Assembly (NCBI RefSeq): GCF_001570945.1
Contig: NZ_BCSQ01000043.1
Span: 1 to 32,781, forward strand
Length of the DNA stretch: 32,781 bases
Reading direction: 5' to 3'
Origin: Janibacter anophelis NBRC 107843
Lineage (GTDB): Bacteria; Actinomycetota; Actinomycetes; Actinomycetales; Dermatophilaceae
The notes below the pieces were generated by a model. It saw only the letters and a list, made by a program, of their open reading frames with translations. It did no database searches and was not told the DNA's origin. The number at the start of each line of letters is the position of its first letter. Position 1 is the first letter of the stretch. Below, piece by piece: positions 1-32,781 of this stretch. The position numbers and the translations under genes were made by a program.

Positions 1-122
1 CGGCGGCGGTCGCCGCCCTCTCCGACGCGATCGGTGGCGAGCCGATCCCGGCCAAGGAGTACATGTTCAAGCCCGAGCTCGTCGTCCGGGCGTCCACCGC
101 GGCCGCGCCGGCCAGGAGCTGA
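1..122 (+). CDS. C-terminal end of a LacI-family-like transcriptional regulator (partial)
   Basis: Only the last 39 codons lie in the window, read from base 3 to a TGA at 120-122. The segment contains KPELVVRAST close to the C-terminus. The pattern PELVVRxST is the usual end of the sugar-binding domain of LacI/GalR repressors, where it forms the last strand of the effector domain. The DNA-binding part lies outside the window, so target and effector cannot be told. A periplasmic sugar-binding protein is a less likely alternative. The next gene starts 44 bases downstream on the same strand with no clear terminator between. Confidence 0.55.
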   Translation, partial: AAVAALSDAIGGEPIPAKEYMFKPELVVRASTAAAPARS

Positions 123-166
123 CCCGGTCGAGATCGACCGGGCGGGCCTGTGCCAAGGTTTCGCCC

Positions 167-1201
167 ATGTCTGACTTCGCTCCCGGGCCCACCGGCACCG
201 ACGAGGTGCTCTTCGCCGTCGACGGATCACTCGGACGGGTCCTGCTCAACCGACCGCGCGCGATCAACTCGCTGACCCGCGACATGGTCGTCGCCATCAG
301 GGTCCAGCTCGAGGCGTGGGCCGACGACCTGGCCGTGCGTGTCGTCTCGCTCGAGGGCGCCGGCGACCGGGGCCTGTGCGCCGGCGGCGACGTGCGCGCC
401 GTGCGCGAGGCGCACCTGGCGGGCACCAGTGGGGGAGTGGACTTCTGGGCCGACGAGTACTCGCTCGACGCGCAGATCGCCGAGTACCCCAAGCCCGTCA
501 TCGCCGTCATGGACGGCATCGTCATGGGCGGCGGCCTCGGGCTGTCGATGTTCGGCGCGGCGCGGTGGACGACCGAGCGCTCGCAGATCGCCATGCCCGA
601 GACGATCATCGGCTTCTTCCCCGACGTCGCCGCGACCTACCTGCTCTCCCGGGCGCCGGGCGAGACCGGCACGCACGTCGCTCTGACCGGGGCCACCTTC
701 GGCGGGGCCGACGCCGTGCACCTCGGGCTCGCCGATGCCGTCGTCGACCACTCCGACCTGCCACGGCTGATCAAGGCGGTCGCCGCGGGAGGGCCGGTCG
801 ACCCGGTCCCCGCCGACGCCACGACGGGCGAGGACGCACCGCTCGTCGCTGCCCGCGAGTGGATGGACGAGTGCTACGCCGGGGACGACCCCGCGGCGAT
901 CGTGCGGCGACTGCGCGACCACGACCACGCCGATGCGCGTGCGGCAGCCGAGGCGATCTCCCTTCGCTCGCCGCTGTCGGTCGCCGTGACGCTGGAGGCG
1001 ATGCGCCGGGCCCGCCACGCGGGATCGGTCCGGGAGGTCCTCGACACCGACACCCTCATCGCGCGGGGGCTGCTGCAGCGCAAGGACTTCACCGAAGGGG
1101 TCCGCGCCCAGCTCGTCGACAAGGACCGGCAGCCGCGCTGGGAGCACGCCTCCGTCGAAGATGTCACGCGCACAGAGGTGCTGTCGGTGTTCTCGGGTTA
1201 G
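167..1201 (+). CDS. enoyl-CoA hydratase/isomerase family, 3-hydroxyisobutyryl-CoA hydrolase type
   Basis: 344-residue crotonase-fold protein. Probable reaction: hydrolysis of 3-hydroxyisobutyryl-CoA to 3-hydroxyisobutyrate in valine breakdown, in the cytoplasm. The first oxyanion loop LCAGGDVRA is at residues 70-78 and the second (MGGGLGLS) at about 120-127. The acidic pair expected of the hydrolase branch is present: Glu in MPET (residue 145) and Asp in FFPDV (residue 153). The length of about 345 and a C-terminal helical region (about 230-340) fit HIBYL-CoA hydrolases rather than ordinary 260-residue hydratases. ATG at 167 directly precedes the conserved N-terminus; a clear Shine-Dalgarno is not evident. 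No other valine-pathway gene is in view, so an enoyl-CoA hydratase role on another substrate remains possible. Confidence 0.85.
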   Translation: MSDFAPGPTGTDEVLFAVDGSLGRVLLNRPRAINSLTRDMVVAIRVQLEAWADDLAVRVVSLEGAGDRGLCAGGDVRAVREAHLAGTSGGVDFWADEYSLDAQIAEYPKPVIAVMDGIVMGGGLGLSMFGAARWTTERSQIAMPETIIGFFPDVAATYLLSRAPGETGTHVALTGATFGGADAVHLGLADAVVDHSDLPRLIKAVAAGGPVDPVPADATTGEDAPLVAAREWMDECYAGDDPAAIVRRLRDHDHADARAAAEAISLRSPLSVAVTLEAMRRARHAGSVREVLDTDTLIARGLLQRKDFTEGVRAQLVDKDRQPRWEHASVEDVTRTEVLSVFSG

Positions 1202-1249
1202 GTTGGAGGACCACGGCGGGCGCCATGCCCGCGCGATCCCGATGGGACG

Positions 1250-2395
1250 GTGCCGATGATCCGGTTGGACGGCGTCACCAAGCAGTACCCCGACGGCACC
1301 ATCGCCGTCGACGACCTGAGTCTGACCGCGCCCGACCGCGCCATCACGGTGCTCGTCGGCCCCTCCGGCTGCGGCAAGACGACCACCCTGCGGATGATCA
1401 ACCGGATGATCGAGCCGACCTCTGGGTCGGTGACCATCGACGGCCAGGACGTCCTGGCGATGGACGCCGCGCAGCTGCGGCGTGGCATCGGCTACGTCAT
1501 CCAGCACGGCGGCCTCTTCCCGCACCACACGGTCGAGCGCAATGTCGCAGCCGTCCCGCTCCTGCTCGGCACGGGCAAGCGCGAGGCGATCTCGCGGGCC
1601 CGCGAGCTGCTCGAGCTCGTCGGCCTCGACCCCGCGCTCGGTCGCCGCTACCCCAGCCAGCTCTCCGGAGGGCAGCAGCAGCGCGTGGGGGTCGCCCGCG
1701 CGCTCGCGGCCGACCCGCCGGTCATGCTCATGGACGAGCCCTTCTCCGCCGTCGATCCCGTGGTGCGCGAGCAGCTGCAGGACGAGTTCCTGCGGCTGCA
1801 GGGCGAGCTGGGCAAGACGATCGTCATGGTCACCCACGACATCGACGAAGCGATCAAGCTCGGCGACCACGTCGCGGTGCTCCAGGTGGGTGGGCGCATC
1901 GCGCAGCTCGCCCGCCCCGCCGAGCTGCTCGCCCACCCCGCCGACGGCTTCGTCGCCGACTTCCTCGGGCGTGACCGCGGCTACCGCGCGCTCGGGTTCG
2001 AGCACGCGGCGATCCCGCTCCACGACGAGCCGACCGTCGCGCTCGGGGCGTCGGTCGCCGACGCCGCGGCCCGCGCCGGGTCCGACGGCTGGGTCCTGGT
2101 CGTGGACGAAGGGGGGCGACCCCATGGGTGGGCGCGCCCCGCCGACCTGCCGTCCGACCGGGCGCTCGACGACAGCTCACTCGCCCTCGGTGGCACGCTC
2201 GCCCGCACCGACGGGCCACTGCGCGCCGCCCTCGACGCGGCGCTGTCCTCACCCAGCCGCCGCGGCGTCGTCGTCGACACCGACGGCGTCCTCGCCGGCA
2301 CCTGCCGCGCGACCGAGGTGCTCTCGGTCATCGAGTCGCAGGAGCGTCCCCGTGACCCCGGGGCCGCCCCCCTCTCGCGCACGGCCGCGCCATGA
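1250..2395 (+). CDS. opuCA: osmoprotectant (betaine/choline-type) ABC transporter ATP-binding protein
   Basis: 381-residue ABC ATPase that powers uptake of quaternary amines such as glycine betaine, on the inner face of the membrane. Walker A GPSGCGKT is at residues 38-45, the Q-loop Gln near 85, signature LSGGQ at 138-142, Walker B VMLMDEP at 158-164 and the switch His in THD near 196. Residues about 240-365 form a C-terminal extension resembling two degenerate CBS modules (for example WVLVVDEGGRPHGW and GVVVDTDG), which in this family sense ionic strength. GTG at 1250 gives MPMIRLDG; ATG at 1256 is an equally workable start. The stop overlaps the permease start by 4 bases (ATGA). It is the first gene of a four-gene operon; substrate specificity is inferred from family only. 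Confidence 0.9.
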   Translation: MPMIRLDGVTKQYPDGTIAVDDLSLTAPDRAITVLVGPSGCGKTTTLRMINRMIEPTSGSVTIDGQDVLAMDAAQLRRGIGYVIQHGGLFPHHTVERNVAAVPLLLGTGKREAISRARELLELVGLDPALGRRYPSQLSGGQQQRVGVARALAADPPVMLMDEPFSAVDPVVREQLQDEFLRLQGELGKTIVMVTHDIDEAIKLGDHVAVLQVGGRIAQLARPAELLAHPADGFVADFLGRDRGYRALGFEHAAIPLHDEPTVALGASVADAAARAGSDGWVLVVDEGGRPHGWARPADLPSDRALDDSSLALGGTLARTDGPLRAALDAALSSPSRRGVVVDTDGVLAGTCRATEVLSVIESQERPRDPGAAPLSRTAAP

Positions 2396-3039
2396 GCTGG
2401 ATCCTTGACCACCTCGACGACATCTGGTCGCTGACGGTCTCGCACACCTGGCTGGCGGGGGTGCCGCTCCTCCTCGGGCTGCTCATCTCGCTGCCGCTGG
2501 GCTGGCTCGCCAACCGTCACCGGCGCATCCGCGGCGCCGTCGTCGTCTCGGCCGGGCTGCTCTACACCGTGCCGTCGCTCGCGCTCTTCGTCCTCATGCC
2601 GCTCGTGCTCGGCACCGGCATCCTCGACCCGCTCAACGTCGTCGTCGCCATGACGATCTACACGGTCGCGCTGCTCGTGCGCTCGGTCGTCGATGGGCTC
2701 GGGTCGGTGCCCGAGGAGGTGACCCGCTCTGCGACGGCCATGGGCTACACGCCGGTGCGGCGCTTCTTCGGCGTCGACCTGCCGCTCGCGGTGCCCGTCA
2801 TCGCCGCTGGGCTGCGCGTCGCCGCGGTCAGCAATGTCTCGATCGTCTCGATCGCCTCACTCATCGGCGTCAACCAGCTCGGTGACCTGCTCGTCGACGG
2901 GTACAACCGGGCCATCGCCGGCGAGCTCGCCGCCGGCATCCTCGGGTGCGTGTTGCTGGCCCTCGTCATGGACCTGGCGATCCGGCTGCTCGAGCAGGTG
3001 CTCACCCCGTGGCTGCGTGTGGGGCAGGGGGCGGCATGA
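2392..3039 (+). CDS. opuCB: osmoprotectant ABC transporter permease
   Basis: 215-residue integral membrane protein of the OpuCB/ProW permease family, forming half of the translocation pore. Hydrophobic spans are visible near residues 18-38, 50-75, 80-100, 130-155 and 175-200. The cytoplasmic coupling segment that docks on the ATPase (EEVTRSATAMGYTPVRRFF) lies near residues 103-125, followed by VDLPLAVP as is typical. The ATG at 2392 overlaps the ATPase stop and the TGA at 3037-3039 overlaps the next ATG, so the three products are probably translationally coupled. Base use matches its neighbours and nothing looks damaged. Confidence 0.9.
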   Translation: MSWILDHLDDIWSLTVSHTWLAGVPLLLGLLISLPLGWLANRHRRIRGAVVVSAGLLYTVPSLALFVLMPLVLGTGILDPLNVVVAMTIYTVALLVRSVVDGLGSVPEEVTRSATAMGYTPVRRFFGVDLPLAVPVIAAGLRVAAVSNVSIVSIASLIGVNQLGDLLVDGYNRAIAGELAAGILGCVLLALVMDLAIRLLEQVLTPWLRVGQGAA

Positions 3040-3764
3040 TCGGGTCGATCCTCGAGTGGCTGACGAGCAGCGAGAGCTGGTCGGGGGCCGACGGCATCCT
3101 CGCGCGGCTCATCGAGCACATCGGCTACACCCTCATCGTGCTCGTCATCGCTGCGGCCATCGCCATCCCGATCGGGCTGTGGATCGGTCACACCGGCCGC
3201 GGGCGCTGGCTCGTCACCGCGGCCAATGCCCTGCGGGCCGTGCCGACCCTCGGTCTGCTCTTCGCCCTGACCCTCGTGCTCCTGCCGCGCCTGCCCGGCG
3301 ACGCGGCCTTCCTCGTGCCGAGCGTCATCGTGCTCGTGCTGCTCGCGATCCCCGCGATCCTCTCGGGGACCTATGCCGGCGTCGAAGCCGTCTCGCCCGC
3401 GGCCCGCGACGCCGCCAAGGGCATCGGCATGACCGGCCGCCAGGTGCTCTGGCAGGTCGAGCTGCCGATCGCCCTGCCGCTGCTCATCTCCGGGCTGCGG
3501 GCCGCGGTGCTCCAGGTCGTCGCCACCGCGACCGTCGCCGCGTACGTCGGGCTCGGCGGCCTCGGCCGATTCCTCATCGACGGCCTCGCGACCCGCGACT
3601 ACGCGAGCACGGCTGGCGGCGCGATGCTCGTGGCGCTGCTCGCGCTGGCGCTCGACGCCCCCTTCGCCCTGCTCGAGCGTCTCGTGGTCTCCCCGGGACT
3701 CACCGGCCGCTCCCGCCCCCTTCGTCCCACGTCCGACCCCGTCACCGCTGGAGGAAAGCCATGA
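3036..3764 (+). CDS. opuCD: osmoprotectant ABC transporter permease (second)
   Basis: 242-residue second permease of the same transporter. Its ATG at 3036 overlaps the previous stop (ATGA). An N-terminal amphipathic stretch is followed by hydrophobic spans at about 33-55, 60-85, 90-115, 145-175 and 190-215. The coupling loop AARDAAKGIGMTGRQVLW followed by QVELPIALP is present near residues 125-150. Two separate permeases with one ATPase and one lipoprotein is the OpuC arrangement, as opposed to the single ProW permease. It overlaps the start of the lipoprotein gene by 4 bases (3761-3764). CGAAGGGGG, a motif over-represented in the core parts of this window, occurs on the reverse strand at 3716-3724. 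Confidence 0.9.
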   Translation: MIGSILEWLTSSESWSGADGILARLIEHIGYTLIVLVIAAAIAIPIGLWIGHTGRGRWLVTAANALRAVPTLGLLFALTLVLLPRLPGDAAFLVPSVIVLVLLAIPAILSGTYAGVEAVSPAARDAAKGIGMTGRQVLWQVELPIALPLLISGLRAAVLQVVATATVAAYVGLGGLGRFLIDGLATRDYASTAGGAMLVALLALALDAPFALLERLVVSPGLTGRSRPLRPTSDPVTAGGKP

Positions 3765-4681
3765 TCCGCACCGTCCGCACCGCCGCCGTGTCCCTCACCC
3801 TCGCCGGCGCGCTGGGTCTGTCCGCCTGTGGTGGCGGTGGTGACCCGCTCTCCAGCTCCTCGTCGAGCGAAGGGGGCGACGCCGCCGCCGGTGAGGTGGT
3901 CGTCGGCTCCGCCGACTTCTCCGAGTCGATCCTGCTCTCGCACATCTACGCCGGCGCGCTCGAGGCCGACGGCGTCACGGCCTCGACCAAGACCGTCGGG
4001 CCGCGCGAGATCTACCTCAAGGCGCTCGAGGAGGGCTCGGTCGACGTCATGCCGGAGTACACCGGCGGTCTGGCGCTGTACTACGACAAGGAGTTCGCCG
4101 AGACCGACCCGGACAAGACCTACGACGCGCTCGAGGGGCTGCTGCCCGACGGCATGGCCGTCCTCGAGAAGTCGGAGGCCGAGGACAAGGACTCCATCGT
4201 CGTGACGAAGGAGACCGCCGAGAGCAAGAACCTCAAGAGCGTCGCGGACCTCAAGGACGTCGCCGGCGAGATGACGCTCGGCGCGCCCTCGGAGTTCAAG
4301 ACGCGCGCCCAGGGCATCCCCGGCCTCAAGCGGGTCTACGGGGTGGAGTTCAAGACCTTCCGCCCGCTCAAGCCCGGCCAGGCCACCAATGGTGCGCTGA
4401 AGAACGGGCAGATCGACGCCGCGAACATCTTCAGCACCGACCCCGCGATCGTGGAGAACGAGTTCGTCGTGCTCGAGGACACCGAGAAGCTCTTCGGCAG
4501 CCAGAACGTCGTGCCCCTCGTGCGCACCGACGTGCAGGAGCAGGTGTCCAAGACGCTGGACGAGGTCTCCTCGAAGCTCACGACCGACAAGCTGCAGCAG
4601 ATGCTCAAGCGCACCGACATCGACAAGGAGGACCCGGACCAGGTGGCCGAGGACTTCCTCACGGAGGAGGGGCTCGCCTGA
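3761..4681 (+). CDS. opuCC: osmoprotectant ABC transporter substrate-binding lipoprotein
   Basis: 306-residue secreted lipoprotein that captures the substrate outside the membrane. It starts at ATG 3761 behind a strong GGAGGAAAG ribosome site and overlaps the permease stop. The signal peptide MIRTVRTAAVSLTLAGALG leads to a lipobox LSAC with lipidated Cys23, then a Gly/Ser linker. The mature part has the OpuAC/QAT fold signatures: VVVGSADFSESILLSHIYA near 45-65, KTVGPREIYLKALEEGSVDVMPEYTG split over 78-105, and a C-terminal DAANIFSTDPAI. Aromatic and acidic positions around PEYTG would line the betaine cage by family analogy. Choline, carnitine or glycine betaine cannot be distinguished from sequence alone. 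A compact hairpin follows the stop. Confidence 0.92.
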   Translation: MIRTVRTAAVSLTLAGALGLSACGGGGDPLSSSSSSEGGDAAAGEVVVGSADFSESILLSHIYAGALEADGVTASTKTVGPREIYLKALEEGSVDVMPEYTGGLALYYDKEFAETDPDKTYDALEGLLPDGMAVLEKSEAEDKDSIVVTKETAESKNLKSVADLKDVAGEMTLGAPSEFKTRAQGIPGLKRVYGVEFKTFRPLKPGQATNGALKNGQIDAANIFSTDPAIVENEFVVLEDTEKLFGSQNVVPLVRTDVQEQVSKTLDEVSSKLTTDKLQQMLKRTDIDKEDPDQVAEDFLTEEGLA

Positions 4682-4691
4682 CCGGTGTCCC

Positions 4692-4711
4692 GATGTGGCC
4701 GAGGCCACATC
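4692..4711 (+). terminator. hairpin after the osmoprotectant operon
   Basis: Nine-base perfect inverted repeat GATGTGGCC / GGCCACATC with a minimal loop, 10 bases past the opuCC stop. There is no T-run, as is common for actinobacterial terminators. It may act as terminator or mRNA 3-prime stabiliser. Confidence 0.5.
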
Positions 4712-4755
4712 TGGGTCGGGAAGAAGTCGGGGCCGCTGACGCTTGAGACCTTCGA

Positions 4756-4773
4756 TAGTTAAACAAACAACTA
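4756..4773 (+). promoter_or_regulatory. palindromic operator-like site upstream of the DoxX gene
   Basis: TAGTT-N8-AACTA inverted repeat in a short AT-rich stretch (TAGTTAAACAAACAACTA) between 34 and 17 bases before the DoxX start. Its size and composition resemble MarR-type repressor sites, which often control DoxX and other redox-related genes in actinobacteria. No regulator gene is adjacent, so the factor is unknown. Confidence 0.4.
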
Positions 4774-4789
4774 ACTCGGAGGTTCTCCC

Positions 4790-5194
4790 ATGGACATCAT
4801 CGTCCTCATCGCCCGCATCCTCTTCGCCGCGATCTTCATCGCGTCCGGCATCGGCCACCTGACCCAGAGCGAGGCGATGGCGGGCTACGCCAAGTCCGTG
4901 GGTGTCCCGGCGGCCAAGCTCAGCGTCATCGTCTCCGGCGTGCTCATGGTCGTCGGCTCCCTCTCGGTCATCCTCGGTGTCTGGGGCGACCTCGGCTCGC
5001 TGATGATCCTCGTCGCCGTCGCGCCGATCGCCTTCCTCATGCACCGGTTCTGGAAGGCCGATGGTGAGGCCCGCATGAACGAGCAGATCCAGTTCAACAA
5101 GACCATCTCGCTCGCCGGTGGGGCGCTCGCGCTCTTCGCGCTCTTCGTCCTGGTGCCCGAGCTCGGCCTGACGGTCACCGGCCCGCTCCTCTGA
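4790..5194 (+). CDS. DoxX family membrane protein
   Basis: 134-residue four-helix membrane protein. Hydrophobic spans at about 3-22, 44-66, 70-88 and 108-128 match the DoxX/DoxD-like family. The conserved early segment FIASGIGHLTQSEAMAGYA and the loop MHRFWKADGEARMNEQ are visible. Family members are linked to redox or thiol homeostasis, but the biochemical role is mostly unsettled, so none is assigned. ATG at 4790 follows a GGAGG site (4778-4782) at good spacing. The gene is monocistronic between a hairpin and a strong terminator. The palindrome directly upstream suggests repressor control, probably by an inducible MarR-like factor. Confidence 0.85.
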   Translation: MDIIVLIARILFAAIFIASGIGHLTQSEAMAGYAKSVGVPAAKLSVIVSGVLMVVGSLSVILGVWGDLGSLMILVAVAPIAFLMHRFWKADGEARMNEQIQFNKTISLAGGALALFALFVLVPELGLTVTGPLL

Positions 5195-5208
5195 GCGACC
5201 CTCGCGTG

Positions 5209-5242
5209 ACGTCGGCCCCGGCCATCCGGCCGGGGCCGACGT
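5209..5242 (+). terminator. strong bidirectional terminator hairpin after the DoxX gene
   Basis: Fifteen-base perfect stem (ACGTCGGCCCCGGCC with its complement) and 4-base loop ATCC, starting 14 bases after the DoxX stop. The same ATCC loop recurs in the terminators at 30436-30467 and 32268-32303, a local style of terminator. Confidence 0.85.
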
Positions 5243-5309
5243 GTGTCCGGGGTGGCTTGGTGCGTCTCGCGGCCGGTCCGCCTGGCGGCGTTGAGGTCAC
5301 CTGTCGTCG

Positions 5310-5355
5310 TTGATGTCGCGTGGTTGCCCCTTTCCGGGCAGCCACGTGACATCAA
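5310..5355 (+). repeat. 20-bp intergenic hairpin with two G-U wobbles
   Basis: Left arm 5310-5329 and right arm 5336-5355 pair over 20 bases, with loop CTTTCC. The only two deviations are G:U/U:G pairs in the plus-strand RNA, which would be C:A mismatches on the other strand. It sits between two terminators and so is not needed as one. Nature unknown: REP-like element or small structured RNA. Confidence 0.5.
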
Positions 5356-5403
5356 TGCTGCCGGGATGGGGGTGTCGGCGTCCGGCGCACCCGGCAATGA
5401 CGA

Positions 5404-5434
5404 AGGGGGCTGCGCACCGTGTGCGCAGCCCCCT
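5404..5434 (-). terminator. terminator of the Fe-S reductase gene
   Basis: Fourteen-base perfect stem (AGGGGGCTGCGCAC and complement), loop CGT, lying 21 bases beyond the minus-strand stop at 5455. It is symmetrical enough to stop plus-strand transcripts as well. Confidence 0.75.
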
Positions 5435-5454
5435 CGTCGTGGGTCGTGCTGTGG

Positions 5455-8400
5455 TCACTCCCAGGACGGGTTCGCGTTCTTCTTCGCGAGCTCCGACAGG
5501 TCGCCCGTGTCGGCGGCCGAGGGAGCGGGGGTGTCGGCAGCGGGCTGCTCGGCCTTCGCCTCCTCGGCCTGGGGCTCCTCCACCCGGGGCTGCTCCGCCT
5601 GGGGCTCGGGAGCGTCCTCGGACTGAGCAGGCTCCTCGGCGACAGGCGTCTCGGCCTGCGGTGCTTCGGTGACCTGCTCGGCCGCGGGGGCCTCGGCGAC
5701 CTGCTCGGCCTGCGGCTCGTCGACCGCGGGCTCGGGAGCCTCGGCAGCAGGAGCCTCGGCCGCGGGAGCCTCAGCAGCAGGTGCTGCAGCGGCAGCCGGA
5801 GCGGCCGCGCCCGTCTCCCACGAGGGAGCAGCGTTCTTGCGTGCCAGGTCGCTGTCGCCGGCCGGCGCCGCTGCCGGTGCGGTGGCCTGCGGGGCGGGCT
5901 CCGCCGCCGCAGGCGCCTGGGGCTCCTCGACCTGAGCCGTGGGCTCCTCGGTCACAGGGGCCTCGGTGACGTCCGGCTCGGCAGGTGCCTCGACCGCGGG
6001 TGCCTCGGCCTTCGGCTCCTCGGACGCGGGGGCCTCGGCAGCCGGGGCGGCGGCCGGAGCGCCGGTCTCCCACGAGGGAGCGGCGTTCTTGCTCGCGAGG
6101 TCGCTTCCACCGCTCGCCGCAGGGGCAGGAGCCTCAGCAGGCGCGGCGGTCTCGGCAGGGGCGGGTGCCTCACCCTTTGGCTCCTCGACCGGAGCTGTGG
6201 GCTCCTCGGCCGCGGGTGCCTCGGCCGCCGGGGCAGCGGCAGGGGTGCCGGTCTCCCAGGAGGGAGCAGCGTTCTTCTCCGCAACCGAGCCCGTCTCCCA
6301 CGAGGGGGCAGCGTTCTTGCTGGTGACCGTGTCGTCAGCGGCGGCTGCCTCGACCTTGGGCTCCGCGGCCGCGGGGGCCTCCGCCTTCGGCTCCTCGGCA
6401 GCCGGAGTCCCGGTTTCCCAGGAGGGAGCGGCGTTCTTGTCCGCGACCGAGCCGGTCTCCCAGGACGGGGCGGCGTTCTTGTCCGCAGCGGTGGCGTCGG
6501 CCTTCGGCTCCTCGGCCGCGGGGGCCTCGGCAGCCGGGGCGGCGGCCGGAGCGCCGGTCTCCCAGGAGGGAGCGGCGTTCTTCTCCGCAGCCGAGCCGGT
6601 CTCCCAGGAGGGAGCGGCGTTCTTCTCCGCAGCGGTGGCGTCGGCCTTCGGCTCCTCGGCCGCGGGGGCCTCCGCAGCCGGGGCGGCAGCCGGAGCGCCG
6701 GTCTCCCAGGAGGGAGCGGCATTCTTCTCGGCAGCCGAGCCGGTCTCCCAGGACGGGGCGGCGTTCTTGTCCGCAGCGGACGAGTCGGCGCTCGCGGCGG
6801 CAGCACCAGCGCCGGCCGCTGCAGCACCAGCGCCCACGGCAGCGCCGGTCTCCCACGAGGGAGCGGCGTTCTTGTCCGCAGCGGTCTCGCGACCGGCAAC
6901 GGCCTTCGGGTCCTCGCCGGCCTCCTCGACCGCGGCAGCGGTCTGCGCGGTCTCGGCCTCGCTCGGAGCGGCGGGGGTCGCCCCCTTCGCTCCCTCACCC
7001 TCGGTGGGCGCGGGGACGGCGGTCTTGGGCTCGGCCTCGGCCTGCTCCTGCGCCTCGGTGGTGCCGCCCTTCGCGGGGACGACCGCCTCCTTGACCGACG
7101 CGAGCAGCATCTGGGCCACGTCGACGACCTCGATGTCCTCGGACGCACCCTCGGACTGCTTGGCCGTCAGGCCGTCGCTGAGCATGACGCGGCAGAAGGG
7201 GCAGCCCACGGCGATCCGGTCGGCGCCGGTCGCGATGGCCTCCTCGGTGCGGTTGAGGTTGATCCGCGAGCCGAGCTGCTCCTCCATCCACATGCGGGCG
7301 CCACCGGCGCCGCAGCAGAAGGACTTCTCCTTGGTCCGCTCCATCTCCTTGAGCTCGACACCCGGCAGGGCCGAGATGAGCTCACGCGGCGGGGCGTAGA
7401 CGTTGTTGTGACGACCCAGGTAGCACGGGTCGTGGTAGGTCACCGACGGCGCGGACGACGCGACGTCCTTCAGGCTCGACTTGCGCGGGCCCTCGGGGCG
7501 GTTGACCGGGACGATCTTCTTCTCGCGGACGAGGCGGTTGAGCAGCTGCGTGTGGTGCAGCACCTCGTACTTGCCGCCGAGCTGCGGGTACTCGTTCTTG
7601 ATCGTGTTGAAGCAGTGCGCGCACGTGACGACGATCTTCGTCGCGCCGAGCTCGTTGAGCGTCTCGACGTTCTGCTCCGCCAGCATCTGGAAGAGCACCT
7701 CGTTGCCCGCGCGGCGAGCGGAGTCACCGGTGCAGGTCTCGCCGTTGCCGAGGACCGCGAAGTCCACGCCGGCGTGGTCGAAGAGCTCGGCGACCGCGCG
7801 CGTCGTCTTCTTGGCGCGGTCCTCGTAGGCGCCGGCGCAGCCGACCCAGAAGAGGTAGTCGACCTCGTCCGCGGACTCGGCGTCCTCACCGAGCACCTTG
7901 ACGGTGAAGGGGAGGTCCTTCGCCCAGTCCATGCGCGCCTTGGCACCCATGCCCCACGGGTTGCCCTTGGACTCGAGCTTCTTGAACAGGCCGCCGAGCT
8001 CGCTCGGGAAGGCCGACTCGATGAGGTTCTGGTAGCGGCGCATGTCGACGATGTGGTCGACGTGCTCGATGTCGACGGGGCACTGCTCGACGCAGGCGCC
8101 ACAGGTGGTGCAGGACCACAGGACGTCCTCGTCGATGACGGCGTCCGGGCCGTGCGGGTTGTAGGCCGACAGCGGGTGGTCGACGTCGTAGCCGGTCTGG
8201 CCGACGAGCGACATCTCGGCCCAGTTGATGGCGTCGGGCTCCGCGGTGGCGACGGCGCCCTCCGCCTCGCCCCCCTTCGTCCCGGGTGCGCCGGCCAGCG
8301 CGACGGCACCGCTGGCGGTCTGGCCCTTGGCCCCACCCGGCGAGGCGATGACGCCCGAGACGCCGTTGGCGGCGGCCAGGTACGGCGCCTTGGAGTGCGC

Positions 8401-9438
8401 GTGGTCGCGCAGCGTCATCATGAGCAGCTTGGGGGAGAGGGGCTTCTCGGTGTTCCACGCGGGGCACTGGCTCTGGCAGCGACCGCACTCGGTGCAGGTG
8501 GAGAAGTCGAGCAGGCCCTTCCACGTGAAGTCCTCGACCTTGCCGACGCCGAGGGTGGTCTCCTCCTCCATCTCCTCCATGACCTCCATGGAGAACGGCT
8601 TGCCGTCGACGAGCATCGGCTGCAGCTCACCGAGCGACGTGCGGCCGTCGGCGTGGCGCTTGAAGTAGATGTTGAAGAACGCGAGGAACCGGTGCCACGC
8701 GACACCCATCGTCGGGTTGAGCGAGACGGTGATCATCCACGCGTACGAGATGACGAGCTTGATGAGCGCGATCGCGATGATCGCCGCCTCGAGCGTCCCC
8801 TCGGACAGGCCGGTGAAGAGCTCGCCGAGCGCGCCCGTCAGCGGGAAGTGCAGGAAGGACCCGTGGTCGTCGCCGGCGCCCTTGAGCAGCGCGTACTCGA
8901 GACCGCGCAGCAGCGTGATGCACAGGCCGACGCCGAAGATCGTGAACTCGACGTAGTAGGCCTGCCAGAAGGTCGACCCGTAGAAGCGGGACTTGCGGCC
9001 CTCCTCGCCGATCGCGGAGCGCGGGTGGTTCTTCTGCCGGATGAGCATCAGGGCGATGATGCCGACGAAGCCGGTCACCGCGAGCAGCTCGACGAGCCAC
9101 TCGTAGGGCAGGAAGCTGCCGATGAGCGGCAGGTGGAAGTGCGGGTCGAAGAGCTGGACCGTCGCCTGCACCAGGGTGCCGAAGAGGACACCGAAGGAGA
9201 TCATCACGAACCAGTGGGCGATCGCCACGATCGGCAACCTGGCCATGCGGGTGTGCCCCAAGAACTCGCGGAACAGCGTCGCCAGGCGCGCGCCCGGCGA
9301 GTTGGTCCGCTCGCCCTGGGTGGGCTTGCCGAGCTTGAAGACGGTCAGGAAGTGCTTGACGGCGCGGGCGAGCAGGCCCCATCCGACGATGGTGATCCCG
9401 ACCCCGATGACGATCGCGACGATCTGGAGGGCAGACAT
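5455..9438 (-). CDS. membrane-bound iron-sulfur reductase (HdrD/GlpC-like, Rv0338c type) with repetitive tail
   Basis: 1327 residues. Residues 1-240 carry about five membrane spans (near 5-25, 68-95, 113-133, 160-180, 217-240). Two 4Fe-4S motifs follow: CTECGRCQSQC at 315-325 and CTTCGACVEQC at 443-453, separated by a Gly/Ala-rich insert at 355-400. Two CCG domains follow (Cys 534, 606, 609; then 672, 708, 709, 746, 749), as in heterodisulfide reductase subunit D. It probably moves electrons between a membrane quinone/heme pool and a cytoplasmic donor; the partner is unknown. The conserved part ends near 785. The remaining roughly 540 residues are Pro/Ala/Glu-rich and hold eleven exact copies of KNAAPSWETG plus a terminal KNANPSWE. 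ATG 9438 lies 6 bases after a TAGACT -10 box, so the mRNA may be leaderless. A long open frame on the opposite strand is an artefact of base composition. Confidence 0.9.
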   Translation of the reverse strand: MSALQIVAIVIGVGITIVGWGLLARAVKHFLTVFKLGKPTQGERTNSPGARLATLFREFLGHTRMARLPIVAIAHWFVMISFGVLFGTLVQATVQLFDPHFHLPLIGSFLPYEWLVELLAVTGFVGIIALMLIRQKNHPRSAIGEEGRKSRFYGSTFWQAYYVEFTIFGVGLCITLLRGLEYALLKGAGDDHGSFLHFPLTGALGELFTGLSEGTLEAAIIAIALIKLVISYAWMITVSLNPTMGVAWHRFLAFFNIYFKRHADGRTSLGELQPMLVDGKPFSMEVMEEMEEETTLGVGKVEDFTWKGLLDFSTCTECGRCQSQCPAWNTEKPLSPKLLMMTLRDHAHSKAPYLAAANGVSGVIASPGGAKGQTASGAVALAGAPGTKGGEAEGAVATAEPDAINWAEMSLVGQTGYDVDHPLSAYNPHGPDAVIDEDVLWSCTTCGACVEQCPVDIEHVDHIVDMRRYQNLIESAFPSELGGLFKKLESKGNPWGMGAKARMDWAKDLPFTVKVLGEDAESADEVDYLFWVGCAGAYEDRAKKTTRAVAELFDHAGVDFAVLGNGETCTGDSARRAGNEVLFQMLAEQNVETLNELGATKIVVTCAHCFNTIKNEYPQLGGKYEVLHHTQLLNRLVREKKIVPVNRPEGPRKSSLKDVASSAPSVTYHDPCYLGRHNNVYAPPRELISALPGVELKEMERTKEKSFCCGAGGARMWMEEQLGSRINLNRTEEAIATGADRIAVGCPFCRVMLSDGLTAKQSEGASEDIEVVDVAQMLLASVKEAVVPAKGGTTEAQEQAEAEPKTAVPAPTEGEGAKGATPAAPSEAETAQTAAAVEEAGEDPKAVAGRETAADKNAAPSWETGAAVGAGAAAAGAGAAAASADSSAADKNAAPSWETGSAAEKNAAPSWETGAPAAAPAAEAPAAEEPKADATAAEKNAAPSWETGSAAEKNAAPSWETGAPAAAPAAEAPAAEEPKADATAADKNAAPSWETGSVADKNAAPSWETGTPAAEEPKAEAPAAAEPKVEAAAADDTVTSKNAAPSWETGSVAEKNAAPSWETGTPAAAPAAEAPAAEEPTAPVEEPKGEAPAPAETAAPAEAPAPAASGGSDLASKNAAPSWETGAPAAAPAAEAPASEEPKAEAPAVEAPAEPDVTEAPVTEEPTAQVEEPQAPAAAEPAPQATAPAAAPAGDSDLARKNAAPSWETGAAAPAAAAAPAAEAPAAEAPAAEAPEPAVDEPQAEQVAEAPAAEQVTEAPQAETPVAEEPAQSEDAPEPQAEQPRVEEPQAEEAKAEQPAADTPAPSAADTGDLSELAKKNANPSWE
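5458..6885 (-). repeat. eleven-copy KNAAPSWETG repeat region inside the Fe-S reductase gene
   Basis: The DNA unit is about 27 bases (plus-strand form begins GTCTCCCA and ends GCGTTCTT). Units start near 5813, 6064, 6251, 6292, 6411, 6451, 6558, 6598, 6702, 6742 and 6849, with a diverged copy at the very end of the gene (5458). Several occur as doublets about 40 bases apart inside a larger unit of about 145 bases (around 6411-6750), which points to recent tandem duplication. Reading frame is kept throughout. Confidence 0.9.
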
Positions 9439-9444
9439 GGGTGA

Positions 9445-9450
9445 AGTCTA
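9445..9450 (-). promoter_or_regulatory. possible -10 box of the Fe-S reductase gene
   Basis: TAGACT on the minus strand, ending 6 bases before the ATG at 9438, so transcription would start at or next to the start codon. A good -35 is not evident. Confidence 0.35.
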
Positions 9451-9594
9451 GGTCTCCGGAGGTCACGAAAAGCTCTGAGGTGGTGCGTCGCTCGTCACCG
9501 AGGGCAGCCTTAGTTCGGGGTCGACACAGCCGGACGAAGGGGTCCCCCCGCGCCTCGTAGGGCCGCTGCGTCAGCCTGAGACGCCCTTGCGATG

Positions 9595-9622
9595 ATGGAT
9601 AACACGATGTTGGAATATCCAT
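9595..9622 (+). promoter_or_regulatory. inverted repeat upstream of cysK
   Basis: ATGGATA (9595-9601) and TATCCAT (9616-9622) form a perfect 7-base inverted repeat with a 14-base spacer in the only AT-rich patch of the intergenic region, 75-102 bases before cysK. Probably an operator/promoter element of the cysteine operon; the regulator is not known. Confidence 0.4.
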
Positions 9623-9696
9623 AACGTCTCGTTCGTTGTCTCGGACGAGCTCCCGCCGCAGCCGCGGCACCTGCACCCTCGATGGAAGGAACCGCG

Positions 9697-10623
9697 TTGC
9701 CCATCTACGAAGACGCCACCAAGCTCGTCGGCCGGACCCCGCTGGTGCGGATCAACCGCATCATCGACTCCGAGGCCACCGTCGCCGCCAAGCTGGAGTT
9801 CTACAGCCCGGCCAGCTCCGTCAAGGATCGGATCGGCACCGCGATCATCGACGCGGCCGAGGCGTCCGGCGAGCTCAAGCCCGGTGGCACGATCGTTGAG
9901 GCCACGTCCGGCAACACGGGCATCGCCCTGGCCATGGTCGGCGCTGCGCGCGGGTACAAGGTCGTCCTGGCCATGCCGGAGACGATGTCCAAGGAGCGTC
10001 GCGCGCTGCTGCGTGCCTACGGCGCCGAGCTCGTCCTCACCGAGGGGCCCAAGGGCATGAAGGGTGCGGTCGAGAAGGCCGAGGAGATCGCCAACGAGCG
10101 TGGCGCGGTCCAGGCGCGACAGTTCGCGAACGCCGCCAACCCGGCCATCCACGAGAAGACCACCGGCCCGGAGATCTGGGAGGACACGGACGGCAAGGTC
10201 GACATCCTCATCTCCGGCATCGGCACCGGCGGCACCATCACCGGCGCGGGACGCTACCTGCGCTCGCAGAAGTCCGACGTCCAGATCATCGCCGTCGAGC
10301 CGGCCGAGTCCGCGATCCTCAACGGGGGCCAGCCCGGTCCGCACAAGATCCAGGGCCTCGGCGCCAACTTCGTGCCGGAGATCCTCGACACCGAGATCTA
10401 CGACGAGGTCATCGACATCGACGCGCCGACCGCCATCGAGTGGGCCCGCAAGTCGGCCACCGACGAGGGGCTGCTCGTCGGCATCTCCTCCGGTGCCGCC
10501 CTCGCCGCCGCGGACCAGGTCGCGAAGCGCCCGGAGAACGCCGGCAAGACGATCGTCGTCATCATCCCCAGCTTCGGCGAGCGCTACCTGTCCACCCCGC
10601 TCTTCGAAGGGCTCGTCGACTGA
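9697..10623 (+). CDS. cysK: cysteine synthase A (O-acetylserine sulfhydrylase)
   Basis: 308-residue PLP enzyme that makes cysteine from O-acetylserine and sulfide, in the cytoplasm. The N-terminus [19 protein letters not shown] is canonical. The PLP lysine is in SSVKDRIG (Lys43), the substrate loop is TSGNTG (about 70-75), the phosphate loop is GTGGTITG, and SSGAAL lies near the C-terminus. I prefer the TTG at 9697: GGAAGGA lies 6 bases upstream and the protein then begins as relatives do. ATG at 9682 would add five residues and would consume that ribosome site. cysE follows after 2 bases, so both enzymes of the pathway are co-translated and can form the cysteine synthase complex. Confidence 0.93.
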
Positions 10624-10625
10624 CC

Positions 10626-11219
10626 GTGGCCTCCCACCTGCCGATCCGCGCCACGATCCGTGAGGACCTGGCCGCGGCCATGGAGCGCGACCCCGCCGCC
10701 ACGTCGCGGTGGGTCGTGCTCCTGACCTCTGCCGGCCTGCACGCCATCTGGCTGCACCGCATCGCCCACCGCTGGTGGATGCGGCCGGGCTGGAAGTGGC
10801 CCGCCCGCCTGCTGGCCTACGTCTCGCGCTCGGTCACGGGCGTCGAGATCCACCCCGGCGCGCACATCGGTCGACGCTTCTTCATCGACCACGGGATGGG
10901 TGTCGTCGTCGGCGAGACGGCGGTCATCGGCGACGACGTCATGCTCTTCCACGGCGTCACGCTGGGTGGCACCTCGGGCCAGCGCGTCAAGCGCCACCCG
11001 ACGCTCGGCGACAAGGTCATGGTCGGGGCGGGCGCCAAGATCCTCGGTGACATCCACGTCGGCAGCAATGTCAAGGTCGGCGCCAACTCGGTCGTCGTCA
11101 AGGACGTGCCCACCGGGGCCGTCGCGACGGGGATCCCGGCGCAGTACCGCTTCCCGCAGCTCGGCGGCGACCTCAGCCGCGAGGACCTGCTCTACGCCGA
11201 CCCGGCGATCTTCATCTAG
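10626..11219 (+). CDS. cysE: serine O-acetyltransferase
   Basis: 197-residue enzyme that acetylates L-serine with acetyl-CoA, supplying O-acetylserine to cysK. Residues about 10-60 are the helical part. From about 68 the left-handed beta-helix begins ([20 protein letters not shown]), with the catalytic-type His in IDHG and the run [14 protein letters not shown], then [10 protein letters not shown] and [14 protein letters not shown]. It is the short CysE form, lacking the long N-terminal extension of the enterobacterial enzyme, which is normal in Gram-positives. GTG at 10626 follows the cysK stop by 2 bases. The C-terminus ends ...PAIFI; an Ile end is typical for docking into cysK. Confidence 0.92.
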
Positions 11220-11231
11220 CCACCGGCAGGA

Positions 11232-11276
11232 CGAAGGGGGTGAGCGGACCGATCGGTCCGCTCACCCCCCTTCGTG
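11232..11276 (+). terminator. terminator of the cysK-cysE operon
   Basis: A long stem of about 20 base pairs with one bulged base (ACGAAGGGGGTGAGCGGACC and its partner), 12 bases past the cysE stop. Both arms carry the motif CGAAGGGGG. Confidence 0.8.
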
Positions 11277-11339
11277 TCTCGTCGTTGGGGCTCCTCGAAC
11301 CTCAGGGCAGCGCCTTCGTGTCTCTCGCTGGTCCCACCC

Positions 11340-11368
11340 CGCGCATCTTTTTCCCGAACAAATGCGCG
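11340..11368. repeat. intergenic hairpin, copy 1 of a small dispersed family
   Basis: CGCGCAT (11340-11346) pairs with ATGCGCG (11362-11368); the 15-base loop starts CT and ends AA. Related hairpins lie at 11381-11416 and 32331-32356. Shared features are the CGCGCA stem, a loop beginning CT with a C-run/CCCG core, and a right arm led by A/ATG. Confidence 0.5.
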
Positions 11369-11380
11369 CTCGGGTGGTGG

Positions 11381-11416
11381 CAGGACGCGCACCTCCCCGG
11401 GGAAATGTGCGTCCTG
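11381..11416. repeat. intergenic hairpin, copy 2 of a small dispersed family
   Basis: CAGGACGCGCA pairs with TGTGCGTCCTG over 11 bases with one G:U pair. The loop holds CCCCGGGG. It lies 10 bases before the stop of the YtxH-like gene, on its downstream side, so it may also serve as that gene's terminator. Confidence 0.5.
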
Positions 11417-11425
11417 GTGATCGCG

Positions 11426-11764
11426 TCAGGCCGAGGGGCCCTCGCCGAGCGGGTAGGTCGACGGGCCCTGGGTGTCGGCCGCGACCGCGCTGGTCACGTC
11501 GCGCTCCGGGTCGCCGGTGATCTTGCCCGCGCCCTCGCGCATCTTGGCGCCGGCGGTCGCGGCCACGCCGCTCACCGCGTCGAGGGCCGCCGGTGCGGCC
11601 TTGGTCTTCGCGGCGTGCTTGGCCGTGGCGACCTGCTGCTGGACCGGCTGCGACTGCCAGGCCTTGCTCGCCCCGGCGCGGATCTGCTCGTAGCGCTGAC
11701 GTCCCGCCCGTGCGCCGAGCACGTAGCCGACGCCGGCGCCGAGGAGGAAGGAGATCTTCGACAT
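11426..11764 (-). CDS. YtxH-like small protein with N-terminal glycine-rich hydrophobic segment
   Basis: 112 residues. The N-terminus MSKISFLLGAGVGYVLGARAG has a Gly-zipper-like hydrophobic stretch followed by basic residues (GRQRYEQI), the pattern of YtxH-domain proteins, which are usually membrane-associated or stress-induced. The middle (about 25-85) is Ala/Lys-rich and helical, and the tail is acidic and probably disordered. The family has no firm function. ATG at 11764 follows AAAGGGA at good spacing. A TAGGGT -10-like box lies at 11805-11810 on the minus strand. It is transcribed away from tRNA-Ser. Confidence 0.75.
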   Translation of the reverse strand: MSKISFLLGAGVGYVLGARAGRQRYEQIRAGASKAWQSQPVQQQVATAKHAAKTKAAPAALDAVSGVAATAGAKMREGAGKITGDPERDVTSAVAADTQGPSTYPLGEGPSA

Positions 11765-11862
11765 GTGGAGTCCCTTTCGATCTGGTGGCTTGGCCTCACC
11801 ACCGACCCTACCCACACCGGCCATGGCCTACCGTGGGAGCGCTCGCCGCTCGTCGGCGACGA

Positions 11863-11949
11863 GGAGGGCTCGCATAGTGGCCTAGTGCGGCGGTCTTGAA
11901 AACCGCTATGGCGGCAACGTCATCGTGGGTTCGAATCCCACGCCCTCCG
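11863..11949 (+). tRNA. tRNA-Ser (anticodon UGA)
   Basis: 87 bases. The acceptor stem GGAGGGC pairs with GCCCTCC (11942-11948), with discriminator G. The anticodon loop CTTGAAA sits in the GCGGT/ACCGC stem and gives anticodon TGA. A long class II variable arm and a T-arm GTGGG-TTCGAAT-CCCAC are present. CCA is not encoded. The accessory region begins just downstream. Confidence 0.95.
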
Positions 11950-11987
11950 CCGAGGGCGATTAGCGATTCCATCGCGTCGCCGTTCGC

Positions 11988-12021
11988 AAAAGCCCGCCCA
12001 GAGACCTCTGGGGCGGGATTT
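11988..12021 (+). terminator. terminator of tRNA-Ser(UGA)
   Basis: CCCGCCCAGAG pairs with CTCTGGGGCGGG with one bulged base, flanked by AAAAG on the left and ATTT on the right, 39 bases after the tRNA. Confidence 0.7.
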
Positions 12022-12081
12022 CGTGCTTCAGATGGGTGTCGCGCAGTTCCTGGTCCGTGACGGCAGCGGGCGGGCACACGA

Positions 12082-12128
12082 CACGAGCCAGCCCCGACAC
12101 GCGTGACGCGTGTCGGGGCTGGCTCGTG
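12082..12128. terminator. perfect 22-bp palindromic hairpin at the left edge of the recombinase/transposase module
   Basis: Arms 12082-12103 and 12107-12128 are perfect complements around the 3-base loop TGA. It lies 92 bases past the transposase stop, so a terminator is the simple reading. The exact symmetry and its place between the tRNA and a transposase also allow an element end or recombinase site. Confidence 0.6.
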
Positions 12129-12219
12129 GGTAGCACTCATGGCCCGCTGGCCTGAGGCCGCGGGCTATCGCCGGGTCGAGCTGGGGGTATTCAGTTCAAC
12201 AAGCGGACCGAGTGGACGC

Positions 12220-13797
12220 TTAGGTCCGTGCTGGCGGCTCGCGGCGCTCGACGTGCTCGAGAACCTCACCCGTGTCGGGGTCAACGAGCAGTTCGTCGTC
12301 GACCTTGATGGCCTCCGGACCTTCGGGCAGGTGGTGCCCGTTCGCAGCCCGCACGCGCAGGTTGTGCATCGCGAACAGCAGCATCGTCATCAGGCTGGTC
12401 TTGACCAGACCGAGGACGTGAATCCATCCCTTGACCAGACCTCCGCGGTTCTTGACCGTCCCGAACGCGCCCTCGATGCGGGTGCGGGCAGCGTAGGTGG
12501 AGCGCCACTCGGCCGTTCCCCACGCGTGGGGCTGGCGGTGCTTCTCGTTCTCGTTCCACGCGATGAGGATGGTCTGCTGCGCGCACGCCGGCCGTTCTTT
12601 GCGCAGTTGCGCGGGTGGCATCAGAGGTGGGTCAACGATGGTCGGCGCGTCCTCGGCCGCGGGGACCGCCAGGGGGCAGCCCTCGCACAAGACCTTGCCG
12701 ACCTTCGCGGGGCAGGACCACCGCTCACCGTTGGCGGTCTTGCCGTGACGCTCGAACGCGTACTTTTCGCGCTCGGCCACATCGGCGTCGAACTGCGCCA
12801 CCTGCTGCGCGCGCTCCGCGTGCGCTTCCTGTTCCTTCTTCGTGGGGTTGGCCGTCAGGGGCGCCTGGGACAGGTTCGTCGGACGCGTCAACTTCCGCAG
12901 CCGTGTCGGCATCCGGTGGCAGTGCGGGGTGCCGTCAACGATGTCGTACCCGCGACCGGAGGTGACGAACCGCTTGTCGAGGGGGTGCATGTCCTGGATG
13001 TTCGCGATGCCCAGCAGCCGCAGCGGAGTCGCCCACGACTGCTCCTTCGCGTACGTGAACCCCCGGTCCGCCAGGACCGCGTCGATGCCAGACATCCCGG
13101 CACGCTCTCGCGCGTTCACCGTGTCCGTCAGCAGCGCCACCCCCGCGGGCGCCGGCGAGGCGTTCGCGGCGCGCAACCGGATGCGCTCGAAGATGTTCGC
13201 TCCGCAGCTCTGACCCAGGGCGGTGACGTGGTACCCGTACAGCTTGTCGGTGTCCGCGACAGCGGTCGGGGTGCGGTGCCCGTGGCGGGCGTCGGTGTCG
13301 ATGCGACGGCCCCGGTCGCGGTACTGCCGCGCGTCCTTGTCGGACTTGATGGCGCGGCGCCGGCCCCAGGTCTCTACGGCGGTGTCGTCCATGACGACGC
13401 GCGTGTCACGGGGCATCCCTGCCAGCGTCACGTCCAGCAGCGCATCGCTGAGGTCGTCGAGGAGCTTCTGCGACAGCTTGCAGTGCTGCTCGTTGTTCGG
13501 GTCGGTCGGCGCCAACGCCTTGTTGACCTGCGACCACAGGTAGTAGACGTTGTGCGGCTCGACGGGGCCGGTCAGCCCAAGCGCAGTGCGCTGGGAACGG
13601 GGCAGGTCGTTCAGCAGGGGCGCGACCTCCCGCAGGCGGACCTTCCCGTGCCTCGACAGCGACACCGCGATGCCGACCAGCAACGCCAGGACGGTCAGCT
13701 GACGGGGGCGACCGACCTGCTTGGCCATCTCCGTCTCGATGCGGGTGGCGATGCCAGAAGTCCCGATGGCGCGGGTGATGAGGGGGACGCTGTTCAT
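12220..13797 (-). CDS. IS4-type DDE transposase, coupled to an upstream recombinase-like gene
   Basis: 525 residues with a complete DDE arrangement: Asp in VVMDDTAVETWG (137/138), Asp244 in VLADRGFTYAKE, and Glu442 within Y435-x2-R438-x3-E442-x6-K449, exactly the YREK signature of IS4-group transposases. A Cys-pair insert (about 360-375, SCPAKVGKVLCEGC) lies before the last catalytic block, as in IS1182-like proteins. The N-terminal 130 residues are helical. It overlaps the preceding gene by ATGA (13794-13797), so its translation probably depends on that gene, which is unusual for an insertion sequence. I could not find terminal inverted repeats next to it. The gene appears intact. The long plus-strand open frame over it is a shadow. 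Confidence 0.85.
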   Translation of the reverse strand: MNSVPLITRAIGTSGIATRIETEMAKQVGRPRQLTVLALLVGIAVSLSRHGKVRLREVAPLLNDLPRSQRTALGLTGPVEPHNVYYLWSQVNKALAPTDPNNEQHCKLSQKLLDDLSDALLDVTLAGMPRDTRVVMDDTAVETWGRRRAIKSDKDARQYRDRGRRIDTDARHGHRTPTAVADTDKLYGYHVTALGQSCGANIFERIRLRAANASPAPAGVALLTDTVNARERAGMSGIDAVLADRGFTYAKEQSWATPLRLLGIANIQDMHPLDKRFVTSGRGYDIVDGTPHCHRMPTRLRKLTRPTNLSQAPLTANPTKKEQEAHAERAQQVAQFDADVAEREKYAFERHGKTANGERWSCPAKVGKVLCEGCPLAVPAAEDAPTIVDPPLMPPAQLRKERPACAQQTILIAWNENEKHRQPHAWGTAEWRSTYAARTRIEGAFGTVKNRGGLVKGWIHVLGLVKTSLMTMLLFAMHNLRVRAANGHHLPEGPEAIKVDDELLVDPDTGEVLEHVERREPPART

Positions 13798-15503
13798 CGA
13801 GCCACCTCCTGCTTCACCAGCGCGAGGGTCTCGGCACTCGTGGCCTCCCGCGCCGGGGAGTACTGCGCCAGCTCCGTCAGTGAGCGCGCCGACGCGAGGC
13901 CAGCGACATCCAGCAGCACCGTCAACGGGATGGGCGCGTGGATGGCCGCGAACAGCCAGGTCGCCCGCAGGCGCCCCTGGTTGATGACCATCTCCCCGGT
14001 CGTGGTCTCCAAACGCCGCAGCGTTGTCCGCAAAACCTGCTTACGACCCTCCAGCCCGTTGAGCACCAGGGCGTCAGCGCCAAGGACCTCGTCGTGCAGA
14101 GCCATCGCGGCACGCACCGCCGGCGCGAACTCGCTCATCACGGGCACCGCGCGAGGCTTGGCGCCGGGAACGGTCACGACCAACGCCTCACCGCCGTCGA
14201 TGGTCACGGTGGTGATGTCGCTGCGGCGCAGGTGCCGGAAGTCGCCAGCGTTCAACCCCGCACCCAGGCCGAGGGCGACCAGCCACAACGCCTGACGGGA
14301 CCGCTGCACGGTCGGCTGCGCCGCGGCGACCTCCACGAGGGTGCGACACTCAGCCGGCGTGTACGGGGCGACGATGGGCTGCTTCTGCAGCGTGTCCGCG
14401 TTCGGGGCGTTGTCCGCCCGGCGCAGAACCCGACGAATGATGGAACGGTGCGTCCCTCGGGAATTCTCACTCAGGTCAGTGCGGGTGACGATGTACGCGT
14501 CAGCGACGTCGATGCGCTGCAGCTCCGAAAGCGTCACCGGCACCGACCGGTCGGCCCGGTAGGTGCTCGTGGCGAACCACAGCACGAAGCTGGTCACCGC
14601 AGACGCCACGGACTGAACGCGGCGCGCGCTCGGCGCCTGGTAGGCCGCCATCAGGTAGCACGCCAGCGGACGAACCTCATCCCACAGCGCGTCCTGGGTA
14701 GGCCGGTACTTCTCGATGGCCTCCAGAACCTCGGGAGAGTTGCCGAACTCCTCGACAGGACGCGTTAAGCCAGCACGGGCCAGCGCGGCCTTGCGGGCAC
14801 GAGCGTCCTTCGCGGCGCGAACACGCGCCGCCTTCGACATCGGCTTGGACGAACGGGCGGGGCGGTCGGCCGGAGTGGTCACGGGCGCCGCACCCTTGGT
14901 GAGGGCGGGCATGGAGGGCTCCTGAGAGGTGCGCTCGGCCAACATCGAGATGACGTCGGCACCCAGGACCGTGCTCGTGCGCTGCCAGCTGGCAGTGCCG
15001 ACCTGCCACGCCGGACCATCAACCTGGTACCCGACCACCTGGGCCAGCGCTGCGTTGAGCTCAACGAACGACACCGGGAGGCCAGCCGCGCCCGTCAGGG
15101 ACACGTCGGCCTCACGCGACAGCCGCAGGTGCGGCTGCGCCCCCGCCAGGTACCGGACCACGGGCAGCAGCTGCGAAACACCCTGCGTGCGTGCCGTCGA
15201 CGTACCTGCGGCTGCCATCCACGCGCGGACATTCCGCTCCGTGACGATCGCCGCCAACTGTGGAACCGAGCGTCGGTCCCACGCGCTCGTCCCTGCCAGG
15301 AACGCGCACAGCGCACCCAGCCTGGCCACCGCCTGCGCGTCGGTTGCTCCTGAGCCCACGACGGCGTCGATGACGGCCTGGCGTGCCCACTGCCACTGCT
15401 GCTCCGTCAGCGACTTCGGCGTGTACCGCTGAGCCCGCTGCGCGGTTGGCTGCCGCACAGGCATGGCAGGCCGCAGGGTGAAGGTGTGCAGGGTGGTGGG
15501 CAT
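13794..15503 (-). CDS. tyrosine-recombinase-like protein with substituted catalytic positions
   Basis: 569 residues, start ATG 15503 behind CGGAG. Residues about 275-365 resemble the SAM-like core-binding domain, and about 380-550 a tyrosine recombinase catalytic domain: ALGLGAGLNAGDFRHLRRSDI (split at 410-430), VTVPGAKPRAVPV (443-455), RLRATWLF (511-518) and LAQYSPA (545-551). Aligned by eye to Xer/phage integrases, the first catalytic Arg of GLRxGE is Asn418 and the His of HxLR is replaced. The His of LGHSS is also missing, while the late Arg513 and Tyr548 survive. It may be a DNA-binding, structural or unconventional recombinase. The N-terminal 270 residues, with a basic Ala/Lys/Arg helix at 220-245, match nothing I recognise. 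It is coupled to the transposase by a 4-base overlap. Confidence 0.7.
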   Translation of the reverse strand: MPTTLHTFTLRPAMPVRQPTAQRAQRYTPKSLTEQQWQWARQAVIDAVVGSGATDAQAVARLGALCAFLAGTSAWDRRSVPQLAAIVTERNVRAWMAAAGTSTARTQGVSQLLPVVRYLAGAQPHLRLSREADVSLTGAAGLPVSFVELNAALAQVVGYQVDGPAWQVGTASWQRTSTVLGADVISMLAERTSQEPSMPALTKGAAPVTTPADRPARSSKPMSKAARVRAAKDARARKAALARAGLTRPVEEFGNSPEVLEAIEKYRPTQDALWDEVRPLACYLMAAYQAPSARRVQSVASAVTSFVLWFATSTYRADRSVPVTLSELQRIDVADAYIVTRTDLSENSRGTHRSIIRRVLRRADNAPNADTLQKQPIVAPYTPAECRTLVEVAAAQPTVQRSRQALWLVALGLGAGLNAGDFRHLRRSDITTVTIDGGEALVVTVPGAKPRAVPVMSEFAPAVRAAMALHDEVLGADALVLNGLEGRKQVLRTTLRRLETTTGEMVINQGRLRATWLFAAIHAPIPLTVLLDVAGLASARSLTELAQYSPAREATSAETLALVKQEVAR

Positions 15504-15676
15504 CGAGGCTCCGAAGGGGCGTGAGAGGTCGCCACGGGTCCGCGGATGCGGACCGGGGTGGCAACACGCGCCCGGACCAGAGCCCTAGGAGGCGTTGCGG
15601 CAGCTCATCCTCCGGAGGGGAGTGGGAACTGCGGCAGTCAGCGTGCCTGCGACCGGTCGATCGGTGCGGCAACTTT

Positions 15677-15713
15677 TCGATACATTCGCCTGTTTGTCGA
15701 TACAATCAGTCTT
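15677..15713 (+). promoter_or_regulatory. leaderless promoter with TCGATACA direct repeats
   Basis: TCGATACA occurs at 15677-15684 and 15697-15704, exactly 20 bases (two helical turns) apart. The second copy overlaps a TACAAT -10 box (15701-15706) and the first covers the -35 position. The GTG start is 7 bases after the -10 box, so the transcript is probably leaderless. The layout suggests autoregulation by the encoded HTH protein. Confidence 0.55.
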
Positions 15714-16241
15714 GTGAGCGCCAAGAAGGTCGTCCCGCCGAGAGGTTTGCGAGATGCGCAGGGCCAGTGGCCTCGCAAACCCCTGCGTCCCGAGAGGGAC
15801 TACTCACGCTGGGACAACCCAGCCGCGGCACGGCTGTACATGGAGTTGGCAGGGGAGCTGACCGGACGCAGGTACGCGCTGGGGCTGAGCCTGCGGGACC
15901 TCACGGCTGCGACGGGGCGGTCCCTGTCGACGCTGACGTCACTTGAGCAGGGCTCTGCGTGGCCGTCCTGGGCGACACTCACCGACTACGCGACTGCCGT
16001 CGGAACCGACATCGTCGTCCCGGGACACGAAGGCGAGGACGTGTTGTTGGTGCTGCGCCGCTTGATGCCGCGACGCATCGGCGAGTCAGCCCGAGCAGTC
16101 GCCTGGGCCGTGGGCGTCAGCCCGACGACGCTCTACGCCCGTTTCCGTGAGGGCGGCCGACCCTCATCGCGCGTGGTCCTTGCTGTCGCCTGCGACATCG
16201 GCTGCCCCGTGCTCGTGACCGACGCGCTCCCTGCTCGCTAA
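15714..16241 (+). CDS. XRE-type helix-turn-helix regulator
   Basis: 175 residues. A Cro/XRE HTH covers about 45-105, with helices around YALGLSLRDLTAATGRS and STLTSLEQGSAWPSWATLTDYA (split), the classic LSLRxLA...S-LExG pattern. A second possible HTH lies at 125-165 (SARAVAWAVGVSPTTLYARF). It is divergent from the recombinase-like/transposase pair across a 210-base region holding direct repeats, so it probably represses the module and itself. The GTG at 15714 is 7 bases after TACAAT, suggesting a leaderless mRNA. A solitary antitoxin-like regulator is the alternative. Confidence 0.75.
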   Translation: MSAKKVVPPRGLRDAQGQWPRKPLRPERDYSRWDNPAAARLYMELAGELTGRRYALGLSLRDLTAATGRSLSTLTSLEQGSAWPSWATLTDYATAVGTDIVVPGHEGEDVLLVLRRLMPRRIGESARAVAWAVGVSPTTLYARFREGGRPSSRVVLAVACDIGCPVLVTDALPAR

Positions 16242-16260
16242 CTCGTCGCAAGACGCGAGA

Positions 16261-16296
16261 AAGCGGCCCTCGCCCGATGAGGGGCGAGGGCCGCTT
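16261..16296. terminator. bidirectional terminator between the regulator and the pilin gene
   Basis: Fifteen-base perfect stem (AAGCGGCCCTCGCCC and complement), loop GATGAG, midway between two convergent stops (16241 and 16317). Confidence 0.85.
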
Positions 16297-16316
16297 CCCG
16301 GCAGCCGGTGTGGTGC

Positions 16317-16757
16317 TTACTTGACGGTGTTGCCGCCGCCAACGAGCGAGGAGAGCTTGATGGTGGCCGTCTTGGTGTCGCGGGTGATGACGAGCTCGTC
16401 GGCGACAGCGGTGGGGGTCACCGGCGTCGCGGTAACGGCAGGGGTAGCGCCGAACTCGGTGGTCAGCACGCTCTGCACGCCAGCGGTGGTCGCGTCGTTG
16501 TCCGCGGTCAGGTACGCGATGGCGTCAGCGGAAGCGGTACCTGCGCCCATCGCGTCCCAGCTCTTCTGCTGGGCCGCTGACTCACCCTGGAGCGTCTTCG
16601 CGATCTGCGCGGCTGTGGTGTTGGCGGCGGACTGCTTGCTGTTGCCGATCACCGAGTTGTACGCGACCGCGGCGACCGCGACGAGGATGGCGATGATGAC
16701 GATCACCACGATGAGTTCGATCAAAGTGAAGCCGCGGGACTTCTTCAAACGGGTCAT
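16317..16757 (-). CDS. type IV pilin-like protein (prepilin)
   Basis: 146 residues. The short leader MTRLKKSRG ends in Gly9, followed by the N-methylation-type segment FTLIELIVVIVII with Glu5 of the mature protein (Glu14). This is the class III signal cut by prepilin peptidase PilD. After the about 25-residue hydrophobic helix comes a small Ala/Thr-rich globular domain with VTATPVTPTAVADELVI near 108-124. ATG 16757 follows GAAGGAAC. No peptidase, assembly ATPase or other pilin is nearby, so it must rely on machinery elsewhere or be a stray remnant. A role in adhesion, DNA uptake or as a phage receptor is speculative. Confidence 0.85.
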   Translation of the reverse strand: MTRLKKSRGFTLIELIVVIVIIAILVAVAAVAYNSVIGNSKQSAANTTAAQIAKTLQGESAAQQKSWDAMGAGTASADAIAYLTADNDATTAGVQSVLTTEFGATPAVTATPVTPTAVADELVITRDTKTATIKLSSLVGGGNTVK

Positions 16758-16888
16758 GAGGGTTCCTTCGAGGGCGGAGGGGGCGCCGTGGGGCCCCACG
16801 GCGTCTCCACGGAAGGTTCGGAACGCACACACCGTCAGCAACAAGGCACCGAGGCCACCTGTCACCACCAGGTGAGAACCTCCAGAAC

Positions 16889-17215
16889 ATGAGCCCAAAC
16901 CCAGCAGACGCCGCCCCAGACCCAGACGCCACGACCTGCCTGACCGCGGCCACAGGCGGGCGATGGACGGTCCACACCCGCAACGCCACCCATACCTGGG
17001 ACCTCGACGCCATGACCTACACGCGCCACCCCGGACCGAAGTCGAGCTCGTTCCCTCACGACAACACAACAGTGGCCATCACCCGCGTCGACGAGTGGCC
17101 AGAAATCGGGAAGCGGAGCGTCGTCTGGTTCGACGACCCAGACACACCTGACACCGTCGAGCAGTGGCGTGCCTCGTCCACAATCGCGACCATCACCCGA
17201 GCCGAGCCCTCCTGA
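16889..17215 (+). CDS. hypothetical protein, actinophage-like
   Basis: 108 residues, not recognised. The pattern RWTVHTRNATHTWDLDAMTY followed by TRHPGP, then WPEIGKRSVVWFDD and IATITR suggests a small all-beta domain seen in short proteins of actinobacterial phages and mobile elements; this is an impression, not a match. It has no signal peptide or membrane span. ATG 16889 is preceded by CCTCCAG and an imperfect CACCTG/CAGGTG hairpin, and no good ribosome site. It is divergent from the pilin gene. Confidence 0.5.
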   Translation: MSPNPADAAPDPDATTCLTAATGGRWTVHTRNATHTWDLDAMTYTRHPGPKSSSFPHDNTTVAITRVDEWPEIGKRSVVWFDDPDTPDTVEQWRASSTIATITRAEPS

Positions 17216-17502
17216 AACTGGACGGCGCGAGGGTTTCCTTCGAGAACGCACGTCGCCGGCCCTGTTCGTCAGGACCGGCGAAGTGGGCAGCGTCCCACCG
17301 CTGCGGACGTCACCGAAGAAGGAGAAGGCGACTGACCACCACGGTGCGAGCTTCCGCTTCCGGGTCAAGCAGCCCACGATCGACTCAGGTGAGCCACCGG
17401 ACGCGTTGGATGGGTGTGGGCCGCCGCAGCGTCACAACCGCCACATCCGGCAGTTGCAGCTACCTGCACACCATCGTTCGTGCTGGAAAACGTCCGCGAC
17501 AA
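17216..17502. other. 287-base gap with no supported gene
   Basis: Short open frames here lack ribosome sites and protein-like composition on either strand. I see no terminator or clear repeat. Possibly decayed coding sequence. Confidence 0.4.
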
Positions 17503-17937
17503 CTACTCATCGTGCGGTGCGCGGTCACGGCGAGCCGCGAGCTCGCGTCGCAGGACTCGCATCAACGGTGAGCCCTCCAACCAGGCGCGAGGTTCAACTT
17601 CGGAGAGCGCAGGCGCCCCCGTGGCCTCCAAGACTTGCTGCCCGCCGGGCCGCCCTTCGAGCAGTGCACCGATGTCCTCGAGCAGTCCCCGCAACACCGT
17701 GCCCTGATGGAAGCGTTGCTCGCCCTCGGTCAGGAAGGTGATGACGTTGGTCAGGTACTCATCGCTCATCGCCACAAGCCGGTGAGGGCGCCCGAGGACG
17801 TCAACCCACCACACGTCCTGGTCGAACACACGCATATCCAGCTTTCCGGGCCCGAACTGGCCCCACGCCGTGAACGGGCGGTCTCCTGGCAGCAGGTCAC
17901 GGTCAGCAGGGACGGGACTGGGCTCAAGCTCATCCAT
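17503..17937 (-). CDS. hypothetical protein, phage-like
   Basis: 144 residues, soluble, acidic. The core WGQFGPGKLDMRVFDQDVWWVDVLG followed (split across about 25-50) by RPHRLVAMSDEYLTNVITFL is well-ordered protein-like sequence. A Trp-rich strand pair and then a helix with MSDEYLTNVI resemble small conserved proteins of actinophages and plasmids with no known function. The C-terminal helix carries MRVLRRELAARRDR. ATG at 17937 lacks a strong ribosome site. Two tandem 19-base repeats, each containing TGCTATACC on this strand, lie 48-85 bases upstream and look like its promoter/operator. Confidence 0.6.
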   Translation of the reverse strand: MDELEPSPVPADRDLLPGDRPFTAWGQFGPGKLDMRVFDQDVWWVDVLGRPHRLVAMSDEYLTNVITFLTEGEQRFHQGTVLRGLLEDIGALLEGRPGGQQVLEATGAPALSEVEPRAWLEGSPLMRVLRRELAARRDRAPHDE

Positions 17938-17984
17938 GCCAAGTCAGGGTGCCCGAACCGTCGGACACCGCATTCCCGGGCAGC

Positions 17985-18022
17985 GGTATAGCAAGTTCGA
18001 GCAGGTATAGCAGATTCGAGCA
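17985..18022 (-). promoter_or_regulatory. tandem 19-base direct repeats, likely operator/promoter
   Basis: GGTATAGCA-N2-TTCGAGCA occurs twice head to tail (17985-18003, 18004-18022), differing only in the two central bases (AG versus GA). On the minus strand each unit holds TGCTATACC, close to an extended -10 (TGnTAT). A repressor or activator bound to two adjacent identical faces is likely. Confidence 0.5.
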
Positions 18023-18269
18023 GGCCCGCCGCTTCCACGCTATGCGGAACCGCCACCCGCCCTCGCGCGCTGGTGACGCGCACTCAATCGTCCAACGGCC
18101 CGTTGGACACACAGGACGATGACTCACGCCAGTCCACGCCGACGAAGGCACTGGGGCGGCCCCGCTGGCACGAACTCGCGCCTGCTGGGGCGCATCCCGG
18201 CGCCCGAGGGGCAGCCATCAGTAGGCTCACCCCCGAGGGCGGCGAGGCCCGGAAACGAAGGGAGTCGTT
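18023..18269. other. intergenic stretch with an odd palindrome
   Basis: Apart from the tandem repeats beside it, this gene-free stretch of 247 bases holds a 19-base perfect palindrome around one central base (GTCCAACGG-C-CCGTTGGAC, 18090-18108), a plausible regulator site. Small frames here show no protein-like pattern. Confidence 0.4.
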
Positions 18270-18539
18270 GTGGCGAAGAAGCCAACGCAGGGGATACCGC
18301 GGACGAAGGCAGAGCGGGTCGAACTGAAGCGCCGGCGTGATGCAGGCGAAGAGCCCCCGCCCCGGCCACGGCGGCAGCGACAAAAGACCGCAGCTCAACT
18401 GAGACGGCGCGAGTACCTCGACCGTCTGGCAAGCGGGGAAGCCACCATCGTCTCCCGGCCCGCGAAGACCGCGGAGTACGACAGCCCACCCGTACGCATT
18501 GTCCCCGGCGGAGCGCCCGGCAGTTCCCGCAGGCGCTGA
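18270..18539 (+). CDS. small basic hypothetical protein upstream of the R-M operon
   Basis: 89 residues, strongly basic and rich in Arg/Lys (RTKAERVELKRRRDAGEE, then RPRRQRQKTAAQLRRREYL). It is probably a disordered or helical nucleic-acid-binding protein; no family recognised. GTG at 18270 follows AAGGGAG at 5 bases, a strong ribosome site that favours a real gene. It lies 127 bases before hsdM on the same strand. Position and charge would fit a small accessory or anti-restriction regulator, but this is only inference. Confidence 0.5.
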   Translation: MAKKPTQGIPRTKAERVELKRRRDAGEEPPPRPRRQRQKTAAQLRRREYLDRLASGEATIVSRPAKTAEYDSPPVRIVPGGAPGSSRRR

Positions 18540-18583
18540 CCAGCGACCTGGCTGCGCCAACCGCACCGAGCCGGACCTTTTAC

Positions 18584-18612
18584 CACCGACGCCGTCCGGT
18601 ACGGCGTCGGTG
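18584..18612 (+). promoter_or_regulatory. 12-bp inverted repeat upstream of hsdM
   Basis: CACCGACGCCGT (18584-18595) and its perfect complement (18601-18612) with loop CCGGT, preceded by CCTTTTA and followed by a TACGGT -10-like box (18621-18626). It could terminate the small upstream gene or be an operator for the restriction operon. Confidence 0.45.
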
Positions 18613-18666
18613 CGGCTCGCTACGGTGAGCCCACCAGCAAGGGCGACAGAGACGAGGGCGGGACGC

Positions 18667-20181
18667 GTGACCATCGAGGCGGGCAAGGCCGGACAGATGA
18701 CCCAGCAACAGCTGGAAGCGACACTGTGGCGCGCCGCCAACGCCCTCCGCGGGCCCGTGGACCCCGGCGACTTCAAGGCCTACGTCTTCCCCGTCATGTT
18801 CTTCAAGTGGATCTGCGACACCCACGACTACCACCACGCCCGAGCCCTCGAGGACTGGGGCGACGACCTGACCGCAACCATCGAAGCGGACTACCAACCG
18901 TTCACCGTGCCCGCCGGCGCCACCTGGACCGATGTCCGTGAGACCGCCGTGAACGTCGGCGCCAAGCTCGCCACCAGCCTCCACCGCCTCCAGCAGGCCA
19001 ACCCCGACCTCGTCGGGGTCTTCGGCGACGTCAACTGGGGCAACAAGGACCGCCTGCCCGAGAACGCCCTCGTCGCACTCATGGATACCTTCCATGAGGT
19101 CCAGCTGGACCCCGCGCACGTCGAAGGCGACATGCTCGGCGCCGCGTACGAGTACCTCCTTCGTGAATTCGCTGAAGCGTCCGGGAAGAAGGCCGGCGAG
19201 TTCTTCACCCCCCGCCACGTCGTCCACCTGCTCGTGCGACTCCTCGACCCCCAGCCCGGTGAGTCCATCGGCGACCCCGCCTGCGGCTCCGCGGGAATGC
19301 TCGTCGAGACCGTCAACGCCGTCCGCGCCGCCGGTGGTGACCCGCGGACCCTGACCCTGTACGGGCAGGAGGTCAACCTGACGACCGCGGCCATCGCGAA
19401 GATGAACCTCTACCTCCACGGCCTCGAAGACTTCACCATCGTGCGCGGCGACACCTTCCGCGAACCCAAGCTCCTCAACGGCGCCGCGCTGCGCAAACTC
19501 GACATCACCATCGCCAACCCGCCGTTCAGCCTGCAGAACTGGGGCGCCGCGGACTGGGCGAACGACCCGTACAAGCGCGTCATCTGCGGCGTCCCGCCAG
19601 CCAAGAACGGCGACTACGCGTGGATCCAGCACATGATCGCCACGATGGGCCCCGAGCGTGGTCGGGTCGGGGTCGTGATGCCCCACGGCGTGCTGTTCCG
19701 CGGCGGCAAGGAAGGCGCCATCCGGCAGTGCCTGCTCGAGAAGGACCTCCTCGAGGCCGTCATCGGGCTGCCGCCCAACCTGTTCTACTCCACCAGCATC
19801 CCCGTGTGCCTCCTCATCTTCCGCGCGAACAAGACGCCCGAGCGGGCCGGGAAGGTCCTGTTCGTCGACGCGTCCGCGCGGTTCCAGACAGGCAAGAACC
19901 AGAACACGATGTCCGAGGCCGACGTCGAGGCCATCGACGCCGCGTACAAGCACGGCGAAGACATCGACGGCGAGGCAGGGCTCCACGTGCGGCTGGTGGA
20001 CCTGGCGGAGGTCGAGGAGAACGGGTTCGACCTGAACATCGGCAGGTACATCCAGACCGAGCAGGCCGCCGAAGTCGATGTCGAAGCCGCTCTGGCTGCG
20101 TACCGAGACGCCCGCGCGTCCCTGCGGCTGGCAGAGGTCGAGCTGGACCGGAAGCTGAAGGCGGCGGGCTTCGATGCGTGA
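18667..20181 (+). CDS. hsdM: type I restriction-modification system DNA methylase subunit
   Basis: 504-residue N6-adenine methyltransferase subunit that methylates the recognition sequence together with HsdS. The N-terminal helical domain (LEATLWRAANALRG through FFKWICD) is at about 15-60. The linker GEFFTPRHVVHLLVRLL precedes the SAM-binding motif I DPACGSAGMLV near residue 203, and the catalytic motif IV NPPF is near 284. The C-terminal helical tail (about 455-504) would contact HsdS. GTG at 18667 follows GAGGGCGGG; ATG at 18697 is an alternative ten codons later. The stop overlaps the hsdS start by 8 bases. The protein appears complete and active. Confidence 0.93.
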   Translation: MTIEAGKAGQMTQQQLEATLWRAANALRGPVDPGDFKAYVFPVMFFKWICDTHDYHHARALEDWGDDLTATIEADYQPFTVPAGATWTDVRETAVNVGAKLATSLHRLQQANPDLVGVFGDVNWGNKDRLPENALVALMDTFHEVQLDPAHVEGDMLGAAYEYLLREFAEASGKKAGEFFTPRHVVHLLVRLLDPQPGESIGDPACGSAGMLVETVNAVRAAGGDPRTLTLYGQEVNLTTAAIAKMNLYLHGLEDFTIVRGDTFREPKLLNGAALRKLDITIANPPFSLQNWGAADWANDPYKRVICGVPPAKNGDYAWIQHMIATMGPERGRVGVVMPHGVLFRGGKEGAIRQCLLEKDLLEAVIGLPPNLFYSTSIPVCLLIFRANKTPERAGKVLFVDASARFQTGKNQNTMSEADVEAIDAAYKHGEDIDGEAGLHVRLVDLAEVEENGFDLNIGRYIQTEQAAEVDVEAALAAYRDARASLRLAEVELDRKLKAAGFDA

Positions 20182-21322
20182 GGGGTGGCGCAGCACGACC
20201 CTCGGCGAAGTCTGCACCCTGACCAAGGGTGCCACTGCAACGATGAAGGCGGAGGCTGGGCCATACCCCCTCGTGGTGACTGCCGAAGCCCGGAGCAACT
20301 CGGCCGACTATCAGTTCGAGGGCGAAGCGGTGTGTGTGCCGATGGTGTCGTCAACCGGACACGGTCACGCGTCACTGAAGAGGGTTCACTACCAGGACGG
20401 CAAGTTCGCCGTTGCCAGCATCATCACGGCCTGCCAGGAGAAGCCCGGCGCGGGCCTCGACATGAAGTTCCTGTGGCTGCTGCTCGACCACCGTCGGGAT
20501 GAGCTCATCGTCCCGTTGATGAAGGGGACCGCCAACGTGTCCCTCTCTCAGAAGAATCTTGCGACGGTCCCGCTGCTGTTGCCTCCTGTCGAGGAGCAGC
20601 GACGCATTGTGGACCTCCTTGCGGCAGTGGACGCTGCTATCGAGGCCGAGGACGCTCTTCTCCGAGTGTCACGGGGCGCGCGCTCAAACTTGCTGACCGC
20701 GGTCTGCGTCGATGCTCCGGAGGTTCGCCTGGACGATGTAGCAACGGTGTCACAGGGACGAGGGCTCCCGAAGTCCGTTCAAGGCGAACAGTCGGGGGAG
20801 GTCCCTTGGTACAAGATCGCCGATATGACTGGGCCCGGGAACGAGTATGGGTACACCAACGCCCAGACGACGCTTACCGGAGAGCAGATAACTTCGCTCG
20901 GTGGACGGGTCGTGGCGGCCGGCTCGGTCGTGTTTCCCCGTGTGGGTGCAGCAGTCAAGACCGAGAAGAAGCGCCTTGTGGAGACAGAGGGGGCTGTCGA
21001 CGAGAACCACCTCGTCCTCACGCCACGCGACGGCATCGGCAGCGAGACACTTCTCGCCACGATGGAGAACGTCAGCCTGACGAGCCTCGTCCAAGGGGGA
21101 GCAGTTCCATCCCTGAACATGAAGCTCATCCGCGAAGCGCGGGTCACCTGGCCGGACCGGGCCGAGGAGGCCGAAGGCCTGATGCGGGCCAGCCGCGTTG
21201 TCTCAGCCCAAGCCCACTCAAGCTTGACCCGGCTGCGCGAGCTCCGCGCGAACCTCCTGACGGTCCTACTGTCGGGTGAGCACGAAATCCCCGACAGTTA
21301 CGACGAACTGCTGGCAGGGTGA
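20174..21322 (+). CDS. hsdS: type I restriction-modification specificity subunit
   Basis: 382 residues with two target-recognition halves. TRD1 covers about 1-140 (WRSTTLGEVCTLTKG start), followed by a conserved helix (VEEQRRIVDLLAAVDAAIEAEDALL, split at about 138-163). TRD2 covers about 180-330 (VRLDDVATVSQGRGLPKS start), and a second helix (SSLTRLRELRANLLTVLLSGE) closes the protein. Each TRD reads half of a bipartite target that cannot be predicted here. It overlaps hsdM by 8 bases and is followed 6 bases later by hsdR. Base use is slightly less GC-extreme than in hsdM/hsdR, as expected for fast-exchanging TRDs. Confidence 0.92.
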   Translation: MREGWRSTTLGEVCTLTKGATATMKAEAGPYPLVVTAEARSNSADYQFEGEAVCVPMVSSTGHGHASLKRVHYQDGKFAVASIITACQEKPGAGLDMKFLWLLLDHRRDELIVPLMKGTANVSLSQKNLATVPLLLPPVEEQRRIVDLLAAVDAAIEAEDALLRVSRGARSNLLTAVCVDAPEVRLDDVATVSQGRGLPKSVQGEQSGEVPWYKIADMTGPGNEYGYTNAQTTLTGEQITSLGGRVVAAGSVVFPRVGAAVKTEKKRLVETEGAVDENHLVLTPRDGIGSETLLATMENVSLTSLVQGGAVPSLNMKLIREARVTWPDRAEEAEGLMRASRVVSAQAHSSLTRLRELRANLLTVLLSGEHEIPDSYDELLAG

Positions 21323-21328
21323 GGTGTC

Positions 21329-24300
21329 GTGGGGAAGCTGAACGAGTCAACGACGACCCAAGCGTTCGTCATCGACCATCTCAAGGCGGCTGGATGGCAT
21401 CACGTCCCGGGTAAGGACCTTGGGCGTGAACACGAAGACGTCCTCCTCGAGGACGGTGTCATCGACGCCATCGAACGCCTCAACCCCGGCGTCGACGACC
21501 ACCCCGAACAAGCGCAAGTCCTCCTCAACGAGCTCCGTGCCCTGACCCTCGCCGCGGGCCAGGACGGTCTTGTCGAGACCAACCAACGCTTCACGACCTG
21601 GCTCCGGGGCCTGCACACCCACGACTTCCGCGGCCAGAACCGCAACGAACCCGTCCACCTCATCGACTTCCGCAACCCGGGCCGCAACACATACATCGTC
21701 TCCGACGAGGTCACGTTCGGCGCCGGCAGCATCAAGTCCCGCTTCGACATCGTCCTGTGGGTCAACGGCATCCCCGTCGTCGTCGGCGAAACGAAGTCCT
21801 CAACCTCCGCGAGCATCTCTTGGTTCCACGCAGCCAAGGACATCCACGAACACTACGAACCACACCACCCCGCGTTCTTCGCCCCGAACATCCTCAACTT
21901 CGCCACCGAAGGCAAAGACCTCCGCTACGCCGGCGGCCGCACCCCTCTGGACCACTGGCAGTCCTGGGACGTATCCACCGCACCTGCCGGCGAGTACGGG
22001 TGGGACCGCGTCGGGCGCGCCGTCGACACCCTCCTGACGCCCGCGACCATCCTGGACTTCCTCGCCGGGTTCACCGTCTACGAGACGACCCGCACCCCTG
22101 CCGGCGCACCCGTGCTGATCAAGGTCCTGGCGCGCTACCCCCAGTACGAAGCGGTCAAGCTCATCCTCGACCGCGTCCGCGACGGCTCCCGCAACCGTGG
22201 CCTCATCCACCACACCCAAGGTTCGGGCAAGACCCTCGCGATGACCTTCGCTGCCGCGCAGATGATGAGGGACAAGAGCCTGAAGAACCCCACCGTCATC
22301 CTCATCGCCGACCGCATCCAGCTCGTCGACCAGACCTACGCCCAGTTCCGCTCCGCCGGGATGCCGGCACTGTCCACCCCCGCCACCGCAGAGGCGCTGC
22401 GGACTCTCCTGGCGAGCGACAAGCGGGGCCTGATCTTCACCACCGTCCACAAGTTCCGCGACGCGCCCGTGCTGTCCGAGCGAGACAACATCGTCGTCCT
22501 GATCGACGAAGCGCACCGCACCCAAGAAGGCGGGTTGGGGCAGTCGCTGCGTGCAGCGCTACCGAACGCGACGTTCTTCGGGCTGACCGGAACGCCCATC
22601 GCTGACCTCGAGAAGAACACCTACGACCTGTTCGGGCACCCCGACGACCCGGGCCGCACCCTGCACGCGTACACCTCCGACCGGTCCATCGCCGACGGGA
22701 TGACCGTGCCCATCCACGTCACCGCGCGTCTGGTGGACTTCCAGCTCGACCAAGAGGGCCTCGACGCGGCGTTCGCCGAGATGCTCGACGAAGAAGACCT
22801 CGACGACGAGCAGCGCGACTTCATCACCCGCAAGGCGTCGCGCACCTCGACCTTCTTCTCCAACCCAGAGCGCATCGAAACTGTCTGCGCGGACATCGTC
22901 GACCACTTCTACGCCACCGTGGACCCCCTGGGCATGAAGGCCCAGGTCGTCGTCAACGACCGCGACCTGTGCGTCGCCTACGAGACCGAGCTTCGGCGCC
23001 TCCTGGTCAAACGAGCCACCGACACCGGCACCGCTCCGGACGAGGTGCGGGTCGTCATGAGCGTCCAACCCAAGGACGACGCCACCCTCCAGCCGTACAA
23101 GCTGACCAGGGAGGAAGAGAACGCCCTGCTGGACCGCTTCAGGGCCTACGGCGACCCGCTGAAGTTCCTCGTGGTCACCGCCAAGCTCGGCACCGGGTTC
23201 GACGCGCCCATCGAAGGGGTCCTCTACCTCGACAAGCCGCTGAAGCTGCACACCCTGTTCCAGACCATCACCCGCACCAACCGCAACTGGACCCACCCGG
23301 TCACCGGACAGCGGAAGAAGAACGGGCTGGTCGTCGACTACGTCGGTCTCGGCGAGGGGTACGCCCGCGCGATGGTCCCCGCCGACCCCGAGAAGGCGAA
23401 GCGGCACATCGACCTCGAGGGGCTCATCGACGTCTTCGAAGCTGAACTGCCGTCCGTCCTCGACCAGTTCAACGGCATCGACCGCACCAAGGTCGGCTAC
23501 GAAGTCCTCCAAGCCGCGAACGAACGCATGCCCGACGAAGCCGCCCGCGACCGGTTCGCCACCCGCTTCGGGCTCCTGGAAGGCATCTGGGAGACCGCAT
23601 GGCCCCACCCACGACTCGGCCCTCACCGCGAGGACTATGGCTTCCTGGCGAAGGTGTACCAGAACATCAAGCCGTCCAGTTCCAACTTGGACCTGCTGTG
23701 GCACCGCCTCGGCGCCAAGACCCTCGACCTGGTCCACTCCCGCATCGGCCCCGTCACCCTGACCGCGACCACCAAGGAAGCAGTCGTCGCCGACGCCGGC
23801 ACCATCCAGACCCTCCTGGATGACCCGACCTTCGCCCACCTCGAAACCGAGGTACAGGACAAGAGCGCCCAACAAGTCCTCGACTCCATCACCAAACGCC
23901 TCCAAGCCCGCATCGACGGCGACACCGGCGACCACAAGGTCTGGGCCACCCTGGCCGAGCGCCTCGAAGCGCTGCGTGAGCGGGCCATCGGACAAGCCGA
24001 GAACGCGTTGGACTGGCTCCGCGACCTCCTCACGACCGCCCGAGACCTGACCGTCGCCGAACACGCCGAGGACGATGGTGGACGCGAAGGTCTGGACGCG
24101 TTGCCGCCGCTGACCGACCCCAACGTGGGTGCCCTGACCCAGATCTTCCAGGAGTACGCGCCAGCTGACACCCCGGTCCTCATCGGACGCATCGTCGAAC
24201 AGGTCGACTCCATCGCCCGCGAGGTCTGCCACCCCGGCTGGGTCGCCAAGGACGCCTCCGTCCGCGACGTCCGCCTCGCACTACGCAAGACCCTCAAACA

Positions 24301-24367
24301 GAACGGTCTCAGCCACGACGGGGACCTGTTCGACCGCGCCTACGGATACATCGAGCAGCACTACTGA
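21329..24367 (+). CDS. hsdR: type I restriction endonuclease/translocase subunit
   Basis: 1012-residue motor and nuclease that cuts unmodified DNA after ATP-driven translocation. The nuclease domain has Asp140 (RFDIVLW) and E154-x-K156 (VVGETKSS), the PD-(D/E)xK core. The SF2 helicase domain has Walker A TQGSGKT at about 297-303, DEAH near 392, a motif III-like GLTGTP and motif VI-like LGTGFDAP. A helical C-terminal region (about 720-1012) would attach to HsdM. GTG at 21329 lies 6 bases after hsdS. All key residues are present, so the system should restrict. Confidence 0.93.
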   Translation: MGKLNESTTTQAFVIDHLKAAGWHHVPGKDLGREHEDVLLEDGVIDAIERLNPGVDDHPEQAQVLLNELRALTLAAGQDGLVETNQRFTTWLRGLHTHDFRGQNRNEPVHLIDFRNPGRNTYIVSDEVTFGAGSIKSRFDIVLWVNGIPVVVGETKSSTSASISWFHAAKDIHEHYEPHHPAFFAPNILNFATEGKDLRYAGGRTPLDHWQSWDVSTAPAGEYGWDRVGRAVDTLLTPATILDFLAGFTVYETTRTPAGAPVLIKVLARYPQYEAVKLILDRVRDGSRNRGLIHHTQGSGKTLAMTFAAAQMMRDKSLKNPTVILIADRIQLVDQTYAQFRSAGMPALSTPATAEALRTLLASDKRGLIFTTVHKFRDAPVLSERDNIVVLIDEAHRTQEGGLGQSLRAALPNATFFGLTGTPIADLEKNTYDLFGHPDDPGRTLHAYTSDRSIADGMTVPIHVTARLVDFQLDQEGLDAAFAEMLDEEDLDDEQRDFITRKASRTSTFFSNPERIETVCADIVDHFYATVDPLGMKAQVVVNDRDLCVAYETELRRLLVKRATDTGTAPDEVRVVMSVQPKDDATLQPYKLTREEENALLDRFRAYGDPLKFLVVTAKLGTGFDAPIEGVLYLDKPLKLHTLFQTITRTNRNWTHPVTGQRKKNGLVVDYVGLGEGYARAMVPADPEKAKRHIDLEGLIDVFEAELPSVLDQFNGIDRTKVGYEVLQAANERMPDEAARDRFATRFGLLEGIWETAWPHPRLGPHREDYGFLAKVYQNIKPSSSNLDLLWHRLGAKTLDLVHSRIGPVTLTATTKEAVVADAGTIQTLLDDPTFAHLETEVQDKSAQQVLDSITKRLQARIDGDTGDHKVWATLAERLEALRERAIGQAENALDWLRDLLTTARDLTVAEHAEDDGGREGLDALPPLTDPNVGALTQIFQEYAPADTPVLIGRIVEQVDSIAREVCHPGWVAKDASVRDVRLALRKTLKQNGLSHDGDLFDRAYGYIEQHY

Positions 24368-24415
24368 TGACGCTGGTGGACGCGACCAGCGTGGAGAGAG
24401 AGCGGGTGAGCACCA

Positions 24416-25321
24416 GTGACCTTCAGCCGTGAGGACTTGGTCAGCGCGACCACGACTGACAGCCCGTGGGAGCCATCGACCGAGGCCATCAACTTCCGGG
24501 TGCTCCAACGCATCATCGACGGCGACCCGTCCGGCCACTCGCCCGTTGCCGTCGCTGTGGCCGTCACGGACTTGGTACGGGACGAGCTGGAGAAATTCGG
24601 GACGAGCGGTGGCGAGATCGCCGATAACGCAGGGTCCAAGGTGCTCATCAGAGCGCTCACGGCATCAGCGTCCGCGGCAGGAGCTGGACCGTTCACGCTC
24701 CCGTTCCGAGACTTCGACAACTTCAAGAGCTACTGGAAGCGAAACGGATGCTACGGCAGCTACCAAGCGCGCCAAGAGTTGATCAACGAGCTGTTCGAGC
24801 CCCTTCAACAGCGACTGGACGCTCTCGCGTCCGGCGCAGGTTCGGCCCTCGCGGTGACCGACGATGCACTGAACTCCCTGACCGACCCCACTGCCATTCG
24901 CGATCACCTCAACCGCATCGCGAACCTCATCGAGTCAGACCCCCGTGCCGCGGTTGGTAACGCCAAGGACCTCCTCGAGAGCGCCGCGAAACTGGTTCTG
25001 CGCGAGCTCGGTAACGAATACCCACCGAAGCCGAAACTTCCGGTCCTGATCGACACCACCCACAGGGTCTTGGGCGCGCACGCCAAGGAGTTCAAGGACT
25101 CCTCGGCCATCCGAAGCCTCCTCGGCGGGCTCTCCACCACAGTCAAGGGTGTCGCCGAACTCCGAAACGAAGCTGGCACAGGCCATGGGCGCGAGAGCGT
25201 GCCCGTGTGGGTCGCACCACGGCACGCACGCTTGGCCGTCGGAGCCACCACGGTGTGGGTCCAGTTCGTGCTCGAGACCTTGGGGGAGCGCAAACGCGCG
25301 AACCCCGGCAGCAGCCGGTGA
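24416..25321 (+). CDS. abortive-infection family protein with C-terminal HEPN-like (Abi_C) domain
   Basis: 301 residues. The C-terminal third (about 175-290) follows the pattern of the Abi_C domain: DPRAAVGNAKDLLESAAKLVLRE split over about 180-200, IRSLLGGLSTTVKGVAELRNE, and a closing helix HARLAVGATTVWVQFVLETL. The segment R250-N-x5-H257 (RNEAGTGHGR) is the R-x4-6-H motif of HEPN ribonucleases, so the likely toxic activity is RNA cleavage on infection. The N-terminal 170 residues, with FRDFDNFKSYWKRNGCYGSYQARQ near 100-123, probably sense the trigger. GTG at 24416 is chosen because it opens the conserved frame; the ribosome site is weak. It lies 48 bases after hsdR and 78 before the TIR gene. 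Confidence 0.75.
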   Translation: MTFSREDLVSATTTDSPWEPSTEAINFRVLQRIIDGDPSGHSPVAVAVAVTDLVRDELEKFGTSGGEIADNAGSKVLIRALTASASAAGAGPFTLPFRDFDNFKSYWKRNGCYGSYQARQELINELFEPLQQRLDALASGAGSALAVTDDALNSLTDPTAIRDHLNRIANLIESDPRAAVGNAKDLLESAAKLVLRELGNEYPPKPKLPVLIDTTHRVLGAHAKEFKDSSAIRSLLGGLSTTVKGVAELRNEAGTGHGRESVPVWVAPRHARLAVGATTVWVQFVLETLGERKRANPGSSR

Positions 25322-25399
25322 GCCGGCAGCCCAAGACGACGCCTCCCGGGGTGTCAGTGCGTGCACCTACCGTTGTTTACCTGAGGTGAAGGAGTCAAC

Positions 25400-26152
25400 G
25401 TGGTCAGCAACAGTGAGCTCAACCGCCGCATCAGAGCAGCCCAGCGCAAGGCGCAGCAGCAGTTCAACCGCGAGGTCGACAGAGTCAATCGTGAGAACCA
25501 GCGGCGCGTCGACGCTGCCAACCGAAAAATCGCAGCCCAGAACAAGGCTGAGGTGGACCGGGTCAACAAGGCGAACCAACGGGCTGTCGACGCCCACAAC
25601 CGCAAGGCAGACGCGCACAACAGGAAGGTGATCGCGGGCCTCAGCCGGCGGCTCACGGGTCCGACTCGCGTGGTCAGCTACCGACCGGCGGAACAAGACC
25701 TGGTCGAGCGAGTCCACAACGCCATCTCCTTCGACGACGGGCGCGAGTACGACGTCTTCATCAGTTACGCGCGCATCGACGGCGAGCCCACAGCGACTGC
25801 CCTGGCCGCAGCACTCACAGACCGCGGGGTCTCTCCTTGGCTCGACCAAGTCGCCATCGAACCGGGCAAGAGCCAGTCGCTCCAGATGGACGCTGGCCTC
25901 CGCAAGGCCGCGGCCGGCGTCGCCGTTCTCACGCCTGCGTACCTCACCGGGCGCTTCTGGACTCAACGTGAACTCGGCGCGCTCCTGCACAAGGACGTGC
26001 TCATCCCAGTACTGGATGGAGTCACTTTCGCCGATGTCGCCGAGTACAGCGGCATCCTGCCCGACCTCGCCGGCTTCACCACCGCCGAAGACAACCTCGA
26101 GACCATCGCTGACAAGATCGCACCCGCCGTTCTACCCGCCGCCCAGCAGTAG
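25400..26152 (+). CDS. TIR-domain protein with N-terminal Asn-rich coiled coil
   Basis: 250 residues. Residues about 5-78 form a long coiled coil built from repeated VDxxNR/K units (EVDRVN, RVDAAN, EVDRVN, AVDAHN, ADAHNRK). The TIR domain spans about 116-245: YDVFISYAR (box 1), RGVSPWLDQVAIEPGKS (BB-loop region), and WTQREL with Glu191 at the position of the catalytic glutamate of NAD-cleaving TIRs. Likely role: NAD hydrolysis or NAD-derived signalling that halts infected cells, with oligomerisation through the coil. GTG at 25400 follows GAAGGAG at 5 bases. It is transcribed with, or just after, the HEPN gene. No SIR2/ThsA partner is present, so it is not a standard Thoeris. Confidence 0.8.
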   Translation: MVSNSELNRRIRAAQRKAQQQFNREVDRVNRENQRRVDAANRKIAAQNKAEVDRVNKANQRAVDAHNRKADAHNRKVIAGLSRRLTGPTRVVSYRPAEQDLVERVHNAISFDDGREYDVFISYARIDGEPTATALAAALTDRGVSPWLDQVAIEPGKSQSLQMDAGLRKAAAGVAVLTPAYLTGRFWTQRELGALLHKDVLIPVLDGVTFADVAEYSGILPDLAGFTTAEDNLETIADKIAPAVLPAAQQ

Positions 26153-26220
26153 CCGCGTTCAGAAGGCCGACGCAGGCAGAACGTCTACCGCAAACCCGAT
26201 GTCACGGGCATCTGGCAGGG

Positions 26221-26253
26221 TCTCGTGTGACAGGTTGGCTGGTTCTCGTGTGA
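26221..26253. repeat. short direct repeats resembling an insertion-sequence end
   Basis: TCTCGTGTGA occurs twice, 23 bases apart (26221 and 26244), with similar flanks (CAGGG... and TGGT...). Multiple short direct repeats at an end are typical of IS21-like elements, but no transposase remains nearby. Confidence 0.3.
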
Positions 26254-26395
26254 TGGCCTCATCCGGCACTCCTCGAGTTCGGCTCCAGCAGCGGGCTGTA
26301 GACCTTTTGTAAACTCCCCGCCGAACTCCTGGGTCGCGGCATCGTTCACGTCGTCGCGACCCAGGACATTCTTTGTGCCTCGTCCGGGCCGCGAG

Positions 26396-26584
26396 TCACG
26401 GAGCCAGCCGGGAGTGGCTGTGCCGCATCGTCTCTAGCCTGTCTCTGCTCTGCCCGGCAATGAAGGACAGGAGGACGACGATGAAGAGGGTGATCAGGAT
26501 GAGCAAGGAGGTGTTGGCCCTGTCCTCTGCTCGATCATTGCAGGAAACCTTTATGTCCGCATAGTATTTACGCAATGTCGTCAT
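26396..26584 (-). CDS. possible small single-span membrane protein (doubtful)
   Basis: 62 residues if it begins at ATG 26584. The middle holds a convincing membrane span (TSLLILITLFIVVLLSFIAG) flanked by charged ends (NDRAEDRAN and QSRDRLE). There is no ribosome site, and the 5-prime part overlaps a good promoter for the opposite-strand gene pair, so it may be spurious. If real, it could be a holin-like or toxin-like peptide. Confidence 0.25.
   Translation of the reverse strand: MTTLRKYYADIKVSCNDRAEDRANTSLLILITLFIVVLLSFIAGQSRDRLETMRHSHSRLAP
26538..26567 (+). promoter_or_regulatory. promoter of the HTH-nucleotidyltransferase pair
   Basis: TTGCAG (26538-26543), 18-base spacer, TAGTAT (26562-26567) in an AT-rich patch; start of transcription near 26574, about 32 bases before the GTG at 26606. 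Confidence 0.5.
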
Positions 26585-26605
26585 GAGTGGAAGCGAGGTC
26601 TGGTC

Positions 26606-27310
26606 GTGGGTCTGATCAGTGCCCCCGAGGCCGCCGTCCAATTGGGCGTCTCACGCACGCGCATACAGCAGCGCATTCAGGACGGATCCCTTCCCGCGCG
26701 AAAGGTGGGACGCCAATGGGTCATCGACCAAGCCGACCTTCGCGAGATCGCTCACCACACCGACCCCGGACGGCCCCTGTCGCGAGCCTCGGCCGGAGCT
26801 CTGATTGCCGTGGCCGCCGACGTGGCTGACCATCTCTCCCCATGGGCGAAGTCCCGCGCACGTGCCCGTCTGGCCCAACTGCTCGAGGAGGCGCCACACG
26901 AGCGCGATCTGGACGACTTTGCCGTCCTCATGCTCCGCACGCTCGGCCACCGCGCCGCGCGAGAGCTCTACAGGGCCTCGCCGCTGGACCTGGCGGGGCT
27001 GCGCGACGACGCGCGGATGCACCTCTCGGGCCTGTCCTCGCCAAAGGCACAGATGTCGGCTCTGGATGTCGTTGAGGGCTATTCGAGGGCCGGCGACCGT
27101 GACGCGCTGGTGCGAGACCATCTCCTCGTGCCGGCATCCGCGGACCGCGCCAATGTCGTCCTTCACGTCGTCGACGAGGCCGTCGATCCAGAGCGTTACA
27201 AGGACATCGACCTCGTCATCGCCGCTGATCTGGCGGAGCATCCGGGCCCGCGCGAACGTGCCCGCGCGCAAGAGCTCCTGGCCGAGCGTGCACAGAGGCG
27301 CGGCGCGTGA
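26606..27310 (+). CDS. excisionase-type HTH protein, putative antitoxin
   Basis: 234 residues. An N-terminal MerR/excisionase-type winged helix (about 3-50: LISAPEAAVQLGVSRTRIQQ, then GSLPARKVGRQWVIDQADL) is followed by a helical region (about 60-225) without a recognised domain, including ALIAVAADVADHLSP and a DLDDFAVLMLRTLGHRAARELY segment (split). GTG at 26606 follows AAGCGAGG. Its stop overlaps the next start by 4 bases (GTGA), so both proteins are made together. A DNA-binding protein coupled to an AbiEii-like nucleotidyltransferase fits a toxin-antitoxin pair in which this one represses the operon and neutralises the toxin. Confidence 0.7.
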   Translation: MGLISAPEAAVQLGVSRTRIQQRIQDGSLPARKVGRQWVIDQADLREIAHHTDPGRPLSRASAGALIAVAADVADHLSPWAKSRARARLAQLLEEAPHERDLDDFAVLMLRTLGHRAARELYRASPLDLAGLRDDARMHLSGLSSPKAQMSALDVVEGYSRAGDRDALVRDHLLVPASADRANVVLHVVDEAVDPERYKDIDLVIAADLAEHPGPRERARAQELLAERAQRRGA

Positions 27311-28035
27311 CCTGGGTGGTCATGCCGGTGATGTCTGCTGGCCAGGAGCAGGCGTGGCACACATTGATGGACCTCCACGAAGCCGTCCCGACCGACTGGG
27401 CGCTCGTCGGCGGACAGATGGTGCATCTGCACTGCGCCGAACGAGGCGGTGTGCCGCCGCGACCCACCGATGACGCCGACACCGTCGTCGATGTCCGAGC
27501 CCAGCCGGACATCCTCCTGACCTTCACCGCTGCCCTGGCGGATCTTGGGTTCACTGCCGACACCTCCGGCGACGGGATGCAGCACCGCTGGAAGCGCGAC
27601 CGCGCACAAATCGACGTCCTCATCCCGGAAGGCACCGGTCAGCGCGCAGAGTCCAGGGGTGGGGTCCATGGGGCGCCCACCGTCGCGGCACCGGGAACCA
27701 CCCAGGCGCTCGCCCGTGCGAGCGACATCGAGGTCGAGGTCGCCGGCAGGCGCGGCATGGTGCGCCGCCCAAGCCTCGTGGGCGCCTTGGTCGGCAAGGC
27801 AGCCGCTCGCATCGACTTGGGCAGTGGCGGAGCCAGCGGTCGGCACTGCGTCGACTTCGTCGTGCTTGCCGGCCTGCTCTCCGCGAGCGACGTCCGCGAT
27901 GAGGCCCTGTCACCCAAGGACCGCAAGCGTCTGCGCCTGATGCTCGACGTCTGCACCCGAGATCCAGCCGCTCTCAGCGTCGAGAACGCGACGGAGAACC
28001 TGCAGCGCCTCTCGCTGGCAGCCGGCCTGTCGTAA
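27307..28035 (+). CDS. AbiEii-like nucleotidyltransferase, putative toxin
   Basis: 242 residues. The nucleotidyltransferase fold signature is visible: GG at 35-36 in WALVGGQMVHLH, the metal-binding pair D56-x-D58 in PTDDADTVVDV, and the third acid Asp103 in QIDVLIP. The helical C-terminal half (about 140-242) resembles DUF1814/AbiEii proteins. Known relatives block growth by nucleotide transfer to RNA or protein; the substrate here is unknown. GTG at 27307 overlaps the antitoxin stop. It is the last accessory gene before the core resumes. Confidence 0.7.
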   Translation: MTWVVMPVMSAGQEQAWHTLMDLHEAVPTDWALVGGQMVHLHCAERGGVPPRPTDDADTVVDVRAQPDILLTFTAALADLGFTADTSGDGMQHRWKRDRAQIDVLIPEGTGQRAESRGGVHGAPTVAAPGTTQALARASDIEVEVAGRRGMVRRPSLVGALVGKAAARIDLGSGGASGRHCVDFVVLAGLLSASDVRDEALSPKDRKRLRLMLDVCTRDPAALSVENATENLQRLSLAAGLS

Positions 28036-28098
28036 CTGATCGTCCACGACGCCGAACTCCCGGGTGCGGTTGTCGGTGGACAGGAGTTCACTGGGTGG

Positions 28099-29484
28099 AT
28101 GACCCGGTGCAGCATCGTCCCGCCCCACGTCCTCGCCGCGCTCGCGCGCTCGGACGACGCCCGTCCGGCGCTCGTGGCCGCGCGCACCCTGGCCCTCGAC
28201 GCCTCGTTGCGGCACGGCCGGACGACGGCGCGGACGCTCCCTTCGCCCTCCGTCGCGCCCACGAGGCCGGCGGAGGGGCCGCAGCGCACGGTCCACGACG
28301 CGGGCGGCACCGAGCAGCTGCCCGGCACCGTGGTGCGTGACGAGGGCCAGCCGCCCACCTCGGACCCGGCCGTGGACGAGGCCTACGACGGACTCGGGCT
28401 GACGTGGGAGCTGTGGGCGCGCGAGTACGGCCGGGACTCGCTGGACGGCGCCGGCATGCCGCTGCTCGCGACCGTGCACTACGCGCAGGACTACGACAAC
28501 GCCTTCTGGGACGGCATGCAGATGGTCTTCGGCGACGGTGACGGCGAGATCTTCACCCGCTTCACCGCGAGCCTCGACGTCATCGGCCACGAGCTCGCCC
28601 ACGGCGTCACCGAGCACACCGCGGCCCTCGTCTACCGCGACCAGTCCGGTGCGCTCAACGAGCACGTGTCCGACGTCTTCGGGGTGCTCGTCAAGCAGCG
28701 CCACCTCGGGCAGACTGCCGACGTGGCCGACTGGCTCATCGGGGCCGAGCTGCTCGCCGAGGGCGTGCAGGGGCAGGCCCTGCGCTCGATGGCCGCGCCG
28801 GGCACCGCGTACGACGACCCGCGCATGGGGCGCGACCCGCAGCCGGGGCACATGGACGACTTCGTGCGCACCCGCGACGACAACGGGGGAGTGCACATCA
28901 ACTCCGGCATCCCGAACAAGGCCTTCCACCTCGTCGCCACGACGATCGGCGGTCCTGCCTGGCAGGCTCCCGGGCTCATCTGGTGCGACGTGCTCACCGG
29001 GCAGATCGCGCCGGACTGCGACTTCGCGACCTTCGCCGGGCTCACCCTCGCCGCGGCACGGGCCCGGTACGGCGACGGGTCGCCGGAGGCGATGGCGGTC
29101 GCCGATGCGTGGCAACAGGTGGGCGTCGCCCCGGACGAAGGGGGGACCCCCGGCGCCGAGGTCGACATCCCGGGGGGCGCCGGTCGCGTGGGAGCCGCGA
29201 CGGGCCCCCTTCGCCTGTCGCGCTCGGGTGGGGTGGCGGGCCTGACGCGGGCGCGCGAGTTGGTCCTCGACGAGCTGCCGGAGCCCGACGCGCGGGCCTT
29301 CCGGGCACTCGTCGAGGGTCCGCAGTTGCCCCGTCTCGCTGCTGAGGAGCCGTCGCGCCCCGACGCTCTCTGCTACGGCCTGCAGTGCGAGCGCCCGGAG
29401 CTCGACGTGCAGGTCGCCGAGACCGTGCTGCCGCAGGCCACCCGCAGCCTCTTCGAGCGGACCCTGCGCGGCGAGGGCCGGTGA
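28099..29484 (+). CDS. M4 protealysin-like metallopeptidase with fused emfourin-like inhibitor domain
   Basis: 461 residues. Residues 1-40 resemble the short protealysin propeptide (IVPPHVLAALAR). The catalytic part (about 90-350) has H164-E165-x2-H168 (HELAHGVTEH), the third zinc ligand Glu188 in NEHVSDVFG, and GVHINSGIPNKAF near 271-283 with the active-site His. There is no signal peptide, as is usual for protealysin types. The C-terminal 85 residues start PLRLSRSGGVAGLTRAREL and end LPQATRSLFERTL. This matches my memory of emfourin, a protein inhibitor normally encoded by a separate adjacent gene. Enzyme and inhibitor in one chain would keep activity in check until cleavage or export. ATG 28099 has a weak ribosome site, but no in-frame start lies upstream. 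Confidence 0.85.
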   Translation: MTRCSIVPPHVLAALARSDDARPALVAARTLALDASLRHGRTTARTLPSPSVAPTRPAEGPQRTVHDAGGTEQLPGTVVRDEGQPPTSDPAVDEAYDGLGLTWELWAREYGRDSLDGAGMPLLATVHYAQDYDNAFWDGMQMVFGDGDGEIFTRFTASLDVIGHELAHGVTEHTAALVYRDQSGALNEHVSDVFGVLVKQRHLGQTADVADWLIGAELLAEGVQGQALRSMAAPGTAYDDPRMGRDPQPGHMDDFVRTRDDNGGVHINSGIPNKAFHLVATTIGGPAWQAPGLIWCDVLTGQIAPDCDFATFAGLTLAAARARYGDGSPEAMAVADAWQQVGVAPDEGGTPGAEVDIPGGAGRVGAATGPLRLSRSGGVAGLTRARELVLDELPEPDARAFRALVEGPQLPRLAAEEPSRPDALCYGLQCERPELDVQVAETVLPQATRSLFERTLRGEGR

Positions 29485-29502
29485 CGGCTGCGCGCTCGTC
29501 GT

Positions 29503-29515
29503 TAGGCTGCCGGTC
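29503..29515 (+). promoter_or_regulatory. -10 box of a leaderless aroQ transcript
   Basis: TAGGCT at 29503-29508 ends 7 bases before the GTG at 29516, placing the transcription start at the start codon. No Shine-Dalgarno is present. Confidence 0.45.
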
Positions 29516-29983
29516 GTGAGCAGCGCACCGACCGTCGTCGTCCTCAACGGGCCCAACCTCAACCTGCTCGGCGAGCGCGAGCCCGAGGTCTACGGCCACG
29601 AGACCCTGGCCGACGTCGAGGCGCTGTGCCGCGCGCGGACCGACGAGCTGGGCTGGGCGCTCGACTTCCGCCAGACCAACCACGAGGGCGTCATGATCGA
29701 CGCCATCCACGAGGTGCGGGCGAGCGCGGTCGGCCTGGTGATCAACGCGGGCGGCTGGACGCACACGTCGGTCGCGATCCGCGACGCATTGGCCGCGGTG
29801 CAGGGGCCGGTTGTCGAGGTGCACATCTCCGATGTCCATGCGCGAGAGGCCTTTCGGCACTTCTCCTACATCAGTGACGTGTCGGAGGCGGTCATCGTCG
29901 GGCGGGGCGTGCGCGGCTACGTCGAGGCGATCGACGCGGTGCGTGAGCACGTGGGCGGACGAGCGCCGCACGATGATGCCTGA
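29516..29983 (+). CDS. aroQ: type II 3-dehydroquinate dehydratase
   Basis: 155-residue dodecameric-type enzyme of the shikimate pathway that converts 3-dehydroquinate to 3-dehydroshikimate. Diagnostic blocks: NGPNLNLLGEREPEVYG (11-27) with the flexible-lid Arg and catalytic Tyr, QTNHEGVMIDAIHE (about 54-67), INAGGWTHTSVAIRDAL (about 77-93) and VEVHISDVHAREAFRHFSYIS (split at about 100-120) with the catalytic-type His. It lies 31 bases after the peptidase gene but probably has its own leaderless promoter. Other aro genes are not in view. Confidence 0.95.
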   Translation: MSSAPTVVVLNGPNLNLLGEREPEVYGHETLADVEALCRARTDELGWALDFRQTNHEGVMIDAIHEVRASAVGLVINAGGWTHTSVAIRDALAAVQGPVVEVHISDVHAREAFRHFSYISDVSEAVIVGRGVRGYVEAIDAVREHVGGRAPHDDA

Positions 29984-30190
29984 CCACGACCACGCCGCCG
30001 TCGGGGTTTGCTGGTAGCGTCGCTCACGTAGTTGCAGTACAGAACTTCTCGCATGATGCGAATGGGACCGACTCGTCGGGCTCACAGTGTTACCAGAGGC
30101 GTGTACCTCTGCCGAGGGGAGCTTTGCAGCTTGCGCAAGGTCTCGCGACCCGCGAGGCCGGTTTGTTCAACAGGAAAGAAGATTCACCCC
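29984..30190 (+). promoter_or_regulatory. structured leader of the cold-shock gene
   Basis: A roughly 200-base gene-free stretch before a 67-codon gene. It holds hairpins CAGAGG/CCTCTG (30094-30111) and a 9-bp stem GGTCTCGCG/CGCGAGGCC with one G:U (30139-30159), the latter just before the GGAAAGAAG ribosome site. A long structured 5-prime UTR is typical of cold-shock mRNAs, where it controls translation by temperature. Confidence 0.45.
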
Positions 30191-30394
30191 ATGGCACAGG
30201 GCACCGTTAAGTGGTTCAACGCTGAGAAGGGCTTTGGCTTCATCGCCCAGGACGGCGGAGGCCCCGACGTGTTCGTTCACTACTCCGCGATCGACACGAC
30301 CGGCTACCGGTCGCTCGACGAGGCGCAGCGCGTCGAGTTCGAGATCACCCAGGGCCCCAAGGGCCCGCAGGCCGAGCGCGTTCGTCCCGTCTGA
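30191..30394 (+). CDS. cspA: cold-shock protein (CspA family)
   Basis: 67 residues, a single cold-shock domain that binds single-stranded RNA/DNA and melts RNA structure. RNP1 KGFGFI (14-19) and RNP2 VFVHYSAI (27-34) are intact, as is the start [14 protein letters not shown]. Its length is the family norm. ATG at 30191 follows GGAAAGAAG at about 9 bases. It is monocistronic, with a structured leader and a strong terminator. The acidic middle (GGGPDVF) and the C-terminus QAERVRPV match actinobacterial relatives. Confidence 0.96.
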
Positions 30395-30435
30395 GACGAC
30401 TCGCACGCCTGATGCGGTGATTCCACCGCTTCGTT

Positions 30436-30467
30436 CGAAGGCCCCCACCATCCGGTGGGGGCCTTCG
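30436..30467 (+). terminator. terminator of the cold-shock gene
   Basis: Fourteen-base perfect stem (CGAAGGCCCCCACC and complement) with loop ATCC, 41 bases past the stop. Confidence 0.85.
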
Positions 30468-30495
30468 TCATGTCCGGGGTTAGGGTGTCCTCTCG

Positions 30496-32106
30496 ATGGA
30501 GCACGAGGACGAGCGCCGATACGAGACGCGAGCTGACCGGAGGCGGGCCCTCGAGCAGCAGCGCTCGACCGCGCGTCGTGGGTCTCGTCGCAGCTCCACC
30601 GTGGTGCGGGCCCCGCAGGGCACCACCCGTCTGGACCGGCGCGCCGGAGGGACGACGCGCTCGGCGCGGCTGTCCCACCGAGAGGCCAAGCGGGCCTCCC
30701 TTCGTCGCCGTCTGCTCCAGGTGGGCGGAGGCGCCATGGCCCTCGCCGTCACCGCCGGTCTCGCGGTCACCGTGCACCTCAACGGCAACATCGAGCGGGT
30801 CGACATCGGGCACGGGTCCGCTGCCCGGCCCACCGCCGCCGTCGAGGGCGCGCTCAACATCCTGGTGATCGGCTCCGACACCCGGGAGGGGATCGGCACC
30901 ACGGAGTACGGCGTCGGCACGGCCGAGGGCGGCGCCCGGTCCGACACCAACCTGCTCGTCCACCTCTCCGCCGACCGCGAGTCCGCCTACGTCGTCTCGA
31001 TCCCGCGCGACTCGATGACCAAGGCGCCCACCGACTGCTCCGACCCGGCATCGACGGTCGACAACGGTGAGGTCCGCCGGTGGAACGACAACTTCAACCG
31101 CGGCGGCCCCGCCTGCACCGTCAAGACACTCGAGGGCCTCACCGGGGTCTTCGTCGACCACGTGGCCGTCATCGACTTCAGTGGGTTCCAGGCCATGGTC
31201 GACGGGCTCGGCGGCGTCGACGTGTGCCTGCCGCAGGCCGTGCACGACGAGGACGCGCAGATCGACCTGCCGGCCGGCCGCCAGCGGCTCGAGGGCAAGG
31301 ACGCGCTGGGCTACGTGCGCATGCGCAAGAGCCTCGGTGACGGGTCGGACCTGCAGCGCATCGAGCGCCAGCAGGCCTTCATGTCCTCGATGGCCCAGGA
31401 GGTCACCGACACCTCCCTGCTGCTGCGGCCGGACCGCCTCTACAGCTTCCTCGACGCCGCCACGCGGTCGATGACGGCCGATGACGACCTCGGCCTGACC
31501 CGGCTGATGTCGATCGCCTCCAGCCTCAAGGAGCTCGGCACCGACGAGATCGTCTTCGTGACGGTGCCGACCGAGCCGTACCCGGCCGACACCAACCGTG
31601 TGCAGTGGCGCCCCGAGGCGTCCGAGGCGCTGTGGGCTGCCGTCCGGGACGACACGGCGCTCCCCGGCCGGGACCCGAAGCGGCATGCCAAGGACGAGCG
31701 CAAGCTGACCGTCGCGCCCTCGTCCGTCAGCGTGTCCGTCGTCAACGACACCGGGGTGTCCGGGCTGGCGCGTCAGGAGGTCGCGGCACTGACGGCGCAG
31801 GGCTTCGATGCCTCCGTCGTGCAGACCCCACCGACCGGGACCGTCAGCGGCGTCTTCGTCCACCATGCGAAGGGGGACGAGCAGCACGCGCGCACTGTCG
31901 CCGCCGCGTACCCGGGAGCCAAGCTCAAGGTCGACGAGACCCTCGCGGAGGGCGACGTCCGGCTCGTGCTCGGCGAAGGCGCCGACCCGGCTCGGGAGGT
32001 GCCCAACAGCGAAGCCGACGGTCCGCTCCCTTCGCCCTCGGTCACCGCGCCGCCCGCCGCGACGGACGTCGCGAGCCGCACGGCCTCCGAGGACATCTGC
32101 AGCTGA
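30496..32106 (+). CDS. LCP-family (LytR-CpsA-Psr) cell-wall glycopolymer ligase
   Basis: 536 residues. A basic cytoplasmic tail (about 1-72, many Arg) precedes one membrane span (about 74-94, GGGAMALAVTAGLAVTVHL). The LCP catalytic domain follows (about 118-290): LNILVIGSDTREG, RSDTNLLVHLSADRES and VVSIPRDS carry the conserved Asp/Arg residues that bind the polyprenyl pyrophosphate substrate, then DHVAVIDFSGF and GYVRMRKSLGDGSD. A LytR_C domain covers about 410-485 (VSVSVVNDTGVSGLA). It joins teichoic-acid-like or arabinogalactan-like polymers to peptidoglycan outside the membrane; the exact polymer is unknown. A TAGGGT -10 box (30481-30486) sits 9 bases before ATG 30496, so the leader is absent or very short. 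Confidence 0.92.
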   Translation: MEHEDERRYETRADRRRALEQQRSTARRGSRRSSTVVRAPQGTTRLDRRAGGTTRSARLSHREAKRASLRRRLLQVGGGAMALAVTAGLAVTVHLNGNIERVDIGHGSAARPTAAVEGALNILVIGSDTREGIGTTEYGVGTAEGGARSDTNLLVHLSADRESAYVVSIPRDSMTKAPTDCSDPASTVDNGEVRRWNDNFNRGGPACTVKTLEGLTGVFVDHVAVIDFSGFQAMVDGLGGVDVCLPQAVHDEDAQIDLPAGRQRLEGKDALGYVRMRKSLGDGSDLQRIERQQAFMSSMAQEVTDTSLLLRPDRLYSFLDAATRSMTADDDLGLTRLMSIASSLKELGTDEIVFVTVPTEPYPADTNRVQWRPEASEALWAAVRDDTALPGRDPKRHAKDERKLTVAPSSVSVSVVNDTGVSGLARQEVAALTAQGFDASVVQTPPTGTVSGVFVHHAKGDEQHARTVAAAYPGAKLKVDETLAEGDVRLVLGEGADPAREVPNSEADGPLPSPSVTAPPAATDVASRTASEDICS

Positions 32107-32127
32107 ACCGCTCCGCACCCACCCGAG

Positions 32128-32157
32128 TTGGAGTGCGCGAGGCCCGACGGTTAGTCT
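32128..32157 (+). promoter_or_regulatory. promoter of tRNA-Ser(GCU)
   Basis: TTGGAG (32128-32133), 18-base spacer, TAGTCT (32152-32157), 13 bases before the tRNA. Confidence 0.5.
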
Positions 32158-32170
32158 GTCCGGGTTGTCT

Positions 32171-32260
32171 GGAGACGTCGCCTAGTCCGGTCTATGGCGC
32201 CGCACTGCTAATGCGGTTTGGGTTTATCGCCCATCGAGGGTTCAAATCCCTCCGTCTCCG
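32171..32260 (+). tRNA. tRNA-Ser (anticodon GCU)
   Basis: 90 bases. The acceptor stem GGAGACG pairs with CGTCTCC (32253-32259), with discriminator G. The anticodon loop CTGCTAA in a CCGCA/TGCGG stem gives GCT. A long class II variable arm and a T-arm GAGGG-TTCAAAT-CCCTC are present. CCA is not encoded. Confidence 0.95.
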
Positions 32261-32267
32261 CAGCGTC

Positions 32268-32303
32268 GAAGAGCCCCCGAGCCATCCGGTCCGGGGGCTC
32301 TTC
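32268..32303 (+). terminator. terminator of tRNA-Ser(GCU)
   Basis: Twelve-base perfect stem GAAGAGCCCCCG/CGGGGGCTCTTC, extended by three inner pairs after one mismatch; loop ATCC. Confidence 0.8.
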
Positions 32304-32330
32304 CAGGTCCGCGTGCAGTCGCTTGCGAGG

Positions 32331-32356
32331 CGCGCATCTCCCCGGGCGGATGCGCG
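32331..32356. repeat. intergenic hairpin, copy 3 of a small dispersed family
   Basis: CGCGCAT (32331-32337) and ATGCGCG (32350-32356), loop CTCCCCGGGCGG. Same design as 11340-11368 and 11381-11416, 21 kb away. Confidence 0.5.
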
Positions 32357-32381
32357 GTCGACGGCGGGTGGTGGCGCCGAT

Positions 32382-32410
32382 TTCGTCCTCGGGCAGCGAT
32401 CAAGTATTGT
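32382..32410 (+). promoter_or_regulatory. promoter of tRNA-Arg(ACG)
   Basis: TTCGTC (32382-32387), 17-base spacer, TATTGT (32405-32410), 31 bases before the tRNA. Confidence 0.45.
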
Positions 32411-32441
32411 CCTTCCTTGTTGCCGACGAGTTCGGCGGCGA

Positions 32442-32514
32442 GCGCCCGTAGCTCAACGGATAGAGCATCTGACTACGGATCAGAAGGTTTGGGGTTCGAA
32501 TCCCTACGGGCGCG
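32442..32514 (+). tRNA. tRNA-Arg (anticodon ACG)
   Basis: 73 bases. The acceptor stem GCGCCCG pairs with CGGGCGC (32507-32513), with discriminator G. The anticodon loop CTACGGA in a TCTGA/TCAGA stem gives ACG, which is read as inosine after editing. A T-arm GGGGTTCGAATCCC-type stem is present. CCA is not encoded. Confidence 0.95.
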
Positions 32515-32537
32515 CTCTGTGTTGAGACAGACGGAAC

Positions 32538-32568
32538 AGGCCCTGCCAGCGACTACGCGGCAGGGCCT
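32538..32568 (+). terminator. terminator of tRNA-Arg(ACG)
   Basis: Ten-base perfect stem AGGCCCTGCC/GGCAGGGCCT with three further inner pairs (GCG/CGC), 23 bases after the tRNA. Confidence 0.75.
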
Positions 32569-32607
32569 GACTCGTTCTCGGGGGCGGGTCCCGGTCGAGC
32601 GCGCGAC

Positions 32608-32736
32608 TCAGGGGATGGGGCAGGGGGCGCCCTCGCAGCAGGGCCGGATGTAGCCGCACCCGTCGCATCGCTCGTGGGAGGTCTCCCAACGCATCAGGCG
32701 TCCGCAATTGGGGCAGGGCTCGGTCAGATCCGCCAT
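32608..32736 (-). CDS. 42-residue cysteine-rich zinc-ribbon-like protein
   Basis: A short frame from ATG 32736 to TGA 32608-32610. It encodes a CPNCG knuckle (residues 8-12) and a CDGCGY knuckle (24-29), the two halves of a treble-clef/zinc-ribbon site. It ends with a third Cys cluster (PCCEGAPCP, 32-40), seven cysteines in 42 residues. The spacing of paired Cys is too regular for chance, so I take it as a real small gene. Function unknown; rubredoxin-like or nucleic-acid-binding ribbons are possible. The ribosome site is weak (AGG about 10 bases upstream). Confidence 0.6.
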   Translation of the reverse strand: MADLTEPCPNCGRLMRWETSHERCDGCGYIRPCCEGAPCPIP

Positions 32737-32781
32737 GACGTCAGCCTATCCGTGGCCTGCGTCGGCCCACGCGAACCCGCC

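Follow-up and report, generated by a model that had tools for sequence, protein, structure and literature searches.

The genes int and tnp of Janibacter anophelis NBRC 107843 probably form the core of a family of site-specific DDE transposons in which an inactive tyrosine recombinase (YR) selects the target. We also lean, somewhat less firmly, towards the broader view that this is an unnamed Actinomycetota transposon family, with members on chromosomes and on some plasmids, that employs a dead tyrosine integrase, adopted for this role independently of Tn7 and TnsF, to aim a single-protein DDE transposase, and whose large cargo elements home to the 3' ends of many tRNA genes and of the tmRNA gene. 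The pair is located in the 32,781-nt stretch of DNA analysed here (the window), next to a tRNA-Ser(UGA) gene (Table 1).

Results

The int-tnp gene pair is conserved

The two open reading frames and the ATGA overlap at 13794-13797 described in the original prediction are present, as is a tRNA-Ser(UGA) gene at 11863-11951. From its sequence, the overlap is predicted to couple int and tnp translationally. Comparison with other genomes, the check that had been proposed together with the statement that homologues almost never adjacent would argue against the idea, revealed that tnp immediately follows int in 65 of 66 family loci (63/64 genomic and 2/2 plasmid), and that a 4-bp stop/start overlap is kept in 50 of the 65 loci with an adjacent pair; many of these loci are related to one another and are not independent. 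Because adjacency and overlap are this common, the pairing in the window is not a chance event. The same numbers set the pair apart from a single-gene IS1182 element, in which the transposase has its own start and no partner. The predicted link of a dedicated, unfamiliar type of mobile element to tRNA-Ser(UGA) also looks right. Locus L173, with an int match (E 4e-19) and no tnp, was left out as an ordinary YR; including it gives 67 rows. The tblastn searches returned 2 plasmid records and 0 phage records, and a scan of genome contigs yielded 9 family loci. The tnp or int reading frames are split in several relatives, e.g. L040, L041 and L147.

Table 1. Features of the window around the int-tnp pair.
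Feature	Position	Strand	Basis
tRNA-Ser(UGA), target	11863-11951	+	ARAGORN; core synteny stops at its 3' end
Proposed right (tnp-proximal) transposon end, directly after tRNA	11952-12081		Analogy with relatives
Inverted repeat (23+23 bp, perfect) lying between the stop of tnp and the right end	12082-12128		Repeat search
tnp, IS1182-like DDE transposase	12220-13797	-	D137/D244/E442; weak family and fold matches
ATGA stop-start overlap of int and tnp	13794-13797	-	Open reading frames
int, catalytically degenerate YR homologue, 569 aa	13794-15503	-	Family profile, fold, residue mapping
Two CGATACA direct repeats over -35/-10-like promoter of XRE gene	15678-15704		Sequence
Divergent XRE-family regulator	15714-16241	+	HTH_31
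Type I restriction-modification cargo: HsdM 18499-20181, HsdS 20174-21322, HsdR 21329-24367	18499-24367	+
Cargo: Abi_C/AbiJ-like protein 24416-25321, TIR-domain protein 25400-26152	24416-26152	+
Cargo: HTH_17 protein 26606-27310, coupled protein without family match 27307-28035	26606-28035	+
Distal island boundary	28056-28059		Synteny with congeners

A DDE triad in tnp and a degenerate active site in int

The tnp product shows weak matches to the DDE_Tnp_1_6 and IS1182 profiles; against the IS1182 model NF033551 it scores 30.3 bits, over the C-terminal part only, where the cut-off is 270 bits. Residues D137, D244 and E442 are invariant in a 16-row alignment, and in an alignment of 82 family rows the triad is kept in 64/64 (D), 64/64 (D) and 64/65 (E) rows, the remaining rows being gapped at those columns. 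A fold search gave no PDB match with E<=0.001, the best matches, piggyBat and Tn5, being weak, and our DDE reading of tnp is therefore based on the triad. Of the earlier label "IS4-type DDE", the DDE part is upheld by these residues; the IS4 part is replaced by IS1182-like, which fits better at a score far below the IS1182 cut-off.

Searched alone, the int protein gave 0 matches in Pfam, 0 in NCBIfam and a single PHROG match at chance level. A family profile, however, matched XerA and XerD (E 1.5e-10 and 3.5e-4), and XerA, XerH and Cre were the best PDB matches of a predicted model of moderate quality (pLDDT 69, pTM 0.42). The core begins at about residue 258; residues ~24-98 form an extra N-terminal stretch, matching the profile's own N-terminal part, and a second CB-like stretch is present in the window protein. 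The full five-residue YR set (R-H-R-H/W-Y) was found in 0/84 int domain rows, compared with 11/17 control rows of ordinary YRs, and the window protein has N,G,R,L,L at these positions. By comparison, then, int appears to be a tyrosine-recombinase homologue that has lost its catalytic site. Some members might keep the nucleophile, since 16/73 rows have a Tyr at the mapped column. This loss contradicts the original view of two recombination chemistries in one unit, as do the elements for which both ends could be set: these ends are DDE-type, carrying inverted repeats (TIRs) and short duplications of the target.

The pair faces the 3' ends of tRNA and tmRNA genes

Of the 64 genomic loci, 50 have a tRNA (48) or tmRNA gene (2; L147 and L168) whose 3' end points at the tnp end, tail to tail, with 108-355 bp between the tnp stop and the RNA gene. 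All 48 tRNA genes have this orientation (48/48), and all but one are at 108-269 bp. Leu, Ser, Gly, Lys, Ala, Met, Val, Pro and Glu tRNAs are represented among the targets across the family. As a small control, a tRNA was found in 0/12 IS1182-family stretches, which come from 8 of 149 genomes and include several fragments of a single gene.

A tRNA or tmRNA gene within 400 bp was missing in 14/64 genomic and 2/2 plasmid loci. Among the 14, three stop at contig ends (L032, L169 and L251), L155 is without tnp, L246 and L247 have a tmRNA gene 1.6 and 4 kb away, and eight are unexplained. Genome G101 contains two copies that are 100% identical over 2779 bp, one of them away from any tRNA.

Element ends in relatives

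Our end scan initially used a loose score, with null maxima of 20-22 against hits of 16-23 (15 sequences), and was replaced by a test against random anchors. Significant end pairs were then obtained in 10 of 48 loci (p<=0.02; about one expected), with a null that still contains local palindromes, of which the L170 match may be one. These elements start 1-7 bp past the RNA gene, are 7-37 kb long, and have TIRs and target duplications of 4-9 bp, where TIR start, spacer and duplication length trade off in the search. The G058 element (TIR 18/20, TSD TCAGC, 16,482 bp) has ends that agree within ~11 bp with an empty site in G063, and the left end of that in G137 (TIR 15/20, TSD TCCCAC) is 333 bp short of the point where synteny with G142 resumes. 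TIRs of 17/20, 16/20 and 16/20 were found in G656, G490 (TSD 7 bp) and G055 (TSD ACACGT, 37.4 kb), respectively. Ends in G034, G185, G380 and G894 are plausible, not significant alone, and G102 gave p 0.025; the search recovered neither a left TIR nor a target duplication in G101 and G534. The other 33 loci have shorter stretches, and 31 of them gave negative or marginal results, L250, L254 and L170 excepted.

Elements with both ends set have only 4-9 bp duplications beside TIRs; they are not flanked by direct repeats of the tRNA 3' end. These TIRs and duplications indicate, as far as sequence comparison goes, that such elements arose by DDE transposition and not by YR integration; because of the duplications we also dropped an IS1272-like replacement of inverted repeats. 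The right ends of relatives carry, by eye, paired subterminal repeats (~GTTCACGAAAC). In the L026-L032 group the right end shows a terminal hairpin, which was not adopted as a general end signature.

The island at tRNA-Ser(UGA)

Alignments with congeners stop at 11950 or 11951. An island of 16.1 kb (11952-28056) is absent from 9/9 congeners compared; core synteny resumes at 28057-28059 in four of the nine, and at 29503-29532 in the other five. By analogy with relatives, we propose that the region directly after the tRNA is the right end of the transposon, and GATTAGCGATTC and GTTCGCAAAAG within it resemble, by eye, the subterminal repeats of relatives. The perfect inverted repeat next to it is a possible terminator or binding site. 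For the window copy, the end-pair search found no left TIR or target duplication (p 0.72). The best TIR-only candidate for the left end, at 17706-17729 (20/24 to the tRNA-junction sequence), was rejected, because it has no target duplication, lies inside ORF 17503-17937 and has a score of 16, where shuffled sequence reached up to 15. Similarly, a CGCCGA repeat of tRNA-proximal sequence just before 28057, noticed by eye, is weak in GC-rich DNA, and its adjoining TIR is unconvincing.

The divergent XRE gene

The divergent XRE gene that had been predicted is real (HTH_31, E 6.3e-11), and its promoter has the predicted two-turn direct repeats, with CGATACA copies starting at 15678 and 15698 (spacing 20 bp). 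Compared with L001-L023, which are short stretches with short flanks, the window XRE sequence matched its own locus only. Among ten divergent upstream ORFs scanned in relatives, four matched HTH_31 or HTH_3 (above the curated Pfam cut-off in L038 and L158, below it in L042 and L024), one had a transposase HTH and five had no match. A divergent Xre gene is also annotated at the R. opacus plasmid locus. Thus, judged by profile matches, a divergent XRE-type regulator seems to recur in some relatives. In the Leu(cag) group, a small same-strand ORF was seen by eye at the XRE position.

Discussion

We propose the following mechanism. The DDE protein tnp would cut and join the element ends. The int protein, having lost its catalytic residues and kept a DNA-binding recombinase fold, would, in the manner of integrases, bind a tRNA (or tmRNA) gene in its 3' part; int rather than tnp would thus read the target. 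It would then recruit the transposase, and the tnp-proximal end would be joined, always in the same orientation, a few bp beyond the RNA gene. Insertion would generate the 4-9 bp duplication and leave a recognisable tRNA gene. As the other end is ~7-37 kb away, the element would carry cargo, which in the window includes a defence set. Such elements may still be mobile today.

Excerpts of PMC10293859 describe TnsF of the Tn7-like element Tn6022 as an inactivated YR target selector with a XerH-like fold and tandem CB domains. It carries zinc fingers at its N-terminus, acts through TniQ with the Tn7 machinery and has comM as its target; the homologue of TnsF in Tsy is a catalytically active protein. 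Set side by side with int on this partial description, TnsF shares the inactivated YR fold, tandem CB domains (the window protein having its second CB-like stretch), the DDE-type transposon and site-specific insertion; it differs in its TniQ/Tn7 machinery and comM target, whereas the elements described here couple one IS1182-like DDE protein to a YR homologue at tRNA/tmRNA 3' ends. The partner of int is a DDE transposase in 65/66 loci and not a TniQ operon, and no TnsA/TnsB, TnsC or TniQ/TnsD was present among the Pfam matches of 12 window proteins (tnp, int, XRE and nine island genes). A Pfam search of the window int gave no match, to zinc fingers or otherwise. Tn7-like and CAST elements, as presented in excerpts of PMC10293859 and PMC11406308, employ a tRNA-targeting TnsD/TniQ or a guide RNA within the Tn7 machinery. 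They too are cargo-bearing DDE transposons homing next to tRNA genes, but in the excerpted accounts CyCAST inserts ~30-33 nt past the tRNA end, compared with 1-7 bp for the int-tnp elements. By profile, the nearest named transposase family of tnp is, weakly, IS1182. New insertions of its member IS1272 target inverted repeats and make no target duplication (excerpts of PMC5678879), while int-tnp elements have cargo, a partner gene, tRNA targeting and duplications. In the open PMC papers searched, we found TnsF and tRNA-targeting Tn7 elements, and not the int-tnp pair.

The same DDE transposon could also operate with the roles divided otherwise, the YR-like protein binding the element's own ends, regulating transposition or resolving intermediates, and the DDE protein itself reading the tRNA end. 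The two subterminal repeats noticed by eye at right ends need a binder, YR folds bind inverted-repeat DNA, and a YR serves as the resolvase of some Tn3-family elements. A resolvase role, however, needs the YR catalysis that is lost here; moreover, tRNA 3' ends are a classic YR target, and the few canonical IS1182-family stretches, without an int partner, hold no tRNA. TnsF is a direct precedent for a YR selector (excerpts of PMC10293859). We therefore regard this division of roles as unlikely, and favour int as the target selector.

Tyrosine-integrase genomic islands have a tRNA 3'-end position, cargo and an integrase near the junction, and the int-tnp islands present this usual picture. That int is active at tRNA 3' ends, with the transposase as passenger, is nevertheless very improbable: none of 84 rows has the full active site (NGRLL in the window), the ends, where set, are DDE-type, with short duplications beside TIRs and not long tRNA-end repeats, and tnp is no passenger, because 65/66 loci have it and its triad is intact. 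A domesticated or dead remnant at tRNA hotspots, without transposition of its own today, is partly compatible with the selector reading and agrees with the unrecognised left TIR of the window copy and the split reading frames in several relatives. Against it stand the two identical G101 copies, one not at a tRNA, the varied tRNA targets within the family, and the TIRs and duplications of other members, which make it very improbable.

If int indeed selects the target, reading of tRNA 3' ends would be separable from integrase chemistry and would have been lent to a cut-and-paste transposase, twice in evolution when TnsF is counted. It would explain tRNA islands without a working integrase, easily misread as integrase islands, and defence systems are among their cargo (window and G058). 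How a YR fold reads a tRNA gene and hands it over to a DDE enzyme would become testable, because the choice of target would lie with a different protein from the one that cuts, over a range of natural tRNA specificities.

Identity of the coupled genes

Both ORFs of the original prediction, their shared ATGA, the divergent XRE gene and tRNA-Ser(UGA) are all present in the window.

Coordinates of features in the window
Feature	Position	Strand	Remarks
Fe-S oxidoreductase-like protein, 1327 aa	5455-9438	minus	assigned by eye
tRNA-Ser(UGA)	11863-11951		
Perfect 23-bp inverted repeat	12082-12128		1 nt between arms; just beyond tnp stop
tnp	12220-13797	minus	shares ATGA with int
int	13794-15503	minus	shares ATGA with tnp
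XRE gene	15714-16241		divergent
Type IV prepilin-like gene (N_methyl)	16317-16760	minus	lone; in island, adjoins XRE gene

Profile searches with tnp, the transposase, gave weak matches to DDE_Tnp_1_6 and IS1182, and those with the window int alone matched nothing useful. A family profile of int built from 19 sequences matched XerA (E 1.5e-10) and XerD (E 3.5e-4), and the best PDB matches of an AlphaFold model of int (pLDDT 69, pTM 0.42) were XerA, XerH and Cre.

We compared catalytic residues. The DDE triad of tnp (D137, D244 and E442 in the window) is conserved in 64/64, 64/64 and 64/65 of the rows ungapped at each position, from 82 aligned rows. The five recombinase residues were located in int by alignment to XerA, with H, K or Y accepted for His-II. 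Arg-I is present in 8/75 rows, His-II in 5/74, Arg-II in 72/74, His/Trp-III in 0/74 and Tyr in 16/73; none of the 84 int rows, which include fragments, has the complete set, and the window int has N, G, R, L and L at these positions. As a control we used 17 recombinase rows from weaker matches of the same searches: all 17 contain Arg-I and 11 have all five residues, while the remaining six comprise four with a gap at the Tyr position and two that are degenerate as well. Because no row has the full set, int is, as judged from the alignments, a recombinase fold without an active site. The claim that two unrelated recombination chemistries are combined in one coupled unit therefore fails, with the DDE triad kept and the complete recombinase set absent.

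Distribution of the int-tnp pair

Of 186 genomes from the same taxonomic family, 19 contain a relative detected with int. The int profile gave matches at E<=1e-30 in 23 of the 396 order genomes and in 19 of the 394 class genomes, as counted from the match listings of these overlapping genome sets (own genome included in all three counts); in these two sets a gap separates such matches from the ordinary recombinases, which start at E ~1e-18 and weaker. In the phylum, 13 of the 396 genomes matched at E<=1e-20. From places matching at these strengths we examined 64 genomic loci (partly on draft contigs, so that some may be plasmids) and two plasmid loci; L173 was left out as an ordinary recombinase. 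Several of these loci are close relatives and hence not all are independent. In 65/66, tnp lies directly downstream of int, with a 4-bp NTGA stop/start overlap in 50/65.

Two tandem int-like genes upstream of tnp, or a single int lengthened by an additional N-terminal part, are found at L043, L044, L144, L146, L150, L151, L034, L035, L247-L249 and L025; this arrangement, tandem at several loci and lengthened at others, would correspond to a duplicated selector. The plasmid copies L024 (Streptomyces clavuligerus pSCL3) and L025 (a Rhodococcus opacus plasmid) are annotated merely as hypothetical proteins.

The promoter-like site of the window XRE gene overlaps two CGATACA repeats. Among ten divergent ORFs chosen from relatives for a domain scan, four match an XRE-type HTH (L038 and L158 above the cut-off, L042 and L024 below it), one has a transposase HTH and five gave no match. 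A divergent regulator thus recurs in some relatives.

The pair is mostly located next to tRNA or tmRNA genes

In 48 of the 64 genomic loci a tRNA gene is located 108-355 bp beyond the tnp stop (no more than 269 bp away in all cases but one), and in all 48 its 3' end faces tnp. At L147 and L168 tnp is faced by the 3' end of tmRNA, at about 113 and 244 bp, respectively. The tRNAs used are Leu, Ser, Gly, Lys, Ala, Met, Val, Pro and Glu. At a density of about 50 tRNA genes per 3.5 Mb, chance alone would place a facing tRNA within 400 bp at well below 1% of loci. No tRNA was found in the 12 IS1182-family stretches of a small control (8 of 149 genomes; two genes yielded two stretches each).

The other 14 genomic loci comprise three cut by contig ends (L032, with the start of a tRNA-Leu 3' end visible in the alignment, L169 and L251), one without tnp (L155, with tRNA-Leu 2.3 kb away), two with tmRNA 1.6 and 4 kb from tnp (L246 and L247), perhaps due to later insertions in between, and eight unexplained loci without tRNA or tmRNA within 400 bp (L026, L028, L040, L156, L161, L162, L248 and L249). 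The genomes of L026 and L028 each contain another copy, at a tRNA-Leu gene; L026 and L028 share its right (tnp-proximal) end and have other flanks, and therefore possibly reflect insertion elsewhere. Neither plasmid locus has a tRNA nearby, and a second target pathway is possible for these copies.

Element ends and cargo

The insertions are evident from empty sites. The window was compared with nine of the 15 other genomes in the genus set. Synteny with all nine runs up to where tRNA-Ser(UGA) ends, at 11950 or 11951, and is back at 28057-28059 in four and at 29503-29532 in five; the window thus holds a 16.1 kb island.

In genome G058 the element starts 3 bp past tRNA-Gly; its other end, 16,482 bp further on, is an 18/20 inverted repeat (GGGGTGTTGCCC...), and TCAGC flanks the element on both sides; these ends agree with the empty site in G063 to about 11 bp. 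Inverted repeats with short duplications were also found for G137 (15/20, TCCCAC), G055 (16/20, ACACGT, 37.4 kb), G656 (17/20, GCCGA), G490 (16/20, ACGTGAA) and G102 (15/20, ACTCGG; p 0.025 against random anchors); G091 and G745 have a 9-bp duplication. Compared with five congeners, synteny with G137 is back 333 bp further in G142 and still further in G143, G139 and G145, and not within the stretch compared in G138. For G055 it is back 4.2 kb beyond the element end, and a separate insertion may therefore lie next to the element.

End pairs were tested against 200 random anchors per locus at 48 loci, two of 50 being too short. Ten gave p<=0.02, with about one expected (G091, G656, G490, G745, G137, G055, G058, L170, L250 and L254), with lengths of 6.6-37.4 kb, duplications of 4-9 bp and spacers of 1-7 bp; seven of them fall among the 14 sequences, window aside, with at least 29 kb searched. 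This search found no left (distal) end for G101, G534 or the window, gave plausible but not significant ones for G034, G185, G380 and G894, and gave nothing significant at the remaining short-stretch loci, which elements of such size would often overrun. By eye, a motif resembling GTTCACGAAAC occurs twice in right ends. The end pairs are those of DDE transposition. Two copies in G101 are identical over 2779 bp and only one is at a tRNA, which suggests recent movement.

In the window the cargo comprises a type I restriction-modification system, the prepilin, an Abi_C protein, an HTH gene with its neighbour, and a TIR-domain protein that is close to PDC-S66/ThsB; the island proteins scanned include no other recognisable recombinase. 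Cargo of the G058 element includes a type ISP restriction enzyme, and the two G091 cargo proteins scanned gave no match. Outside the island, the oxidoreductase-like protein contains KNAAPSWETG many times over in its Ala/Pro-rich C-terminal part.

Discussion

In the most likely mechanism, tnp would cut and join the terminal inverted repeats. As the DNA-binding shell of an integrase, int would recognise the 3' part of the tRNA and thereby determine where the tnp-proximal end is joined, a few bp past the tRNA and in one constant orientation. As the T-arm/acceptor end is common to tRNA and tmRNA, it is a natural guess for the part recognised. Coupling of the ORFs would hold their dosage fixed.

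Four points lead us to infer that int is the selector: its fold, the loss of its chemistry, the fact that it is almost invariably paired with tnp, and the precedent of TnsF. The closest working analogue is TnsF, a recombinase that has been inactivated and directs the Tn7-like Tn6022 to comM through TniQ (PMC10293859). tRNA genes are likewise targets of Tn7-like elements, via TnsD/TniQ or a guide RNA (PMC11406308), and CyCAST inserts 30-33 nt beyond the tRNA (PMC10293859). In contrast to Tn7-like elements, the transposase here is a single IS1182-like protein, and tnp is far below the cut-off of the IS1182 family.

The int-tnp pair was not found in the open-access literature searched. Apart from the two chemistries, the prediction of an unfamiliar mobile element was right in outline. 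The int-tnp pair is a new transposon arrangement, with int as putative selector; the principle of a dedicated target selector was already known.
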